A stretch of 64,000 nt of DNA from Xanthobacter sp. YC-JY1. Its GTDB lineage: Bacteria > Pseudomonadota > Alphaproteobacteria > Rhizobiales > Xanthobacteraceae. Shown one piece after another: positions 1-64,000 of the stretch. The translations under genes and the position numbers were made by a program. The DNA lies in assembly GCF_021730305.1 (NCBI RefSeq), contig NZ_CP032674.1, forward strand, positions 1,101,001 to 1,165,000. Direction: 5' to 3'. Numbering within the stretch: position 1 is the stretch's first letter; every line of letters begins with the position of its first letter. The notes below the pieces were generated by a model. That model was not told where the DNA came from and did not search any database. It saw only the letters and a list, made by a program, of their open reading frames with translations.

Positions 1-172
1 TAGGACCGGGGCGCGGACGAAAGAATTGGGCGCTCGTTTGCCTGGATCATACGAGGGTATGGGGCTCGAAGGCGTGCGCAGGCGCGTGCGCGCGAACCCG
101 CGAGGGTCGCCGCAGCGCAGATTTAGGGGGCAGAGGTGGCAGGGCGCGAAAGGCCGCGAGCGCGTCGGCGCG
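1..172. other. left edge of window, no gene recognised
   Basis: GC-rich sequence beyond the 3' end of the first receiver gene. The open frames here lie antisense to the receiver gene and show no recognisable domain. I see no RNA gene, terminator or repeat. Confidence 0.4.
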
Positions 173-553
173 TCAGCGGCGCGGGGAAGCCTGCAGCGCG
201 CGATCGATGCAATCGATCATTTCGTTCCCGTCGAACGGCTTCGCCAGGAAGCCGAAGGCGCCGGCCGCGTCGACCTGCCGGCGGATGCGATCCTCGGGAA
301 AGGCGGTGATGAAGATCAGCGGCACCGGGTCGCCTTCGGCGCGCAGCCGGCTCTGAAGCTCGACGCCGCTCATGCCCGGCATCTGGACATCGGTGATGAC
401 GCACGCGGTCCGGCTGCGCTCCGTGGAACCGAGGAAGTCCTCGGCGGACGCGAAGGATCGCGCGCCGAACCCAAGGGAGCGGACGAGACTTTCCGTAGCG
501 ACGCGAACGGATTCGTCGTCATCGATAATCGTTATGGTTGGAGCGCGTGACAC
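173..553 (-). CDS. single-domain response regulator (FixJ-type receiver only)
   Basis: A stand-alone CheY-like receiver of about 126 residues with no output domain. The acidic triplet DDD near residues 11-13, the phospho-acceptor Asp near 55 (in ITDVQMPG), the switch Thr near 83 (FITAF) and the Lys near 105 (LAKPF) are all present, so it should be phosphorylatable. I prefer GTG at 553 because GAGG lies 8 nt upstream; TTG at 574 is also possible. It lies downstream of the kinase/FixJ pair on the same strand and probably works with it, either as a phosphate sink or by competing for the kinase. A pseudo-palindrome shared with two other sites nearby lies at 641-654, upstream of the start. Its partner is inferred. 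Confidence 0.82.
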   Translation of the reverse strand: MSRAPTITIIDDDESVRVATESLVRSLGFGARSFASAEDFLGSTERSRTACVITDVQMPGMSGVELQSRLRAEGDPVPLIFITAFPEDRIRRQVDAAGAFGFLAKPFDGNEMIDCIDRALQASPRR

Positions 554-640
554 TCGGGGCACCTCGACGTGCAATCATTCGGCACGCGATGACGCGCCGG
601 TCTGACCCTATATAGCCTGCCGCCTGCCCAACCCGTAATC

Positions 641-654
641 ATACAGACGTTTGC
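641..654. promoter_or_regulatory. FixJ-type box A (pseudo-palindrome)
   Basis: The sequence ATACAGACGTTTGC matches two further sites at 3028-3041 and 3931-3944, giving the pattern ATAC-N4-GT(A/T)TGC. It sits about 90 bp upstream of the single-domain receiver gene. The likely ligand is the FixJ-type regulator encoded next door; this is inference from location and repetition. Confidence 0.4.
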
Positions 655-658
655 AACT

Positions 659-1312
659 TTAGCTTTTTGCACTGAGCCCCAGGGCCTCCGCCATCCGGAC
701 CAGATCCGCGAGGGAATGGGCCTCCATCTTCCTCATGACGTTACCGCGATGAATTTTCACGGTAATTTCGCTCAGCCCCACCTCGGCGGCGACCTGCTTG
801 TTCATGAGGCCGGAGGTCACGAGGGCCATGATCTGCCGCTCGCGCTCGGTCAGCGTGTCGTAAAGCGCGCGCAGCTTCGAGGAGGAGGCGCGCTCGGCGC
901 GGCGGCCCCGGTCGATCTCGATGGCGGCGGAGACCGCATCCAGCATGTCCTGGTCGCGGAACGGCTTGGTGAGGAAGTCCACCGCGCCCGCCTTCATGGC
1001 GCGCACGCTCATGGGGATGTCGCCATGCCCGGTCATGAAGATGATGGGTAGCTCCATGTCCGAGCGCGCCAGCTGCGCCTGGAAGTCGAGCCCGCTCACG
1101 CCCGGCAGGCGGATGTCCAGCACCAGGCAGCGCGGCGCATCCGGCAGCTTGGCGGCCAGGAGCTCGGCGGCGGAGGCAAAGAGCGCCACCTCGAGCCCGA
1201 TTGAGCGGAACAGGCTGGACAGCGCGTCGCGCAGGCTGGCGTCATCGTCCACGACGATCACGACGGGGGCGCTCGGGGGCGGCGCCGGGCGGGGCAGCGG
1301 TCGACTGGTCAC
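659..1312 (-). CDS. FixJ/NarL-type response regulator (receiver + LuxR HTH)
   Basis: A two-domain response regulator of 217 residues. The receiver has DDD at 22-24, phospho-acceptor Asp66 (in VLDIRLPG) and the conserved Lys in LTKPF. The C-terminal LuxR-type helix-turn-helix (about 150-210) contains TERERQIM and the recognition-helix region SEITVKIHRGNVMRKM. The start is GTG at 1312: the stop codon of the upstream kinase overlaps it as GTGA, so the two proteins are translationally coupled and almost certainly cognate. The family (FixJ, StyR, TodT, NodW) activates promoters through short palindromes. The three ATAC-N4-GTATGC boxes in this region are candidate targets. Confidence 0.9.
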   Translation of the reverse strand: MTSRPLPRPAPPPSAPVVIVVDDDASLRDALSSLFRSIGLEVALFASAAELLAAKLPDAPRCLVLDIRLPGVSGLDFQAQLARSDMELPIIFMTGHGDIPMSVRAMKAGAVDFLTKPFRDQDMLDAVSAAIEIDRGRRAERASSSKLRALYDTLTERERQIMALVTSGLMNKQVAAEVGLSEITVKIHRGNVMRKMEAHSLADLVRMAEALGLSAKS

Positions 1313-2811
1313 GGGCGGGTGTCCCTGGTGCTGGAAGAGGGGGGCGTGCTCGCAAGTGGCATCGTGAGGGTGAAGCACATTCCCCCCTCGGGGTGAGGCG
1401 TGGCGTCGATCCGGCCGCCATGGGCCTGCGCGATCGAGCGGGAGACGGAGAGGCCGAGGCCCATCCCGTCCTGCTTCGTGGAAACGAAGGGCGAGAATAG
1501 GGAGGCGAACACATCCGGCGCGATCCCCGGTCCGGTATCGCGCACGGAAATGGTCAGCTCCGCCGTGCCATCCATTGACCACGTCGGTGTTTCGAGCGCG
1601 TTGCGGACAGTGAGGATACGCTGGCCCTCGGGCACTTCGTCCATGGCCTGGATGGCGTTGAGGACCAGATTGATGAGCACCTGCTGCAATTGGATGCGGT
1701 CGCCTTCGATGCGCGGCAAATCGGGGGCGAGGGCGAGTTCGAGCCGGACGCGATGGTTCGACAGTTCCCGCTCCAGCAGCAGCACGCAATCCTCCACCAG
1801 CTCGGTGCTGTCGAGTGCGTCGCGCAGCGGCTCTCCGCGCCGGGCGAAGGCGCGCAGCCGTTCCACCACCTCACTCGCGCGGCGGGCATTGGCGATCATG
1901 CGGGTGACGGAGGCTTCCGCCTCGCCGAGGTCGGCCACTGGGCGGCGCAGCCAGCGCAGGCAGGCCTCGCCGTTGGTCACCACCGCCGCGAGCGGCTGGT
2001 TGACCTCGTGGGCGATGGAGGCAGTGAGTTCGCCCATGGTGCTGACGCGGGTTACGTGGGCAAGGTCGCTGCGGACCTGGTTCAGTTCCTGCTCGGCCTT
2101 CTGCCGCTCGGTGATGTCGTGGTTGGTCTCCATGGTGCCCATGGGCCGCCCGCGCGCATCGCGCTGGAGCGACCAGCGGCTCGTGCAGACCAGCTTCCGC
2201 CCGTCGCGGGTGGTCTGGACGATCTCGCCCTCCCATTGGCCGGTCTTGAGCAGAATGCCCATGATGTCCGCGCGGGGGGACGGAAAGACGGTCTTCAGCA
2301 GCGCGCCGGCCTGCTGCCCCAGGGCCTCGGCCCGGGTCCAGCCGTAAAGCCGTTCGGCACCGTGGTTCCAGTAGACGATCGTGTCGGCGAGGTTCCGCAC
2401 GAAGATGGCATCTTGGGAGAGATCGAGCAGCGCGGCCTGTTCTCTCAGCGCGCCCGTCGCCTGCTGGTTGCGCAGCGAGAGAACGGTGGTGACGGTGATA
2501 GCCGCGACGCTGACGAAGCACCGCATGGTGGAGGAGACGTTGTAGTCGGTGGCGTGCATGATGACGAAGCTCAGCATCGTCAGCATGACGCAGGCCCCGG
2601 CGACGATCAGCAGCCCCGTGCGCCCGAAAAGGCCCGCGCTCAGAAGCACCACGACCACGTAGAGCACGGCAATGGCCATGTCGAGCGGCGAGAGCGTATC
2701 CACCAGGAAGATCGAGAGACACAGCAGCGCGACAAGGAACCAGCCGGTTCGCGCCCGGGCGGGGGCATCCGCACTGTTGCTGGACAAGGGACCGGCCAGA
2801 CCCGACATCAT
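1309..2811 (-). CDS. membrane-bound PAS sensor histidine kinase
   Basis: About 500 residues. Hydrophobic segments in roughly residues 20-125 indicate several membrane helices, followed by a PAS domain (LLDLSQDAIFVRNLADTIVYWN, ending in the PAC segment DITERQKAEQEL), a HisKA dimerisation domain with the phospho-acceptor His in SIAHEVNQPL, and an HATPase domain with N box (NLVLNAIQAM), DTGPGI and GLGLS. It belongs to the FixL/StyS-like class with a LuxR-type partner. ATG at 2811 or 2808 is chosen because the first hydrophobic segment begins shortly after; open frame continues upstream without domain content. It overlaps the FixJ gene by 4 bp. The signal sensed is not evident. Confidence 0.88.
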   Translation of the reverse strand: MMSGLAGPLSSNSADAPARARTGWFLVALLCLSIFLVDTLSPLDMAIAVLYVVVVLLSAGLFGRTGLLIVAGACVMLTMLSFVIMHATDYNVSSTMRCFVSVAAITVTTVLSLRNQQATGALREQAALLDLSQDAIFVRNLADTIVYWNHGAERLYGWTRAEALGQQAGALLKTVFPSPRADIMGILLKTGQWEGEIVQTTRDGRKLVCTSRWSLQRDARGRPMGTMETNHDITERQKAEQELNQVRSDLAHVTRVSTMGELTASIAHEVNQPLAAVVTNGEACLRWLRRPVADLGEAEASVTRMIANARRASEVVERLRAFARRGEPLRDALDSTELVEDCVLLLERELSNHRVRLELALAPDLPRIEGDRIQLQQVLINLVLNAIQAMDEVPEGQRILTVRNALETPTWSMDGTAELTISVRDTGPGIAPDVFASLFSPFVSTKQDGMGLGLSVSRSIAQAHGGRIDATPHPEGGMCFTLTMPLASTPPSSSTRDTRP

Positions 2812-3243
2812 GCCCTCGAGAGTGTGGTTTGCGCCCGGCGATCTGCCGGAGCGCAGCGGACGGATGCCTGTTGTGCGGCTGCCAGCTGCCCGGCATCGTG
2901 CTTCGGTATCACCGACATATACCTCGATCTTGCCAGTTTGAACGGCGCATTTGCCGGCTCGCGAGGCAGTAGTGCAGCAAAAACGGGCGGTCGGCTCAAG
3001 CCCGCTAAACGCAAAGTCTAGCCGCCTATACCAAGGTATGCCCGCGCGCACCCGATCATATGAGCGCCGAACCCCAAGTAGAATGGAGCAAAATACGCTG
3101 GTCGCCGATGCTGGGTTTCCAATCGGCGAAGCGCAAGTCTTTCTGCCGGAACGGTTCGGTGTCGCAGCTCGTGCGCCGGTGCCGGTCCGAGCTGCACGGA
3201 GGAACTGCGCGGAACCGCCCTTCAGCCTTCGGGGGTCTCCAGC
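2812..3243. other. divergent intergenic region between kinase and AraC-type gene
   Basis: There is no gene in this 432-bp stretch. It must hold the promoters for the kinase operon (leftward) and the AraC-type gene (rightward). It contains a pseudo-palindromic box at 3028-3041. I see no terminator or repeat element. Confidence 0.5.
3028..3041. promoter_or_regulatory. FixJ-type box B (pseudo-palindrome)
   Basis: ATACCAAGGTATGC, with ATACC/GGTAT arms around AA. It is the second of three copies of the motif and lies about 215 bp upstream of the kinase and 200 bp upstream of the AraC-type gene, so it could serve either. Function is inferred from repetition. Confidence 0.42.
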
Positions 3244-3789
3244 ATGTCGTTCCATGCCGCGCCATCCGCCGCAGCCGCCGCAATGCCGGCGCAGGCCCAT
3301 GCGGAACTCAATGCCGAGGTCCGGCGCCTCGGTCTGCTCACCCCGCGTCCCGCGTCCGATGACCAGACCAGGCCGGCACCGAAGCCGGCGCGTGCCCGGT
3401 CCGGACTGGTGGCGTGGCGCCTCAAGCGCGTGCTATCCTTCATGGAGGAGCATTATTGGGAGCCCGTCACGCTTGCCGAGATGGCTCGCGTGGCCGGCCT
3501 CAGCCGGATGCATTTCGCCGCGCAGTTCCGCATCTCGACGGGCTCCAAGCCGCACGAATACCTGCTGCGGCTGCGCGTGGAGCGCGCCCAGAAGCTGATG
3601 ATGGAGAGCGATGAGCCCCTGGCGCAGGTGGCCTTCAGCGTCGGCTTCCAGACCCAGGCCCACTTCACCACCGTATTCCGGCGTTTCGCCGCAACGACCC
3701 CGCATCGCTGGAGGTCGGAACAGATGGCCCGCACGCCACACGGTGGCGCTGCGGCCCCCCGCGCGCTTGGCTCGGCCCATCAGGCCTAG
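3244..3789 (+). CDS. AraC-family regulator, DNA-binding domain only
   Basis: 181 residues. Residues about 55-160 form the double helix-turn-helix of the AraC/XylS family (LAEMARVAGLSRMHFAAQFR, then the family signature with AFSVGFQTQAHFTTVFRRF and the closing TPHRW). The N-terminal 50 residues are Ala/Pro-rich with no ligand-binding domain, so the protein is much shorter than classical 280-300-residue AraC proteins and may respond to a partner protein or to its own abundance. It diverges from the kinase operon and precedes the small secreted-protein gene. Target genes are unknown. Confidence 0.85.
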   Translation: MSFHAAPSAAAAAMPAQAHAELNAEVRRLGLLTPRPASDDQTRPAPKPARARSGLVAWRLKRVLSFMEEHYWEPVTLAEMARVAGLSRMHFAAQFRISTGSKPHEYLLRLRVERAQKLMMESDEPLAQVAFSVGFQTQAHFTTVFRRFAATTPHRWRSEQMARTPHGGAAAPRALGSAHQA

Positions 3790-3930
3790 CGCAGCGCGTC
3801 GGCGCGACACGCGCCCTTCTCCTTTCGATCCGAACGAACAGAGGCCGGCGCGGCAACGCACCGGCCTCGCGCCGTTGGGCCTCCGACGGCAGGGGGGCCG
3901 GTGCAGCATTCTTTCTGGAGATCGCTGATC

Positions 3931-3944
3931 ATACCCACGTATGC
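3931..3944. promoter_or_regulatory. FixJ-type box C (pseudo-palindrome)
   Basis: ATACCCACGTATGC, the third copy of the ATAC-N4-GTATGC motif, centred about 105 bp upstream of the small secreted-protein gene at 4042, a typical activator position. Assignment to the FixJ-type regulator is inference. Confidence 0.42.
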
Positions 3945-4041
3945 GGATCTATCGAAGCATATGAGAAGAATAAATCACGGGATAATACGCGTCATTAGCA
4001 GCATCTTCTAAATTCATTTCATCAACAACGGAGTGTTTGCC

Positions 4042-4329
4042 ATGTCCATCAAGTCTACTGTCCTCGCCGCCGGTGTCGCCGTGATGCTCGTCTCGTCCAT
4101 GGGTTCGGCCTTCGCCGACCCGACCGTCCAGAAGGAGAATGTGGAGCAGTATGCGGTCTCCGCGCAGGGGAGCCTGACCCCCACCTCCCCGGCGGCCGTG
4201 GCCCGCGACGAGCGCCGGCTCGAGCGTCCCAGCGCCTTCGGCACCCCCGGCCCCTATTATGTTTCCGAGCGCCCGTTCGCGAACGGCAACGCCCAGTCGG
4301 GCCCGGCCCACGACGCCGACGACAACTGA
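4042..4329 (+). CDS. small secreted protein of unknown function
   Basis: 95 residues starting at ATG 4042, preferred over GTG 4033 because CGGAG ends 8 nt before it. The N-terminus (MSIKSTVLAAGVAVMLVSSM, cleavage near SAFA-DP) is a clear Sec signal peptide. The mature part of about 70 residues is polar, with a segment RDERRLERPSAFGTPGPYY and no Cys. I do not recognise a family. A FixJ-type box lies upstream and a strong bidirectional terminator follows, so it is a single-gene unit, probably an output of the neighbouring two-component system. Confidence 0.7.
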   Translation: MSIKSTVLAAGVAVMLVSSMGSAFADPTVQKENVEQYAVSAQGSLTPTSPAAVARDERRLERPSAFGTPGPYYVSERPFANGNAQSGPAHDADDN

Positions 4330-4347
4330 CGCGAGCCGTCCGCGACG

Positions 4348-4382
4348 AAAAAAAAGGGGCCGCTTTGGGCGGCCCCTTTTCT
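4348..4382. terminator. bidirectional rho-independent terminator
   Basis: Perfect stem AAAAGGGGCCGC / GCGGCCCCTTTT (4352-4363 and 4369-4380) with a TTTGG loop, an A run on the left and a T run on the right. It serves the secreted-protein gene from the left and the cupin gene from the right. Confidence 0.85.
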
Positions 4383-4427
4383 ATTTGTCCGGGTCTGTCC
4401 CGCTGCGGTCAGCGAAGGGCCGGTGCC

Positions 4428-4844
4428 TCAGTCGACCTTCAGCGGCGGGTTGTCGCTGTCCAGGAACTCGACGGTGGTGAACACCAGTTCGGTGTCCCCG
4501 ATATTGGTGAGGTCATGCATCATGAACTCGCCCGGGCCGAAATGGTGGTGCTTGGTGTCGCCGGCCTCGTAGGTCACTTCGGCCACCCGCCCGTCGGCAT
4601 AATGCGACCGGGCGCGGCCGCCGGTCACGGCCGTCCAGAAATAATCGAGCACATGGGTATGGAATCCGATGCGCTCGCCGGGCTTGAGGGCGAGGTGCCA
4701 CACGCGCACCCGCTCGCTCTGCGAGACGAGGCGGCTGCCGACGCGTCCGTTGCCGCGGCTGGCGTGGAGGTCAGCCCGCATGGGCTCGGGCCATGCAAGC
4801 GGTGCTTCGATGTTGGCGTAGGTAGGGTTGGTGCTGATATTCAT
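4428..4844 (-). CDS. small single-domain cupin protein
   Basis: 138 residues. One beta-barrel cupin domain covers residues about 45-130. Motif 1 includes LKPGERIGFHTHVLDYFW, with two His spaced as metal ligands; motif 2 is in DTKHHHFGPGEFMMHDLTN. Such stand-alone cupins bind a small organic acid or act as simple dioxygenases or isomerases. The start has GGGAGAA just upstream. It is the last gene of the leftward catabolic block headed by the FAD monooxygenase, 28 bp after the symporter gene, so it probably acts on a pathway intermediate. The substrate cannot be told from sequence. Confidence 0.75.
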   Translation of the reverse strand: MNISTNPTYANIEAPLAWPEPMRADLHASRGNGRVGSRLVSQSERVRVWHLALKPGERIGFHTHVLDYFWTAVTGGRARSHYADGRVAEVTYEAGDTKHHHFGPGEFMMHDLTNIGDTELVFTTVEFLDSDNPPLKVD

Positions 4845-4871
4845 TGGGTTTCTCCCTGGTTGTCTGGCGTT

Positions 4872-6536
4872 TCAGTCCACCGCGAACCCGGTCTGCGCGC
4901 GCACGTGCTGGGCGGCGAAGGCCGCACGGACGCGCCCGGCCGCCGCGCTGTGATCCGCCAGCGAGACGACGATCGAGACCAGGAAGGCGAGCGGCACGGA
5001 GAACAGCGCGGGATTGTCATAGGGAAAGGGTGCTGGGCCGAGCTTCAGCGTCGTCGTCCACACGCTGGGGCTGAGGGCCACGAGCACGAGGGCCACCACG
5101 AGGCCCGTCACCGAGCCAGTCACGGCGCCGCGTGTGGTGAGGCCGGGCCAGGACACGGACAACACGATGACGGGGAAGTTCGCGCTCGCAGCGATGGCGA
5201 AGACGAGACCCACCATGAAGGCGATGTTCTGGTTCTCGAACAGCAGCCCGAGGCCCATGGCGAGGAGGCTGATGACGACCGCCGCCGCCTTGGAGACCCG
5301 CACCTCTTCCTGTTCCGATGCCTTGCCGCGCCGGATGACGCGGGCATAGAGATCGTGGCTGGCCGCCGACGCCCCGGCGATGGTGAGGCCCGACACCACC
5401 GCGAGGATGGTGGCGAAGGCCACGGCCGAGATGAAGCCGAGCAGCACCGAGCCACCGAGCGCGTTGGCGAGGTGCAGGGCCACCATATTGGTGCCGCCCA
5501 ACACAGCGCCGGTCGCGTCCTTGAAGCTCGGATCGGACATGACGAAGGCGATGGCGCCGAAGCCCAGCACGAACAGCAGCGTGTAGAAGACGCTGATGAA
5601 GCCGGTCGCCACCAGCACGGAGGTGCGCGCCTGCCGGGCATCCGCCACGGTGAAGAAGCGCATCAGGATATGCGGCAGGCCAGCGGTGCCGAACACGAGG
5701 GCAACGCCCAGTGAGATGGCGGAGATGGGATCCTTCACCAGCCCGCCCGGCGCCATGATGGCCGCGCCCTTGGGGTGGAGCGCCGCGGCGTGGGCGAACA
5801 GCGCCTCCAGGCTGAAGCCGAAATGGCCGAGGATGAGGGCGGACATCACCACCGAGCCCGTGAGCAGCAGCACGGCCTTGATGATTTGCACCCAAGTGGT
5901 GGCCAGCATACCGCCGAAGGTGACATAGGCCATCATCAGCAGGCCGACGAGGCCCACCGCCACCCAATAGGGCAGGCCGAACAACAGCTCGATGAGCTTT
6001 CCGGCTCCCACCATCTGGGCGATGAGGTAGAGCAGCACGATCACCAGCGTGTTGGTGGCCGCGACCACCCGCACCGGCACTTCCGAGAGCCGGTAGGCCG
6101 CCACATCGGCGAAGGTGAAGCGCCCGAGATTGCGCAGCGGCTCGGCGATGAGGAACAGGATCATCGGGAAGCCCACGAGGAACCCGATGGCGTAGATCAT
6201 GCCGTCATAGCCGGAGGTGTAGACCAGCGCCGTCACGCCGAGGAAGGTCGCGGCGGAGGTATAGTCGCCGGCGATGGCGAGGCCGTTCTTGAAGCCGCTG
6301 AGGCCGCCGCCGGCGGCGTAATAATCCTGGGCGCCGCCGGTGCCCTTGCGGGCCGCCCACCAGGTCACGCCAAGGCTAACAGCGACGAACAGCAGGAAGA
6401 GGCTGATCGCCACGGGATTGATGGGCTGGCGGGTGCCGCCTTCGATGGCGCCGGCGGCTGAGGCCGGGCTGGCGGCGCAGACGAGCGCGAAGGTGAGGGC
6501 GGCGGGGGCCGCGCGGACGAGCGGAGTCCACCTCAT
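4872..6536 (-). CDS. actP: sodium:solute symporter, ActP (cation/acetate) type
   Basis: 554 residues, the usual ActP length. A cleaved N-terminal signal-like segment (ending ASPASA) precedes about 13 membrane helices of the SSS family. Family features include [20 protein letters not shown], the [11 protein letters not shown] stretch and the [11 protein letters not shown] motif that contributes to the Na+ site. Known members import acetate, pyruvate or similar short carboxylates. Its start overlaps the stop of the DUF485 gene as ATGA, the standard yjcH-actP arrangement. In this operon, downstream of a monooxygenase, it may import a related carboxylate rather than acetate itself. Confidence 0.88.
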
Positions 6537-6889
6537 TGCACGTCCTCCCTAAGGTTCTCGGTGAGCCGGTCGAAGGTGTGGTTGGCGACGGCGACGTAGA
6601 TGGCCGTCAGCACGAAGCCGAGGCCGAGCAGGCTGACCCCGGCGACGATCCCCCAGGTGGAGACCGCATCCGGCAGAACCGGCGTGCCGAGGGCGCTGGG
6701 CTTCAGCGCCACGGTGAGGATGTAGGCGAAGTAGAGCGTCGCCATCAGCGCGGCCATGGAGAGGCCGAGCCGGGCGCGGATGGAGGCGAGGCGGCGGAAG
6801 TTGGGATTCTGCCGGATCGCCTCGATGCGGGCAGCCGCATCGAGGGGCCGCGCGTGCGGCTTCGGGGGGAAGGCGCCATCGGGTTTCAT
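6533..6889 (-). CDS. DUF485 membrane protein (YjcH-like), symporter partner
   Basis: 118 residues with two hydrophobic helices (about 48-70 and 82-105) and the DUF485 core: a short cytoplasmic N-terminal helix with [15 protein letters not shown], then the two helices. In many proteobacteria this family is encoded immediately before ActP and is thought to assist the symporter. It overlaps the monooxygenase upstream (4 bp) and actP downstream (4 bp), so the three genes form one translationally coupled unit. Confidence 0.85.
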
Positions 6890-8163
6890 GCGGCAAGCCC
6901 CGTGGCGACGGCGGTTTCGCTCATCACGGCGTCGGGGTGCCGGTGCCGTTCGGCGCGGGCGCGCTGCTCCTCGTCGAGGATCTGCGCCTGCATGTAGGCC
7001 CCGAGGTGCCGTGCCCGCTGCACCACGGCGCGGCCGAAGGCGAGGCGCTTGGCCTCGAAGGCGGCCAGCGCCGCTTCCACGTCCGTGCTGTCGGCGAGGG
7101 CGGCGGCGAGGGCGGCGGCATCCGCGGCCGCCTTGGTCACGCCCATGCCCACGTGGGGGCGGGCGACGAAGGCGGCATCGCCCAGAATCACCACATGGGG
7201 CGACAGGCGCAGGCGCGGGCTTTCCAGATCCTGGATCGCCTGCAGGAAAGGCTGCTGCGTGCGCTCCACCACCTCAGCGAACTGCGGCGCGAGCAGGCGG
7301 TGGGCGTCCGCCCGCATGCCTGCCACCACTTCGGGCCGGATGAGGTGCGGGGGAATGGAGAGGGGGTGCCGGGTGCCGTTCACATCGGTGAGCAGCTCGG
7401 CGAGTTGGCCGTCGCTGGCGGCGGGACGGTACCAGACGAAATTGTAGCGGCGGTGGCCTTCATCCAGCTGCTCGTCCGCGCCCGCCACCGGATAGCCGAG
7501 CATCTGCTCGCCGGGGGGCAGGCTGAAGGAGAAGTGGCCGCACAGGGCGGCGCGGGTTTCCGGCGAGAGCGTGCTCTCATCCACCAGTCCGCGCCAGGCC
7601 ACATAGCCCGCATAGCTGGGCTTGGCCTCGGGCAGGAAGGCGGCGCGCACGGTGGAGAACAGACCGTCCGTGCCCACCAGCAGGTCGGCCTCCTCCACGA
7701 CGCCATCGGCGAAGTGCGCGCGCACGCGCTCGGCCCCGTCCTCGACGCGCACGAGGTTCCGGCCGTGGTGATAGCTCTCGTCCGGCAAAGCCGAGCGCAG
7801 CAGGCGGTAGAGGTGGCCCCAGGAGGTGAGAACCTGCGGCAGGTCGAGCTGGCCGGTGATCCGCCCGTCCGGCCCGAACACCCGCCGGCCGCTGACGCCC
7901 ACGCCGACGCGCGCCTCGGTGACGTCCAGGCCGGTCTTGCCGATGACGTCGAACAGCTCGGGATGGGTGACGATGCCGGCGCCACGGCCGGCGAGTTCGC
8001 TGCCGATGCGCTCGAAGACGGCCACGTCCCAGCCGGCCTTGCGCAGCAGGAGCGCGGCGAAGAGGCCGCAGATGGAGCCGCCGATGATGACGGCGCGCTT
8101 GGGCTTTGCCGGGCGCATGGCGGGGCGCTCCGCCGAACCTGCGGCGGGGATGTTCGTTGGCAT
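6886..8163 (-). CDS. FAD-dependent aromatic-ring monooxygenase
   Basis: 425 residues with the class A flavoprotein hydroxylase layout: the FAD-binding GXGXXG-type motif as VIIGGSICGLFAALLLRKAG (about 25-45), the middle motif DLLVGTDGLFSTVR (DG motif binding FAD and NAD(P)H) and the late GD motif VVILGDAAFVARPHVGMGVTKA. It resembles 2,6-dihydroxypyridine/6-hydroxynicotinate- and salicylate-type hydroxylases, which insert one oxygen into an electron-rich ring using NAD(P)H. The start has GGGAGGA 5 nt upstream. It heads the operon with DUF485, actP and the cupin. Two TATC-N4-GAT boxes lie upstream, pointing to control by the divergently placed TetR regulator. The exact substrate is unknown. Confidence 0.85.
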   Translation of the reverse strand: MPTNIPAAGSAERPAMRPAKPKRAVIIGGSICGLFAALLLRKAGWDVAVFERIGSELAGRGAGIVTHPELFDVIGKTGLDVTEARVGVGVSGRRVFGPDGRITGQLDLPQVLTSWGHLYRLLRSALPDESYHHGRNLVRVEDGAERVRAHFADGVVEEADLLVGTDGLFSTVRAAFLPEAKPSYAGYVAWRGLVDESTLSPETRAALCGHFSFSLPPGEQMLGYPVAGADEQLDEGHRRYNFVWYRPAASDGQLAELLTDVNGTRHPLSIPPHLIRPEVVAGMRADAHRLLAPQFAEVVERTQQPFLQAIQDLESPRLRLSPHVVILGDAAFVARPHVGMGVTKAAADAAALAAALADSTDVEAALAAFEAKRLAFGRAVVQRARHLGAYMQAQILDEEQRARAERHRHPDAVMSETAVATGLAA

Positions 8164-8295
8164 GGTGTCCTCCCTCGGCTCCTGAAGGCGGCAGGCCGCT
8201 CGCCTGTGCGAGGGCCGGCCTGCGCGAGCCTGCGTGTGGTCGCGTCGGATCGCCGTTGGCCGGTCTGTGCCGGGCTGGGCGACACCGTCCGATTA

Positions 8296-8309
8296 TTTAT
8301 CGGATGATA
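8296..8309. promoter_or_regulatory. putative TetR operator 1 (TTTATC-N4-GATA)
   Basis: TTTATCGGATGATA, a TATC-N4-GATA dyad about 135 bp upstream of the monooxygenase start. The same pattern recurs at 8345, 9059 and 16384. Confidence 0.5.
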
Positions 8310-8344
8310 GATAGTGACGCGGAAATTGACCGGCGTCAAATTAA

Positions 8345-8358
8345 TTTATCAAATGATT
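8345..8358. promoter_or_regulatory. putative TetR operator 2 (TTTATC-N4-GATT)
   Basis: TTTATCAAATGATT, the second site in the intergenic region upstream of the monooxygenase operon; its end touches the stop codon of the TetR gene. Confidence 0.42.
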
Positions 8359-9052
8359 ATTTCCGCGCCGCGACCTTCCGGCGGGCCGGCTTGGCCCGGT
8401 CGATCACCGAGGCGAAGGCCGCCGGGGCGCCATTGAGGAAGGCGTTGACCTTCACGTCGATGTCGGCTTCTGGATCGGCAGGAATGGGCATGCCGTAAAT
8501 GAACTTGCGCACGCCGATGTAGAAGATTCCCGCGTGCAGCGACCAGATGAGCTCGATCTCTTCCTCGCTCACCGGGGCGGTCTCGTCGAGGCCGTTGGCG
8601 GCGCGTATCTCGATGACCATGCGCTCGAACAACCGGGCGCGCAGGAAGGCGAGATAGCGGCTGTTGAAATCGAGGCCCTTGAGCCCGGCGAACATGAACA
8701 GCCGCACCCATTCATAGGTCTGGATGACGGCGGCATAGGCCCGGTAGAACCGCTTCAGCCGCTCCTCGATGGGGATGGAGCGGTCGGCGATGGCGGTTTC
8801 CCATTCGGTCTGCCAGCGGCTCTGGTAGACCTCCTGATAGACCCGGTCGAGCAACGCATCCTTGCCGGGAAAATAGCGGTAGAGCAGCGGCTGGGTGATG
8901 CCGAGCCGCTGCGCCAGATCCCGCGTCGCGCCGTCGAAGCCGAATTCGGCGAAGAAGGCCACCGCCCCCGCCACGATATCCCGCTCCCGGTCCGCGGGCG
9001 AAAGGCGACGACGCTGGGGCGAGGGGGCTTTAGAGGACGGCACTGCGGACAC
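8357..9052 (-). CDS. TetR-family transcriptional regulator
   Basis: 231 residues. The N-terminal helix-turn-helix (about 20-65) has the family pattern DIVAGAVAFFAEFGFDGATTR-like start, then LAQRLGITQPLLYRYFPGKDAL. The C-terminal part is a helical ligand-binding domain with aromatic residues (YRAYAAVIQTYEWVRLFMFAG). A TTTATC-N4-GATC box overlaps its own promoter 7 bp before the start, suggesting autoregulation. Matching boxes precede the monooxygenase operon and the distant binding-protein gene at 16360. TetR proteins usually repress until the pathway substrate or a CoA thioester binds. Confidence 0.9.
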   Translation of the reverse strand: MSAVPSSKAPSPQRRRLSPADRERDIVAGAVAFFAEFGFDGATRDLAQRLGITQPLLYRYFPGKDALLDRVYQEVYQSRWQTEWETAIADRSIPIEERLKRFYRAYAAVIQTYEWVRLFMFAGLKGLDFNSRYLAFLRARLFERMVIEIRAANGLDETAPVSEEEIELIWSLHAGIFYIGVRKFIYGMPIPADPEADIDVKVNAFLNGAPAAFASVIDRAKPARRKVAARK

Positions 9053-9058
9053 CCGGTC

Positions 9059-9072
9059 TTTATCGGACGATC
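9059..9072. promoter_or_regulatory. putative TetR operator 3 (TTTATC-N4-GATC)
   Basis: TTTATCGGACGATC immediately before the TetR start codon, an autoregulatory position. It shares the TATC-N4-GAT core with three other sites. Confidence 0.5.
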
Positions 9073-9148
9073 AATCCTAGCACGGCTCGCGTGCGATTCA
9101 TCACCCTGCGACGAGATGCCGGAAGGTCAGGTGCCGTTTCTGCCGCCG

Positions 9149-9860
<712 letters not shown>

Positions 9861-9871
<11 letters not shown>

Positions 9872-10610
9872 GATAGGCCTCCCGTGTCCTCGGGTCCGCG
9901 ATCACCTCCTCGCGCGTGCCGTCCACGATCAGACGGCCGTGGTGTAGGAGGGCGATCTTCTCGGCGAAGGCGAGCGCGACATCCATGTCGTGCTCGATCA
10001 TCAGGATGGTGAGGTCGCGCGGCAGCTCCGCCAGCAAGGCGCTGACCGTGCCGCGCTCCTCCTTCGACAGGCCGGCGAGCGGCTCGTCCAGCAGGAGGAT
10101 GCGCGGCGCCTGCGCCAGCGCCATGGCGATCTCCAGCCGCCGCTTCTCGCCGTAGGAGGTCTCCGAGACCGGCCGGTCGGCGAGCGTGTCGAGCCGCACC
10201 CGCGCCAGCACCTCCAGCGCCTCGCGCCGCAAGGCGGGGTCCGTCGCCACTGCGCCATAGGGCTTCCAGCGCTGCGGGCGCCCGCCGAGGAGGGCCATGA
10301 TGAGGTTGCCGATCACGCTCTCCCGCGCAAACAGGGTGAGGATCTGGAAGGTGCGGCCGATGCCCCGCGCCGCGCGCCGGAAGGTGGGCAGAGCCGACAC
10401 GTCTTCTTCCGCGATGCGGATCTGCCCGGCGGTGGGCCGGAGGTCGCCGGCGATCAGGTTGAACAGCGTGGTCTTGCCCGCGCCGTTCGGGCCGAGGAGC
10501 AGGCGCCGCTCGCCCGGCGCGACGGTGAAGTTCACGCCTTGGATGACGTGGAGCCCGCCGAAGCTCTTGTGCAGATCGTCTATCCGAAGGGCGGCAGTTG
10601 GCGCGGTCAC
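9861..10610 (-). CDS. livG: Liv-type ABC transporter ATP-binding protein LivG (system 1)
   Basis: 249 residues from GTG 10610, which overlaps the livM stop as GTGA. Walker A (LLGPNGAGKTTLFN), the LivG-typical GIGRTFQILTLFARESVIGN Q-loop stretch, the signature (ETSYGEKRRLEIAMAL) and Walker B (RILLLDEPLAGLS) are intact. It ends TREAYLAQ as LivG proteins do. It pairs with LivF as the heterodimeric motor. Confidence 0.9.
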
Positions 10611-11596
10611 GGGCGAGCCTCCTTGACGGGGGTGGCGGGGATCGCCGTCGGCCCACGCCGCGTGGCGAGGTGCGCACCGAGCGTGCGCATCAGCCGCCGC
10701 GCGCCGGGCAGAAGCCCTTCCGGCACCACCACGATGATGAACAGGAAGATGAGGCCGAGCAGCGTCGGCCAGCGGTCGGTGTAGGCGCTGGCGACATTCT
10801 TCAGCAGCACCACCAGCGCCGCGCCGACAATCGGCCCGAAGGTGGTGCCGAGCCCGCCGGCGATCACCATCAGAACCGCTTCCGACGACACCGTGAGCGA
10901 GAGCGTGTGGGGGCTGATGAAGCGGAACAGCAGCATGTAGAGCACGCCCGCGATGCCGGCGATGCCGGCGGACAGCACATAGGCCGCATAGCGGATGCGC
11001 CATACGTCATAGCCCAGCGTGCTCATGCGCCGCGGCTGGTCGCGCACGCCCTGCATGGAGGCGCCGAGCGGCGAGCCGGCAAGGATGGTGACGAGCGCGA
11101 GGCAGCCACCCGTCACCACGAGGCACAGGTAGAAAAGCCCCGTGCCGTTGGCGAGCAGCCCCTGGAAGCGGGGCATGGAGATGCCGTTCTCGCCATTGGT
11201 GAGGTCCACGTAGCGGAAGGCGACGCCCCACACGATCTGCCCGAGCGCGAGGGTGATCATCAGGAAGCTCAGGCCCGAGGTGCGCAGCGCCACGAGGCCG
11301 AACAGCGCGCCCGCCGCCACCGACAGGCCCACCGCCGCCGGGATCGCCGCCCAGAGCGGCCAGCCGGTGCTGGTCGTCAGCAGCGCGAAGGCATAGCCGG
11401 CGATGCCGAGGAAGGCGGCGTGGCCCAGGGAGACCATACCGCAATAGCCCGCGATGAGGTTCACGCTCACCGCGAACAGGCCGTAGACGAGAACCTGCGT
11501 GGCGATGGAGAGATAGAACGGCCCGGGCAGCACGAGGGGAACCGCCGCCGCGCAGATGAGGAGAATGCCGAGGGTCTTGAGGCCGGGGTTTTTCAT
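10607..11596 (-). CDS. livM: Liv-type ABC transporter permease LivM (system 1)
   Basis: 329 residues and about nine membrane helices, with the LivM hallmark NLIAGYCGMVSLGHAAFLGIAGY near residue 45 and the EAA-like loop around SMQGVRDQPRRMSTLGYDVWRIRY, which contacts the ATPase. It overlaps livH (ATGA) and livG (GTGA). It forms the membrane channel with LivH. Confidence 0.9.
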   Translation of the reverse strand: MKNPGLKTLGILLICAAAVPLVLPGPFYLSIATQVLVYGLFAVSVNLIAGYCGMVSLGHAAFLGIAGYAFALLTTSTGWPLWAAIPAAVGLSVAAGALFGLVALRTSGLSFLMITLALGQIVWGVAFRYVDLTNGENGISMPRFQGLLANGTGLFYLCLVVTGGCLALVTILAGSPLGASMQGVRDQPRRMSTLGYDVWRIRYAAYVLSAGIAGIAGVLYMLLFRFISPHTLSLTVSSEAVLMVIAGGLGTTFGPIVGAALVVLLKNVASAYTDRWPTLLGLIFLFIIVVVPEGLLPGARRLMRTLGAHLATRRGPTAIPATPVKEARP

Positions 11597-12453
11597 GCGG
11601 CTTGCCTCCCGAAGAAGCCCTGGGGCCGCACGGCGAGCACCACCACCATGGGCAGGAACAAGATGACGTAGGCGAGGTCCGGCAGCAGCATCTGCCCGAA
11701 GGTGTAGACGAGGCCGATGACGAGGCTGCCCGCCAGCGCCCCCGTGAGCGAGCCGATGCCGCCGAGGATGACCACAAGCAGCGCCAGCGGCAGCATCTCT
11801 GAATCGAGGCCCGGATAGACCGACATGATGGGCGCGGCGAGCGCCCCGCCGATGCCGGCGAGCCCGGCGCCGAGGCAGAACACCGTGGTAAACAGGCGCG
11901 ACACGGGAATGCCCATGGCCCGCGCCATCTCCCGGTCATCCACCGCGGCGCGGATGCGGGCGCCGAGGGTGGTGCGCTCCACCAGCGCCCAGATGCCGAG
12001 GAAGGCCACCAGCGCCAGCACCACCAGGGCCAGCCGATAGGCGGGAAAGACGATGCCGCCGAACCCCACCGCGCCGCGCAGTGCCTCCGGCGCCGGCTGG
12101 GCGATGGGATCGCCCGACCACACCAGCAGGCACTGGTCGGCGATGATGAAGGCGAGGCCGAGCGTGCCCAGCACCTGCGCCAGCTCGCGCCCCGCGAGGC
12201 GGCGGATGAGCGTGCGCTCCAGGATGCCGCCGAAGACGGCGCACGCCGCCCCCGCCGCCAGCACCGCCCCCGCGAACCCGAGCCCCATCGCGGAGGTCGC
12301 GATGTAGCCCCCCAGCATGAACAGGGCGCCGTGGGCGAGGTTCGCGACTCGCATGAGGCCGAAGATCAGGGAAAACCCGACCGCCAGCAGGAACAGGATC
12401 GCGCCGAACGCGAAACTGTTCAGTAGACCGTTGATCCAGAACATGGAGGCCAT
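11593..12453 (-). CDS. livH: Liv-type ABC transporter permease LivH (system 1)
   Basis: 286 residues, eight or so hydrophobic segments, and the LivH opening FWINGLLNSFAFGAILFLLAVG with LIFGLMRVANLAHGALFMLGGY, plus the EAA-like loop VDDREMARAMGIPVSRLFTTVF. It is the first gene of the livHMGF block and follows the aldehyde dehydrogenase gene by 30 bp, suggesting a single long transcript from the substrate-binding-protein gene or the amidohydrolase. Confidence 0.9.
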   Translation of the reverse strand: MASMFWINGLLNSFAFGAILFLLAVGFSLIFGLMRVANLAHGALFMLGGYIATSAMGLGFAGAVLAAGAACAVFGGILERTLIRRLAGRELAQVLGTLGLAFIIADQCLLVWSGDPIAQPAPEALRGAVGFGGIVFPAYRLALVVLALVAFLGIWALVERTTLGARIRAAVDDREMARAMGIPVSRLFTTVFCLGAGLAGIGGALAAPIMSVYPGLDSEMLPLALLVVILGGIGSLTGALAGSLVIGLVYTFGQMLLPDLAYVILFLPMVVVLAVRPQGFFGRQAA

Positions 12454-12483
12454 CTCCAGGGGCCGCCGCGGGGGCGGGCGGTT

Positions 12484-14025
12484 TCAGTTCAGCCTTTGGG
12501 CGGGGGCGCTCATGTCGAACCAGTCGAACGGCTGGTCGCCGACGTTCACCATCACGGCCTTCACGTCGAAGTAGGCGTCGAACGCCTCCTTCCCGAACTC
12601 GCGGCCGATGCCGGACAGCTTGAACCCGCCCCAGGGCGAGGCCGCATCCACCCGGTGGTGATCGTTGATCCAGACGATGCCGGCCTCGATGCGGTCGGCG
12701 ACGCGGTGGGCGCGGGCGATGTCTCGGGTCCGGATGGCGGCGGCCAGGCCATAGGGGCTGTCATTGGCGATGCGCACCGCATCGTCCTCGGTGTCGAACG
12801 GCGTCACCACCGTGAACGGGCCGAACACCTCCTCTTGGAAGATGCGCATGCGCGGGTCCACATCGGCGAAGACGGTGGGCTCCACATAGAAGCCATGGCT
12901 GTTGGCGAGGGCCGGAGGCACCTGTCCCCCCGCCACCAGCCGCGCGCCCTCTTCAAGGCCGATGCGCGCAAAATCCAGCACCCGCTCGCGCTGCCGCGCT
13001 GAGATGAGAGGCCCCATCTGGGTGGCGGCGTCGAAGGGGTCGCCGACGGCGATGGCCTTCGCCTTGGCCGCGAGCTTCTCCACGAAGGCGTCGTAGATGG
13101 AGCGCTGGACGATGTGGCGGGCGGCGCACACGCAGGTCTGCCCCGCGCCGACGAAGGCCCCGAACGCGGCATAGTTCACCGCCTGGTCGAGGTCGTAATC
13201 GTCGAACACCACCACCGGCGTCTTGCCGCCCAGCTCCAGCGTCTGGCGGGCGAAATTGCCGGCGGCGGCCGCGCCCGCCCGGCGTCCGGCTTCCGTGCCG
13301 CCGGTGAGCACCAGCTTGCGGATGCCGGGATGCTCCGACAGCGCCCGGCCGGTGACGGCGCCGGGGCCAGTCACCACATTGAACACGCCCGGGGGCAGGC
13401 CGGCAGAGGAGAAGATCTCGGCGAGGCGCAGCGTCGTCAGCGGCGTGTATTCGGAAGGCTTCACCACCGTGGTGCAACCGGAGGCGAAGGTGGGGGCGAG
13501 GTTGCGGCAGGCGATGAGCAGTGGGTGGTTGAAGGGCGTCACATTGGCCACCACCCCCACCGGCAGGCGGCGGGCATAGGTGAGATAGTCGCCCTCCACC
13601 GGGATCGCGTCGTCGCGCCGCGCCATGGCGAGGCTGGCATTGTAGCGGAAGAGGTCCGGCACGCGGGCGAGCTGGGCGCGCGTCTCGCGCACCGGCCGGC
13701 CGTTGTTCAGCGTCTCGAGCTCGAACAACTCGTCGAGATGGGCCTCCATCACGTCGGCGAGCTTGTTCACCAGCCGCGCCCGGGTGCGCACCGACATGGA
13801 GCGCCACTCCTTCGAGCGGAACGCCGCGTCGGCGCTGGCGACGGCGCGGTCCACGTCCTCCGCGCTCGCCTCGATCACCTGCGCGATGGCGGTGCCGTCG
13901 CGCGGCGCGGTGATGTTCATGAGGGCGCGCGGGCCGGGATCGACCATGCGGCCGTCGATGAACAGGCCCCGGATGAGGTCGTGACGGGGCGTTCCGGCCG
14001 AAGCCGGGTCCAGATTGTGTGCCAT
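12484..14025 (-). CDS. NAD(P)-dependent aldehyde dehydrogenase
   Basis: 513 residues, normal family length. The catalytic Glu in LELGGKTPVVVF (about 265) and catalytic Cys in GQTCVCAARHIV (about 300) are present, with the NAD-binding stretch TPFNHPLLIACRNLAP and VKPSEYTPL. It oxidises an aldehyde to a carboxylate with NAD(P)+. The closest-looking relatives act on hydroxymuconic/aminomuconic semialdehydes or aromatic aldehydes, but the sequence alone does not fix the substrate. It lies between the amidohydrolase and the transporter genes on the same strand, consistent with a catabolic pathway. Confidence 0.88.
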   Translation of the reverse strand: MAHNLDPASAGTPRHDLIRGLFIDGRMVDPGPRALMNITAPRDGTAIAQVIEASAEDVDRAVASADAAFRSKEWRSMSVRTRARLVNKLADVMEAHLDELFELETLNNGRPVRETRAQLARVPDLFRYNASLAMARRDDAIPVEGDYLTYARRLPVGVVANVTPFNHPLLIACRNLAPTFASGCTTVVKPSEYTPLTTLRLAEIFSSAGLPPGVFNVVTGPGAVTGRALSEHPGIRKLVLTGGTEAGRRAGAAAAGNFARQTLELGGKTPVVVFDDYDLDQAVNYAAFGAFVGAGQTCVCAARHIVQRSIYDAFVEKLAAKAKAIAVGDPFDAATQMGPLISARQRERVLDFARIGLEEGARLVAGGQVPPALANSHGFYVEPTVFADVDPRMRIFQEEVFGPFTVVTPFDTEDDAVRIANDSPYGLAAAIRTRDIARAHRVADRIEAGIVWINDHHRVDAASPWGGFKLSGIGREFGKEAFDAYFDVKAVMVNVGDQPFDWFDMSAPAQRLN

Positions 14026-14057
14026 GTGTGTCTCCGTTCGGTCGGGATACGGGGCGG

Positions 14058-15041
14058 TCAGCCGCCGGTCAGGCCCCAGGCATTGCGGCCGGCGATGCGG
14101 GCGCGCGCATCGGCGGTGAGGCCGGGGACGGCATCGAGCGTGTCGAGCGCCGTCTCGTCGGCCATGTCGAAGGGGATGTCCGTGCCCAGGAGTACGTGGT
14201 CCGGCCCTACGAGATCGATGAGATAGGCGAGCGCGCCGGCATCATGGGTGATGGTGTCGAAATAGAAGCGCCGGAACAGCTCCTTGGGCGAGGTCGCGAT
14301 GGTCTGCGCCTCGCGCCGCACCTTCCAGCCGTGGACGAGCCGGCCGATCTGGTAGGGCAGGAAACCGCCGCCATGGGAGAGCGCGATCTTCAGGTCGGGC
14401 AGCTCCTCCATCACCCCGCCGAAAACCAGGTCCGCCGCCATGATGGCGGTGTCGAGCGGATTTCCGGCAAGGTTCGTCAGATAGTATTTCTCGAAACCGG
14501 CCTTGGTTCCGAAGTAATAGGGGTGGGTGAGGATGAGTACACCCAGTTCCGCCGCGCGCCGCAGCACCGGCCGGAACTTCGGCTCGGAGAGCGCGGCGCC
14601 GTCGATGTGGCAGCCGATCATCACCGCGCGCATGTGGAGGTCGGACACGATGCGCTCGATCTCGGCGACTGCGGCGTCGGGCGACTGCATGGGCAGGGTG
14701 CCCATGGGCCGCAGCCGCTCAGGTGCCGCCGCGGCGAAGGTGGCGATCTCGTCGTTGAGACGCCGCACGAACTCCGCCTCCGCCAGCGGCGGAACGCGGT
14801 AGAAGAACAAAGTCGGCGAGGGCGAGATGATCGCGGCATCGAGGCCGCGACGATCCAGCGCCTCGATCTTGCGTTCGGGGGTGAGATACTCCTCGAACAA
14901 GGGATAGGCGAAGCCTTCGCGGTGGACGAGGCGCGTTGCGCCCTCCGCCCGGTCGACCCGGACGCCGAACAGATCCTCGCGGCTTTCGAGGTGCCGGATG
15001 ATGGCCTCCGGCATGACGTGGTTATGGGCGTCGACGATCAT
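14058..15041 (-). CDS. ACMSD-type metal-dependent amidohydrolase / decarboxylase
   Basis: 327 residues of the amidohydrolase-2 group. The metal ligands appear as HNH in VDAHNHVM (residues 5-7), the His in LILTHPYYFG, another in ALSHGGGFLP and the Asp in LLGTDIPFD. Family members are decarboxylases (aminocarboxymuconate semialdehyde, gamma-resorcylate, 5-carboxyvanillate) or hydrolases/hydratases. Placed 32 bp before an aldehyde dehydrogenase gene, it recalls aminocarboxymuconate-semialdehyde decarboxylase followed by semialdehyde dehydrogenase. The reaction here is unproven. Confidence 0.8.
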   Translation of the reverse strand: MIVDAHNHVMPEAIIRHLESREDLFGVRVDRAEGATRLVHREGFAYPLFEEYLTPERKIEALDRRGLDAAIISPSPTLFFYRVPPLAEAEFVRRLNDEIATFAAAAPERLRPMGTLPMQSPDAAVAEIERIVSDLHMRAVMIGCHIDGAALSEPKFRPVLRRAAELGVLILTHPYYFGTKAGFEKYYLTNLAGNPLDTAIMAADLVFGGVMEELPDLKIALSHGGGFLPYQIGRLVHGWKVRREAQTIATSPKELFRRFYFDTITHDAGALAYLIDLVGPDHVLLGTDIPFDMADETALDTLDAVPGLTADARARIAGRNAWGLTGG

Positions 15042-15133
15042 GGAACCGTGCTCGCAAAGGTGTGGGGCAGGGGCGCGGCCGGGGCGGGCGCCGGACGGTG
15101 GCGTGCGGCGCTTCTTGTCCCTCGGCCTTGGGC

Positions 15134-16360
15134 TCAGAGCTTGGTGGGCTCGTTGCGCGAGTAGACCGGGGCGGCGAGGAAGGATTCCGGCTTGTAGGTC
15201 CAGAACTGCGAGACGTTCTCGTAGGTCTTGATCACCGTATTCATCAGCCGTCCGTCGCGACGTTCCGTCTTGCGGATGTAGATGTTCTCGATGGGGTTGC
15301 CGTAGCTGTCGAGCCGCCAGGGTCCGCGCGGATCGTCCTTGATGTCGACCTTGCGCAGGGCATTCATGAATGCCTGCTTGTCCTCGATCTTGCCGTCCAC
15401 CGCCTTGAGCGCGTGCTCCAAGGCGAGGCCGGCCGAATAGGCGCCTTCGGAATAGAAGCCGGGATCGACGCCGGTCTGCTTGCGCAGCGCCGCGACGAAG
15501 CGTTCGTTGGCCTCGCCGGGAAGGGCGGCCGAATACCAGCCGGCAGAGATGATGCCGATGGCTTCATCGCCCATGCTGTGCAGCACGCCCTCGTCCACCG
15601 TGGTCATGGAGCCGACCAGCGGGATCTTGCCCTTCAGGCCATATTCCGAATACTGGCGCAGGAAGCGCAGACCGTTCGCCCCGGCGAAGGCCGCGAAAAC
15701 GGCATCGGGCTCGCCGATTTGGGAAATGTAGGAGCCATAGTCCGCGACATTCAGGGGCGCCCACAGTTTCTTGACGAGCGTACCGCCTGCGGCCTCGAAT
15801 GTTCTCTGGAAGCCGGAGGTCTGCTCCTGACCGAAAGCGAAATCATCGGCGATGGCGACGATCTTCTTGTATTTGAGTTCGCGCGCCACGTAGTCACCGA
15901 GCGGATGGCACGGCTGGGCGGAGGTGGACGAGGTGCGCACGAACCAGGGGTTCTGGCGGCGCTGGGTCAGGTCTTCCGCGGCTGCCGAGCAGCACAGGAA
16001 GGGAACCTCCGCTTCCTGCAGATAATCGTTGATGGCCAAAGCCTCGAACGCTGCCACAGGTCCCACGACCACCTGCACGCCGGAGCGCTGGACCAGCTCC
16101 TGCGCCCGCGTCTTGGCGAGCGCCGGCTGGCCGCCCGTATCGGCCACGATGAATTCCACGGGGCGGCCCGCGATGCGCTCCGCGCGCTCCCGCAGGAAGA
16201 GACGGAAGCCATCTTCCATCTGTCGGCCGCCGGCCGAAAGGGCGCCCGACTTGATGGTCAGCATGCCGATGCGAATGGGCTGTTGCTGGGCCATGGCGGG
16301 CAGCGCGCCATAGGAGACGGCAGCCGCCGTCGCTCCCAGGAATCCTCTCCTAGAGATCAT
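15134..16360 (-). CDS. Liv-type ABC transporter substrate-binding protein (system 1)
   Basis: 408 residues. The N-terminus MISRRGFLGATAAAVSYGAL carries an SRRGFLG twin-arginine-type signal ending PAMAQ-QQ, so it is probably exported folded. The rest is a type 1 periplasmic-binding fold (Peripla_BP_6) with typical opening IRIGMLTIKSGALSAGGRQM. It captures the substrate for LivHMGF. A strong GGGAGGA site precedes the start and a TTTATC-N4-GATC box lies about 25 bp further upstream, indicating control by the TetR regulator 7 kb away. Confidence 0.88.
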   Translation of the reverse strand: MISRRGFLGATAAAVSYGALPAMAQQQPIRIGMLTIKSGALSAGGRQMEDGFRLFLRERAERIAGRPVEFIVADTGGQPALAKTRAQELVQRSGVQVVVGPVAAFEALAINDYLQEAEVPFLCCSAAAEDLTQRRQNPWFVRTSSTSAQPCHPLGDYVARELKYKKIVAIADDFAFGQEQTSGFQRTFEAAGGTLVKKLWAPLNVADYGSYISQIGEPDAVFAAFAGANGLRFLRQYSEYGLKGKIPLVGSMTTVDEGVLHSMGDEAIGIISAGWYSAALPGEANERFVAALRKQTGVDPGFYSEGAYSAGLALEHALKAVDGKIEDKQAFMNALRKVDIKDDPRGPWRLDSYGNPIENIYIRKTERRDGRLMNTVIKTYENVSQFWTYKPESFLAAPVYSRNEPTKL

Positions 16361-16383
16361 GTTTTCCTCCCGGTCGATTTTTA

Positions 16384-16397
16384 TTTATCGTTCGATC
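16384..16397. promoter_or_regulatory. putative TetR operator 4 (TTTATC-N4-GATC)
   Basis: TTTATCGTTCGATC, 24 bp upstream of the binding-protein start codon. It links the transporter/amidohydrolase block to the TetR regulator at 8357-9052. Confidence 0.5.
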
Positions 16398-16516
16398 ACT
16401 ATTTGCATGGGAGGTGATCTGCGTCAAGGCGCTTCGCGGCGGGATGTGAAGGGCAGCCCCCGACTTAGCCGTCGGCCCGCCCGCCGCGCGCGTCGGGCCG
16501 GACGGGACAAATAACT

Positions 16517-17248
16517 TCAACGACTTGATAAATCGGCGATCAGCAGCATGATGAGCGCGGCGGCCGCGAGCAACAGGCAGGGGATGAAGCCGAGCCGCGC
16601 GATGGCGAGCGCCCCGCCCGCCGCCCCGGAGACGAAGGCGATCCAGCCCGCAAGAAGGGTCGCCGTATCGGCTGGGTCCGCCTTGGGAGAGCGCAGCCGG
16701 GCAATCGACTGGCCGAGGCGCACGAGCGCGCCGCTGACGAAGCCCTTTCCGACCGAGGTTGTTCCGGACATCTGGTGCAGCACGTTCTGAAGTCCCATGG
16801 CGATGGCGACCGGCAGAAGGCCGATGGTGGACAGCGTGATGCTGGAGGCCGCGGCCGCGAGCAGAAGAAGCCCGGCCTCGATGGACAGCGTGAGGGGCAG
16901 GAGCCGCACGCTGGCATGGTCCTGCAGCAGCGTTCCGGCTGACGCACCAAAGACGAAGGCAATGACCACGCCGAAAATCGTCAGGATATCGGAAGTGCGT
17001 AGTGTCGCGATGGACATTCCAAGATGAATACTGTTTCCGCTCATGAAGGAAACGTAGAGATGACTGAATGTCACATACGCGGCGACATCGAGAAAGCCGG
17101 CGACAGCGGTGAGCAGTATACCGAAGACGGCAGGATGTTCCATATCGAGCGGCGCCGTGGGCGCAAATGGAACCTGGGCAGCCGGCCGGCCCGGCGGCGC
17201 CGGGATGGGCTCGATCGGCGGGGATGGCGGATGAGCATGAAGCGTCAT
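16517..17248 (-). CDS. DUF1275 (YoaK-like) integral membrane protein
   Basis: 243 residues from ATG 17248, supported by AAGGA 7 nt upstream; an upstream extension has no coding character. Six hydrophobic segments and the DUF1275 signatures are visible: AGFLDVAAYVTFSHLYVSFMSGN near residue 55 and MGLQNVLHQMSG-like near 150. The family's function is not established; it is often found beside transport or stress genes. It stands alone, downstream of the oxalate decarboxylase gene on the same strand. Confidence 0.82.
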   Translation of the reverse strand: MTLHAHPPSPPIEPIPAPPGRPAAQVPFAPTAPLDMEHPAVFGILLTAVAGFLDVAAYVTFSHLYVSFMSGNSIHLGMSIATLRTSDILTIFGVVIAFVFGASAGTLLQDHASVRLLPLTLSIEAGLLLLAAAASSITLSTIGLLPVAIAMGLQNVLHQMSGTTSVGKGFVSGALVRLGQSIARLRSPKADPADTATLLAGWIAFVSGAAGGALAIARLGFIPCLLLAAAALIMLLIADLSSR

Positions 17249-17375
17249 TGCGTCCTTGCTGGGTGTGATAGGGGAGGGCCTGCCGGAGACAGCACGCGGT
17301 CGCCGCATCTAGCCGAACAGCACTGCGCGGAAGGGGACGACCGCCGGCCTTGGCGCCGTCGATCGTCCGCTCGGG

Positions 17376-18569
17376 TCACGGAAGCAGGGGATGGTGGCCG
17401 GTGGGAATCTGGCGGATTTCCTCGGCCGTGAGATGGGTGTGGGCCATCACCACCTGCTCGGGAAGTGCGCGCATCCAGCGGTTCAGCGAGATGTCGTGAA
17501 ACTCCGCGGCGACGAACAGTTCCAGGAACACGAGGTCTTCATCCCCCGTATTCTCGATGTAATGGCCGGCCATGTTCGGCACGAAGCCCACGTCGTTGGA
17601 GCTGAAATCCATGGTGCGGGCGGCCTCCTGGCCGGGGAACACCGTCATGCGGCCGTGTCCCTTGATCCAGTATTGCCATTCGCTGCCGTTGGGGTGCCAG
17701 TGGAGCTCGCGAATGCAGCCCGGCTTCACGGTGACGATGGCGGACGCGATCTTCTGCGAGGCGGGGAAGTTGCGGGAATCGATGACCTTCACACTGCCTG
17801 AGGCGCTCTCCCGCGTGGGCGTCATGGTGCTCGCCTTGAAGGTGTAGGACACCTTCGGTGGCGCGGCATGGCGCGCCACCTCGGCGATGTCCTCATCGAG
17901 CGTGTTGGTCGGCTCGGCGGCGGGGAAGATGTAGAGCGGCTCGCCCTTGGGCAGGCGGGCGATGGCCTCGGCATCGAGGCCGAAGTTCTTTTCCAGTATG
18001 TCCGGCGGCGTATGCTTCAGCCAGTCGGAGAGGAGTAGCGTGCTCTCTTCCGAGAAGTCGCCCTGGTTGAAGACGAGGAGGAACTCGCAGCCGTCCTCGC
18101 CGAGGGCCTGGATGGAATGGGGCGCGCCGGCCGGGAAGAGCCAGAGGTCGCCTTCGCCCACGTCGTCGACGAACAGGGCGCCGTCCGGCGTGAAGACCGT
18201 CACCCGCGCCCGACCGGAAAGCATGATCGCCCACTCGTCCGCCAGATGCCAGTGGAGCTCGCGGAAGCTGCCGCGGGTCAGCCGCATGTTGACCCCGGCG
18301 ATATCCTTGGAGACCGGAAGCTCGCGCGACGTGACCTGATGGGTCCAGCCGCCTTCCTGGATGCGGCGACGGGTGAGATCGAAGGAGTACCAGAAAGGCT
18401 CGACCACGCCGTGATCCGTGGGCGGCGGGCAATCGGCATTGGGGTTGAGCGCCATCAGGGCGCGGTTCTTTGGCCCGGGGTTTGTCGCCGAGACATCGCG
18501 CTCGGCCGCGGCGGTTTCCTGAGCGAGGGCGCTGTAGAACCCGGTGGGCGGGTTGCCGGACGTGGTCAT
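17376..18569 (-). CDS. bicupin oxalate decarboxylase
   Basis: 397 residues with two cupin domains. The N-terminal Mn site has RELHWHLADEWAIML and a later PAGAPHSIQ His; the C-terminal site has RELHWHPNGSEWQYW and NMAGHYIENTG. The flexible lid after the first domain reads FSEEST, keeping the catalytic Glu found in the SENST lid of Bacillus OxdC, which favours decarboxylase (oxalate to formate and CO2) over oxidase activity. There is no signal peptide, so a cytosolic location is likely. Oxalate metabolism can aid acid resistance. The neighbours do not form an obvious operon. Confidence 0.9.
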   Translation of the reverse strand: MTTSGNPPTGFYSALAQETAAAERDVSATNPGPKNRALMALNPNADCPPPTDHGVVEPFWYSFDLTRRRIQEGGWTHQVTSRELPVSKDIAGVNMRLTRGSFRELHWHLADEWAIMLSGRARVTVFTPDGALFVDDVGEGDLWLFPAGAPHSIQALGEDGCEFLLVFNQGDFSEESTLLLSDWLKHTPPDILEKNFGLDAEAIARLPKGEPLYIFPAAEPTNTLDEDIAEVARHAAPPKVSYTFKASTMTPTRESASGSVKVIDSRNFPASQKIASAIVTVKPGCIRELHWHPNGSEWQYWIKGHGRMTVFPGQEAARTMDFSSNDVGFVPNMAGHYIENTGDEDLVFLELFVAAEFHDISLNRWMRALPEQVVMAHTHLTAEEIRQIPTGHHPLLP

Positions 18570-18705
18570 GACTACTCCTTTATTGCCTGCCTGAGAGAAA
18601 ACGCGGGGCGTTGCTTTGCACCTCGAAGGATGCCGTCGAGTACCGCAGTAAACTGCCGTCTGATGCGCTGTTCGCCATAAGACGTGGGGAAGTGCTGTGC
18701 CGACT

Positions 18706-18733
18706 TGGTATGGCAGGGCATATTCTGGTATGG
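18706..18733. repeat. tandem TGGTATGG direct repeats upstream of oxalate decarboxylase
   Basis: TGGTATGG occurs at 18706-18713 and 18726-18733, exactly 20 bp apart, in the gap between crcB and the oxalate decarboxylase gene, about 140-165 bp before the latter. Two-turn spacing suggests a direct-repeat operator. The regulator is unknown. Confidence 0.3.
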
Positions 18734-18752
18734 GCGCCCCCCGCCGGGATCT

Positions 18753-19157
18753 TCACGCGCCGACGCTGCGCGAGACCGTGGCGACGGCGCCCGGGAGCAT
18801 GAAGCCCAGTGCCACCGCGGTCAGGCCCAGCGCCACCGACAGGCCCACATTGAGCGCCGCGCGCGCGGGCTCGCCGGTCTGCAGCAGGTCGAGCGTCTGG
18901 AGGCTGAAGGACGAGAAGGTGGTGAAGCCGCCGCACAGGCCAGTCAGCAGGAACTGGCGGACTTCGTTCGGCGTGGACGACCCGGCGCCCTGGAAGGTCG
19001 CTGCGAGCGCGCCGATGAGGAATGAGCCGGCGATGTTGATGAGAATGGTCCCCCACGGCAGCGCGCTGCCGAACAGGGGGGTGAGCCAGCGGTTCAACCC
19101 GAAGCGCAGGATGGACCCGAGCGCGCCGCCAAGTGCCACGTAAGTATAAAGGAGCAT
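18753..19157 (-). CDS. crcB: CrcB/Fluc fluoride ion channel
   Basis: 134 residues from ATG 19157 with GAGGTGG just upstream. Four hydrophobic helices and the family signatures GGALGSILRFGLNRW near the start, NIAGSFLIGA (with the conserved Asn) and GLCGGFTTFSSFS (the Phe/Ser-rich fluoride pathway) are all present. CrcB dimers let fluoride leave the cytosol. I looked for a fluoride riboswitch upstream and could not identify one with confidence. Confidence 0.92.
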   Translation of the reverse strand: MLLYTYVALGGALGSILRFGLNRWLTPLFGSALPWGTILINIAGSFLIGALAATFQGAGSSTPNEVRQFLLTGLCGGFTTFSSFSLQTLDLLQTGEPARAALNVGLSVALGLTAVALGFMLPGAVATVSRSVGA

Positions 19158-19722
19158 GATCCACCTCGTCGGGACGCCGATCCGCGCGTTGCTGACGCGA
19201 TCGATGTGGAAAGCATTCCACGGGCGGGTGGGGGCGGACATTCTACGTCCGTGTCGGGCGCCTGAACGATTGGCTGGTGGGACGATCCATTTGGATGTGT
19301 CGAGGGCTTCGGCGGTCGGCTTCCGGCCGCAGATCCGAGCCGGTTGAGGAAGACGTGGATCAGGGGCGTTTAGCGGTAGCTCTGCTCACGATGAGCCTGC
19401 CGGCTAACCTCAAATCTCACTCTATGCCGCGCGGGCGCTTTTGAGTGTGCCTTAGATCAGCACTGCCGGCCGGAAGTGGGCTGGAGAAACGACGCCTGAC
19501 AGGTCTTCCTGGCCCCCTGCCTCATCTTCTCGAATGGACGCTCGATCATGCTGAGGCGCCAGCTCGGCTCGACATGCAAGGCGGCCACCCTCACGAGTGA
19601 GGAGTCCAGTCGCTCTCCGGGCGGGTTCCCTGTCCTCGGGAGGCGGGCTGACCTCCCGCTCGCTCCCTCAGCGACAGCCGACCGCCGGGCGGAGCACGCT
19701 CGCCGCCCGGCGGTCGCAAATC
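19158..19722. other. intergenic region without a confident gene
   Basis: About 565 bp between crcB and the etfA fragment. Short open frames here have no recognisable domain. The only clear structure is the stem-loop at 19680-19715. This is plausibly decayed sequence near the insertion-element junction. Confidence 0.45.
19680..19715 (-). terminator. stem-loop downstream of etfA fragment
   Basis: Perfect 13-bp inverted repeat GACCGCCGGGCGG / CCGCCCGGCGGTC with a 10-nt loop, 7 bp after the etfA stop codon. It lacks a clear T run, so termination is likely but not certain. Confidence 0.55.
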
Positions 19723-19974
19723 CTATCCCTTAACCTTGGCGATTTCCGCCTTGAGTTCAGGGATGACGGTGTTGATATCGCCGACGAGGCCGTAGTCGGC
19801 CACCTGGAAGATGGGGGCCTCCTCGTCCTTGTTGACGGCGACGATGACCTTGGAGTCCTTCATGCCGGCGAGATGCTGGATGGCACCGGAGATGCCGAGG
19901 GCGATGTAGAGCTCGGGGGCGACGACCTTGCCGGTCTGGCCCACCTGCCAGTCGTTCGGGGCATAGCCCGCACC
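19723..19974 (-). pseudogene. etfA: etfA 3' fragment (electron transfer flavoprotein alpha, C-terminal ~83 residues)
   Basis: The frame reads [20 protein letters not shown] and continues through [16 protein letters not shown] and [19 protein letters not shown], the FAD-binding C-terminal half of ETF alpha. ETF-alpha is about 310 residues, so roughly the first 230 are missing. Homology stops exactly at the end of the IS3-family element at 19975. On the far side of that element (after 22578) the sequence is not etfA, so the 5' part was lost or moved. It cannot make a working flavoprotein. Confidence 0.85.
19972..19974. repeat. 3-bp target-site duplication candidate (left)
   Basis: ACC directly left of the IS3 end, matched by ACC at 22579-22581. 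Three bp is the usual IS3-family duplication, but such a match occurs by chance once in 64. Confidence 0.5.
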
Positions 19975-19992
19975 TGAACCGCCCCGGGTTTT

Positions 19993-20900
19993 CTAGACGC
20001 CTTCGGGGTTCTCTTTGTGCTGCCGTTCGAACTCGATGGGCGACAGCATCCCGTTGCGTGCGTGTCTGCGGGTGGGGTTGTAGAACATCTCGATGTAATC
20101 GAACATGTCCCGGCGTGCCTCGTCGCGCGTGCGGTAGACCTTCCGGCGGATCCGTTCGCGCTTGAGCAGGGTGAAGAAGCTCTCGGCCACGGCGTTGTCA
20201 TGGCGCGTTGTCATGGCAGTTGCCACGACGGCTCATTGAGGGCTGCAGATCGTGGTGTTTCAGGAACGAAGCCCACTCCATGCTGAAGAACTGGCTCCCC
20301 TGGTCCGAATGCACCATCACACGGCCCTTCGGCTTGCGTCGCCAGACGGCGGCCAGCAGCACCTGAAGCACGACGTTGGTCGTCTGCCGGGCCTGCATGG
20401 ACCAGCCGACGACGCGGGCGGGAGAAGAGGGCGATCACGACCGCCAGATAGGCGAAGCCTTCGTGGGTGCGGATATAGGTGATGTCGGTCACCCAGGCCT
20501 TGTCCGGCGCCTCCGTGTCAAAACGGCGATCGAGCGTGTTGTCGACCGCCAGGGATGGCTTGCCTCCATAGTGGCCGGGGCGGCGCCTGTAGCCGATCTG
20601 CGCCCGGATGCCGGCGAGCCGCGTCAGCTGTGCAACCCGGTTGGGACAGCACCTCTCGCCCAGGTTCGCTAACTGGCTCCGCCAGATCGTCGTGAAGCTT
20701 GCGATAGCCATAGACCTTGCCGCTCTCGCGCCATGCGGCGCGGATCAGCGCGGTCTGTCGTTGGTCTTCCTGCGCGCGCTTGCTCAGCGGGTCCTTCAGC
20801 CAGGCATAGAAGCCGCTGGGCTGGGCACGCAGGCACCGACACATGGCGCGGATCGAAACAGAAGGCGATGCTCGGCCATGAACGCGTACTTCACTTTGCA
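19993..20900 (-). pseudogene. IS3-family transposase OrfB, multiply frameshifted
   Basis: Pieces of the DDE transposase are readable in different frames, in order: AMCRCLRAQPSGFYAWLKDP, then DKAWVTDITYIRTHEGFAYL (first catalytic Asp region), then GRVMVHSDQGSQFFSMEWA (second Asp), then [18 protein letters not shown] (catalytic Glu region) and [18 protein letters not shown]. At least three frame changes (near 20690, 20420 and 20220) break it, so it is a remnant. Normal OrfB is about 280-300 residues in one frame. Confidence 0.85.
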
Positions 20901-20990
20901 TCCTTGGCGAAGCACGCGGCCGCTTTTATGGAATGGCCCGCCCCTCACTTCCCGGCATGATGACGATGTCGGATTTGGAGGAGAGGACCG

Positions 20991-22025
20991 ATGACGAAGC
21001 CCCCCATCGCCGTGCTCGGGATCGATCTGGGCAAGAATAGCTGCAGCTTGGCAGGTATGGACGCGACCGGTGCCGTGGTTATGCGCAAGCGGCTGACGCG
21101 CGAAGCGATCGTGGCGTTCGCGGCGACGTTGCCGGCATGCGTCATTGCGATGGAGGCGTGTTGCGGCGCGCACTTTCTCGGCCGGACGCTGGCGTTGCAT
21201 GGGCACACGATCCGGCTGATGTCGCCGGAATATGTGCAGCCCTATGTCAAGGCGCAGAAGACCGACGACCGTGACGCCGAGGCGATCGCCGAAGCGGCGA
21301 CACGGCCAACGATGCGCTTTGTCTCGTTGAAGAGCGAAGCTCAGCTCGACCTGCAGATCCTGCACCGGGTGCGGGAGCGGCTGGTGAATGCGCGCACCGC
21401 GCTGATCAACCAGTTGCGGGCGGTGCTGCTCGAGCGCGGCATCGTCCTGCCAAAGGGTCGTGTCAACCTGATGCGTCGCCTCGAAGAGCTCATGGCCGGC
21501 GATCCGGCTGTCAGTGCGCGTACACGCACGTTATTGGCTGACCTCCACAAGGAATGGGCGGGGCTCGACCAAAAGATCAAGGCCTATGACGATGAGCTCG
21601 CCGCGCTGACCCGTGAGGATGAACAGGCTCGGCGACTGGCGACGATCCCCGGCATCGGCGTCATCAACGCAACTGCATTGCTGGCGGCCATCGGCGACGG
21701 GAGCGCCTTCGCCAAGGCAAGGGATCTGGCCGCTTGGCTCGGCCTGACGCCTCGGCAACACTCGACCGGAGGCAAGACGAAACTTCTCGGGAATAGCAAA
21801 CGCGGGAACGGCTATTTGCGCAAGCAGCTGATTCACGGTGCCCGAGCCGCCATGCCGCATCTCGCGGCGAAGCCGAACCCGTTGGGCACTTGGCTGCAGG
21901 CGATGCTGACCCGCGCGCATCCCAATGTCGTGGTCGTGGCGCTGGCGGCGAAGCTGGCGCGCATCGCCTGGGCGGTGTTGCACACGCAGAAAGACTTCGA
22001 TCGGCACGCGCTTGCCGCCGCCTAA
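20991..22025 (+). CDS. IS110/IS1111-family transposase (DEDD recombinase)
   Basis: 344 residues. The N-terminal RuvC-like DEDD domain begins VLGIDLGKNSC (first Asp), with an acidic residue in CVIAMEACCG and the KTDDRDAEAIAEA motif near 100. The C-terminal Tnp_20 domain includes LATIPGIGVINATALLAAIG and the HSTGGKTKLLGNSKRGNGYL segment, which carries the catalytic-Ser region. Enzymes of this family recombine DNA guided by a structured RNA made from the element's own non-coding end. The start follows GGAGAGGACCG. Confidence 0.93.
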   Translation: MTKPPIAVLGIDLGKNSCSLAGMDATGAVVMRKRLTREAIVAFAATLPACVIAMEACCGAHFLGRTLALHGHTIRLMSPEYVQPYVKAQKTDDRDAEAIAEAATRPTMRFVSLKSEAQLDLQILHRVRERLVNARTALINQLRAVLLERGIVLPKGRVNLMRRLEELMAGDPAVSARTRTLLADLHKEWAGLDQKIKAYDDELAALTREDEQARRLATIPGIGVINATALLAAIGDGSAFAKARDLAAWLGLTPRQHSTGGKTKLLGNSKRGNGYLRKQLIHGARAAMPHLAAKPNPLGTWLQAMLTRAHPNVVVVALAAKLARIAWAVLHTQKDFDRHALAAA

Positions 22026-22279
22026 TCGCTCGGAACAGCGGGCGGGAAACGCCGCACGCTCAAGATGTCTGCGAGAGATGAAGTAAAGAGGGCATAACAG
22101 GTCGTACCGGCAGCCTGAAAACCTGATCCTAAATGTGGTGCTCGGCACCGGCGCTTTTATGAGGATCAGGCTGCGCGGATATCCATCTTGGCCAAGGCTT
22201 CAGCCTTGAGACCGGATACGTTGATGCAGACCATCTTGCCATCTTTGACATCCCCCTTGCGGACGGGGCGGGCCATACG
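22026..22279 (+). ncRNA. candidate bridge-RNA region of the IS1111-group element
   Basis: This 254-bp non-coding 3' end is far longer than the 63-bp 5' end. In IS1111-group elements the guide (bridge) RNA is expected in the 3' non-coding end. The position is seen; the RNA itself and its loops are inferred from the family and not folded here. Confidence 0.4.
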
Positions 22280-22282
22280 TTT

Positions 22283-22518
22283 AGGATGTCGCGCTCCTCC
22301 GTCACGCGCTGCAACTCTCGCTTCAGCCGGCCGACCTCAGCGGCCTGACCGTCATCGTGGGCCACGGCAGCAGGCTTGCCGTACTGTTTCCTCCACTCGT
22401 AGAGCGAGTACTTGCTGATCCCCAGCCGGGCCGCCACCTCCGCAACCGGATAGCCCCGTTCGGTGATCTGAACGACCGCGTCGCGTTTGAAGTCCTCGGT
22501 GAAGTTCGCTTTGCCCAT
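22283..22518 (-). pseudogene. IS3-family OrfA (HTH) 5' part, split by IS110 insertion
   Basis: 78 codons of OrfA: FTEDFKRDAVVQITERGYPV, the helix-turn-helix EVAARLGISKYSLYEWRKQYG and the leucine-zipper start LKRELQRVTEERDIL. Its last codons (KAAACFAKDAK, stop at 20891-20893) lie on the other side of the IS110 element. Confidence 0.88.
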
Positions 22519-22667
22519 CGGGGCCTCCTTGCCTAAAAGCTTAGGGAAGAAGGCGTCCAGGAATCTAGGGGCGGTTCAACCGACCATTGGACACACAGCC
22601 TGAGCTGAGGGAAGGTCTCCGTATTTTACCGCCGGAATTGGAAACCTTCGCGGCTGCCGACGGTGAG

Positions 22668-23552
22668 CTAAAACACTTGCAGAAGACGTATTGTGCCCCG
22701 AAGTTCCTCCGGGAAACCTCCCGACGTTGCGACGTCGCGCTGAACTAGGCCCAAGACCTGGAAGGTCGGAGTGATGAACTTGGACAGCTCCAGGCGTGCC
22801 TGACTGCGCTCGGTTGAGTTTCCGGTCGGCATTCCGGCGAGAAATTCCCTCCCGCCCCAAAACTGCGAATAACCGACCGCAGCCGACCAGGAGGGGGCGA
22901 AAGCGTAGGAGAGCCAAGCCTGAAACTGATAGGTGGGATCTTGCGACAGGGTCTGGGTCCCGTTGCCAGCCTTGCTGTTGTCCCCGTACCAGACCACGTC
23001 GCCTGTCAGCTGAAGCGCGAAGCCACTGGTGAGGCCCTGATACCATCCGGCCTGCAGATCCAGCTTCCAGCGGTTCTCACCCAGGTTCAGCACCTCGCCT
23101 GCACTGTACTGGCCGATGGGCAGGAACACATACGGCATGATGCCGATATAGGTCTGCGTCGCCTTGTTGTTCACCACCCAGACCGTGGTCGCGAGGATGG
23201 GATCGCCGAGGCCGGCGGCGGCGTCGAACGGGGCGCCACCGAGCCGGCCGTTGTAGAGGGTGCCGGCGGGGATGAGCACCTGCGGCGCAACCGTGAAGCC
23301 GCCGATGTCGAAGTAATGCACGTAGCGCAGAATATTGACGTAGGAATCAAGGCCGGTGCCATTGGAGATGGTCTGTCCCGAGGCGCTGACATATTCGTCG
23401 CGGGTCGCATACTGGCTGTAGAAGACCAGCAGGTTGGTGCCGGCGGGTGCGGGCAGGTAGTCGCCGGAATTCACGTCGGCAGCCCAGGCGGGCGAGCCGG
23501 CGAGCATGGCGCAGAAGACGGCGAGGACGATGTCCTTGAACGAACGGATCAT
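22668..23552 (-). CDS. outer-membrane channel-like protein, Phenol_MetA_deg family
   Basis: 294 residues with a Sec signal (MIRSFKDIVLAVFCAMLAGS, cleavage after PAWA-AD) and an all-beta mature part: alternating hydrophobic strands, and a C-terminal Phe (LLQVF) typical of outer-membrane barrels. It fits the MetA-pathway/SphA family found beside aromatic and hydrocarbon degradation genes and thought to admit hydrophobic substrates. GGAGGA lies just before the start. It follows the carboxylase operon by about 140 bp on the same strand, so it probably takes up the ketone or its precursor. Confidence 0.82.
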   Translation of the reverse strand: MIRSFKDIVLAVFCAMLAGSPAWAADVNSGDYLPAPAGTNLLVFYSQYATRDEYVSASGQTISNGTGLDSYVNILRYVHYFDIGGFTVAPQVLIPAGTLYNGRLGGAPFDAAAGLGDPILATTVWVVNNKATQTYIGIMPYVFLPIGQYSAGEVLNLGENRWKLDLQAGWYQGLTSGFALQLTGDVVWYGDNSKAGNGTQTLSQDPTYQFQAWLSYAFAPSWSAAVGYSQFWGGREFLAGMPTGNSTERSQARLELSKFITPTFQVLGLVQRDVATSGGFPEELRGTIRLLQVF

Positions 23553-23693
23553 GATTCCTCCAGACTGATTTTTGGGTGATGGACGGCGTTGGCGCGCCGC
23601 GGTGGTCCGCGCCCTGCTGGCGCACGGACATGGAGCCTGCCTGCCCCGGCCGGGCGTGGGCCACGGTCCGGGGTCGCTGGCAGACGGGGTGGC

Positions 23694-24536
23694 TCAGGCC
23701 CGAAGCCGGGCGAGTTGCTGGAGCACGGATTCCGGCTCTGCCCCCTCGGGGATCTCGGCGAAGTAGAACTGGCCGCCACCAAGCGTGGCGAGGGGCCCGC
23801 CGCTCCACAGGTCCCGGCTCACGTCGATGCCGAGGGCGAAGTCCCCACCCGCAACCGGCTCGGTGCTGATGAGGGTGTCGAACTCGCTGGTGGCGCCCCC
23901 GTCACGCCCGCGCAAGGCAAGGCCCCAGCGATAATGCCGAGCAACGTTCACGAGTGGACGGCTCGCATCCATGTCGCCGGCTTCGGCGGCCTGGTCCTCC
24001 TCCAGCAGCAGCCCGCCGATGGGAAGGGCCGAGACCACGCGCACTAGGTCCGCCATATACATGGCGGCGCTCTCGACCATGTCGGCGTCGATGGGGACAC
24101 CCTCCCGCCCGGCGAAGGCTGCGGCCTCGGCGAGCCAGCGCCGGGGAGCGGGGAAGGCAAGCACCAGCGGGGTCTGCCCGCGCAGGCTCGCCGCCACGGC
24201 CTCCACCACCTCCGCCAGTAGCCGGCGGGGATCCTCCTCCTCCAGCATGCGCTTGAGGGGGAAGGCGGCGCGGGATTTCGCCGCCATCTGCGTCTTCAGG
24301 GCAGGATTCCGCTCCACCCAGGAGCGGTAGAGATCGCCCACGTCCACCACGCCCACGTCCGGTCGCAGCAGGCCATGGGCCTGAGTGAAGAAGGAGAGAT
24401 AGCGCGGCGCGCTCTCCCACGGGTCGCCCCCCTCCCCGAGCAGAAGGCGCCGGGCATAGCCCGACGACTTCAGCCAGACCCTGAGTCCGGGCGCGCCGGA
24501 CGGACGCGGCAGGGCATCCACGAGCCGTGGGCTCAT
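23694..24536 (-). CDS. apcE: acetophenone-carboxylase epsilon-like subunit (ApcE-like)
   Basis: 280 residues, about 30 kDa, soluble, with no common domain that I can name. It overlaps the HyuB-like gene by 4 bp (ATGA) and is the fifth gene of the operon, matching in place and size the fifth, more loosely attached subunit of acetophenone carboxylase (about 34 kDa). Internal features are an arginine/leucine-rich N-terminal half (RYLSFFTQAHGLLRPDVGVV) and a C-terminal mixed alpha/beta part with LGGGQFYFAEIPEGAEPE. The assignment rests mainly on synteny and size. Confidence 0.55.
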   Translation of the reverse strand: MSPRLVDALPRPSGAPGLRVWLKSSGYARRLLLGEGGDPWESAPRYLSFFTQAHGLLRPDVGVVDVGDLYRSWVERNPALKTQMAAKSRAAFPLKRMLEEEDPRRLLAEVVEAVAASLRGQTPLVLAFPAPRRWLAEAAAFAGREGVPIDADMVESAAMYMADLVRVVSALPIGGLLLEEDQAAEAGDMDASRPLVNVARHYRWGLALRGRDGGATSEFDTLISTEPVAGGDFALGIDVSRDLWSGGPLATLGGGQFYFAEIPEGAEPESVLQQLARLRA

Positions 24537-26809
24537 TGCTTCTCGCCCCCCATGGCGCCGACGGCGGCAAGACGGGCCTCAAGCTCGGCGATGCGCACAT
24601 CCTTGGGATGCGGCATGTAGTTGGGGCGCGGTGTATCAGCGTCGCGGGTCTTGTGCGGGCTGCCCATGTAGAGGGTCTGGACATCATCGCCCCACGCACC
24701 GAAATACTGCAGGTGGGTCGGCGGCGTGGGCTTGCTCCAGTCCTTCACGAAGTCCGAATACGGCCTGGAGCGGGCGATGCGGGCCTTGCGCTCGGCAGCG
24801 CGCGCCACTTCGGTGGCCACCTCGTCGATGGCGAGGGTCTCGGGGTCGAACGCCACCTTGTAGAGGCGGGCGGCGACCTCCGGGGAGATCAGCCCCTCCT
24901 CGATGTCCTTGATGACGCCCCTTGGGTCGCGCTCCAGCAGGTCGCCGTAGCCGGCGCCTGCCCCCTGCGAGATCATGAACAGCTCGCCGCGCTTCGAGAT
25001 TTCAAAGCCCATGCCCATGTGGTGGGTGGTGTAGCTGGCGCCCTCGAAGGGCTGCTCGTTCATGATCTCCTCGATGGAGTGCTTGAACTTCTCCGGCGTG
25101 TTTTGCAGCACGTCGTAGACATCCACGCCCTTCACCTTGGACAACGGATAGCAGCCGCAGGCATAGCCGCCGAACAGCCCCTGGAGCGGCGGGATCTTGG
25201 CGCCCTGGCAGGTGGTCATGAAGCCCCACTGCTCGCTGTCCTTGGTGGCCACCATCATGGTGTAGCCCTGGCCGCCGCGATACTTGCCCGGCGCGATGGC
25301 ATCGCGTGTCATCTTCTTGGACACGAGCTGGAGGAACGGCACCTCTTCCTCGTTCAGCTCCTGCTCGCCGATGTCGGCCATGGTGGCGAAGATGGGGGCC
25401 AGCGCATGCTCGCCGTCCCGGTCCACGGTGGCGCCGGCGCCCATGCCGTTGAGGTCGGCGCAGAGATTGCCCAGGGTCTCGCCGTGCTGGGACACGCCGC
25501 CCCAGATGAAGGTGTTGATCATGTTGAAGGTCGGGGCGTGGACCTTGGTGAACTTCTCCGGGCAGGAATAGAGGAACTTCGCCACCGCGTGCTGGCCCGC
25601 CGTGAAGCCCGTGAAGATGGACATCAGGCTCTGCGAGTTGGGCGCGTCGTAGGAACAGTTGACGATGGAATGGGGGTCGGTGATGACCTCGATGGGGGCG
25701 AAGGCCGCCTGCCCGCGCGGCAGGTCCGGCCACACGTAACACAGGAACACCTGCGCCAGCATGCCCTTGAGGCCGGCGACGATGGTATTGGTGGCGCGGT
25801 TGGTGAATTCCGGCGCGGAGCCGCGGAAATCGAAGATCAGCCGGTCGCCGGTCTTGGTCAGCTTGCAGTTGATCTTCACCACGCAGTTCTCGCGCAGGGT
25901 TGAGTCCTGGATGATGTAGGTGCGCACCGTCATGTCCGGCCACTCGGAAATGCGGCGCTTCACCTCGGCGCGCACATTCTCCATGGTCAGGCGCAGGGTG
26001 GAGATGAGGGCCTCCGGGCCGTCGGTGTTCAGCGTCTCCTCGATGCGCTGCTTGATGCGCAGGCAGGCGAACAGCTTCACCTTCATGTCTTCATATTGCA
26101 GCTTGGGCTCGCGCACCGAATTCTGTAGGAAGGTGAGGATATCGCGCTTGATCTGGTAGTTCTCGACCACGCGGAAGGGCGACATCTTCAACCCCTCGTC
26201 GGACGGGCTCTCCGCCATGGACGGCATGCCGCCCGGCTCGATGGCGCCGTTCTCTCCCTCATGCACGGTGGAGGCCACCCAGCACACGAGCTTGCCGTTG
26301 TGGAAGATGGGCACGATCATGGACTGGTCGGTATTGTGGACGTTGCCGTAGCGGCTGTCGTTGTGGATGAAGCCGTCGCCTTCCCGCACCCCGACGGTCG
26401 GATCATTCATCCAGTTCTTGATGATGAACTTGATGGGGTGGTGCACCAGCGCCGAGAAGATCAGCACGCCGCCGGCGGAGGCGATGGCCAGATCGCCGGA
26501 GGCCGAATACACGCCGGTGATCACGTCGCCCCATTTGGCGCCGGGGGCGGCGCCCATCTGCTCCACCATCTCGTAGCCTTCGTCGCAGCCGGCCTGGATG
26601 CGATCGCGGATCTTGGCGATGATGTGGCTGTCGGCCACCTTGGTAATGGCCTCTTCCTCGTCTGCCGTGCGCGGCATGAGGTCGTGGTTCTGCATGATCT
26701 CGGGGTCGGGGCCGAGGAACAAGGTGGTGTCGTTCAGGAACTTCCGGACCAGGGCGGCCTCTTCGGCGCTGGGCAGCTTGCCGCGGCCGGCGATGCTCAT
26801 GTCGTTCAT
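24533..26809 (-). CDS. apcD: HyuB-type carboxylase subunit (ApcD-like; acetone/acetophenone carboxylase family)
   Basis: 758 residues from ATG 26809, which has GGGAGGA about 8 nt upstream. It belongs to the hydantoinase-B/acetone-carboxylase-alpha fold: GDGFIHNDSRYGNVHNTDQS (a metal-binding-type segment in this family), STLRENCVVKINCKL, FDFRGSAPEFTNRATNT and SKKMTRDAIAPGKYRGGQG are all family landmarks. In these enzymes this subunit joins the activated ketone and carboxyphosphate/CO2. The sequence differs clearly from the acetone carboxylase AcxB I recall, and the five-gene setting favours an acetophenone-type enzyme. The frame upstream of 26809 lacks family features. Confidence 0.75.
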   Translation of the reverse strand: MNDMSIAGRGKLPSAEEAALVRKFLNDTTLFLGPDPEIMQNHDLMPRTADEEEAITKVADSHIIAKIRDRIQAGCDEGYEMVEQMGAAPGAKWGDVITGVYSASGDLAIASAGGVLIFSALVHHPIKFIIKNWMNDPTVGVREGDGFIHNDSRYGNVHNTDQSMIVPIFHNGKLVCWVASTVHEGENGAIEPGGMPSMAESPSDEGLKMSPFRVVENYQIKRDILTFLQNSVREPKLQYEDMKVKLFACLRIKQRIEETLNTDGPEALISTLRLTMENVRAEVKRRISEWPDMTVRTYIIQDSTLRENCVVKINCKLTKTGDRLIFDFRGSAPEFTNRATNTIVAGLKGMLAQVFLCYVWPDLPRGQAAFAPIEVITDPHSIVNCSYDAPNSQSLMSIFTGFTAGQHAVAKFLYSCPEKFTKVHAPTFNMINTFIWGGVSQHGETLGNLCADLNGMGAGATVDRDGEHALAPIFATMADIGEQELNEEEVPFLQLVSKKMTRDAIAPGKYRGGQGYTMMVATKDSEQWGFMTTCQGAKIPPLQGLFGGYACGCYPLSKVKGVDVYDVLQNTPEKFKHSIEEIMNEQPFEGASYTTHHMGMGFEISKRGELFMISQGAGAGYGDLLERDPRGVIKDIEEGLISPEVAARLYKVAFDPETLAIDEVATEVARAAERKARIARSRPYSDFVKDWSKPTPPTHLQYFGAWGDDVQTLYMGSPHKTRDADTPRPNYMPHPKDVRIAELEARLAAVGAMGGEKQ

Positions 26810-26859
26810 GGGTTTATCCTCCCGGATTATCTCAGGTGATCGCAGCGCCATGGGGCGCG

Positions 26860-26884
26860 CTCTCCCCGCGCGGGGCGGGGAGAG
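26860..26884. repeat. hairpin in the apcC-apcD gap
   Basis: CTCTCCCC (26860-26867) and GGGGAGAG (26877-26884) form a GC-rich stem inside the operon, in the 83-bp gap between the second HyuA-like gene and the HyuB-like gene. It could act as an mRNA stability or partial-termination element tuning subunit ratios. Function is inferred. Confidence 0.4.
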
Positions 26885-26892
26885 AAACGGCG

Positions 26893-29049
26893 TCAGTGCG
26901 TGGTGGCGGGGATCTTCGCGCGCAGGAACCAGGAGGCCCCCTGCTTTGCCGCCACGAAGCTCCAGCCCGGATTGACCAGGAAGGTGGTCACCTCCGATGC
27001 GATGATGGCCGGGCCCTCGATCTGGACACCGGGACCGATATCGGCGCGGCTCCACACCGGCGTCTCCAGCGGGCCGTCCTGGCCCACGAAGTGGCACACG
27101 CGGCTCGCCGCGGGTGGCGGCGGCGCCTTGCGCTCGATCTCGGGCACCGGCTTGATGTCCTCGAACTGCACGGTCTCGTGCTGGACATAGGCGGCGATGC
27201 GGATGGTGTTGATGCGGATGCCCGCCTCCGGCGCCTGCGAGCCCTCGCCGAAGCGCTTGCCGTAGTCCGCCGAGAACTGGGAGATGATGGCGAGCACGTC
27301 CGCCGGGCCGTCCACCGCGTGCTTCTCGATCACCGCCGTGGTCTGCACCAGCTGGTTGCCGTAGCGCATGTCCAATTCGAGGTTGTGGCGGATGTCTGCG
27401 GGCGGAACGCCCTGGCGCAGCAGGTCCTGGGTGCCCCGCTCCTTCAGGTCGGCGACGATGGCGTTGAAGCGGTCATAGTCGTCGAACAGGGCGCGGGTGT
27501 TGCTGTCGTAGAGCACCATGTAGAGCGACTGCTCATGGATATGGAGCTGGTGCATGTTACCGGCGCCCACCGCGGAGAACACCGAGGAGAGCGGCGGCGC
27601 CAGGATGCGGTCGATGTTGAGGTTCTGGGCGATGCCGCAGCAGTGCAGCGGGCCGTTGCCGCCGTAGGCGAGCATGGTGAAGTCCTTGGGGTCGTAGCCC
27701 CGGGCGCGCAGCTCGGTGAACAGGCCGTTGGCCATGTTGTCGTCCACCTTCTCGCGGATCAGCAGCGCCGCCTCGATCACCGAGCAGTCAAGCTCGTCGC
27801 ACAGGGTATCCTCGATGGCCCCCCTGGCCCGGCGCGGGTTGAGTGGGATGGAGCCGCCCGCATAGTTCGCCGGGTCGAGATAGCCGAGCAGAAGGTCGGC
27901 GTCGGTCACGGTGGGCCGCATGCCGCCCCGGTCGTAGCAGGCGGGGCCGGGGTCGGACCCGGCGCTCTCCGGGCCGCACTTCACGGTCTTGTACATGCGG
28001 TCATAGGAGGCGATGGAGCCGCCGCCGGCGCCCAGCGTCACCAGGTGCACCATGGGCACCGAGACCAGCCAGCGATCGATCACCGGATTGAAGTCGTAAT
28101 GCTTCACGCCGCCGTCCACCACGATGCCGATGTCGTAACTGGTGCCGCCCATGTCAGTGGCCACCACATTGCCGAGCCCGGTGAGCATGGCCAGGTGCTC
28201 GGAGGCGCCAATGCCGGAGACCGGGCCGGAATGGATGGTCTGCAACGCGTCGGTGGAGTTGAGCTGCGCCATGCCGCCGGAATTGTGGATCACCAGCATG
28301 GGCTTGTCGTAGCGATGGGCGCGCAGGTTCTGCTCCAGCGCCGAGAGCGCATGGTACATGGTGGAGTGCAGATAGCCGTCCACGATGGCCGAGGTGGCGC
28401 GGACATACTCGCCTTTGCGCCCCGCCACCTGGTGGGACAGGATGACCGGGATGGCGCCGAGCAGGTGGGAGGGATACTCCTCGAGGATGATCTCCTCGAT
28501 GCGCTGCTCGTGCGCGGGGTTCACCACGGCGTTCACCAGCGCCACCACGATGATCTGGGCGCCGCGGTTCACCAGCTCGCGGATCTGGGTGCGCACGTCC
28601 TCCTCGTCGAGGGGCATGACGCGCTTGCCCTGGAAATCGAGCCGCTCGCGCACGCCACGGATCATGTGCGCCTCCACCAGCGGATCGGGGCGCTGGGCGT
28701 TTGGCATGTCCTGCTGGCCGAGATTGTCCAGCCCCTCGCCATAGCCGCGGGCGCGGCTGAGCGGCACGGTGGCCTCGTAGCCAGCGGTCACCAGCATGCC
28801 GATCCTGGGGCCCTTGTGCTCGATGAGCGCGTTGGTGCCGAGGGTGGTGGCATAGCGCACGCTGTCCACGGCGCTGAGGATCTCCTCAAGGTCGAGCCCC
28901 AGCACGTTGCAGGCCTTGCCGAGGGCCTCGTTGAACCCCATGGCGAGGTTATGGTGGGTGGTGAGGGCCTTGGCCTCGATATACTGCCTGTCCCAGACCA
29001 CGAAGCAGTCGGTGAAGGTGCCGCCGATGTCCACGGAAACGCGTTTCAT
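26893..29049 (-). CDS. apcC: HyuA-type ATP-binding carboxylase subunit (ApcC-like)
   Basis: 718 residues, about 78 kDa. It has the ASKHA-fold ATPase layout of hydantoinase A/acetone carboxylase beta: N-terminal phosphate motif VDIGGTFTDCFV, then YATTLGTNALIEHKGPRIG, the second motif NVVATDMGGTSYDIGI, and VTLGAGGGSIASY, SAGSDPGPACYDRGG and LAYGGNGPLHC. It should phosphorylate the enolised ketone or bicarbonate with ATP. GGGAGGA precedes the start. It is third in the operon, after the small zinc protein. The larger of the two HyuA-like subunits here, it keeps all expected nucleotide-binding motifs. Confidence 0.8.
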   Translation of the reverse strand: MKRVSVDIGGTFTDCFVVWDRQYIEAKALTTHHNLAMGFNEALGKACNVLGLDLEEILSAVDSVRYATTLGTNALIEHKGPRIGMLVTAGYEATVPLSRARGYGEGLDNLGQQDMPNAQRPDPLVEAHMIRGVRERLDFQGKRVMPLDEEDVRTQIRELVNRGAQIIVVALVNAVVNPAHEQRIEEIILEEYPSHLLGAIPVILSHQVAGRKGEYVRATSAIVDGYLHSTMYHALSALEQNLRAHRYDKPMLVIHNSGGMAQLNSTDALQTIHSGPVSGIGASEHLAMLTGLGNVVATDMGGTSYDIGIVVDGGVKHYDFNPVIDRWLVSVPMVHLVTLGAGGGSIASYDRMYKTVKCGPESAGSDPGPACYDRGGMRPTVTDADLLLGYLDPANYAGGSIPLNPRRARGAIEDTLCDELDCSVIEAALLIREKVDDNMANGLFTELRARGYDPKDFTMLAYGGNGPLHCCGIAQNLNIDRILAPPLSSVFSAVGAGNMHQLHIHEQSLYMVLYDSNTRALFDDYDRFNAIVADLKERGTQDLLRQGVPPADIRHNLELDMRYGNQLVQTTAVIEKHAVDGPADVLAIISQFSADYGKRFGEGSQAPEAGIRINTIRIAAYVQHETVQFEDIKPVPEIERKAPPPPAASRVCHFVGQDGPLETPVWSRADIGPGVQIEGPAIIASEVTTFLVNPGWSFVAAKQGASWFLRAKIPATTH

Positions 29050-29154
29050 GTGTCCTCCCAGAGGATGCTGGCGGGCGCGTCGCGCCGCATTCGTTCTGCT
29101 GTGGGGATGGGGCCGCCGCGTTCCGCGCGGGGATGGGGCGGCACCATCGAAGCT

Positions 29155-29553
29155 TCAGTGGCCGTGGCCGTCGTCACGCACCACGGCCGGGCCGGCATAG
29201 GGTGCCGCTGCCTCGCCGCGGGCGGCCCATTGGGCCTTGAGCGCATCGAGATCGACTTCCATGTCGTGGAGCGGCGGGTGGCCGGGCACGGCATATTCGG
29301 TCTCGACCTGGGTGCCGCAGCTGGGGCAGCAATATTCGAGGATGCGCACCCACTCCGGATCGGGACTGAAGGTGAAGCGATACTTGTCCGGATCGAGGAT
29401 CGGCGGATGGATCTCGCGCGGATCGCGATCGTGGACCAGAAGGCCTTCCTTGTAGTTGCCTCGCGCCGGCGCAATCTCGTGATCGCACACGCGGCATTCC
29501 CACCTCTCCGACGTCAGGTTGATGCGGAGATATTCGGTCATGGCGACTTTCAT
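29155..29553 (-). CDS. apcB: small zinc-motif subunit (acetone carboxylase gamma / ApcB-like)
   Basis: 132 residues from ATG 29553 (GGGAGGA 9 nt upstream; a TTG at 29562 is the alternative). Two Cys pairs, WECRVCDHE near 20 and EYCCPSCGTQ near 75, form a zinc ribbon as in the gamma subunit of acetone carboxylase and the 15-kDa subunit of acetophenone carboxylase. YLRINL and KEGLLVHDRDPREIHPPI are further family-like segments. It follows the first HyuA-like gene directly and precedes the second. Confidence 0.78.
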   Translation of the reverse strand: MKVAMTEYLRINLTSERWECRVCDHEIAPARGNYKEGLLVHDRDPREIHPPILDPDKYRFTFSPDPEWVRILEYCCPSCGTQVETEYAVPGHPPLHDMEVDLDALKAQWAARGEAAAPYAGPAVVRDDGHGH

Positions 29554-29558
29554 GTTTT

Positions 29559-31490
29559 TCAATCCTCCCGGCTCAGCAGGATGTCGCCTGCATCGCTGAT
29601 GACGAACTGCCAGTTTTCAGGGACCCGGCAGGTGAAATAGTCTTCCTCAAGGATGGCGGGGCCGGACGCGAAGTCGCCATCCGCAAGGTCGGCGAGACGG
29701 TAGACCGGCACGTCAATGCGCCCGCGATCACGGATCAGCACGTTGCGCTTGCCATGGGCTGCGGCCGACGAGCGGGGCGCGAAGCGAGCCGACTGCTCCG
29801 CGCCTGCGCGCAGGCTGCGGACCGCCTTCAGTTCCACTTCCACCGAGCGGGCCCCGGCGAAGGCGGCCGGCACCTCCAGCTGGTCGCCGAGCACGTGGAC
29901 CAGCGTGCGCCCGTCCCCGAAGTCGGCGACGAGGCGTGTATCGAGGGTGTAGGTGCCGTCGGAGCAGCCTTCCGCGAACATGTCGCGGGACGCCTTCACC
30001 TTCAGCGCCGCGATGGTGCCGGAAAGCTCGGCGGCATCGCTCAGCGTCACCGCATAGCGCTGGGAGACATCGCAGGAGCCGATGCCGTAGGCCGAGAACA
30101 CTGCCGCCATCTGCGGGATCGCCACCCGGCGAATGCCCGCCTTCTCGGCGATGCCGCAGGCGTTGAGGGGGCCTGCGCCGCCGAAGGCGAGCATCACCGT
30201 CTCGTCGGAGATCTTGGTGAAGCGGTGAAGCTCCGCCGCGATCTTCTCCTCATAGGCAAATTCCATGCGCAGCAGCGCATCATCGAGCCCGAGCCCCAGC
30301 CGGCTGGCGACGCTGGCGGTCACCGCCGCCGCCGCGCGGTCCGCGTCGAGCCCCATGCCGCCGCCGAAATAGGAGGTGGGATCGAGCAGGCCGATGAGCA
30401 GGCTGGCGTCGGTGATGGTGGCCTCGCGCCCGCCGCGCCCGAAGCAGGCCGGCCCCGGAACCGCGCCGACGCTCTCCGGCCCGATGACGATGCGCCCGTC
30501 CACCACCTTGAAGATGGAGGAGCCGCCCGCCCCCGCGCTCAGGATCTCGCACAGGGGGAAGGAGACGGAGATGCCTTCCACATGACCGCGCCGCACCTCG
30601 GCCACCGTGCCGTCGATGTACTGGCCGATATCCGTGGTGGTGCCGCCCACGTCGATGGAAACGGTGTCGGCGAAGCCGTAGCGGCGCGAGAACGACTTCA
30701 CGCCCTCCATGCCGCCGCGCGGACCGGACGAATAGGTCTTGATGGCGATGGTCTTGGCCACGCGCGAGGCGTCGCCGTCATTGCGGAAGATGAGCAGCGG
30801 ATTCTTGGTGCGATAGGCCCGCAGCCGGTTCTCCGCATTGTAGAGGAACGCCTCCATGGAAGGGTGGAGGAAGGAGTTGATGAGCGCGGTCCAGGTGCGC
30901 CGCTCGCCATCCGGGTCGGTGGTGAGATCGGAGCCGTAGAGGATCGGCACGGCGCCGAGCAGGTGGCGCGGATACTTGCGCAGGGCGACAAGGCGGAAGT
31001 CGTTCTCCAGCGCCTGGAAATCGGCGCCCCCGAAGCTCACCACCAGGCGGTTGGCGCCGGCGGCGGTGAGGGTGTTGATGGCCTTCGCCACCGCCACGTC
31101 CGCCTCGTCGGCGCTGATGGCCGCGGCATCGAGGAAGGCGATCCGGTCGCCCACAAGGGCCTCGAACACATCCTGGTCGTGCGCCGCGAGGCGGCTCGGC
31201 AGGTCGTGCGCGGATGCATCGAGGATGAGGCCGAGCCGGGGCCCCTTGCGCTCGCAGATCGCGTTGGTGCCCTGGGTGGTAGAATAGCGGATGAGGTCCA
31301 CCTCCTCCAGCAGGCGCTTCACATCCGGCGCGCCGTAGAGCACGCCGGAAGCCTTGGTCAGGCCCTCGAAGAAGCACTTGCTGAGATCATAAGGCGTGGT
31401 GAGGACCTTGGTCTTTCTCACCGCATCATCTGACAGAATACAGATGTCCGTCAGCGTGCCGCCGTTGTCGATGTTGATTTGCAGGGACAT
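29559..31490 (-). CDS. apcA: HyuA-type carboxylase subunit (ApcA-like)
   Basis: 643 residues, about 69 kDa, from ATG 31490; GGAGGAG lies upstream. ASKHA landmarks: INIDNGGTLTDICI at the N-terminus (Asn replaces the usual hydrophobic residue after Asp), IRYSTTQGTNAICERKGPR, the second phosphate motif SIDVGGTTTDIGQY and SAGAGGSSIFKV, VGAVPGPACFGRGG and LAFGGAGPLNACGI. It is shorter than its 718-residue paralogue two genes downstream; having two different HyuA-like subunits is the mark of acetophenone carboxylase, whereas acetone carboxylase has one. It is first in the operon, about 110 nt after a sigma54 promoter. Confidence 0.75.
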   Translation of the reverse strand: MSLQINIDNGGTLTDICILSDDAVRKTKVLTTPYDLSKCFFEGLTKASGVLYGAPDVKRLLEEVDLIRYSTTQGTNAICERKGPRLGLILDASAHDLPSRLAAHDQDVFEALVGDRIAFLDAAAISADEADVAVAKAINTLTAAGANRLVVSFGGADFQALENDFRLVALRKYPRHLLGAVPILYGSDLTTDPDGERRTWTALINSFLHPSMEAFLYNAENRLRAYRTKNPLLIFRNDGDASRVAKTIAIKTYSSGPRGGMEGVKSFSRRYGFADTVSIDVGGTTTDIGQYIDGTVAEVRRGHVEGISVSFPLCEILSAGAGGSSIFKVVDGRIVIGPESVGAVPGPACFGRGGREATITDASLLIGLLDPTSYFGGGMGLDADRAAAAVTASVASRLGLGLDDALLRMEFAYEEKIAAELHRFTKISDETVMLAFGGAGPLNACGIAEKAGIRRVAIPQMAAVFSAYGIGSCDVSQRYAVTLSDAAELSGTIAALKVKASRDMFAEGCSDGTYTLDTRLVADFGDGRTLVHVLGDQLEVPAAFAGARSVEVELKAVRSLRAGAEQSARFAPRSSAAAHGKRNVLIRDRGRIDVPVYRLADLADGDFASGPAILEEDYFTCRVPENWQFVISDAGDILLSRED

Positions 31491-31611
31491 ACGCTCTTTC
31501 TCCTCCCACGTCTTCTCCGGCTGCGGCTTCATGCGTCGGCAGGCCCGGGCGCGCCGCAGCGGCACTCGCGGCCAGGTCGACACACGGTCCGCAAGGCTCC
31601 CGCAACGGATC

Positions 31612-31627
31612 GCAAGGGGCGTGCCAA
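31612..31627 (-). promoter_or_regulatory. sigma54 (-24/-12) promoter of the apc operon
   Basis: On the minus strand TTGGCACGCCCCTTGC matches the consensus TGGCACG-N4-TTGC at every defined position, with correct GG-to-GC spacing. It faces apcA, with the predicted transcript start about 110 nt before the start codon. A sigma54 activator gene lies immediately upstream. Confidence 0.85.
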
Positions 31628-31721
31628 GAGGAGAAAGGCAGGTGGCGTCTCGACTATTGTTTATTTGCGCTGAATTTTGACGCCGGCGCTTTTTCTGGGG
31701 GTTGAGGCATCGACGTCTTTA

Positions 31722-31742
31722 CGAATGCCTGTTCGAAAATCG
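31722..31742. promoter_or_regulatory. possible activator site upstream of the apc promoter
   Basis: The words CGAATGC (31722-31728) and GAAAATCG (31735-31742) occur together about 100-115 bp upstream of the -24 element, and occur together again at 34286-34310 upstream of the GTPase promoter. Distance and pairing suit an enhancer site for the AcoR/AcxR-type activator. Not proven. Confidence 0.35.
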
Positions 31743-31800
31743 GTCTTTATTGTGCGACGCGATGAACGCAGGGCGTGCGCCGCACCATGTCCGCGCAGAC

Positions 31801-31832
31801 AAAAAAACACCGCCGATCGAGACCGGCGGTGT
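31801..31832 (-). terminator. rho-independent terminator of the sigma54 activator gene
   Basis: Perfect 9-bp stem ACACCGCCG / CGGCGGTGT with an 8-nt loop, followed on the minus strand by seven or more Ts (the A run at 31801-31807). It separates the activator transcript from the apc operon. Confidence 0.85.
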
Positions 31833-31915
31833 GGAGGAAGCTTTCGGGAGGGATGCGAAAGCCGATGCTTTCAAGCAATCGGCGTGCCGGACAGGTGCAA
31901 GTTGTGGACCGGGGC

Positions 31916-33955
<2,040 letters not shown>

Positions 33956-34274
33956 ATTTGTCCTCCCCCGGCGGGCTCCATGAGCCGGCCGGTGTGCCGC
34001 CACCCGGGCAGATCTGCTGTCTGCGTTTTCGTGGGCGGACTTTTCTCTTCGGTCTTGTGGTCTTGAGTCTTGTGGTCTTCGGTCTGTGATAGCCGCGGTG
34101 CGAACCCGCTCCGGCCTACTCCATTTGAAGCAACAACGGCCTGCGCCTCGCCGCTGCAAGGTCATCATGCCTGGGAGTGAGCTTAGCATCGATCATGCCA
34201 TGCCGCACGCCCTTCAGGTATCGAGACTTCCCGCGTTTCCGCCCCGGCGCAACCTTGCGGAAGGCGCACTACGC

Positions 34275-34314
34275 CGTTCGATTTTCGAATGCGACGGCGA
34301 CTGAAAATCGAACG
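34275..34314. promoter_or_regulatory. 12-bp inverted repeat, candidate enhancer site
   Basis: CGTTCGATTTTC (34275-34286) and GAAAATCGAACG (34303-34314) are perfect inverted repeats 16 bp apart, lying 43-82 bp upstream of the -24 element. The size and place suit a binding site for a dimeric sigma54 activator. There is no T tract, so it is not an obvious terminator. Confidence 0.5.
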
Positions 34315-34356
34315 CCTTCGACCCGCTTGGGACACCACGGGCAGGCTTTGCCCCGG

Positions 34357-34371
34357 TGGCACGGGCGTTGC
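34357..34371 (+). promoter_or_regulatory. sigma54 promoter of the COG0523 GTPase gene
   Basis: TGGCACGGGCGTTGC matches TGGCACG-N4-TTGC fully. The predicted start of transcription is about 40 nt before ATG 34422, which also argues for that start codon. Confidence 0.82.
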
Positions 34372-34421
34372 TGCGCTCCCGCGACATCCCAGCGCTGCCG
34401 GCGCCCGCTGCGAGACCGCCC

Positions 34422-35633
34422 ATGACCGAACACGATCCCATCGACCCGCGCATCCCCGTCACCGTGCTCACCGGCTTCCTCGGCGCCGGCAAGACCACGC
34501 TGCTCAATCGCCTCGTCACCCATCCGGAGATGGCCGGTACCGCGCTGCTCATCAACGAATTCGGCGCCGTGGGTATCGACCACCAGTTGGTGGAGCAGAG
34601 CGGCGAGACCATGGTGCTGCTCGGGTCCGGATGCGTGTGCTGCACCGTGCGCGGCGATCTCGTGGCGGCTCTCGAAACGCTCCATGACAAGCTCGCGCGG
34701 CGGCAGATCCCGCAGGTGCGCCGCGTGGTGATCGAGACCACCGGCCTTGCCGATCCCATACCGGTGGTCTGGACCCTGATGGAGCAGCGTTACGTCGCCG
34801 CCCGCTTCCGCTGTGACGGCGTCGTCACGCTGGTGGACACCGGCCTTGGCGCCGAGCAACTGGACCGGAACGAGGAGGCGCGCCGCCAGGTGGGCATGGC
34901 CGACCGCATCCTCCTCACCAAGGCGGACCTTGCCGATCGTAGCGCCCGCGAGCAGCTCGATGCCCGGCTCGACGTGCTCAATCCGTCGGCTCCGCGCCTT
35001 GCCGTGACCCATGGCGAGATCGAGCCCCGGCGCATCCTGGGCGCCGGACTTTATGCGCCGGGCAGCCTGCCGGCGGAGGTGGAGCGCTTTGTGGCCGAGA
35101 CGGAAGCCGCCGCCCGCGCCGGCGAGGCCCCGCCCTCCGCCCATGGGGCGCAGGCGCTGCCGGTGAGCTTCACCTGCTTCTTCAACCATCAGGTGCCCTG
35201 GCGCGGCTTCGCGGTGGCCATGGGAGAGATTCTCGCCAAATACGGATCGCACCTGCTGCGGATAAAGGGGCTGATGAACGTGGCCGGCCTCGGCGCACCG
35301 GTGGTGGTGCAGTGCGTGGAACAGGTCGCCTATCCCCCGGTGCGCCTGCCGCGCTGGCCGAAGGAGGGCACGCGCTTCGACATGCGGGGACGGCTCGTGT
35401 TCATCGTCCGTAACCTGCCGGAGGCAGCCATCGACGACATCCGCCGCCGCCTCGCCGACCTGCCCGGTGACGCTGTCGCCCTGCGGGCGGCCGCAACCGC
35501 TCCCCTGCTGCCGACGCGCTGCTGGCTCAGCGCCCGCATGCCGGTGCAGGGCCGCAGCCGCTTCGAGACCGACGCCTGGCACATCAATTCCGTGAGGCTG
35601 GGCAAGGGCCGGCCCGCCGTTGCCTCCTCGTGA
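34422..35633 (+). CDS. CobW/COG0523-family metal-chaperone GTPase
   Basis: 403 residues. Walker A LTGFLGAGKTTLLN (about 15-28), the metal-binding CXCC motif GSGCVCCTVRGDL near 68, Walker B-like IETTGLADP and the guanine motif LLTKADLAD mark the family; a C-terminal CobW_C domain follows. Relatives deliver Zn, Co or Fe to target enzymes. It has its own sigma54 promoter matching that of the carboxylase operon, so it probably supplies or inserts the metal needed by the carboxylase or the zinc alcohol dehydrogenase. The GTG upstream (34356) is rejected because the promoter overlaps it. Confidence 0.85.
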   Translation: MTEHDPIDPRIPVTVLTGFLGAGKTTLLNRLVTHPEMAGTALLINEFGAVGIDHQLVEQSGETMVLLGSGCVCCTVRGDLVAALETLHDKLARRQIPQVRRVVIETTGLADPIPVVWTLMEQRYVAARFRCDGVVTLVDTGLGAEQLDRNEEARRQVGMADRILLTKADLADRSAREQLDARLDVLNPSAPRLAVTHGEIEPRRILGAGLYAPGSLPAEVERFVAETEAAARAGEAPPSAHGAQALPVSFTCFFNHQVPWRGFAVAMGEILAKYGSHLLRIKGLMNVAGLGAPVVVQCVEQVAYPPVRLPRWPKEGTRFDMRGRLVFIVRNLPEAAIDDIRRRLADLPGDAVALRAAATAPLLPTRCWLSARMPVQGRSRFETDAWHINSVRLGKGRPAVASS

Positions 35634-35665
35634 AGCCGCGCGGCGACACCGCTCGCGGCCTCGCC

Positions 35666-36837
35666 TCACTTCACCGGCTCAAGCACGCTCACATAGTTCG
35701 CCACCGCTGAGCCACCCATGTTCCGCCAAGGCTGGCACCGGGAACCTGCATGTCGCCGGCGGTACCGGTGAGCAGCATGGCGGACAGGACGTGCATGGAC
35801 ACGCCGGTGGCGCCGATGGGGTGGCCCTTCGCCTTGAGGCCGCCGGAGACGTTCACCGGGAGGCGGCCGCCACGGGCCACCGTTCCATCCTCCAGCACCC
35901 GCGCGCCCTGCCCTTCCGGAGTGAGCCCCATGGCCTCGTAGGCCAAAAGCTCCGCGATGGTGAAGCAGTCGTGGACCTCGGCAAATGAGAGATCGCCGAC
36001 CACTATGCCGGCCTCCGCGAAGGCCGCGGCGAAGGCGCGTCGCGGTCCCTCGAAGCGCACTGGATCGCGGCGCGACATGGGCAAAAGGTCGTTCACCTGC
36101 GCCCGGGCACGAATGCGCACGGCGCGCTGTGCCTCGCCGATGAGATCGTCGGATGCGAGCACCACGGCCGCCGCGCCGTCCGAAACCAGCGAGCAGTCGG
36201 TCTTGCGCAGCGGCCCGGCAATGACCGGGTTCTTCTCCGAGACGGTATTGCAGAATTCGAAATCGAGCGCCTTGCGCATCTGCGCGAAGGGGTTGGACAC
36301 ACCGTTGGCGTGGTTTTTCACCGCGATCTTCGCCAGCGCCTGCGCATGGTCGCCATAACGCTCGAAATAGGCGCCGGCGATCTCCCCGAAGATGGACGGG
36401 AAGGTCTTGCCGCAGTTCGCCTCCTCCTTGACGTAGGAGGCCGAGCCGAGGATGCGCGTCACCTCCTCGCCGGAGACCGCGGTCATCTTCTCCGCACCCA
36501 CCACGAGGGCGAGGCGCGCACGGCCGGACTGGATGGCGTCACAGGCGGCGAAGATGGCCCCGGCCCCGGAGGCACAGGCGTTCTCGACCCGCGTCGCCGG
36601 CTTCCAGCGCAGACCCGGCTCGCCATTCATGGGCAGGGACGAGCAGAAGATCTCCGGCACGAAACCGCCGTTGAGATTGCCGAGCCAGACGCCGTCCATG
36701 CGCTCGGCCGGGAAGCCGGAATGAACCAGCGCTTCGTGGCAGACCGCTGCGATGAGCGCCTCCATGTCCATGTGAGCCAGCCGGCCGAAGGGCGAATGGC
36801 CCCAGCCGACGATGGATACTGCGTTGCCAAGCTTCAT
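35666..36837 (-). pseudogene. thiolase-family acyltransferase, frameshifted near the 3' end
   Basis: The gene reads well from ATG 36837 (AGGA upstream) as a thiolase/SCP-x-type enzyme: active-site Cys in RVENACASGAGAIFAACDAI near 88, AEVHDCFTIAEL, and LKAKGHPIGATGVSMH with the catalytic His. Near 35724 the frame slips: GGCGGAACATG where family members need GGN-MGG. One extra A would restore an ending MGGSAVANYVSVLEPVK with a stop at 35666. As read, the product ends TWVAQRWRTM (stop 35689) and loses the conserved final glycine loop. It would cleave a beta-ketoacyl-CoA, fitting the ketone pathway. Sequence error and true decay cannot be told apart here. Confidence 0.78.
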
Positions 36838-36881
36838 GATGCGTCCTGCCGCTGTCGCGTCGTCGTTGCGCCGGCGCTCCT

Positions 36882-36896
36882 GCACCGTGCGTGCCA
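36882..36896 (-). promoter_or_regulatory. sigma54 promoter of the thiolase gene
   Basis: On the minus strand TGGCACGCACGGTGC: a complete -24 element (TGGCACG) and TGC at -12 with correct spacing, one mismatch to TTGC. It lies about 45 bp before the thiolase start. Confidence 0.68.
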
Positions 36897-37040
36897 CCGC
36901 GTGGCCCTCGCTGGGAGAAGCGTGGCCGCCCCCAAGGGAGCACTCCAAGCGACCGAAATCCGTCCGCGGGAGTAGCAATTGCGGACAGCATGGCAGCCCC
37001 ACCGGACGGGAGAAGCATGCGAATGCGCGGCCTTCAGCCG

Positions 37041-37055
37041 TGGCATCTGTTTTGC
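37041..37055 (+). promoter_or_regulatory. sigma54 promoter of the alcohol dehydrogenase gene
   Basis: TGGCATCTGTTTTGC: GG and GC are correctly spaced, TTGC is perfect, and the -24 box differs from consensus at two positions. It lies about 75 bp before ATG 37130. Confidence 0.65.
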
Positions 37056-37129
37056 CGAGGAGGCGGCGCGGAAAGCGGCCGTTGTCCCGCGTGCCGCCAA
37101 TTCAACGACACTGGAAAGGGAGATCCCTC

Positions 37130-38164
37130 ATGAAGGGTCTGGTCTATCGTGGCCCCGGCAAGAAGGCGCTGGAGGAAGTGCCGCATCCGCGGATCGAGCA
37201 GCCTACCGACGCCGTGGTGAAGATCCTGCGGACGACCATATGCGGCAGCGACCTGCACATCCTGAAGGGCGACGTGCCCACCGTGAAGCCCGGCACCGTG
37301 CTCGGCCACGAGGGCGTCGGCGTCATCGAGGAGGTTGGCCAGGCGGTCTCGGCCTTCAGGAAAGGGGACCATGTCCTCATCTCCTGTATCTCATCCTGCG
37401 GGCGCTGTGAGTACTGCAAACGCGGCATGTATTCCCACTGCTCCGTCGCCGGCTGGATGCTCGGCCACACCATCCACGGAACGCAGGCCGAATATGTCCG
37501 CATCCCCTTTGCGGACACCTCCCTGCATCGCATCCCAGACGGCATGGACGAGGAAGCCCTCGTCATGCTCAGCGATATCCTGCCCACCGGCTTCGAGTGC
37601 GGCGTGCTGAACGGCAAGGTGCAGCCCGGCAGCACGGTAGCCATCGTGGGGGCAGGGCCCGTGGGCCTCGCGGCGCTCCTCACCGCGCAATTCTACTCCC
37701 CCGCCGAGATCATCATGATCGATCTCGACGACAACCGCCTGGAAGTCGCCCGGACCTTCGGCGCCACGCAGACGGTCAACAGCGGCCGCGAGAATGCGGT
37801 CGAGCGGGTCATGGCCCTGACCGGCGGCATCGGCGTGGACACTGCAATCGAGGCGGTCGGCATTCCCGCCACCTTCGTGCTGTGCCAGGACATCGTGGCT
37901 CCCGGCGGCACTATCGCCAATGTGGGGGTCCACGGCACCAAGGCCGACCTCCACCTCGAACGCTTGTGGGCTCACAACATCACCCTGACCACCCGGCTGG
38001 TGGATACGGTGACGACGCCGATGCTGCTGAAGACGGTGCAGTCGAAGAAGCTCGATCCGCAAAAGCTGATCACCCATCGCTTCGCCCTCGCCGACATCCT
38101 CGAAGCCTACGAGACATTCGAGAAGGCCTCGCAGACGAAGGCCCTCAAGGTCATCATCGGATAG
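37130..38164 (+). CDS. zinc-dependent secondary-type alcohol dehydrogenase
   Basis: 344 residues of the medium-chain dehydrogenase family. Catalytic zinc ligands include Cys38 (TTICGSDLH) and the GHEGVG His/Glu. The structural zinc lobe has four Cys in CGRCEYCKRGMYSHC (about 95-110). The Rossmann motif is AIVGAGPVGLAAL, with an Asp (MIDLDDNR) favouring NAD+. It would oxidise an alcohol such as 2-propanol or 1-phenylethanol to the ketone used by the carboxylase. AAAGGGAG precedes the start, and the sigma54 promoter upstream ties it to the same activator. The exact alcohol is inferred from context. Confidence 0.85.
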   Translation: MKGLVYRGPGKKALEEVPHPRIEQPTDAVVKILRTTICGSDLHILKGDVPTVKPGTVLGHEGVGVIEEVGQAVSAFRKGDHVLISCISSCGRCEYCKRGMYSHCSVAGWMLGHTIHGTQAEYVRIPFADTSLHRIPDGMDEEALVMLSDILPTGFECGVLNGKVQPGSTVAIVGAGPVGLAALLTAQFYSPAEIIMIDLDDNRLEVARTFGATQTVNSGRENAVERVMALTGGIGVDTAIEAVGIPATFVLCQDIVAPGGTIANVGVHGTKADLHLERLWAHNITLTTRLVDTVTTPMLLKTVQSKKLDPQKLITHRFALADILEAYETFEKASQTKALKVIIG

Positions 38165-38177
38165 CGCGAAGAGGAGC

Positions 38178-38215
38178 CATCTGGGACGCCGGTGCGGTAG
38201 GCGCCCCAGATGTTT
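38178..38215 (+). terminator. terminator after the alcohol dehydrogenase gene
   Basis: Near-perfect 13-bp stem CATCTGGGACGCC / GGCGCCCCAGATG (one mismatch) with a 9-nt loop and TTT after it, 13 bp past the stop codon. Confidence 0.75.
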
Positions 38216-38284
38216 CGACAAGGCGGTAAATGTCTTCTAACAGGAACGCTCCCAAGGGCCGCTCCTGGCGCGAGAGCTCCTTTC

Positions 38285-38722
38285 TCAGGCTTTGGCAGCA
38301 CCGCCCTCCTCGGCGATCTCCTGCGCTAACCTCGGGCCCTTCGCGAGCCGCCGGCCTAGCGCCGCGACAAACGCCTCATACCGCTCCGCCGCCTTGGCTC
38401 GCGCGGCTTGGGCCACCGGCTCGGCCAATGCCGGTGTCGTAGCCAACCAGAACCGCACGAATACCGCCAGCGTCTCGATGGAGATGCCGAGGTCCCGCTC
38501 CAGCCGGGCCATCCGTCGGTCCAGCTGATCGAGCCGCTTGGCGATGGTAGCTTCCCGTTGCTCGGCGGCGTCTGGAGACAGGAAGGACGCGATGGCAGCT
38601 TCCGCGATCAAGGACTGAGGCTGATCCCTCCGCGCGGCATAATCGGCTAGAAGCCCCATCGTCGTCGGATCCAGATAGACCGAGATCTGCGCCTTCTTCT
38701 TGCGCGAGGCCATCACCGTCAC
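38285..38722 (-). CDS. CopG/RHH-type protein of the conjugation operon
   Basis: 145 residues. The N-terminus KKKAQISVYLDPTTMGLLAD with a following helix pair (QSLIAEAAIASFL) resembles a ribbon-helix-helix DNA-binding domain; then a coiled-coil-like stretch AKRLDQLDRRMARLERDLG. It overlaps the traG stop as GTGA (start 38722; ATG 38713 is the alternative). In related elements this gene sits between traG and trbB and may act as an accessory DNA-processing or control protein. Here it is the last conjugation gene before the catabolic region. Confidence 0.78.
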   Translation of the reverse strand: MTVMASRKKKAQISVYLDPTTMGLLADYAARRDQPQSLIAEAAIASFLSPDAAEQREATIAKRLDQLDRRMARLERDLGISIETLAVFVRFWLATTPALAEPVAQAARAKAAERYEAFVAALGRRLAKGPRLAQEIAEEGGAAKA

Positions 38723-40698
38723 AGCTCCATGCCGGCGTTGAGATCGAGCGAAACCTGACGCGCGACGCCTTGCATGACTCTGTTCATGCGACTGGTCCGG
38801 GCCACGTCGTCCTCAGTCTCATCGACCAGATCGATCTCGAACTCATTCGGCACTTGCTGCAGAGCCTCCAGCGTCTCTACCCGTGCGAGTTCGGGTTGGC
38901 GCCGTTGCTCCGAACCCGTGGTGTCCTCGTCGTCGCTGCCCTCGACCAGCAGGCTCAACTGCGACGGCACGGGCAGCTGGAGGACTGTCCAATTGTCGGG
39001 CTGGCGATCGCCAGGGGCCAAAAGCTCCGGCGGATGCAGAACTCGCTCCCTGAACCGCTCATCGTCGTAGTACCGCGCCTTTTTCGCCCGGATCGGCGGC
39101 GTGCCGGCCACCATGACGATCTCGTCGCCGGGCGGAAGCTGCATCACCTCGCCGGGCGTCAGGAGCGGGCGCGCCGTCTCCGAGCGCGAGACCATGAGAT
39201 GACCGAGCCAGGGCGATAGCCGGTGGCCAGCGTAGTTCTTCATGGCCTTCATCTCGGTGGCGGTGCCGAGGGCGTCGGAGACACGCTTGGCGGTGCGCTC
39301 GTCATTGGTGGCGAAGCTCACCCGCACATGGCAGTTGTCGAGGATGGAGTTGTTCGGCCCGTAGGCCTTCTCGATCTGGTTCAGGGACTGGGCGATCAGG
39401 AAGCTCTTGAGCCCATAGCCTGCCATGAAGGCGAGCGCTGACTCGAAGAAGTCGAGCCGGCCCAGCGCCGGAAATTCGTCGAGCATGAGGAGGAGCCGGT
39501 GGCGATCGGCTTTCGCCTGCAGGTCCTCGGTGAGCCGTCGACCCACCTGGTTGAGGATGAGCCGGATGAGCGGCTTGGTGCGGTTGATGTCGGACGGCGG
39601 GACGACGAGGTAGAGGGACGTCGGTCGGGGACCTGACACGAGGTCGGTGATGCGCCAGTCGCAGCGCCTGGTCACATCGGCCACCACGGGATCGCGGTAG
39701 AGCCCGAGGAAGGACATGGCGGTGGAGAGCACACCGGACCGCTCGTTCTCCGATTTGTTGAGGAGCTCCCGGGCGGCACTGGCGATCACCGGATGGGGAC
39801 CGGCCTCTCCAAGATGAGCCGTCGTCATCATGGCGGCGAGGGTCGTCTCGATGGCCCGCCGGGGATCAGAGAGGAAGGCCGCGACACCGGCCAGGGTCTT
39901 GTCCCGCTCGGCATAGAGCACATGGAGGATGGCGCCCACGAGGAGGGCGTGGCTGGTCTTCTCCCAGTGGTTGCGCTTTTCCAGCGAGCCCTCGGGATCC
40001 ACCAGGATGTCGGCGATGTTCTGGACGTCGCGGACCTCCCATTCTCCGCGGCGGACCTCCAGGAGGGGATTGTAGGCTGACGAGCGCACGTTGGTGGGGT
40101 CGAACAGGAGCACACGCCCGTGCCGGGCCCGGAAGCCGGCGGTGAGCTGCCAGTTCTCGCCCTTGATGTCATGGACGATGGCAGAGCCCGGCCAAGTCAG
40201 TAGCGAGGGCACGACGAGGCCGACGCCCTTGCCGGACCGAGTCGGCGCGAAGCACAAGACATGTTCGGGTCCGTCATGGCGCAGATAGTCCCCTCCGTGG
40301 CGCCCCAGCACCACGCCGTCGGGGCCGAGCAGCCCGGCCGCGCGGATTTCTTCCGGCTCGGCCCAGCGGGCTGACCCATATGTCTCGATACGCCTTACCT
40401 CCCGCGCCCGCCAGACCGAGAGGCCGATGGCGGCGGCGATGGACAGGAACCCGCCCGAGGCGGCAATGAGCGCACCCTCGGTGAAGATGGCCGGCGCATA
40501 GGCGTCGTAGAAATACCACCACCAGAAGAAGGCCGGCGGGGGATAGACCGGCCAGGGCCCCAGCAGGAACCAGGGCGCGCCGAGTTGGTCCTGAAATCCC
40601 AGTCGCCACGCCACGAACTGCGTGGCGCCCCAGGTTGTGGCGAGCACGATGGCGAAGACCAGGAGGATCTGGCCCCAGAGGATCTTGGTCGCGGACAT
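38719..40698 (-). CDS. traG: type IV coupling protein TraG/VirD4
   Basis: 659 residues. Three N-terminal hydrophobic segments (about 8-30, 50-65, 75-95) anchor it in the inner membrane. The cytosolic ATPase has Walker A CFAPTRSGKGVGLVVPSLL near 150, Walker B LLLMLDEFPALGRL near 405, and the family landmark SFLIAQSLNQIEKAYG. It brings the relaxase-DNA complex to the secretion channel. It lies 24 bp after the relaxase gene and overlaps copG. The motifs look intact, so it should function if a channel is supplied. Confidence 0.93.
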   Translation of the reverse strand: MSATKILWGQILLVFAIVLATTWGATQFVAWRLGFQDQLGAPWFLLGPWPVYPPPAFFWWWYFYDAYAPAIFTEGALIAASGGFLSIAAAIGLSVWRAREVRRIETYGSARWAEPEEIRAAGLLGPDGVVLGRHGGDYLRHDGPEHVLCFAPTRSGKGVGLVVPSLLTWPGSAIVHDIKGENWQLTAGFRARHGRVLLFDPTNVRSSAYNPLLEVRRGEWEVRDVQNIADILVDPEGSLEKRNHWEKTSHALLVGAILHVLYAERDKTLAGVAAFLSDPRRAIETTLAAMMTTAHLGEAGPHPVIASAARELLNKSENERSGVLSTAMSFLGLYRDPVVADVTRRCDWRITDLVSGPRPTSLYLVVPPSDINRTKPLIRLILNQVGRRLTEDLQAKADRHRLLLMLDEFPALGRLDFFESALAFMAGYGLKSFLIAQSLNQIEKAYGPNNSILDNCHVRVSFATNDERTAKRVSDALGTATEMKAMKNYAGHRLSPWLGHLMVSRSETARPLLTPGEVMQLPPGDEIVMVAGTPPIRAKKARYYDDERFRERVLHPPELLAPGDRQPDNWTVLQLPVPSQLSLLVEGSDDEDTTGSEQRRQPELARVETLEALQQVPNEFEIDLVDETEDDVARTSRMNRVMQGVARQVSLDLNAGMEL

Positions 40699-40722
40699 GC
40701 GGCGCTCCAGCGAGGGATGAGG

Positions 40723-42462
40723 TCAGAGGCCGAGGCCGCGCTTGCGGCCGAAGGACCAATCGATGCCGCCGTCGGTTCGGGCGACGCCGGAGATGTGCTT
40801 GCCGAGGTGCCTGTCCAGGGAAGGTGTCCAGGGCAGCAGCTGGAAGCCGAGGCCGTCATCGAGCATCGCGAAGCGGCCAGAGGCCAGGGCGAAGCGCTGG
40901 CGATAGGTGCCGGTGACGTACTCTCCAGTTCCGGCACGGCTGAACGGCTGCCCGGTCTCGGCTGAGAGCTTCTCGCCCAGTGCCTCCACCTCCCGCCGAC
41001 GCAAGGTCTCGATCAGATCCTGGGCGAAGGTGACCCGCTGGCCGTGACGCTCCGCGAGCCCCTCCCGGACCAGATGGTCGGCGCGGCGCTCCAAGGCTTC
41101 ACGCACCTCGGCGCCGAAGCCGCCTTCGGAGAGAGATGCCGGCGCTCGGGAAAGCGCCTGACGATCAAGCCATGTGGCGCCCGATGCCGTGACCTGACGC
41201 TCGATGGCGAGATCGGAGCGGACCGCGAGGGCAACACGGGGCTGGCCCCGCCCATCCTCGAACCGCCTGAGCTCAACGATGGAGCCGGGAGCGCCATCGC
41301 CTGCCGAATCGAGGTCGGGCAGCCGGATGTGGTGGGTGCGCCCGTCGACGCCGTCCACCACGGCATAGGCTGAGCCCTTCAGCTCGTCATCAAGGCCGCG
41401 ATCAATGAGGCGGCCAACGATGGGCGCGTCCAGGCTCTCGCCCGCGAGCACATAGCTCGCTGTTCCGCGCTCGATCCCCTGTGCCGTGAGGGCGCGGTGC
41501 ATCCGCTTGATGATGTCGCCGCGTTCGCCAAGGGCGCGTAGCGCCGCCTCGGCCGTCTCGTCGATCACCCACTGGCCGGGGCCGATCTCATCGGCGAACC
41601 CGAGGGCCTCGAGTTTGCGCAGCCGGCCGACCTTCAGAGGGAGGAAGGCGTCCGGCCCGCCATTCGCATCGCGTGCCACGTCGATTATGCCGGGTTCGCG
41701 CTGATCGCGAACCAGCTGGCGGTCGAGCTGGGTCCAGCCCTCCGCCTCCACCTGCCGCTCGACGGCGCGGTGGATGTCGAGGTCGGTACGCGGCCCCAGT
41801 TCCTGGGTCAGGAGATCCTGCGCGCGGGCACGCATGCCCTCCTTGATGTAGTCGCGGGAGATGACCAGGTCCTGGCCATCGTCGGTCCGGCCTCGCACCA
41901 GAATGTGCAGGTGGGGATTGTCGGTGTTCCAGTGGTCAACACCGACCCAGTCGAGCTTCGTGCCGAGGTCCTTCTCCATCTGGCCCATGAGGTCGCGGGC
42001 GAAGGACCGGAGGTCCGCCATGTCTGCAGCATCCTCGGGCGAGACGATGAACCGGAAATGATGCCGATCGTCGGCGCATCGCTCCGCGAAGGCGCGGCCG
42101 TCCCCCTCCTCGGCACCAGGCCCGAACAGGCGCGCCTTCTCTCCGTCCCGGGTGACACCCTCTCGCCGCAGATAACTCAGGTGCGCGGTCAGCGGGGTGG
42201 CCCGCGCCGTGTGCCGCACGACGCGGGTCTTGATGACGACGATCCGCGAACGCCCAGTGAGCAGGCGGTTGGCGACGACGCTTGCCGTCCGGCCCCGGCC
42301 GAAGTGCGAGCGCGCGCCGGATGAGATCCGGCCGGATCGGGAGATTTGCCCACCGGCCTTCTGGGCCGCCGCGAGGGCCTGGGCGATGAAGGGGCGGGCT
42401 CGCTGCGCTCGGGTCGAGCGGATGCGGCCGGGCCGGACACGGAACTCGCGCTCATCGGCCAT
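40723..42462 (-). CDS. relaxase/mobilisation protein with DUF3363
   Basis: 579 residues from ATG 42462. The relaxase half has the three-His metal motif in VDHWNTDNPHLHILVRGR near 195 and an earlier conserved stretch HHFRFIVSPEDAADM; the N-terminal tract is Arg-rich and basic. The remaining 350 residues are the DUF3363 region found only in this ICE relaxase family. A catalytic Tyr is likely in HLSYLRREGVTRDGEKARLF near 110. It nicks oriT and leads the strand into the recipient. A candidate oriT lies directly upstream (42518-42607). Confidence 0.9.
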   Translation of the reverse strand: MADEREFRVRPGRIRSTRAQRARPFIAQALAAAQKAGGQISRSGRISSGARSHFGRGRTASVVANRLLTGRSRIVVIKTRVVRHTARATPLTAHLSYLRREGVTRDGEKARLFGPGAEEGDGRAFAERCADDRHHFRFIVSPEDAADMADLRSFARDLMGQMEKDLGTKLDWVGVDHWNTDNPHLHILVRGRTDDGQDLVISRDYIKEGMRARAQDLLTQELGPRTDLDIHRAVERQVEAEGWTQLDRQLVRDQREPGIIDVARDANGGPDAFLPLKVGRLRKLEALGFADEIGPGQWVIDETAEAALRALGERGDIIKRMHRALTAQGIERGTASYVLAGESLDAPIVGRLIDRGLDDELKGSAYAVVDGVDGRTHHIRLPDLDSAGDGAPGSIVELRRFEDGRGQPRVALAVRSDLAIERQVTASGATWLDRQALSRAPASLSEGGFGAEVREALERRADHLVREGLAERHGQRVTFAQDLIETLRRREVEALGEKLSAETGQPFSRAGTGEYVTGTYRQRFALASGRFAMLDDGLGFQLLPWTPSLDRHLGKHISGVARTDGGIDWSFGRKRGLGL

Positions 42463-42705
42463 GGCGCGACCCCGCAAGGTGCGAGAAGTTCTGCGGTGGC
42501 AGCGACTTGAGAGTTCGACACACATTGCCGATCAACGCCGCAATGTGTGTTTGGTCGCGAATTTCCCAATAGAAACAACCGCCCAACCGCAGCGCACCCT
42601 GCGCCCTTTTATCTCGCCATCGGTCGGTCGTTCCCCAGTCCTTCCGTCCCGCCGTTCGCTCGAACAGCAGAAAGCCCGATAGGGTGCGAATGCGTCCGTT
42701 CGTGG
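42463..42705. other. candidate origin of transfer (oriT) region
   Basis: 243 bp between the relaxase and lytic transglycosylase genes. It holds a perfect 11-bp inverted repeat, ACACACATTGC (42518-42528) and GCAATGTGTGT (42540-42550), and 50 bp away TGCGCCCT (42600-42607), which resembles the nick region of RSF1010/Ti-type oriTs. Position next to the relaxase gene adds support. An 85-residue frame spans the region but has no family features. Confidence 0.5.
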
Positions 42706-43491
42706 TCATCGCACGCCTCCTGTGCCACCACGATCAACGAACAGACCAGCAGTCTGCGGAACCATGTCCGAGACATCGCGAACGTCGGGTGTCGGCGGTG
42801 CGTGGTCCGTTGGCGCCGGATCCGCCGCCGACGTGCGCGCCGGCTGCACGGCAAAGATCGGCGCGTGAGCCCACGACGGTGTCTCGCCCGCTGGCAGAGC
42901 GGGCGATTTCAGCGCGGCGGGCTTGGACTCCCCGCGCGCGATGTCCGGCGCCAGCTTGTTGACATAAGCGAGCGTCTCTGGCGGGAGGGGGCGCCCCTTC
43001 CGCGAGGCCTCGTAGCGGCCCGGCCCCGCATTGTAGGCGGCGAGGAAGCCGGGATTGCCGTAGCGGTCGAACAGCTCCCGCAAATAGGCGGCGCCGGCCA
43101 CGATGTTGTCGTGCGGGTCGTAGGGATCCTCGCCAAGACCATAGTGGACGCGCAGTTCGGCCCAGGTCTGCGGCGTGATCTGCATCAGTCCCACGGCGCC
43201 TTTGGACGAGGTCGAACGCGCATCGCCATCGCTTTCGGCGCGCATGACGGCCCGGATCCAGGCTGCGGGAATGTCGAAACGCTCCGCCGCTTCCGTGATG
43301 AAGTCGGCGTAGCGATCGCTCGGCGAAGGTGGGGTCTGTGGCCCTCGTGTTTCCGCCGCCATGGCTGTTGTTGGCCAGGCACAGGGCACTCCGGAAAGGA
43401 GAAGAAGGACCAGCGTGGGCGGACAAATGAGCCCTCGCGTCGATGCGCGCACGCCATCCCAGGCGCGCGGAAACAGTCTCGTCGGCAGCAT
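42706..43491 (-). CDS. lytic transglycosylase of the conjugation operon
   Basis: 261 residues from ATG 43491 (GAGAGG upstream); GTG 43536, right after the traF stop, is possible. A signal peptide (LVLLLLSGVPCAWPTTAMAA) is followed by an SLT domain: catalytic Glu in AVMRAESDGDARSTSSKGAVG, then GLMQITPQTWAEL, NIVAGAAYLRELFDRYGN and AAYNAGPGRYEA. It cuts peptidoglycan locally so the transfer apparatus can cross the cell wall. The C-terminal 90 residues are Pro/Ala-rich and probably disordered. Confidence 0.9.
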   Translation of the reverse strand: MLPTRLFPRAWDGVRASTRGLICPPTLVLLLLSGVPCAWPTTAMAAETRGPQTPPSPSDRYADFITEAAERFDIPAAWIRAVMRAESDGDARSTSSKGAVGLMQITPQTWAELRVHYGLGEDPYDPHDNIVAGAAYLRELFDRYGNPGFLAAYNAGPGRYEASRKGRPLPPETLAYVNKLAPDIARGESKPAALKSPALPAGETPSWAHAPIFAVQPARTSAADPAPTDHAPPTPDVRDVSDMVPQTAGLFVDRGGTGGVR

Positions 43492-43536
43492 GACGGCCTC
43501 TCGACGTGTGATGAAGGTGGAGGTGGTCGGTCGCAC

Positions 43537-44082
43537 TCAGCGCGTCGGCGCACGCCAGACGAAATGTCCGTCGCCGGCCTCATCCGTGTAGATCGGCATG
43601 GCGCGGCCGATCACAGTGCTGGCGGGCAATGGTCCGAAATACCGCCCGTCAAGGCTGTCCGGCACATCGAAGTTCATGAGGAAGAGCTCGCCCTGGGCGA
43701 TACGCCGGCAGCCGTGCCAGACCGGCAGGGGACGGCCCATGCGGTCGCGCTCCAGCGCCTCACCGTAGGCCACGCCATCGACGGTGATGGTGTGGTCCTT
43801 GCGGCCGACCTCCTGCCCGGGAAGCGCCGCCACGCGCTTCATCAGCGGCACGCCGGGCCCAATATAGCCACGTTCCACCAGGAAGCGGGCGATCGCTGCC
43901 GGTGGCGTGATGGCGAGGAGATCGGTGACCTCCAGCCGACGCGCGGGCTCGATGGCGTAGAGCCCGATGGGCGCGCTGGCGGAGACGTTCCACACCAGCT
44001 TGAGCGGTGTCGGAACGAGCGCGGCGGTCGCCACCCCCATCACCGAGAAATAGGTGACCATCACCGTGCCGAAGCGGGTCAT
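43537..44082 (-). CDS. traF: TraF-type S26 serine peptidase
   Basis: 181 residues from ATG 44082, which overlaps the DUF2840 stop as ATGA. An N-terminal membrane segment (FGTVMVTYFSVMGVATAALV) is followed by the signal-peptidase fold: catalytic Ser in NVSASAPIGLYAIEP near 38, Lys in VPLMKRVAALPGQEV near 84, and a terminal PLPASTVIGRAMPIYTDE. Homologues process and cyclise the conjugative pilin. The pilin gene (trbC) is not in the window. Confidence 0.9.
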   Translation of the reverse strand: MTRFGTVMVTYFSVMGVATAALVPTPLKLVWNVSASAPIGLYAIEPARRLEVTDLLAITPPAAIARFLVERGYIGPGVPLMKRVAALPGQEVGRKDHTITVDGVAYGEALERDRMGRPLPVWHGCRRIAQGELFLMNFDVPDSLDGRYFGPLPASTVIGRAMPIYTDEAGDGHFVWRAPTR

Positions 44083-44609
44083 TCTCCGCACTCCCGCCGC
44101 TTGAGCCACGCGTGATGGCGCTCAGTCGTGTAGGCGCGGGGCATATGGCCGGCGACCAGGCGATTGTGGACATGCCGCCAGTGGTCGGGGGCGACATCAG
44201 CGCCGTTGATGCCGATGGCCTCAACGGCATCCATGTGCTGGAGCACTTTCTCGACCTTCGGCCAGCCGTCGGCGCGCAGCAGGATCTCTCCGCCGGGACG
44301 CACGAAGGGCAGCGTCTGGTAAGCCTCGCCGGGTGCGACGGCGCGCACGATGTCGATGCGCGAGACCACGGTGCCGAAGTCGTTTGCGGCCCAACGGACG
44401 AAGGCGAAGATGGAGTTCGGCGCAAACGATACGATGCGGCGGCTGCGGTCGAGGGTCTGCGCATGAGCTGGGCGTCCGAAGCGGATCCAGTTCTCGATCC
44501 GCTTTTCGATCCAGGTCAGCTCCACATGGGTGAGCGGATCTGCGGCAGGAGCGGCGGGCGACGGGGCGATGGATTTGGGAACGGAGGATGGCACAGGCTG
44601 GCTCATCAT
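44079..44609 (-). CDS. DUF2840 protein
   Basis: 176 residues of the DUF2840 family, which is almost confined to this type of ICE and always sits before traF. Recognisable core: THVELTWIEKRIENWIRFGR, SIFAFVRWAANDFGTVVSRI and DIVRAVAPGEAYQTLPFVRP with a conserved WLKR end. No catalytic motif is visible and no function is known to me. It overlaps both neighbours by 4 bp. Confidence 0.88.
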   Translation of the reverse strand: MMSQPVPSSVPKSIAPSPAAPAADPLTHVELTWIEKRIENWIRFGRPAHAQTLDRSRRIVSFAPNSIFAFVRWAANDFGTVVSRIDIVRAVAPGEAYQTLPFVRPGGEILLRADGWPKVEKVLQHMDAVEAIGINGADVAPDHWRHVHNRLVAGHMPRAYTTERHHAWLKRRECGE

Positions 44610-44857
44610 GACGCCTCTCCTGATGTCGGGGGAAATTCACGGGCGAGGAGATCGCGGAGCATGTCCGCGACCGTCTGGCCGCGACTGAAGGCGGCGATCT
44701 TGATGCGCCCGCGCAGGTCGGGCGTGACGTCGATGGTGAGCCGCGCGGTAAAGCCCCCGGCGACGTCATTCGACGTCTTCACTTCTGCTGCCTTGATCCA
44801 CTGCTCAGGATTGGCAGGCCGCGCGGCGAAGCCCTTGCGGGTCGGCGGCGCGCTCAT
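44606..44857 (-). CDS. small ribbon-helix-helix protein, ParA partner
   Basis: 83 residues. The second half, GGFTARLTIDVTPDLRGRIK with IAAFSRGQTVADMLRDLLAR, has the beta-strand/two-helix pattern of ribbon-helix-helix DNA-binding proteins. It overlaps parA by 4 bp and is likely the centromere-binding partner of ParA for maintaining the excised element. Confidence 0.78.
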   Translation of the reverse strand: MSAPPTRKGFAARPANPEQWIKAAEVKTSNDVAGGFTARLTIDVTPDLRGRIKIAAFSRGQTVADMLRDLLAREFPPTSGEAS

Positions 44858-45507
44858 GGGGCGGTTTCCGGAACACCGATGCCGACGATCTCCGCGGCGA
44901 GCCCCGCAATCTCGCGCGCCGCCCGACCTCCTTCGTCGAGTTCGCCGACCAGCCTCCCGGACTGGGCGGACATGGCGAAGGACACGCGCTGGCCGATAGT
45001 GGTCGCAAGCACGGGCGGATCGTGATCCGCTAATGTCTCGGCCGTCTCACGGGCGAGCACTGTGCGAGTGCCGCAGCGGTTCAGCACGAAGCGGGCGGCC
45101 AGTTCCGGCCGGTAGATGCGCGCCTCATTCAGGAGCGCGAGCATCTCCGCGGAGGCCCAACCATCGAGGGGCGAGGGCTGCACCGGGATCAGCACGAGGT
45201 CGGCGGCGAGGAGCGCGGAGCGCATCAAGCCGGCGACACGGGGCGGCCCGTCGATGACGATTATATCCGCACCGCGCGCCAGTTCGGGGGCTTCACGATG
45301 GAGCGTGTCACGGGCAAGTCCGACGACGCCGAACAGGCGCGGCAAGCCCTCGCGGCTGCGTTGCTGCGACCAGTCGAGGGCCGAGCCCTGGGGATCCGCA
45401 TCGATGAGCGTGACGCGTTGGCCGCGGCTCGCCCACGCGCCGGCAAGGTGCAAAGCGAGCGTCGTCTTGCCGACACCACCCTTCTGATTGAGCAGCGCGA
45501 CGATCAT
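44854..45507 (-). CDS. parA: ParA-family partition ATPase
   Basis: 217 residues. The deviant Walker A KGGVGKTTLALHLAG (residues 9-23), the LIDADPQGSALDW motif and Walker B-like DIIVIDGPPRV define a short ParA (MinD/ParF type). It segregates or positions the element with its RHH partner. It overlaps repA (ATGA). Confidence 0.93.
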   Translation of the reverse strand: MIVALLNQKGGVGKTTLALHLAGAWASRGQRVTLIDADPQGSALDWSQQRSREGLPRLFGVVGLARDTLHREAPELARGADIIVIDGPPRVAGLMRSALLAADLVLIPVQPSPLDGWASAEMLALLNEARIYRPELAARFVLNRCGTRTVLARETAETLADHDPPVLATTIGQRVSFAMSAQSGRLVGELDEGGRAAREIAGLAAEIVGIGVPETAP

Positions 45508-46664
45508 CGGGGATCTCCCGATGTACCAGCAGGCATCGTCTCGGCTGCAGTCAAAGGATCGGGAGCCTGAAATCCGCCTTTACGTAAAGACGAAATTCGC
45601 CTACTATTTGAAGCGTGCTTGGGGACGGCCTTTTGCGCTGATCGAGCACAGTTATCCACATCGCCCGCGCGCCTTTTAAGGTTAGATTCTATGTTAGAGT
45701 CTAAGTTAAGGGCGCGATTTTCATTTTCAGAACCTGGTCTTGTGCCCTGTTTCGGTTCCCGATGGCACGGGAGGCCCGTTCCTGATGGCACGCCACTCCC
45801 GGTTCCGGATGGCACGAAGGCTTTCACAGCTTTTCCACAGGGCGCCGCCGGCTCGAAGGAGAGCAGCACGCGGCCGCCCACATCTAACTCCGTAAAAAGG
45901 GTGTAGCCGGGCAAAGGCTGACGGCGGACGATGTCGCGCAGTTCGAAGGCGAAGCGCTTGAAGGGCGAGAGGCTGCCGGATTTGAGGTAGAGATGGCGGA
46001 AGTCGAAGTGCCAGCCCCGGCGCTGCCGCCCGCCATGCTTGCGCACGATCCGGTAGAGCCAGCGTTCCAGCCCGCCCGTCAGCTCGAAATACGCCCGGTC
46101 GATGGTGAGGACGAGCGCGTCCTCCACGATGGCGCAATAAAACCAGTCGGGGACGATGAGCTCAATGCCCGCCGGCCTGCCGTCCCGGTCGGTGCGCTCC
46201 TTCCACTCGTTGATCCAGGAGAAGCGATGACGCCGTCCCTCGGCCGGCTGGCGGATCGAGGTGGACACGGTGGTGGACTGCAGCCGGTCGAGCGCAGCCT
46301 TGAGGCGTTGGTAGTCCCGCAGCGAGGTGCCGCGCCCCACGAACCTGAGGATTTCATAGGGAGTGGCGACCATGAACCGCGAGGTGCGCAGGCCGGCGTC
46401 GCGGGCCTCCACGATCTGGCTCGCCGCCCAGATCAGGATGTCGGCGTCCCAGATGGTGGCCATGCCATGGTCTGGCACGGCCTCGACCCGGATGGAGACA
46501 TCGCCGGCGGCAAAATCGATGGGCGCGATACGATGGGTCTTGGAGAGGGAGAAGAAGGGATAGGCCATGAGATCCTGCGCATCTCGTGGCGCGAACGCGC
46601 CGGGAAGCGCGCGGAACAGATCGAGCTGTCCGCGCTCCGGCTGGGAGCGATGCCGCGCCGCCAT
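45504..46664 (-). CDS. repA: replication initiator protein A (RPA family)
   Basis: 386 residues. The family opening LMAYPFFSLSKTHRIAPIDF, GVSIRVEAVPDHGMATIWD-like segment, DILIWAASQIVEARDAG and the winged-helix part with TVSTSIRQPAEGRRHRFSWI and FDFRHLYLKSGSLSPFKRFA mark the RPA replication initiators of rhizobial elements. The C-terminal 110 residues are low-complexity; the DNA there carries iterons, DnaA-type boxes and an AT-rich dyad, so the gene appears to contain its own origin. It is followed by parA in an overlapping unit. Confidence 0.88.
   Translation of the reverse strand: MAARHRSQPERGQLDLFRALPGAFAPRDAQDLMAYPFFSLSKTHRIAPIDFAAGDVSIRVEAVPDHGMATIWDADILIWAASQIVEARDAGLRTSRFMVATPYEILRFVGRGTSLRDYQRLKAALDRLQSTTVSTSIRQPAEGRRHRFSWINEWKERTDRDGRPAGIELIVPDWFYCAIVEDALVLTIDRAYFELTGGLERWLYRIVRKHGGRQRRGWHFDFRHLYLKSGSLSPFKRFAFELRDIVRRQPLPGYTLFTELDVGGRVLLSFEPAAPCGKAVKAFVPSGTGSGVPSGTGLPCHREPKQGTRPGSENENRALNLDSNIESNLKRRAGDVDNCARSAQKAVPKHASNSRRISSLRKGGFQAPDPLTAAETMPAGTSGDPR
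45652..45839. other. candidate oriV inside repA: iterons, DnaA boxes, AT-rich dyad
   Basis: Three direct repeats of GTTCC-N-GATGGCAC start at 45755, 45778 and 45802, at 23-24 bp spacing. A perfect DnaA box TTATCCACA lies at 45652-45660 and a relaxed one, TTTTCCACA, at 45831-45839. Between them is AT-rich DNA with an imperfect dyad (TTAGATTCTA / TAGAGTCTAA, 45682-45704). Together these are the parts of an iteron-controlled origin. Origin activity is inferred. Confidence 0.6.
45754..45815 (+). repeat. three iteron-like direct repeats
   Basis: GGTTCCCGATGGCAC (45754-45768), CGTTCCTGATGGCAC (45777-45791) and GGTTCCGGATGGCAC (45801-45815). On the coding strand they encode a repeated (V)PSGT-type peptide, so a protein-level explanation also exists. 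Confidence 0.7.
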
Positions 46665-46679
46665 GGAGAAGGGGTCCGA

Positions 46680-46961
46680 TCAGCGTGCGAAGCGGTGGGG
46701 CTCGATAACGCCGGGCAGGGCGTGGCGCTTGGCCGGCAGGATCGAACCGCGCGGATCGGAGGTGGAGGTGACAGCGCCACGGGCAACCCAGGACTGCAAG
46801 TCCTCGACGGCATAGACGACGCGTCCCCCGAGCTTGCGATAGGCGGGACCGGTCCCATAGGTGCGGTGCTTCTCCAGCGTCCGGGGAGACAGGCTGAGGA
46901 AGACGGCGGCTTCCTTGGTGCGCAGGTAGCGTGGCGGCAGCGGGACAGCGTCGGGTCGCAT
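46680..46961 (-). CDS. AlpA/excisionase-type helix-turn-helix protein
   Basis: 93 residues from ATG 46961, with GGAGG about 9 nt upstream; an upstream extension is unsupported. The winged-helix core is PRYLRTKEAAVFLSLSPRTL then EKHRTYGTGPAYRKLGGRVV and YAVEDLQSWV, the pattern of MerR-like/AlpA excisionases. It lies 15 bp before repA and may control replication or excision. Confidence 0.85.
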   Translation of the reverse strand: MRPDAVPLPPRYLRTKEAAVFLSLSPRTLEKHRTYGTGPAYRKLGGRVVYAVEDLQSWVARGAVTSTSDPRGSILPAKRHALPGVIEPHRFAR

Positions 46962-47100
46962 GGATCGAACCTCCGTGGGCGATCTCGGGCCGCTGGTCAT
47001 CAGCGGCGGATGGCGATCACGGTGGCGAAGGGCGGCCGTCGAGGGGGATGGGGAACTTGTAGGGGCCAAAATCCCCACCCTCAGGATGCCGCCGATGCGG

Positions 47101-47869
47101 CTATGGTCTTCTGCGATGACGCAGGAGCTTGAGATAACCGCCGCCGATCATGGCGAGGCCACCTTTGACGAGGCCGATGACCTTGTCGCGCAGCGGCGAG
47201 GTTTTCCAGGGCTCGGACGCAACGCGCTTGTGGCCGTAAAGGACCACGGCGATGTCGCGGTAGCTGGCGCCGTTCGTCCGACCATCGGCCGCCAGCATCA
47301 TGGTGCGCAGCCGGCCACGCTGCTGCGCGGTGACGCGGGTGTCGGGGATCGTCGGCCGACCCTCGGCGGCGCGCCAGAAACGGGTCAAGGCCTCCACCCG
47401 CCCAATCGTGTCCGCATCCAGCGGGATCAATGCCGCCAGCGGCGCGTCGGGGCGAGTCCCAGCCAGCAGCAGCACCTGCGCGGCATGGGGTGCCGGACCA
47501 TGGACCCAGTATCGGCCCTCGGCGCTGTCGCGCGGCGCGACCATGTCGCCGAACGACACGCTGGCCGCGCCCACAAGAAACGCGGGCTGTTGGGCGAGAA
47601 GCACGACGGCCGGATCGACAACCGGCGACCACGGGACGTTCTGTTCCGCGGCGGAGAGAGATGGCCGCGCGGCGAAATCGCAGCCCCCAGCGTTGCTCCA
47701 CCTCCCGGGGGAGCGGGTCGGCGTCCGAGCCGGCCTTCACGAGGGAATGATAGTGCTCCTGGTAGGTCTGGTCCCGGCGCAGGCATTCCCAGGCGAGGCC
47801 CTCCGCCGACAGCGTGTCGAAATAGCTGTAGCTGGCATCCTCTCGCCAGCGCGATGTATCGGGCTTCAT
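47101..47869 (-). pseudogene. DUF6499-DUF2285 protein, frameshifted
   Basis: From ATG 47869 (GGAGA upstream) the frame gives the DUF6499 domain (SRWREDASYSYFDTLSAEGL, AWECLRRDQTYQEHYH, EQRWGLRF). Near 47671-47677 it must step by one base to continue as ARPSLSAAEQNVPWSPVVDP and the DUF2285 DNA-binding part (FWRAAEGRPTIPDTRVTAQQ, GASYRDIAVVLYGHKRV). In related ICEs this is one uninterrupted protein of about 260 residues. The cause is a one-base insertion or a sequencing error. Confidence 0.75.
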
Positions 47870-47996
47870 CACTCGTCTCCGCATCAAGTGTGCGTGTCGA
47901 GCAAGGACAATCAGAGATTGAGGGTATTGGGGGAAGTCGGCCGGGGAGCATCGCGTGATGCGGCTGCGGCATCACCCCTGCGAACGGGCCGCAACG

Positions 47997-48254
47997 TCAG
48001 ACGGGACGGCGGAGGAGGTCCTTGTAGCCGCTGGAGGCCACCCATCGGGCCCGCACCAGGTGGCTGTCATGGACATGACGGGCCCGTTCGGGCTCCCGAG
48101 CCGCGTCGATGCCGAACAGCACCGAGGCGATCTCCTTCCAGCCGGCGCCATCCGCCGTGGCGTCCAAAAGGCGCGCATAGAGCTTGATGTGCGCCCGGTC
48201 GTAGTCGGTGAGCTCGGGAGCGATTGGGACGGTGTCTGCAAACGCGTCGGTCAT
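47997..48254 (-). CDS. small DUF2285-type DNA-binding protein
   Basis: 85 residues from ATG 48254. The domain reads DRAHIKLYARLLDATADGAG, WKEIASVLFGIDAAREPERA and a closing HLVRARWVASSGYKDLL: a short helical DNA-binding module (DUF2285/RovC-like) shared with the C-terminus of the frameshifted neighbour. In related elements it is a regulator of excision and transfer genes. It faces the divergent XRE gene. Confidence 0.8.
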   Translation of the reverse strand: MTDAFADTVPIAPELTDYDRAHIKLYARLLDATADGAGWKEIASVLFGIDAAREPERARHVHDSHLVRARWVASSGYKDLLRRPV

Positions 48255-48461
48255 GTCACCCCACGTTTCCATGCCTGGCGCAGCCTTCGTCCCTTCTAGA
48301 CGACGGCGGATGGTGAAGCGAGCCCCGCACGCTCGGGGCATTCCCGGGGCTGCTCGATGGTCGATTGGCATCGGCATTGCCGCCCTCTAACCTGCTAGGA
48401 CCGCTTGATTACATATTATAGTTGATAAGCTCAAAGTGTGTAAATTGCGATCCGTCTGCGC

Positions 48462-48680
48462 ATGGATATGCGCAAGCTGGTCGGCCGGAATTTCGCGCGC
48501 CTGCGTCAGGAAAAAGGCCTGACGCAGGAGGACGTGGAAGCACGTTCCGGCTTCAGCCAGCAATACATCAGCGGCCTGGAACGCGGTCGGCGCAATCCCA
48601 CCGTCATCACCCTTTACGAGCTGGCCCAGGCGCTGGGGGTCAGCCACGTCGAGCTGGTGCGGCCCAACGGCAACGACTGA
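48462..48680 (+). CDS. XRE-family helix-turn-helix repressor
   Basis: 72 residues, almost wholly a Cro/CI-type HTH: VGRNFARLRQEKGLTQEDVE, ARSGFSQQYISGLERGRRNP and TVITLYELAQALGV. It is divergent from the DUF2285/repA/tra operon, the classic place for a repressor of ICE transfer. No clear ribosome site is visible, so it may start at ATG 48462 or 48468. Confidence 0.88.
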   Translation: MDMRKLVGRNFARLRQEKGLTQEDVEARSGFSQQYISGLERGRRNPTVITLYELAQALGVSHVELVRPNGND

Positions 48681-48738
48681 GCGGTGAACTCGGGGGGCCG
48701 GCTTGATCAGCCGGGGCCTCGTCTGAGGCTCACTCGCC

Positions 48739-48765
48739 GCGCCGCCCGCTGGGGCGGGACCAGAT
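48739..48765. repeat. 27-bp direct repeat, left copy (DUF736 3' end remnant)
   Basis: Identical over 27 bp to 50989-51015. On the minus strand it encodes LIWSRPSGRR with a nearby stop codon, the end of a DUF736 protein, although no DUF736 gene body precedes it. It marks the left side of the regulator/TauE cargo. Confidence 0.75.
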
Positions 48766-48860
48766 CAGCACCTGCATTTTGCGCGCTTTGAAGGAGGACG
48801 GAGGAAAGCCCGTGAGCGGTCCGGCAATTCGCAAGGCAGAGGACGGCAGTGGATCGAGTC

Positions 48861-49829
48861 TTACGTCTCGGCGACGATCTTCCCGATGTCGGTGATGTCG
48901 TATCCGCCGATCCTCTTGAACTCGTTCTGGAACCGCTCGGAGCGCAGGATGCTGAGCATGGTCGCCACCTCCGCCGTGTCGAGATGCTCCTTTTTGACCA
49001 CGAGGTCGTAGCGCTCCTTCTTCAGCGGAACGAACTCGACATTCTCCACTTGGCGGGCGACCTTCTCCATCCCCACTGCCACGTCGGCGTCGCCGCGGCC
49101 CACCGCGCTCGCCACCGCGAGGTGGGATTGGTTCTCGTTATCGTAGCCCTTGATCCGGCTGCCGTATTGACCGAGAAGCTTCAGGTTCTCGTCGAGCAGC
49201 ACCCGTGATCCCGCCCCCTTCTCGCGGTTGATCATGGTGATGTCCTCGCGCGCGAAGTCCCGCCACGTCAGGATGGTCTTGGGGTTGCCGCTGGCGACGT
49301 ACAGGCCCTGCATGCGGTAGGTGACGTTGACCACCGCACAGCGGATGCCGGGCAGCAGGGCGCGGACATAGGGCACGTTGTAGTCGTCGCCTGCGCTGTC
49401 CCACAGATGGGCGCTCGCGACGGAAACCTTGCCATAATAGAGCGAGACGAGGCTGTCGTAGCTGCCGATATAGGCCCTGAGCGCCATGACGCCGTGCATG
49501 CGCATGAAGTTGGACAGGATGTCGAGGATGAGGTCCTGGCCGCAGATGATGAAGCCGTCCCCGGCGCGGCGCTCCGCCGACAGGTCGAAATACCGGTTCT
49601 CGTCGAATGCCGGGCGGCCTGCCGGCGCGAGCGCGCGCGCGGCCCTGCCGGAGCGCTCGATATAGTCGCGCACATGGGCCTCGGTGAAGCGGATCTTGCG
49701 GCCGACCTTGTAGAAGCCGATTCCCCCATTCTTGATCAAGGCATAGATGCCGCTGCGGCTGACGTTGAGCTGCTCGGCCACGTCCTCGACGGTCAGGGCG
49801 TTGCGCGTATCCATGGGCAAATTCCGCAT
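48861..49829 (-). CDS. one-component regulator: excisionase-type HTH fused to a periplasmic-binding-like domain
   Basis: About 322 residues (ATG 49829, or 49814 with MDTRNALTV). Residues 10-60 are an HTH_17/excisionase-type DNA-binding domain (TVEDVAEQLNVSRSGIYALI, GFYKVGRKIRFTEAHVRDYI). The rest is a PBP-like domain as in molybdate/tungstate-responsive regulators (GQDLILDILSNFMRMHG, VSVASAHLWD, LLDENLKLLGQYGSRIKGYD, VASAVGRGDADVAVGMEKVA). It diverges from a TauE/SafE permease gene; an 18-bp repeat lies before each gene. The ligand may be an oxyanion or sulfonate. Confidence 0.82.
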   Translation of the reverse strand: MRNLPMDTRNALTVEDVAEQLNVSRSGIYALIKNGGIGFYKVGRKIRFTEAHVRDYIERSGRAARALAPAGRPAFDENRYFDLSAERRAGDGFIICGQDLILDILSNFMRMHGVMALRAYIGSYDSLVSLYYGKVSVASAHLWDSAGDDYNVPYVRALLPGIRCAVVNVTYRMQGLYVASGNPKTILTWRDFAREDITMINREKGAGSRVLLDENLKLLGQYGSRIKGYDNENQSHLAVASAVGRGDADVAVGMEKVARQVENVEFVPLKKERYDLVVKKEHLDTAEVATMLSILRSERFQNEFKRIGGYDITDIGKIVAET

Positions 49830-49834
49830 ATCAC

Positions 49835-49852
49835 TTCATATTATTTCGTGCA
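49835..49852. promoter_or_regulatory. 18-bp direct repeat, copy 1 (candidate operator)
   Basis: TTCATATTATTTCGTGCA, identical to 49981-49998. It lies directly before the regulator start. A partial copy (TATTTCGTTCATTTAA) occurs near 49958. Confidence 0.55.
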
Positions 49853-49980
49853 GTTTGGCACAAAGATATGCGGATTGGCCACCGCAAGAATTGCACTCTT
49901 CCTGTAAAAGCACTCTTATTTGTCACGATTGATGCAGATCGAGAGGCCGTCGAGCCGCTATTTCGTTCATTTAATACAGT

Positions 49981-49998
49981 TTCATATTATTTCGTGCA
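49981..49998. promoter_or_regulatory. 18-bp direct repeat, copy 2 (candidate operator)
   Basis: TTCATATTATTTCGTGCA, 44 bp before the TauE/SafE start codon. Identical copies next to each of two divergent genes point to one regulator controlling both. Confidence 0.55.
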
Positions 49999-50041
49999 TG
50001 AGGCCGGCCTCGGCTGTGCAGTCATCGCCGGAGGCCCAACC

Positions 50042-50890
50042 ATGTCCCACCAATCCATTCCACTGCCGCCCGAGCCTGCCGTCGCCAATGATGAAAATGA
50101 CGCCGTCCCCAGCCGCCGGCCACTGCCCGCCTTCGTCGGCGGCGCTCTCATCGGCATGCTCGGCGGCCTCATCGGCCTGGGAGGTGCGGAGTTTCGCCTG
50201 CCGCTGCTGATCGGCCCGTTCCGCTTCCGGGCGCTCGAAGCGGTCATCCTCAACAAGGCCATGAGCCTAGTCGTCGTCGCCAGCGCGCTGCCGTTCCGGG
50301 CGGCGACGGTGCCCTTCGACGCGATCGCAGCCAACTGGCCGATCATCCTCAACCTGTTGGCGGGCAGCCTCATTGGCGCCTGGTTCGGTGCCGGCTGGGC
50401 CACCCGGTTGAGCTCGCGCACCCTCTACAGGGTCCTGGCGGCCCTGCTGGTGCTGATCGCCGTCGCCCTCCTGTTCGGACATGGATCGACCGCAGCGTCT
50501 GCGCTGCTTTCGGGACCCTGGCTGATCGTCGCCGGGGTCGTGGCGGGATTCGCCATCGGCGTGGTCGCCTCTCTGATGGGCGTGGCCGGCGGCGAACTGC
50601 TGATCCCGACGCTGGTGCTCCTCTTCGGCGCCGACATCAAGCTCGCCGGCAGCCTGTCACTGGCCGTCAGCCTGCCCACCATGGTCGTCGCCTTCACCCG
50701 CTACAGCCGCGACAGCGCCTTCGCGACCGTTGTGCGGAACAGAGCCTTCGTCGCCGTGATGGCGGTGGGCTCCATAGTGGGCACCTTCATCGGTGGCGGT
50801 CTCCTCGGCCTCGTTCCCGATCACGTGCTGCTCCCGATCCTGGCGCTGATCCTCGGCGTCTCGTCGGTGAAGGTGTGGCGGCATAGATAA
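50042..50890 (+). CDS. TauE/SafE-family anion permease
   Basis: 282 residues from ATG 50042 (GGAGG 7 nt upstream). About eight hydrophobic helices in two halves, with the family motif GGALIGMLGGLIGLGGAEFRLP near 35 and its repeat GVVASLMGVAGGELLIPTL near 180. Known relatives move sulfite, sulfoacetate or other organosulfur anions across the inner membrane. It is divergent from the substrate-binding regulator. Direction and substrate are not evident. Confidence 0.86.
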   Translation: MSHQSIPLPPEPAVANDENDAVPSRRPLPAFVGGALIGMLGGLIGLGGAEFRLPLLIGPFRFRALEAVILNKAMSLVVVASALPFRAATVPFDAIAANWPIILNLLAGSLIGAWFGAGWATRLSSRTLYRVLAALLVLIAVALLFGHGSTAASALLSGPWLIVAGVVAGFAIGVVASLMGVAGGELLIPTLVLLFGADIKLAGSLSLAVSLPTMVVAFTRYSRDSAFATVVRNRAFVAVMAVGSIVGTFIGGGLLGLVPDHVLLPILALILGVSSVKVWRHR

Positions 50891-50936
50891 GGCCTCCGAA
50901 GCAGAGCCGAAACTGATCCAGCTTCGGCTGGCGGAA

Positions 50937-50970
50937 GCCCCGCCCGGGCCGTCCGGGCGGGGCGTTTCTT
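50937..50970 (+). terminator. rho-independent terminator after the TauE/SafE gene
   Basis: Perfect 11-bp stem GCCCCGCCCGG / CCGGGCGGGGC with a 5-nt loop followed by GTTTCTT. It separates the cargo from the convergent DUF736 gene. Confidence 0.85.
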
Positions 50971-50976
50971 GTGGCT

Positions 50977-51306
50977 TCAGTCTGCAGTGCGCCGCCCGCT
51001 GGGGCGGGACCAGATGAGGCTGAAGGTGTCGGCGTCCTCGTCGTCGAAGAGGTTGGCGTAGATTGGGGCGTTGAAGCTCGGGTCGTCGAGCTTGAGGCCC
51101 AGATAGTCGCGGCCTTCGCCGGAGCGCTTGGACCAGGCGGCGCCGATCTCGATCCGGCCCACCAGGACCCGATGGCTGGGAGCGTTCTCGCCGTTGGTCC
51201 GCAGGTCGGGGACGATGCGCACGCCCTTGGCCTGGACGCTGAGGGTGACGATCTCGCCGGTGAACTCGTTCGCGCCGGTCTTCTTGAAGGTGCCGATGGT
51301 GGCCAT
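50977..51306 (-). CDS. DUF736 protein
   Basis: 109 residues, complete. The family pattern is clear: MATIGTFKKTGANEFTGEIV, HRVLVGRIEIGAAWSKRSGE, YLGLKLDDPSFNAPIYANLF and LIWSRPSGRR. These small beta-rich proteins occur widely in rhizobial plasmids and ICEs with unknown function. GGAG precedes the start. Its long leader resembles that of the DUF2493 gene. Confidence 0.9.
   Translation of the reverse strand: MATIGTFKKTGANEFTGEIVTLSVQAKGVRIVPDLRTNGENAPSHRVLVGRIEIGAAWSKRSGEGRDYLGLKLDDPSFNAPIYANLFDDEDADTFSLIWSRPSGRRTAD
50989..51015. repeat. 27-bp direct repeat, right copy (inside DUF736 gene)
   Basis: The intact-gene copy of the 27-bp sequence also found at 48739-48765, covering codons for LIWSRPSGRR. 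Confidence 0.75.
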
Positions 51307-51801
51307 GGTAAATCTCCGTCTTCCGTTTCCGAGCCCGCACCATGCGGCCTCGATGGCGATCGGAAGGCCGGAGGCGACCGACGCCGCATCGCCTCGGGGT
51401 CCCCGTCGCGCTGGCGCGATGGGGTGAGGATTGCGACCGGAGCGCAGCGGAGGACGGCGCGAGAGGGACTTTCTTGACTCGCGAGGAATGACGGCTCCTC
51501 GGGGTTCCCACGCGACCTGTCGCGTGGGGTGGGGTCCGGCAGGGGAAGAAAGTCATGATGCGCCGTTGCGGCAGAGGCGGTCGAGGCGCAGCCGTCCTGC
51601 GGCCAGATCCGCCCATTGAAGAGGCCGTTTGGAGCGGTCGACCGACGGATGCCGAACGGGGAAAATGGCGACCCGCCGCAACCTCACGGAAGACCGGCCC
51701 GATTCTCTTCGGCTTCACGTCCCCCGTTCCGGGTCAGTTGCGCGTGCGTACACCGCACCGGGTACAACCGGGCAAGGCCACTCCCACCATGCACGGGTCC
51801 G
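51307..51801 (-). other. long leader / non-coding region upstream of DUF736, candidate structured RNA
   Basis: 495 bp with no credible gene. It shares ordered blocks with the leader of the DUF2493 gene: GCGGCCT-NN-ATGGCGA (51344-51359), CCGGAGCGCAGCGGAGGA (51437-51454), and a hairpin with CCACGCGAC / GTCGCGTGG and a CT loop (51508-51527). The leader probably carries a shared regulatory signal. The part from 51530 to 51801 shows nothing I can name. Confidence 0.5.
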
Positions 51802-52218
51802 TCACTGACCGCGGGGCGCCATGCCCGCGACCTGCATCAGCGTCGTGATGCCGATGGCAATAGCGCCGATGATCGAGAAAACGATCTGCCACGTCTCGGA
51901 CGACATGGTGAGCTTCGCGATACCATGCGTGGCGTGATAGCCGGCGAAGACGGCCGGGGCGACGAAGGCGAGCGCAACGAGGAGCCGCGCCCACATCGGA
52001 CGAACGATCGCGAGCAGAACCTGGCCGATGCCGAGCGTGACGCCCCCGGCGATCAGGCCAACGATGATCGCACCGAGCCAGCCCGCGCCGGTATGGTAGG
52101 CCCAAGTGCCGGAGCTGATGGCAGCGAAGAGCGGCAGCGCGAAGACGGCGAGCGTAAACAGCAGCCAGCAGAATAACGCGATGGCGGCGAGACCAAGCGG
52201 GATGCCGAGGAAGATCAT
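51802..52218 (-). CDS. ICE-associated small membrane protein
   Basis: 138 residues with four hydrophobic segments (about 5-35, 45-70, 78-98, 108-130): FLGIPLGLAAIALFCWLLFT, AGWLGAIIVGLIAGGVTLGI, ARLLVALAFVAPAVFAGYHA and TWQIVFSIIGAIAIGITTLM. No signal peptidase site or catalytic motif is evident. I do not recognise a named family. Its place between DUF736 and the small orphan gene is in the ICE core. Confidence 0.7.
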   Translation of the reverse strand: MIFLGIPLGLAAIALFCWLLFTLAVFALPLFAAISSGTWAYHTGAGWLGAIIVGLIAGGVTLGIGQVLLAIVRPMWARLLVALAFVAPAVFAGYHATHGIAKLTMSSETWQIVFSIIGAIAIGITTLMQVAGMAPRGQ

Positions 52219-52355
52219 GGTGGTGGCTCCGTAAGGACAGCTCTGACGGTCGCGCCTTCCACCACCACCACGGCGCGATCACCAGCATAGCAAGAGAAGA
52301 TGCATGCCGGAATCCCAGTAAGGGGGATACCCGGCACTTCATGCGTACACCTCCG

Positions 52356-52550
52356 CTATCTGGCGAAGGGATCGATTTCACGGAAGATCTGCGAGGCGTC
52401 ACCGTCGAACTCGTCGGCTGGCACGACCGAGAGGCTGCCGTCGCCGGCGCGGAAGATCACGATGACAGTCGTCTCGCCCTTGGCCTCGGCAAAGTCCCAA
52501 GCACTACTGCAGATAATGGGGACTAGCTCTTGCTGGAAATGGAGAGCCAT
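52356..52550 (-). CDS. small hypothetical protein
   Basis: 64 residues, acidic and compact: FQQELVPIICSSAWDFAEAK then TTVIVIFRAGDGSLSVVPAD and FDGDASQIFREIDPFAR. The pattern of strand-like and loop segments looks like a real protein, but there is no clear ribosome site and no family I recognise. Confidence 0.4.
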   Translation of the reverse strand: MALHFQQELVPIICSSAWDFAEAKGETTVIVIFRAGDGSLSVVPADEFDGDASQIFREIDPFAR

Positions 52551-52659
52551 CCGCTAGCAGACGTCATGCGGCGCAGGCGCGTGGGCCGCAATCACCGCGA
52601 CAGCGAAGCGGGAGCGGCAGCGGGCACGCGGAGTTGACCACATGGCCTGACCAACTGCA

Positions 52660-53391
52660 TCACTGATGGGCGGCCCCCTGATGATGGCCCAGATAGGCGC
52701 TCACTAGCTTCTCGTCAGCCATGAAGCACGGCCAGTGGCCTTCGGGAATCTCGTGCGCGACGCTGCCGGTTGCCATCACATAGGCCCGGCTCGTGGCGCT
52801 CGACGCGATGGCGATGTTCTGCTCCACCAGAATGATGCTCATGCCGTCGGCGCGCAGCCGGCCGAGAACATCCAGGATGTCCTTCACCACCTTGGGCGCC
52901 AAACCGGTGGAGGGCTCATCCATCACCACGATGTCCGGCTGCTGCAGGAGCGCGCGACCGATGGCCACCTGCTGCTGCTGGCCTCCGCTGAGGAGGTCGC
53001 ATCGCACGTTCAGCTTCTCCCCCACGGCGGGAAAGAGATCGGCGATCCGATCGAGGCTAAACACCGGACTGCGACCGCGGCCGGCGCGCTCGGCCAGGAC
53101 TAGGTTCTCTCGTACGGTCAGCTCGCCGAAGAGGTTCCGGTTCTCAAGTACGACCGCCAGGCCGAAGCCGCTACGGCGATGAGGCGGAATTCGGGTGATG
53201 TCCTCGCCGCCCAGGCAGATCTCGCCGGCCCGCGCAGGCAGGAGACCCGCCAGCGTGCGCACCAGTGTTGTCTTGCCGGCACCGTTGGCACCGACTAGAC
53301 CGACCACTTCTCCCCTGCCGATTTCGAGATTGATCCCCTTGAGGATCGTCAGCGCGCCATAGCCGGCGCAAAGGCCTTTCACGCTCAACAT
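52660..53391 (-). CDS. livF: Liv-type ABC transporter ATP-binding protein LivF (system 2)
   Basis: 243 residues with Walker A LVGANGAGKTTLVR, the LivF-like AVVLENRNLFGELTVRENL Q-loop region, signature LLSGGQQQQVAIGRAL and Walker B DIVVMDEPSTGLAP. It is the last gene of the IclR-controlled cluster and follows livG by 1 bp. It differs clearly from the LivF at 9149. Confidence 0.9.
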   Translation of the reverse strand: MLSVKGLCAGYGALTILKGINLEIGRGEVVGLVGANGAGKTTLVRTLAGLLPARAGEICLGGEDITRIPPHRRSGFGLAVVLENRNLFGELTVRENLVLAERAGRGRSPVFSLDRIADLFPAVGEKLNVRCDLLSGGQQQQVAIGRALLQQPDIVVMDEPSTGLAPKVVKDILDVLGRLRADGMSIILVEQNIAIASSATSRAYVMATGSVAHEIPEGHWPCFMADEKLVSAYLGHHQGAAHQ

Positions 53392-53392
53392 C

Positions 53393-54184
53393 TCACACTC
53401 CCAGATAGGCCTCGCGCACGGCCGCGTCCTCCTGGACCTCCGCCATGGTGCCAGAAGCGATGATCCGCCCGAAGTTGAGCACGTGGATGGCTTGCGCCAC
53501 CCCCATCAGCTCCATGTCGTGCGAGACCAGCAGGACGGCGATCCCCTCTTCCGCCAGAAGCTTCAACTTGGTGATGAGCACCTCGATCTCGGTGGTGGTG
53601 AGGCCCGAGGAGGGCTCGTCGAGCATCAGCAGGCGAGGCCGGCCCTGATAGGCCCGCGCCAGTTCCAGCAGGCGGCGCTGGCCGGCGGTCAGCAGCGGCG
53701 AGGGCCGGTCGAAGACGGCGCCAAGATCGAAGCGCTGCGCGGTCTCATAGGCCCGCGCGCGCATGTCCGTCATCTCTCGCCGCGCCGAGGGGAGGCCGGC
53801 AAGTCCGGCGAAGAAGCCCGAGCGGCCGGCCTTGAAGGCGCCCACCATCACATTCTCCGCGACGGTCAGGCGCTCGAATATCTTCGGCGTCTGGAAGGTG
53901 CGCACTAGGCCGTCGAGGCTCCGCCGGCGCACGTTCTCGGCGCGGATGTCCCGGCCATCGAACAGCACCGCGCCCGAGGTGGGTGTGAGAAAGCCGGAGA
54001 TGATGTTGAACAAGGTCGTCTTGCCGGAGCCATTGGGGCCCATCAGTCCGGTAATGCCCACCGCCGGAGCCGCGAAGCTCACGTCGTGAAGCACCTGGAA
54101 GCCGCCGAAGCGGTGGGCGATGGCTTTCAGCTCCAGCAGCGGAGCATCGGGCGCACTGGCGGCGCTGCGGGGGGCAAGGTTCAT
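53393..54184 (-). CDS. livG: Liv-type ABC transporter ATP-binding protein LivG (system 2)
   Basis: 263 residues: Walker A LMGPNGSGKTTLFN, GLVRTFQTPKIFERLTVAEN, signature PLLTAGQRRLLELARAY (TAGQ in place of the common SGGQ/SYGE) and Walker B RLLMLDEPSSGLT, ending VREAYLGV. It overlaps livM by 4 bp. Confidence 0.9.
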   Translation of the reverse strand: MNLAPRSAASAPDAPLLELKAIAHRFGGFQVLHDVSFAAPAVGITGLMGPNGSGKTTLFNIISGFLTPTSGAVLFDGRDIRAENVRRRSLDGLVRTFQTPKIFERLTVAENVMVGAFKAGRSGFFAGLAGLPSARREMTDMRARAYETAQRFDLGAVFDRPSPLLTAGQRRLLELARAYQGRPRLLMLDEPSSGLTTTEIEVLITKLKLLAEEGIAVLLVSHDMELMGVAQAIHVLNFGRIIASGTMAEVQEDAAVREAYLGV

Positions 54185-55230
54185 GGCGTGGTCTCCCCGC
54201 GAGCGGCGGCGCCAGACCTGCGCCTCACCAGTCCGGTCAGGCTACGGCCGAGGCCCCACAAGCCGTCCGGAAAGAACACCACGGACGCGACGAGCGCGAG
54301 CCCGAAGAGGACACGGTGGATGTCACCCAGAGCGCTGAGCAATTCCGGGACGAGGCCGATGAACAGCGCGCCGATGATAGCTCCGGCCGGGACCGAGGCG
54401 CCGCCGATGACCGGAACCAGGAGGAACATGATCGATTTGTCCACGCCGAAGCTGTCCACGTTCACGAACCCCACATAATGGGCGAACAGACTCCCGGACA
54501 GCGCGCCGAGCCCGCTCGACAGCATGAATATCCAGAGCTTCAGCCGGGCGTTGTCGATGGCCATCACCATCGCCGCGTCGGGTGCGTCGCGCATGGCCTG
54601 CAGAGCGAGGCCGACGCGGCTGCCCATCAGATTGTGCATGGCGAGGATGGTGGCGAAGGCGATGGGCCAGACGAGATAGTAGAACTTCTCCGGGGTATCG
54701 AAGACGAACCCCCCGATCGCCAGCTTCGGCACCCCCGGAACGCCGAGCGTACCGCCCGTGATGAAGTCCGCCTCGAAGTAGATGTTGGTGCAGATGATGC
54801 CGAGGGCGAGCGTTGCCAGTGCCAGGAAGTAACCCGACAGCCGCAGGATCGGCCGGCCGATGAGCGCAGCGATGGCCAGCGAAAGCGCGATGCCGATGGC
54901 GATCCCCGCCGGCGTCGGCCATCCCAGCCGCGCCGAGCAATAGGCGCTGGCGTAGCCGCCGATGCCGTAGAACGCTGCCTGACCGAGATTGACGATCCCG
55001 CCCTGCCCGAGGAGGAAGCCGACGCCGGCCCCGGCGATGGCATAGAGCCCGCAGAACACCAGGAGGTCCACGGCGTGACGCTCCAGGACCAGCGGCAGGA
55101 TGAGGTACAGGCCGGCTGCGAGCGCGAGGACAGACAAGGCAGCAGCCGACGGGCGGGTGGTTCGTAGCCGTTGCGCCGGCAGTTCACCGGCAATGCCGGG
55201 CGGGGCCAGAGAGGTCTTGTTTGGCAGCAT
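54181..55230 (-). CDS. livM: Liv-type ABC transporter permease LivM (system 2)
   Basis: 349 residues with about nine membrane helices. LivM hallmark: YAIAGAGVGFLLGQGGIVNL then GQAAFYGIGGYASAYCS; EAA-like loop ALQAMRDAPDAAMVMAIDNARLKL. The start has GGGAGG upstream. It pairs with LivH encoded just before it. Confidence 0.9.
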   Translation of the reverse strand: MLPNKTSLAPPGIAGELPAQRLRTTRPSAAALSVLALAAGLYLILPLVLERHAVDLLVFCGLYAIAGAGVGFLLGQGGIVNLGQAAFYGIGGYASAYCSARLGWPTPAGIAIGIALSLAIAALIGRPILRLSGYFLALATLALGIICTNIYFEADFITGGTLGVPGVPKLAIGGFVFDTPEKFYYLVWPIAFATILAMHNLMGSRVGLALQAMRDAPDAAMVMAIDNARLKLWIFMLSSGLGALSGSLFAHYVGFVNVDSFGVDKSIMFLLVPVIGGASVPAGAIIGALFIGLVPELLSALGDIHRVLFGLALVASVVFFPDGLWGLGRSLTGLVRRRSGAAARGETTP

Positions 55231-55233
55231 GGC

Positions 55234-56118
55234 TCAGCCTCCCTTGCGGCCGGCGCGGCCGAGGATTCCATCCGGAACGAAGATCATGATGACGATGAGC
55301 AAGGTGAGGGCGACCGCATCCTTCATTCCGGATGAGACGAAGACGATGGACATCGCCTCGAGTATGCCGATGACGAGGCCCCCCACCAGCGCCCCGAGCG
55401 GATTGGAGAGGCCGCCGAGAATGGCCGCCGCAAAGCCCTTCAGCGTGAGCAGCGGCCCCATCTGGTAGCCGACGCCGATGAGCGGGGCGACGAGGAGGCC
55501 CGCCAGTGCCGCCAGCAGGCCGCCCAGTGCGAAGGTTGCGGTGCGCATGGCGCGGACGTTGATGCCGGTGGTCGCGGCGCCATCGGGATCGATGGAGGCG
55601 GCCATCATCGAGAGACCGAGATGGGTGTGCCGATAGAACAGGCGCAGCGCCAGGATCAATACGGCGGAGATGGCGATCACCCAGAGGGCATGTTCCCGGA
55701 TGATTGCGCCGAAGATCTCGTACACCTCGTCCCCTAGCGCGGGCAGAAGATGCTCCTCCCGCCCGAACAGATAGAGCACCCCGGCCGAGAAGGTGAAACC
55801 GAGGCCCACCGTGAGCAGGAGGAAGGACTCCTCCCGCGCCCGCCGCGCGAACAGGGCGCGGATCGGGCCGAGCTCCACGAGGATGGCGATGGCCATCCCC
55901 GTGAGCGCGCCGGCGACGACCGCCAGCCAGAGCGGAAGGCCCCATATGGCAGCCGCAAACACGGCCGTGGCTGCGCCGACCACGGCGAGCTCGCCCTGCA
56001 TGGCGTTGATGACGTGGCTACCCTTGAAGATGACGGCGATGCCGAGCCCGACGAGGGCATATACGAAGCCGTTGGTGACACCGGCGAGCAGTGCCTGGGT
56101 GAAGAGCATCAAGGCCAA
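55234..56118 (-). CDS. livH: Liv-type ABC transporter permease LivH (system 2)
   Basis: 294 residues, about eight helices: ALLAGVTNGFVYALVGLGIA then VIFKGSHVINAMQGELAVVG (the LivH pattern) and the EAA-like loop SIDPDGAATTGINVRAMRTA. It lies 21 bp after the binding-protein gene and 3 bp before livM. Confidence 0.9.
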   Translation of the reverse strand: MALMLFTQALLAGVTNGFVYALVGLGIAVIFKGSHVINAMQGELAVVGAATAVFAAAIWGLPLWLAVVAGALTGMAIAILVELGPIRALFARRAREESFLLLTVGLGFTFSAGVLYLFGREEHLLPALGDEVYEIFGAIIREHALWVIAISAVLILALRLFYRHTHLGLSMMAASIDPDGAATTGINVRAMRTATFALGGLLAALAGLLVAPLIGVGYQMGPLLTLKGFAAAILGGLSNPLGALVGGLVIGILEAMSIVFVSSGMKDAVALTLLIVIMIFVPDGILGRAGRKGG

Positions 56119-56139
56119 GGGACGTCCCCCTATTTGGGT

Positions 56140-57279
56140 TCAGGAACCGGCCTTGAAAGGCAGGCGGACAAACTTGCCCTTGTCGAGCTTCGAGAAGACG
56201 TAGCTCTTCAGCGTGAGCCCGGTCAGGTCTTCCTGCGAGAAGTCGAACCGCGCCATGGCGCCGTCGAACGGACCGCGGATCGCCTCGCACAGGGCGCCAG
56301 GCTGGGCCTCCGGCCCGACCTTGGCGAGCCCGGCCGCCACAGCGTTGAAGGCATCCCAGGCGCTCGCCTCCATGGTCTTTGGCAGCACCCCGTATTCCTT
56401 GTGGAAGGCCTCCACGAACGCGCTCTGGCCGGGCAGAGGATCCTCCGCAACAAGGAATTCGGCGAAGACGATGTTGTCCGCCGCGTCGCCCATGGCCTTC
56501 ACATACTCGTAAGTCGCCGTTCCGATGCCCGACAGGAGCGGCATTGTCATGCGGATCTGCCGTGCGTTGCGGAAGGGCGTCGCCGAATTGCCGATGACGG
56601 CCACCGCATCCGGGCTCGCCGCCTTCACCTTGGCGGCCTGAGTCGTGGCGTCGGTGGCGCCCACTTCCCACTTCTCCACCGCCACGATCTCCACCGGATA
56701 GTCGGGGCTCACCTCCCGGATCTTCGTCATCACGATGTTGCCGTAGGCGGAATCATGCAACACGCCGAGCTTCTTCGCGCCCAGCCCCTTGGTCGCGACC
56801 TCGAGCAGCGCGCGGGCGTTCAGGTCCTGCGACGGCAGCATGTGGAACACGCAGCGCCGGGTCTTCTCCATGGCAACGCCGAGGCCGGTGAAGGCCATGA
56901 CCGGGATCTTGCCCGGGTCGGCGACACCGCCCACGGCGAGGGTGGAGGCTGTCAGCGTCGGGCCGATGATGGCCTGCACCTTCTGCGAGAAGATCAGGTT
57001 GTTCGCTTTTGTGACCGCGACGTCCGGGCTCGACCCGTCATCCTCCATGATAAGCTGGACTTGGCGGCCGTTGATGCCGCCTTTCTCGTTCACAAGCTTC
57101 ACGGCCAATTGCAGCCCATTCCGCTGCGGGATGCCGGCTCCTGCGCCGGGTCCGGTGGTCGACAGGATGGCGCCGATGCGGATCGGCTCCGCAGCCTCAA
57201 CGACGGCCCCCGTTCCTGCAAGAGCGAGGACAAGCGCGGGCACGGCCAAGAGCGCCCGGCGCGACACTGATTGCGTCAT
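56140..57279 (-). CDS. Liv-type ABC transporter substrate-binding protein (system 2)
   Basis: 379 residues. A Sec signal (RRALLAVPALVLALAGTGAV, cleavage near VEAAE) is followed by a Peripla_BP_6 domain: IRIGAILSTTGPGAGAGIPQ, KLVNEKGGINGRQVQLIMED and VQAIIGPTLTASTLAVGGVA. It should bind the cluster's substrate in the periplasm. It is followed by livH-livM-livG-livF and preceded by the keto-acid cleavage enzyme. Confidence 0.9.
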   Translation of the reverse strand: MTQSVSRRALLAVPALVLALAGTGAVVEAAEPIRIGAILSTTGPGAGAGIPQRNGLQLAVKLVNEKGGINGRQVQLIMEDDGSSPDVAVTKANNLIFSQKVQAIIGPTLTASTLAVGGVADPGKIPVMAFTGLGVAMEKTRRCVFHMLPSQDLNARALLEVATKGLGAKKLGVLHDSAYGNIVMTKIREVSPDYPVEIVAVEKWEVGATDATTQAAKVKAASPDAVAVIGNSATPFRNARQIRMTMPLLSGIGTATYEYVKAMGDAADNIVFAEFLVAEDPLPGQSAFVEAFHKEYGVLPKTMEASAWDAFNAVAAGLAKVGPEAQPGALCEAIRGPFDGAMARFDFSQEDLTGLTLKSYVFSKLDKGKFVRLPFKAGS

Positions 57280-57314
57280 GTTCTTCCTCCCAGATTTTAT
57301 GATTGTTCGACACT

Positions 57315-58249
57315 TCAGAAACCGACGCGGTCACCTCCCTTGAGGGCGAGCATCGACCGCGCGTCGCTTGGCGTTGCGATCTCGTGGCCGAGCTCTTCCA
57401 GGATCTGGCGGACCTTTCTCACTTGCTCGGCATTGTTCGCAGCGAGCCGTCCGCGGCCGATGAAGAGGCTATCCTCCAGCCCCACCCGCACGTTCCCGCC
57501 CAGCATGGCTGCCTGGGTCGCGACCGGAATCTGGTGCCGACCTGCAGCAAGCACCGACCAGACATAGTCCGCGCCGAACAGCCGGTCTGCGGTGCGTTTC
57601 ATGAACAGGACGTTGTCCATCTCGGGACCGATGCCGCCCAGGATGCCGAAATGGTCTGGACGAAGAACGGGGGTTTGACCAAACCACGGTCGACGAAGTG
57701 GGCGAGATTGTAGAGGTGGCCGACATCGTAGCACTCGTGCTCGAAGCGCGTGCCGTGCTCCTCGCCCAGGCGTTTCACGATCCGCTCGATGTCGCGGAAC
57801 GTGTTGCGGAAGATGAAGTCGTCAGTGCTCCGAAGGTAGGGCTCTTCCCAGTCGAACCGCCAGTCCTTGTAGCGCTCGGCCAGCGGGTAGATGCCGAAGT
57901 TCATGGAGCCCATGTTGAGCGAGCACATCTCCGGGCGCGCCACCAGCGGGGCGGCCAGACGCTCCTCCACGCTCATGTTCAGGCTGCCGCCGGTGGTGAT
58001 GTTCAGCACCGCGTCCGTTGCCTGCTTGATGACTGGAAGGAACTGCATGAAGACCTTCGGATCCGGCGTCGGGCGGCCGTCTCGCGGGTCGCGGGCGTGC
58101 AGGTGGAGGATGGCCGCGCCGGCCTGCGCGGCGGCGATGGACTGGGCCGCGATGTCCTCCGGCGTGAACGGCAGGGCGGGCGACATGGTGGGGGTGTGGA
58201 TCCCCCCGGTGATGGCGCAGGTGATGATGACCTTATTGGCCCGTTTCAC
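57315..58249 (-). pseudogene. beta-keto acid cleavage enzyme (BKACE/DUF849), frameshifted
   Basis: About 311 residues when the frame is repaired. N-terminal part: KVIITCAITGGIHTPTMSPA, then the zinc-site LHLHARDPRDGRPTPDP near 48, TGGSLNMSVEERL and the ECYDVGHLYNLAHF segment. At about 57648-57651 one T is missing (ACC-ATT-TCG where ATT-TTC-GGC is needed); the rest continues in the next frame as FGILGGIGPEMDNVLFMKRT and GNVRVGLEDSLFIGRGRLA. BKACEs condense a beta-keto acid with acetyl-CoA to give acetoacetate and a new acyl-CoA. The residues around the metal site are intact. Confidence 0.82.
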
Positions 58250-59187
58250 ACTTCATCTCCTTGGTCGTTTGCTCCTTGGCCGGACTTGCGCACTGCGTCC
58301 TTCAGATGGAGCACGAGCGCGGCACGCAGCTGATCGGCATCCCGTGGCGCCCAATGTCGGAAGCCTTCTCCGGACTTCATGCCGAGCCGGCCCCGCGCAA
58401 CGAGATCGCGCAGATAGGCCGAGGGCGCGGCCGCGCGGTTGAGGGCGGGCAATATGGTCTCGTGGATGGCGAGGGTCAGGTCGGTGCCCACGAGGTCCGC
58501 ATTTTCCAGCGGTCCAAGCACCGCGAGGCGCAGCCCGAAGCTGGCCTTGACCACCGTATCCACGGTCTCGGCATCGCAGACGCCCTCTTCCACCAGCGAG
58601 ATGGCCTCGCGCCACAGCGCGTGCTGCAGCCGGTTCCCCACGAAGCCCGCCACGTCCCGCCGCACATGGACCGGCTTCTTTCCCGCTGCCGCCAGGATGT
58701 CCATGGTGCGCGCGACGATGTCCGGCGCCGTGCGGTCCGTCCCGATCACCTCGACCAGCGGGACCAGGTAGGGCGGGTTCCACCAGTGGGTGCCGAGCGC
58801 CCGCTCCGGCCGGGCGAGGCCGGCCATGATGCTGCCGATGGGGATGACGGAAGTGTTGGTGGCGAGAATGGCCCCGGTCGGTGCATCGCCCTCGATTTGG
58901 GCGAACAGGGCGCGCTTGGCGTCGAGATTCTCCGTCGCCGCCTCGATGACGAGATCGGCGCCGGCAACGGCATCCGCGAGCTTCCGGCAAGGCAGAACCC
59001 GCTGCGCGGCGGCAGGGTCCCGGCCGAGCGCCGAGAGGTTGGCACCGATGCGCGCATGCAGGGACGCCAGCGCCTCCGGCATCGGGTCGAACACCCGGAC
59101 CTCGTGCCCGCGTGCCGCGAACACCTGGGCGATGCCATGGCCCATGAGGCCGGCGCCGACAATGGCTGTGATTGGCTGTGCGGTCAT
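58246..59187 (-). CDS. 3-hydroxyacyl-CoA / 3-hydroxy-acid dehydrogenase
   Basis: 313 residues from ATG 59187 (GGAGGAG upstream). The Rossmann motif AIVGAGLMGHGIAQVFAARG opens the protein; catalytic-type residues lie in ALGTHWWNPPYLVPLVEVIG (the His position) and VHVRRDVAGFVGNRLQHALW with NRLQ. It resembles the HAD family members lambda-crystallin and L-carnitine dehydrogenase, which oxidise a beta-hydroxy group with NAD+. It overlaps the BKACE gene by 4 bp: making a beta-keto acid for the next enzyme is the natural reading, as in carnitine degradation. Confidence 0.87.
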   Translation of the reverse strand: MTAQPITAIVGAGLMGHGIAQVFAARGHEVRVFDPMPEALASLHARIGANLSALGRDPAAAQRVLPCRKLADAVAGADLVIEAATENLDAKRALFAQIEGDAPTGAILATNTSVIPIGSIMAGLARPERALGTHWWNPPYLVPLVEVIGTDRTAPDIVARTMDILAAAGKKPVHVRRDVAGFVGNRLQHALWREAISLVEEGVCDAETVDTVVKASFGLRLAVLGPLENADLVGTDLTLAIHETILPALNRAAAPSAYLRDLVARGRLGMKSGEGFRHWAPRDADQLRAALVLHLKDAVRKSGQGANDQGDEV

Positions 59188-59265
59188 GCCCTTCTCCTCC
59201 TGCATCTGCCGCAGGGTGCGACCTGTCCCGGCGGGATGCCGGAACAGGTCAGGTCGGGTGCTGCC

Positions 59266-60108
59266 TCAGAGGGGTGTGCCCGCCTCGATGCGGTAGGCCT
59301 GCTGGGGATCCTCGATGGCGACGAGGCGGATGATGCAGCCGTCGCCCCGGTCCCAGTTCCAGGGGAAGAAGGCGAAGGTGACGCGCTTTCCGGTGACGGC
59401 ATCGAGGTCGCCACCCACATTCTCGATGCCGAGAATGCCGTTGGTGAAGAGCTTGCGGTGGACCGGCTCCCACTCGGGGTGATCCTCCTTCCAGTCCCGG
59501 CCGCCGGACCACGCCTTGTATTCCTCGGCGAGGTGGGGATGCAGGGGGCCGTTGCGGTGGGGCCCGATGGCGGTCGCCAGCGGGTGGTCGTTGGCCTGCG
59601 TATCGTGACCGACCACCTTCACCTTCTTCTCGACGAACCAGTCGCCGGCTGAGGCGACAAAGCCGGGCGCGTAGCAGAAATACTCGGCATTGTCGTCATA
59701 GAGCTTGTGCCAGCCGGTGTTGACGATGACCACATCACCCGGACGCACATGCGCTCCGGCGGCCTTTTCAAGGTCCTCATAGGTGATGGGCTCCCACTTC
59801 TTCTTCGGGATCGAGACCACGATCCCGGTGCCGAAGAAATGGGGCAAGGGAACTTCATCGATGAAGGGCGTGCCTTCCACCACGTGGGCCGGCGCATCGA
59901 TATGGGTCGTGTTGTGCATCGTGGTGGTGATGCGCTGGGTCAGGACACCCGATTTCGCCATGTAATGGATGCGCTCGATCTGCACATCCTGGAAATAGGG
60001 CCAGTTCGGAGACTGGAATCCGAAACGGTGTGACAGATTATAGAATTTGAGACCCATGTCGTTATTCAGATTCGACTGGAACTCGATGCCACGGATCGTG
60101 ACAGTCAT
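59266..60108 (-). CDS. cyclase-family (kynurenine-formamidase-like) metal hydrolase
   Basis: 280 residues of the cyclase superfamily. Metal-binding motif HNTTHIDAPAHVVEG near 67 (the HXTHXDXPXH signature), a later VVGHDTQANDHPLATA with His/Asp and the ENVGGDLDAV segment. Members hydrolyse amides, formamides, lactones or cyclic esters. It is the first gene downstream of the divergent IclR promoter region and precedes the dehydrogenase by 78 bp, so it probably opens a ring or amide to yield the hydroxy acid. The substrate is unknown. Confidence 0.85.
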   Translation of the reverse strand: MTVTIRGIEFQSNLNNDMGLKFYNLSHRFGFQSPNWPYFQDVQIERIHYMAKSGVLTQRITTTMHNTTHIDAPAHVVEGTPFIDEVPLPHFFGTGIVVSIPKKKWEPITYEDLEKAAGAHVRPGDVVIVNTGWHKLYDDNAEYFCYAPGFVASAGDWFVEKKVKVVGHDTQANDHPLATAIGPHRNGPLHPHLAEEYKAWSGGRDWKEDHPEWEPVHRKLFTNGILGIENVGGDLDAVTGKRVTFAFFPWNWDRGDGCIIRLVAIEDPQQAYRIEAGTPL

Positions 60109-60204
60109 TTAACGCCTCCCAGCGTCTTACCCTCGGCGAGGGCGGATCTTTTTCGTTGCTTCCGGGATATGGCGCACGAAAGGGGTGGTCAAACATAATG
60201 ATAC

Positions 60205-60229
60205 ATGTGTATTGTAATGCGATACACAT
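60205..60229. promoter_or_regulatory. inverted repeat, candidate IclR operator
   Basis: ATGTGTAT (60205-60212) and ATACACAT (60222-60229), perfect 8-bp arms 9 bp apart, in the divergent gap between the cyclase operon and the IclR gene and just before the IclR start. Confidence 0.55.
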
Positions 60230-60243
60230 CCATGGAGCAAGCG

Positions 60244-61020
60244 ATGACGGAGGATGGAACGGCCATCCGCGACGGGGGTGGGATCCAGGTGATTGCCCGG
60301 GCGGCGGCCATCCTGCGGTCGCTGAAGAACGTGCGTTCGGGGCTCAGCCTCGCGCAGATCGCCGGCCGCGTCGGTCTCCCGCGCTCGACCGTGCAGAGGA
60401 TCGTCAATGCCCTGCTGGAGGAGGACCTTGTGATTTCGGCAGGTCCCGAGGGGGGGTACCGCCTCGGGCCAGAGATCCACGCGCTCTCGCGCTCTGGAAA
60501 GATCGACATCGTCGAGCAGGTGCGCCCCCATATTGTCGCGCTCTCACAGACGACGGGTGAGACCGTGGACTTCTCCGTGCTGCGCGGGAGCGAGGTGCTC
60601 TTCCTTGACCAGGTGACGGGAACGCACCGACTGCGGGCGGTCTCTGCGGTGGGAGACATTTTTCCGCTGACAAATACGGCCAACGGCAAATGCTGCCTCG
60701 CCCTGCTCGAACCCGAGCGAGCGCGGGCCTTGGTTCGCAAGGAACTTCCCGGAACGAAGCGACTGGACGCCGTGATCGCAGAAGTCGCCGAGGTGCGACG
60801 GACGGGAATCGGCTTCAATCACGAGGAGCATACCGTTGGGATCAGCGCCGTGGGCATTGGCTTCCGCGATGCCGCAGGCGGGGTCTATTCGATCTCCATC
60901 CCCGTTCCCACCTCACGCTTCGAACTCGTGCGAGATGATGCAATCCGCCATCTGCAGGCGCACAAGAGCCAGATCATCGAAGAGTTGGGCGCCGGCAACA
61001 AAAATATCCGCGTGACGTGA
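60244..61020 (+). CDS. IclR-family transcriptional regulator
   Basis: 258 residues from ATG 60244 (GGAG 6 nt upstream; ATG 60232 also possible). An N-terminal winged helix (VIARAAAILRSLKNVRSGLS, QIAGRVGLPRSTVQRIVNAL) precedes the GAF-like effector domain with GETVDFSVLRGSEVLFLDQV, TNTANGKCCLALLEPE and the C-terminal GISAVGIGFRDAAGGVYSIS. It is divergent from the cyclase/dehydrogenase/BKACE/Liv operon and is its likely regulator; a dyad lies just before its start. Confidence 0.92.
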   Translation: MTEDGTAIRDGGGIQVIARAAAILRSLKNVRSGLSLAQIAGRVGLPRSTVQRIVNALLEEDLVISAGPEGGYRLGPEIHALSRSGKIDIVEQVRPHIVALSQTTGETVDFSVLRGSEVLFLDQVTGTHRLRAVSAVGDIFPLTNTANGKCCLALLEPERARALVRKELPGTKRLDAVIAEVAEVRRTGIGFNHEEHTVGISAVGIGFRDAAGGVYSISIPVPTSRFELVRDDAIRHLQAHKSQIIEELGAGNKNIRVT

Positions 61021-61068
61021 CTGTAGTGGGTCCCGATATTTGAATAATATTTTTCGGGCCAGCGGCGC

Positions 61069-61992
61069 TCATGCGCTACCCGCCCCGAAGCGATAGACCG
61101 GGATGCCGAGCGTGCGGGCCTTGTCGGCGAGGTTGTCTTGGATGCCGGTGCCGGGGAATATGATGACCCCGATGGGCATGACCGAGAGCATCTGGTCGTT
61201 GCGCTTGAAGGGCGCGGCCTTGGCGTGCTTCGCCCAGTCGGGCTTGAAGGCAACCTGGGGCACCTTGCGCGCATCGGCCCAGCAGGCGGCGATCCTTTCG
61301 GCGCCCTTGGGCGAGCCACCGTGCAGCAGCACCATGTCGGCGTGCTTGGCGTGCACCTGGTCGAGCTTGGCCCAGATGAGCCTGTGATCAGCTGTGTCGC
61401 CGCCGGAGAAGGCGATTTTGGGGCCTGCGGGCATCAGCACCTCGGTCTCCGAGCGCCTGCGGGCGGTGAGGAAGTCGCGGCTGTCGATGAGGGCAGCAGT
61501 GAGGTGCTGGTGGTTCACCAGCGATCCGGTACGGGGGCGCCAGGCTGAGCCGGTGTGGCGTTCGAAGGCGTCGGCGGCATCGTCGCGCATCAGCTCGAAG
61601 GCATCGCGACGCTCCACGAGGCTCTGCCCCTCGGCGATGAGGCGTTCCAGTTCCACCGAGCGCACCTCGCTGCCGTCCTGCTCCTGCTGGCTGCGACGCT
61701 GGCCCTGCTCGTTATCGTCAAGCGCGCTGGAGATCCGGCCGGCGGCACGGTGGAAGAGATGGACGGTGGACCACAGGAGGTCGGGGAGGTCCGGCTCGAG
61801 ACGCGTGTCCTGCAGGGTCGCGATCAGCGCATCGAAGATGTCGGCGATGGCGCCGGTGATGTGGTTGGCCTCGGGAAGGGGCCGGGGATCGGACTCGTCG
61901 TTGAGCGGGCGGTAGCCGTAGAGCTGAAGCTCCTGCAGCAGGTGATCCGTGGGCGAAGAAGCGTGGTGGGGCTCGTCGTGCTCGGTGCTCAT
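61069..61992 (-). CDS. DUF2493 (SLOG-type) protein of the ICE
   Basis: 307 residues from ATG 61992 (GGAG 8 nt upstream). The C-terminal 120 residues form the DUF2493 Rossmann-like domain: KIAFSGGDTADHRLIWAKLD, MVLLHGGSPKGAERIAACWA and MPIGVIIFPGTGIQDNLADK with a final GIPVYRF. The N-terminal half is helical and charged (SSALDDNEQGQRRSQQEQDG). SLOG domains bind nucleotides or their derivatives. The role in the ICE is unknown. It lies convergent with the IclR gene, so the cargo was inserted just next to it. Confidence 0.85.
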   Translation of the reverse strand: MSTEHDEPHHASSPTDHLLQELQLYGYRPLNDESDPRPLPEANHITGAIADIFDALIATLQDTRLEPDLPDLLWSTVHLFHRAAGRISSALDDNEQGQRRSQQEQDGSEVRSVELERLIAEGQSLVERRDAFELMRDDAADAFERHTGSAWRPRTGSLVNHQHLTAALIDSRDFLTARRRSETEVLMPAGPKIAFSGGDTADHRLIWAKLDQVHAKHADMVLLHGGSPKGAERIAACWADARKVPQVAFKPDWAKHAKAAPFKRNDQMLSVMPIGVIIFPGTGIQDNLADKARTLGIPVYRFGAGSA

Positions 61993-62331
61993 GGGAGGCT
62001 CCGTCGGTTGGACCGCAGCCTTGCGGCCTTCATGGCGACGAAGCCGGCGGACGGGTCGGACCTGCACCCCGCGGGAAGCGCGGGGCCGGAGCGCAGCGGA
62101 GGATGGCGGAGGCCGGCGATTTTGTTTCGCGATGGAAAGGCGGTGGCAGGGGTCCCGCGACGCCTGCGTCGTGGGGAAAACACCGCCGACGGAAAATCGC
62201 CGGCCGCAGCCATTGCCGGTCCGGGACGACTGCTGGCCGATCGCCCTCTGGAAGGCCTGGCTGCGGACTCTTTGCCGACGGTGGGTATCAGAGCGTGCCG
62301 TTAGCGCATCCCCGCTCCCAGCTCCTTCATG
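61993..62331 (-). other. leader / non-coding region upstream of DUF2493, candidate structured RNA
   Basis: 339 bp without a gene. Blocks shared with the DUF736 leader, in the same order: GCGGCCT-NN-ATGGCGA (62023-62038), CCGGAGCGCAGCGGAGGA (62086-62103) and a CT-loop hairpin, CGACGC / GCGTCG (62158-62171). The hairpin arms differ in sequence from the DUF736 copy but still pair. Confidence 0.5.
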
Positions 62332-63369
62332 TCACGGGTTCAGCATTGTGAAGCGGCTGGCATCCTCAGGAGCAAGCAGGCATCGCAGTTCAGCCCGCAC
62401 CGCATCGACCCCAAAGGCGCGCAGATCCTCGTTGAAGTCGCCGAGCGCTGGCGAGAGCACGATGGCCTCGATCCCGACGGACGCCGCCCGCGAAGCGACA
62501 CTGTCCCGCGCCCTATCGCCGGCCGGATCGTTGTCGCGAACGATGTAGAGCCGGTGCAGCCCTGGTGGGAAGGCGATGACTGCAAGGTGTGCGGCCGAGA
62601 GCGCCGCTGCCATCGGAAGGTTGGGCAGTAAGGTCCGCACGGAAAGGATGGTCTCGATGCCCTCGCCGACGGCCATAACATCGTCAGCCCCGCCGAAGCG
62701 AACGGCATGCTCCAGCAGGTGACCCATGGCGCGCCGGGGCGTGGTGATGGCTGCCTTGTCCGACCCATTCGGAGCGAGCCATGTTCGATGCACGCCCGTG
62801 ATCCGTCCGCTGAGATCGGTGACGGCCGCGACCATCGCCGGCAAGGGCTGGATGGGGGTGTGCGCATCGGACCGGTAATAGCAGCGGGGGTGAAAGCGCA
62901 GGCTTCCGGTTTCGTGCAAAGCCGTGATGCCGCGGTTCCGCAGATACGTCTCCACGAGTGTGCCCGGAATCGGCTTGGCGGCTGCAAAGAGCCGTTGTGC
63001 CGAGATGACCGGATTGGCGGAGGTGGGCGCTGCCCTCCGGTCCACCCCTTCTGGCTCTCGCCGCGATTGCGGCAGACGGAGGAAGGTCTCAGCCTCGGCG
63101 ACGACATCGGCGAAGATGGACAAGCCCCGGCTCTCGCGGATCACGTCGAGCAGGTCGCCGTGCTCCCCCGTGGCCGCATCGGTCCATTTTCCGGCAGGGC
63201 CATGCGCGCTATCCGACAGCCGCACGAACAGGGAGCGGCCGGGCGTGTTGCGAACATCTCCCACCTGCCAATAATGACCCTGCCGCCGGCCTGCGGAGAG
63301 ATAATGGCGGCAGACCGCCTCTGCCTGCCGCCCCAGCCGCCGGGCGAGGTCATGCGCAGCATCCGCCAT
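62332..63369 (-). CDS. Toprim-domain primase-like protein of the ICE
   Basis: 345 residues. The N-terminal part has a zinc-free primase-like domain (VCRHYLSAGRRQGHYWQVGD, LFVRLSDSAHGPAGKWTDAA, GDLLDVIRESRG). The Toprim domain follows, with VMAVGEGIETILSVRTLLPN (catalytic Glu) and the DXD-like YIVRDNDPAGDRARDSV. It belongs to the plasmid/ICE Toprim proteins that probably prime complementary-strand synthesis after transfer. Confidence 0.88.
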   Translation of the reverse strand: MADAAHDLARRLGRQAEAVCRHYLSAGRRQGHYWQVGDVRNTPGRSLFVRLSDSAHGPAGKWTDAATGEHGDLLDVIRESRGLSIFADVVAEAETFLRLPQSRREPEGVDRRAAPTSANPVISAQRLFAAAKPIPGTLVETYLRNRGITALHETGSLRFHPRCYYRSDAHTPIQPLPAMVAAVTDLSGRITGVHRTWLAPNGSDKAAITTPRRAMGHLLEHAVRFGGADDVMAVGEGIETILSVRTLLPNLPMAAALSAAHLAVIAFPPGLHRLYIVRDNDPAGDRARDSVASRAASVGIEAIVLSPALGDFNEDLRAFGVDAVRAELRCLLAPEDASRFTMLNP

Positions 63370-63459
63370 GAGGACGCTCCAAGAAAAAGGCCCGCCGACC
63401 GGACCTCGCGACAGGGAGATCGCGGAGCCTCGGGCGACGGGCCAGGTTGCCCAGGAGGA

Positions 63460-64000
63460 CTATTCGGCGGCGATCGGGGGACAGGCCGCCTCGGGCTCCT
63501 CAGTCTCGGCGAGCTCGTCCTCTTCGCCCATGGCCGTTGCGCCGTCCTTCTCCGCCGTCTTCTCGCCGGTGGTGTCGGACGGCTGGGTCCGCAGCGGCTC
63601 CGGGAGCCACCCGCCTTCGGCAAGGAGGGTCTCAGCCTCCCGCGCCATGTCGCCCTTCTTGAGGTGGGCGATCCGCTCCGCCGCACGTTCCCCCTTCGCC
63701 TCGGTCACCGCCTGCAGAATGCGGGCCTTGGTCACCCGGCCGAGGAAGGTGTCGACGGTGGGCTTCCACCCGGCCGCCGCCATGTCGAGTGACACCGCCT
63801 GCGCCAGCCTATCGGCATGGGCGAAGGCGCGTGGACGGCGGTTCCAAGCCTCATGCACAGCATTGACCGAGAGGCTCACCACATGGGCGAACAGGGCGGC
63901 CTGGCTGTCGCGGTCCCATCCACTCAGGGTGTCCCAGAGCGCAACCGGCTCCTTGGGCAGCCCCTTAGCCCAGCTTTCGTGCCGGACACGGATCGCCTCG
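63460..64000 (-). CDS. ParB-like protein, C-terminal part (cut by window end)
   Basis: The frame is open to the window edge; at least 179 residues are visible and there is no start inside. Readable segments are ESWAKGLPKEPVALWDTLSG near the edge, FAHVVSLSVNAVHEAW, AQAVSLDMAAAGWKPTVDTF and RVTKARILQAVTEAKGERAA, ending in an acidic tail (EEDELAETEEPEAACPP). This matches the C-terminal region of the large ParB/nuclease-domain proteins of rhizobial ICEs. The catalytic or DNA-binding N-terminus lies outside the window. Confidence 0.75.
   Translation of the reverse strand, partial: EAIRVRHESWAKGLPKEPVALWDTLSGWDRDSQAALFAHVVSLSVNAVHEAWNRRPRAFAHADRLAQAVSLDMAAAGWKPTVDTFLGRVTKARILQAVTEAKGERAAERIAHLKKGDMAREAETLLAEGGWLPEPLRTQPSDTTGEKTAEKDGATAMGEEDELAETEEPEAACPPIAAE

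Follow-up and report, generated by a model that had tools for sequence, protein, structure and literature searches.

The locus raises the question of whether a five-gene operon of Xanthobacter sp. YC-JY1 encodes an acetophenone carboxylase (Apc) or a related enzyme for another ketone. A preliminary description of the window (the whole stretch of 64,000 nucleotides that was analysed, to which all coordinates refer) had assigned five open reading frames the layout of Apc rather than that of the three-subunit acetone carboxylase (Acx), and had linked them to an adjacent ICE. The ORF list bears out the positions, minus strand and sizes given there (643, 132, 718, 758 and 280 aa): five co-directional genes run from 31490 to 23694 in the order alpha', gamma, alpha, beta and epsilon, an Apc-type set in which the last 4 bases of the beta gene are shared with the epsilon gene. 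Since dN/dS is 0.05-0.26 for all five (versus four Xanthobacter loci), the ORFs are real genes.

The operon and its shared block

The following features are discussed:

22668..38171, strandless: collinear block of 15.5 kb, common to Xanthobacter genomes in other surroundings (alignment)
22668..23552, minus strand: outer-membrane protein, Phenol_MetA_deg family (Pfam), last gene of the shared block
23694..24536, minus strand: epsilon (280 aa), predicted ApcE / URO-D fold (AlphaFold2 and Foldseek)
24533..26809, minus strand: beta (HyuB-like, 758 aa, ApcD-like), metal site D95 H158 D161 H183
26893..29049, minus strand: alpha (HyuA-like, 718 aa, ApcC-like), putative ketone kinase (5l9w_B match, fingerprint)
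29155..29553, minus strand: gamma (132 aa, Acetone_carb_G, ApcB-like, four Cys), from homology, Pfam and conserved Cys
29559..31490, minus strand: alpha' (HyuA-like, 643 aa, ApcA-like), putative bicarbonate kinase (top matches ApcA and 5l9w_b)
31611..31626, minus strand: sigma-54 -24/-12 promoter, TGGCACGCCCCTTGCG, 121-136 bases upstream of the alpha' start
31916..34189, minus strand: sigma-54-dependent activator, AcxR/AcoR-like (GAF, Sigma54_activat, HTH_8), true start probably inside the ORF
34356..35633, plus strand: putative metallochaperone of the CobW GTPase family, carrying a CxCC motif (Pfam; start uncertain)
35689..36837, minus strand: thiolase (PRK07516 type), with Met56 of ORF 35689-37002 as the assumed start
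37130..38164, plus strand: zinc alcohol dehydrogenase, homology from residue 106-107 of ORF 36812-38164

The unit shared with other Xanthobacter genomes (22668-38171) is longer than the 23694-31490 described earlier, and aligns at 93.7% over 15594 columns with L075 and at 97.1% over 15527 with L078. The supposed link to the ICE found no support: the block ends are sharp, and ICE-like genes do not adjoin the block in the other Xanthobacter stretches compared. Because congeners keep the 15.5-kb block in other surroundings, the ICE-like genes are not part of the unit, and the reading of the operon as ICE cargo is rejected.

Subunit anatomy and the separate branch

Pfam matches were obtained for Hydantoinase_A (twice), Acetone_carb_G and Hydantoinase_B, and none for the 280-aa protein. 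Among solved structures, the first four proteins have their closest relatives in Apc subunits and the fifth, by fold, in ApcE, in agreement with the five-subunit layout proposed earlier. Passages of PMC5214803 define the Apc type by (i) the gene order apcABCD(E), the fifth subunit being absent from some operons, (ii) a short gamma with four Cys, and (iii) a fingerprint R/KERiDsxG in alpha that is missing from alpha'. The five genes follow this order. Gamma has 132 aa, versus 129 in Apc and 168 in Acx, and its Cys20, 23, 76 and 79 are kept in 84/84 sequences. Alpha carries RERLDFQG at residue 134, with R, E, R and D kept in 63/63 branch members used, and inspection of the alpha' sequence by eye found no such fingerprint. 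ATP motifs, a further mark of the Apc type, are present in both alpha and alpha', and the beta metal tetrad Asp-His-Asp-His occurs in all 81 sequences used (of 84); ATP and metal residues are invariant among the sequences used.

The motifs quoted in the preliminary description, DNGGTLTD in the first HyuA and DIGGTFTD in the second, are present as stated, and the alpha' ATP motifs DNGGTLTD, DVGGTTTD and PGPA are all intact. The published ATP motif is DxGGT, as given in a passage of PMC5214803. In a survey of 31 alpha' sequences, x is Asn in 27/27 from the branch and Thr in two true ApcA; the Asn, from which it was earlier suggested that the two HyuA may have different roles, marks the branch and lends no support to a new role. 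Distinct roles for alpha and alpha' in Apc have already been proposed.

The AlphaFold2 model of epsilon (pLDDT 92.4) retrieved 9fou ApcE first with Foldseek (E 3e-7, TM 0.64, 16% identity), followed by uroporphyrinogen decarboxylases. Sequence comparisons, including hhalign (probability 5.6%), gave no match to ApcE, and searches found no kin among known families and no relative among viral contigs; the likeness appeared in the fold comparison only. By predicted fold alone, epsilon is therefore predicted to be an ApcE-related fifth subunit. Part of PMC5214803 gives the role of this Apc subunit as unknown, and Apc as the sole biochemically characterised member of its branch, as of 2017.

Apc of Aromatoleum aromaticum EbN1 (ApcABCDE; 5L9W core, 9FOU ApcE) shares with the operon the gene order and all five subunit types, including gamma size and Cys, the alpha fingerprint, two ATP sites, the metal tetrad and the epsilon fold. 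Global identity is nevertheless 34% for alpha', 39.5% for alpha, 30% for beta and 22% for epsilon (the last not significant), and a CobW nearby is a further difference from EbN1. Against the NCBIfam equivalog models the core four fall far short, at 21-53% of the cut-offs: alpha' scores 325 bits (ApcA, cut-off 1250), gamma 133 (ApcB, 250), alpha 581 (ApcC, 1500) and beta 321 (ApcD, 1500). The ketone-pocket residues proposed for ApcC differ in alpha at 5/7 positions, and those of Acx likewise at 5/7. The signature T-I/V-H-P-I/V-H-L, with His at the two positions occupied by Asn and Gln in Apc, is found in all 63 branch sequences used; this survey, which also covered the fingerprint, took 63 of 84 sequences, 21 with a stop in the matched stretch being skipped. 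On the sub-cut-off scores and the pocket differences, membership in acetophenone carboxylase proper is rejected. In a tree built by a quick method with long branches flagged (17 of 70 clade I loci; four hydantoinase rows, L001-L004, excluded), the branch joins Apc and Apc-like sequences with an SH-aLRT of only 82, and Acx plus Hyd separate at 98.

Among the best 80 of 540 loci (70 clade I and 10 clade II), all five genes stand in the same order on one strand in 72. In seven more, the contig stops within or ahead of the missing gene; in clade I, epsilon is missing at 5/70 loci where the contig stops inside the beta gene, and alpha' at 1/70, likewise at a contig end. Epsilon was not detected in the remaining locus, L157, and in L159 an additional gene sits between beta and epsilon. 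The branch is widespread in proteobacteria (e.g. Xanthobacter, Azotobacter, Zoogloea and Celeribacter), and a haloarchaeon and Rhodococcus have related sets of five genes. The names of some hosts point to the degradation of aromatic compounds. Most relatives belong to genera that we take to be aerobic, two Geobacter assemblies being exceptions. The aerobic setting, thought exceptional at first, is not so, since A. aromaticum also uses Apc aerobically according to a passage of PMC4729919. The operon probably encodes an Apc-type carboxylase of a separate, well-bounded and widespread sister branch.

Neighbouring genes and regulation

The CxCC motif is a mark of CobW-family GTPases. The GTPase of the block shows it as GCVCC, together with the cobW nucleotide-binding domain (PF02492, 157.5 bits) and CobW_C (PF07683, 50.5 bits). 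Among the best 80 of 540 loci, CobW (identity at least 40%) lies near 47 of the 52 long clade I loci; of the five misses, L141 has a CobW at 39.8% and L126, L129, L135 and L153 have none. In clade II, one locus of 10 (L157) gave a match, at 35.1%, and this is counted as none. CobW was found near 0/20 acetone-carboxylase loci (E 1e-5, extra CobW queries, no identity floor) and 0/2 true Apc loci. The Acx control comprised 18 loci plus L082 and L083, many closely related to one another, and included stretches of 10 kb (L231) and 14-15 kb (L082, L083). The association has a Fisher p of 1.7e-13, which assumes independence among genomes that are in fact related. A paper naming both acetone carboxylase and CobW was checked as a possible counter-example: it assigns its CobW genes to the core genome, and for its Acx, borne on plasmid pCMU01, an incomplete gene table lists no CobW within 15 kb. 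The GTPase probably loads the carboxylase metal. Two acetone carboxylases have reportedly taken up metal in vitro unaided.

The sigma-54 promoter, also read directly in the sequence, scores 14.5/15 against the -24/-12 consensus, with 0/50 shuffles as high. At 11/17 Acx loci, the regulator next to acetone carboxylase shares 33-53% identity with the activator's sensor domain; the other 6/17 and the two true Apc loci gave no match. Some clade I-side regulators (L116, L141) are themselves only 33-39% like this sensor.

The thiolase scores 645.7 bits (cut-off 412). The best solved kin of the dehydrogenase is 5yln, a zinc-containing alcohol dehydrogenase, followed by 4cpd and isopropanol dehydrogenases; it passes no specific NCBIfam cut-off, its best models being scyllo-inosose and threonine dehydrogenases. 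Of the 52 long clade I loci, the thiolase lies near only 13, the dehydrogenase near only 8, and 3-oxoacid CoA-transferase A and B, both above cut-off, near 13 and 14. Zavarzinia has an acetoacetate-CoA ligase after epsilon, above cut-off. Three neighbour clusters in relatives were set aside, c15 (no family match), c24 (YlqF) and c30 (BNR repeats), of which c15 and c30 are also found beside Acx. The outer-membrane gene is kept in Xanthobacter loci; its family name refers to phenol degradation and counts against the reading proposed below. Promoter, activator and neighbour genes suggest that a beta-keto acid is formed from a small, probably aliphatic, ketone.

Proposed pathway, substrate and alternatives

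Based on the computed anatomy, predicted fold, conservation, pocket differences and neighbours, we consider it likely that the operon encodes a five-subunit, biotin-independent ketone carboxylase of Apc type, on a branch of its own, and infer from them every catalytic step, the CobW role, the part of dehydrogenase and thiolase, and the substrate. The dehydrogenase would turn a secondary alcohol into the ketone, whose enol form alpha would phosphorylate, while alpha' would phosphorylate bicarbonate. A complex of beta, with the metal site, gamma, a Zn-ribbon protein, and epsilon, whose URO-D-fold barrel would be needed for coupling, would then join the two activated substrates, and CobW would probably supply the metal. 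CoA activation of the beta-keto acid would fall to an enzyme whose gene lies elsewhere in this genome, and to a CoA-transferase or ligase in some relatives, before cleavage by the adjacent thiolase. Transcription would start at the sigma-54 promoter via the AcxR-like activator.

The likeliest substrate, at about even odds, is an aliphatic ketone of small size, whether butanone, a longer methyl ketone or acetone; an aromatic ketone appears improbable. The host genome also encodes an ordinary acetone carboxylase, so that acetone alone would be redundant. The pocket residues and neighbour genes indirectly favour the earlier suggestion that the ketone may be a different one, and it is probably not acetophenone.

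The operon could instead be a second acetone carboxylase for metal or nucleotide conditions unlike those of the three-subunit enzyme, which we regard as rather doubtful. AcxABC of Xanthobacter autotrophicus (5SVB, 5M45) shares the superfamily, metal site and gamma domain, and its regulators are related to the activator's sensor; the presence of CobW also speaks for this reading. Among 30 genomes picked from the best 80 of 540 loci, mostly isolates, 15 show no Acx-type gamma (drafts may miss genes), and acetoacetate-CoA-ligase-like genes lie 3' of epsilon at 4/10 clade II loci (one checked, above cut-off). However, the other 15 of the 30, like Xanthobacter, carry both kinds, the pocket is unlike that of Acx, and AcxABC has three subunits, without alpha' or epsilon and with a gamma about 50 aa longer. 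Alpha is 29% identical to the host's own acetone carboxylase copy, and scores 541 bits against 5l9w_B (ApcC) versus 284 against acetone carboxylase.

That the enzyme acts on acetophenone or substituted acetophenones, and has merely diverged in sequence, seems unlikely. The closest solved homologues and the epsilon fold speak for it, as do clade II loci in which an SDR plus AMP ligase recall acetophenone-type pathways: Aromatoleum toluclasticum (L163) is adjoined by SDR and acyl-CoA-ligase-like genes and Solimonas (L159) by an SDR, reminiscent of Ped and Bal of strain EbN1 as described in part of PMC4729919. The low equivalog scores and the His residues of the pocket argue against it, as do the absence of an acyl-CoA ligase from the Xanthobacter 15.5-kb block, unlike in EbN1, and the AcxR-like regulator, where passages of PMC4729919 predict a two-component system for EbN1.

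Equally unlikely, in our estimate, is a distinct class for a broad range of aliphatic ketones in which a dedicated CobW must load the metal, the epsilon barrel forms a chamber for CO2 and the phosphoenol ketone, and the Rhodococcus relatives explain the enzyme of strain B276. Clark and Ensign (1999) reportedly observed GTP-dependent acetone carboxylase activity in Rhodococcus rhodochrous B276, from an enzyme said to show three bands only (85, 74 and 16 kDa) and to act on ketones from C3 to C6. For two five-gene sets of Rhodococcus, the predicted masses are 86 kDa for beta, 77-78 kDa for alpha and 16-17 kDa for gamma; set beside those bands, this may serve as a lead only.

That the operon specifies an ATP-dependent hydrolase of the hydantoinase, oxoprolinase or lactamase type to which extra subunits were added is highly improbable: this reading has the superfamily in its favour, with alpha scoring 280 bits against N-methylhydantoinase and 278 bits against 6yra 5-oxoprolinase, and caprolactamase also carries the metal tetrad (in part of PMC8453981), but the hydrolases are described in passages of PMC5214803 with two genes (hydAB) and no gamma, alpha matches ApcC far better, and the neighbour genes handle beta-keto acids, so that a hydantoinase-type hydrolase is rejected on subunit make-up and neighbours. 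The acetovanillone carboxylases HpeCBA and Acv, considered as possible relatives, were dropped because HpeCBA is described as biotin-dependent.

The Apc-type carboxylase that we propose belongs to a separate branch that a protein likely to deliver metal usually accompanies, so that its substrate and its metal can both be put to the test. Annotators should be warned that where an 'acetone carboxylase subunit gamma' stands together with two HyuA and one HyuB, the enzyme is not an acetone carboxylase. Occurring in culturable organisms, the branch offers a natural comparison for which pocket residues set the choice of ketone, whether epsilon, with its URO-D fold, has a share in forming the C-C bond, and whether such a carboxylase needs a metallochaperone.

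Subunits of the probable carboxylase

The preliminary description had proposed a five-subunit acetophenone carboxylase (Apc) layout, and its five open reading frames lie where it placed them, on the minus strand at 31490–23694, with intergenic gaps of 5, 105 and 83 bases followed by a 4-base overlap. Each gene has a dN/dS of 0.05–0.26 relative to four named Xanthobacter loci. By their Pfam and NCBIfam matches, alpha', gamma, alpha and beta (the products of the first four genes) are HyuA, acetone-carboxylase gamma, HyuA and HyuB; the fifth, epsilon, matches no family in either collection. Measured against the criteria that PMC5214803 gives for Apc-type carboxylases, the proposed layout holds: the operon shows the gene order, a short four-Cys gamma, RERLDFQG in alpha, and ATP motifs in alpha' as well as in alpha.

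The best solved-structure matches of the first four proteins are Apc subunits: alpha' to 5l9w_b (290 bits), gamma to 5l9w_C (113 bits), alpha to 5l9w_B (541 bits versus 284 to acetone carboxylase, Acx) and beta to 5l9w_A (273 bits versus 141 to Acx). Beta has D95, H158, D161 and H183, corresponding to the four metal-binding residues that PMC8453981 and PMC5543143 describe in Acx, Apc and caprolactamase, and this tetrad is kept in 81/81 sequences used. The enzyme nevertheless differs from Apc proper, since alpha', gamma, alpha and beta reach only 21–53% of the NCBIfam equivalog cut-offs. At seven positions proposed to form the ApcC ketone pocket, all 63 branch members used carry T, I/V, H, P, I (two have V), H and L, whereas Apc (n = 2) has L, F, N, P, I, Q and T, and most of 11 Acx sequences have L, I, V, P, M, A and M.

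An AlphaFold2 model of epsilon (pLDDT 92.4, built from 39 homologues) finds ApcE (9fou, released December 2025) as its top three Foldseek matches in the PDB (best E 3e-7, TM 0.64, 16% identity), followed by uroporphyrinogen decarboxylases. Sequence and profile comparisons reveal no relation between epsilon and ApcE of strain EbN1, so the predicted fold is the sole link between the two; no publication on 9fou was found among papers on acetophenone carboxylase or ApcE, of which a Listeria study is the only one to postdate that release. By analogy with the Apc scheme proposed in PMC5214803, alpha would form a phosphoenol ketone and alpha' carboxyphosphate. Epsilon, with its predicted decarboxylase fold, might serve as the coupling chamber.

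Distribution of the branch

A genome scan with gamma gave 540 relatives. The best 80 of these were kept, and alpha identity divides them into 70 loci of clade I (at least 79%) and 10 of clade II; the two clades form one group (support 100), placed nearer to Apc than to Acx or hydantoinases with a support of only 82 by a quick method that flagged long branches. In Xanthobacter, alpha occurs at 94–100% identity in 9/14 genomes, counting that of the window; in the other 47 genomes of the alpha search none of the matches listed exceeds 37%. Related genes reside on plasmids of Rhodococcus (RHA1 pRHL2, DK17 pDK2, R. qingshengii), Cupriavidus necator N-1 and Halorientalis; in the annotation of the three Rhodococcus plasmids and of Halorientalis, the genes stand in the five-gene order. 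On the R. qingshengii plasmid, a thiolase and an alcohol dehydrogenase adjoin the carboxylase genes. The epsilon family reaches Rhodococcus (175–183 bits) and, weakly, a haloarchaeon (17 bits). PMC6498646 mentions an apc1-4 cluster in Rhodococcus ruber, which may belong to this branch. In L240 and hits H52 and H53 (Rhodococcus BH4 and 008) gamma is matched in two pieces and is unannotated; these copies may therefore be broken.

A shared block in Xanthobacter

The window covers 1,101,001–1,165,000 of a single 5.39-Mb contig. Comparison with Xanthobacter loci by blastn delimits one collinear block, which is followed on its right by conjugation and plasmid genes:

22668–38171: shared block (outer-membrane protein, five carboxylase subunits, sigma-54 activator, CobW GTPase, thiolase, alcohol dehydrogenase)
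38719–40698: T4SS coupling protein
40723–42525: relaxase-like protein (DUF3363)
44854–45507: ParA
45504–46664: RPA replication initiator

Block identity is 93.7% in locus L075 and 97.1% in L078, with ends agreeing within a few bases; in other Xanthobacter loci the block is recovered in pieces, and in L076 (genome G011) it lacks the thiolase part. The flanks are unlike among the stretches fetched, with some exceptions: genome G003 has a stretch resembling window 189–3691 (74–76%) about 10 kb past the end that carries the dehydrogenase, and 65–70% matches to window transporter and dehydrogenase genes occur in L076 and L169. The ICE-like genes noted next to the operon in the preliminary description fall outside the block.

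Several features were noted in passing. Window 38285–48377 may be an integrated plasmid or ICE remnant, and the left border (19860–22518) holds ORFs that by eye resemble transposases of the IS3 and IS110 types. Window 52660–60108 encodes a branched-chain-type ABC transporter, a 3-hydroxyacyl-CoA dehydrogenase and a short protein related to beta-keto acid cleavage enzymes (342 bits against a cut-off of 430); a separate catabolic cluster (6886–16360) combines an ABC transporter with genes for an aldehyde dehydrogenase, an amidohydrolase and an FAD oxidoreductase. In genome G012 (L078, 10571–12725) alpha is divided between two frames near codon 267, and in G011 (L076, 5249–7322 and 12490–14761) the beta and activator genes each match in two pieces; these may be true breaks or errors of sequencing.

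Possible metal supply, regulation and substrate

The CobW gene (34356–35633, plus strand) encodes a putative metallochaperone. Homologues lie near 47/52 clade I loci of at least 18 kb, upstream or downstream and in both orientations, and near none of 10 clade II loci at the same threshold (40% identity), where one 35% match occurs; none was found near 20 Acx loci, two true Apc loci or four other loci of Apc-like type. The ten genomes examined carry 4–12 CobW-domain genes each, and chance proximity is therefore a few percent. A ZIP metal transporter is present in 7/52 long clade I loci. The ZIP-family gene (one copy tested), seen 3' of epsilon in L117, L120, L123, L124, L126, L129, L132, L134, L139 and L153, again points to metal supply. 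We infer that the carboxylase of this branch may need a chaperone; two acetone carboxylases are reported in PMC10865871 to take up metal without chaperones. In the literature searched, the one paper that names both acetone carboxylase and CobW leaves them unlinked, and none was found that names hydantoinase, CobW and ketone together.

A near-consensus sigma-54 promoter lies at 31626–31611; 31/76 upstream regions score at least 14 of 15 against the consensus, and the mean is 12.9 versus 10.8 in shuffles. A second rpoN occurs in 11/52 long clade I loci; this paralogue was seen beside CobW in L091, L092, L094, L101, L109, L234 and others. The sensor half of the activator is 33% to 79% identical to regulators beside clade I genes and has matches beside Acx in 11/17 loci (33–53%), with none beside either of the two true Apc loci.

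The window thiolase scores above its family cut-off, CoA-transferase A and B (both above cut-offs) lie near 13/52 and 14/52 long clade I loci, respectively, and acetoacetate-CoA-ligase-like genes (the one tested, 803 bits, cut-off 521) follow epsilon in 4/10 clade II loci. These neighbours speak for a beta-keto acid product, and our best guess for the substrate is a small aliphatic ketone. The window's own genome also has a conventional acetone carboxylase, encoded at 2,001,910–2,007,270, and 15/30 branch-carrying genomes examined also have Acx; where both enzymes occur, the substrate is therefore likely to be other or wider than acetone.
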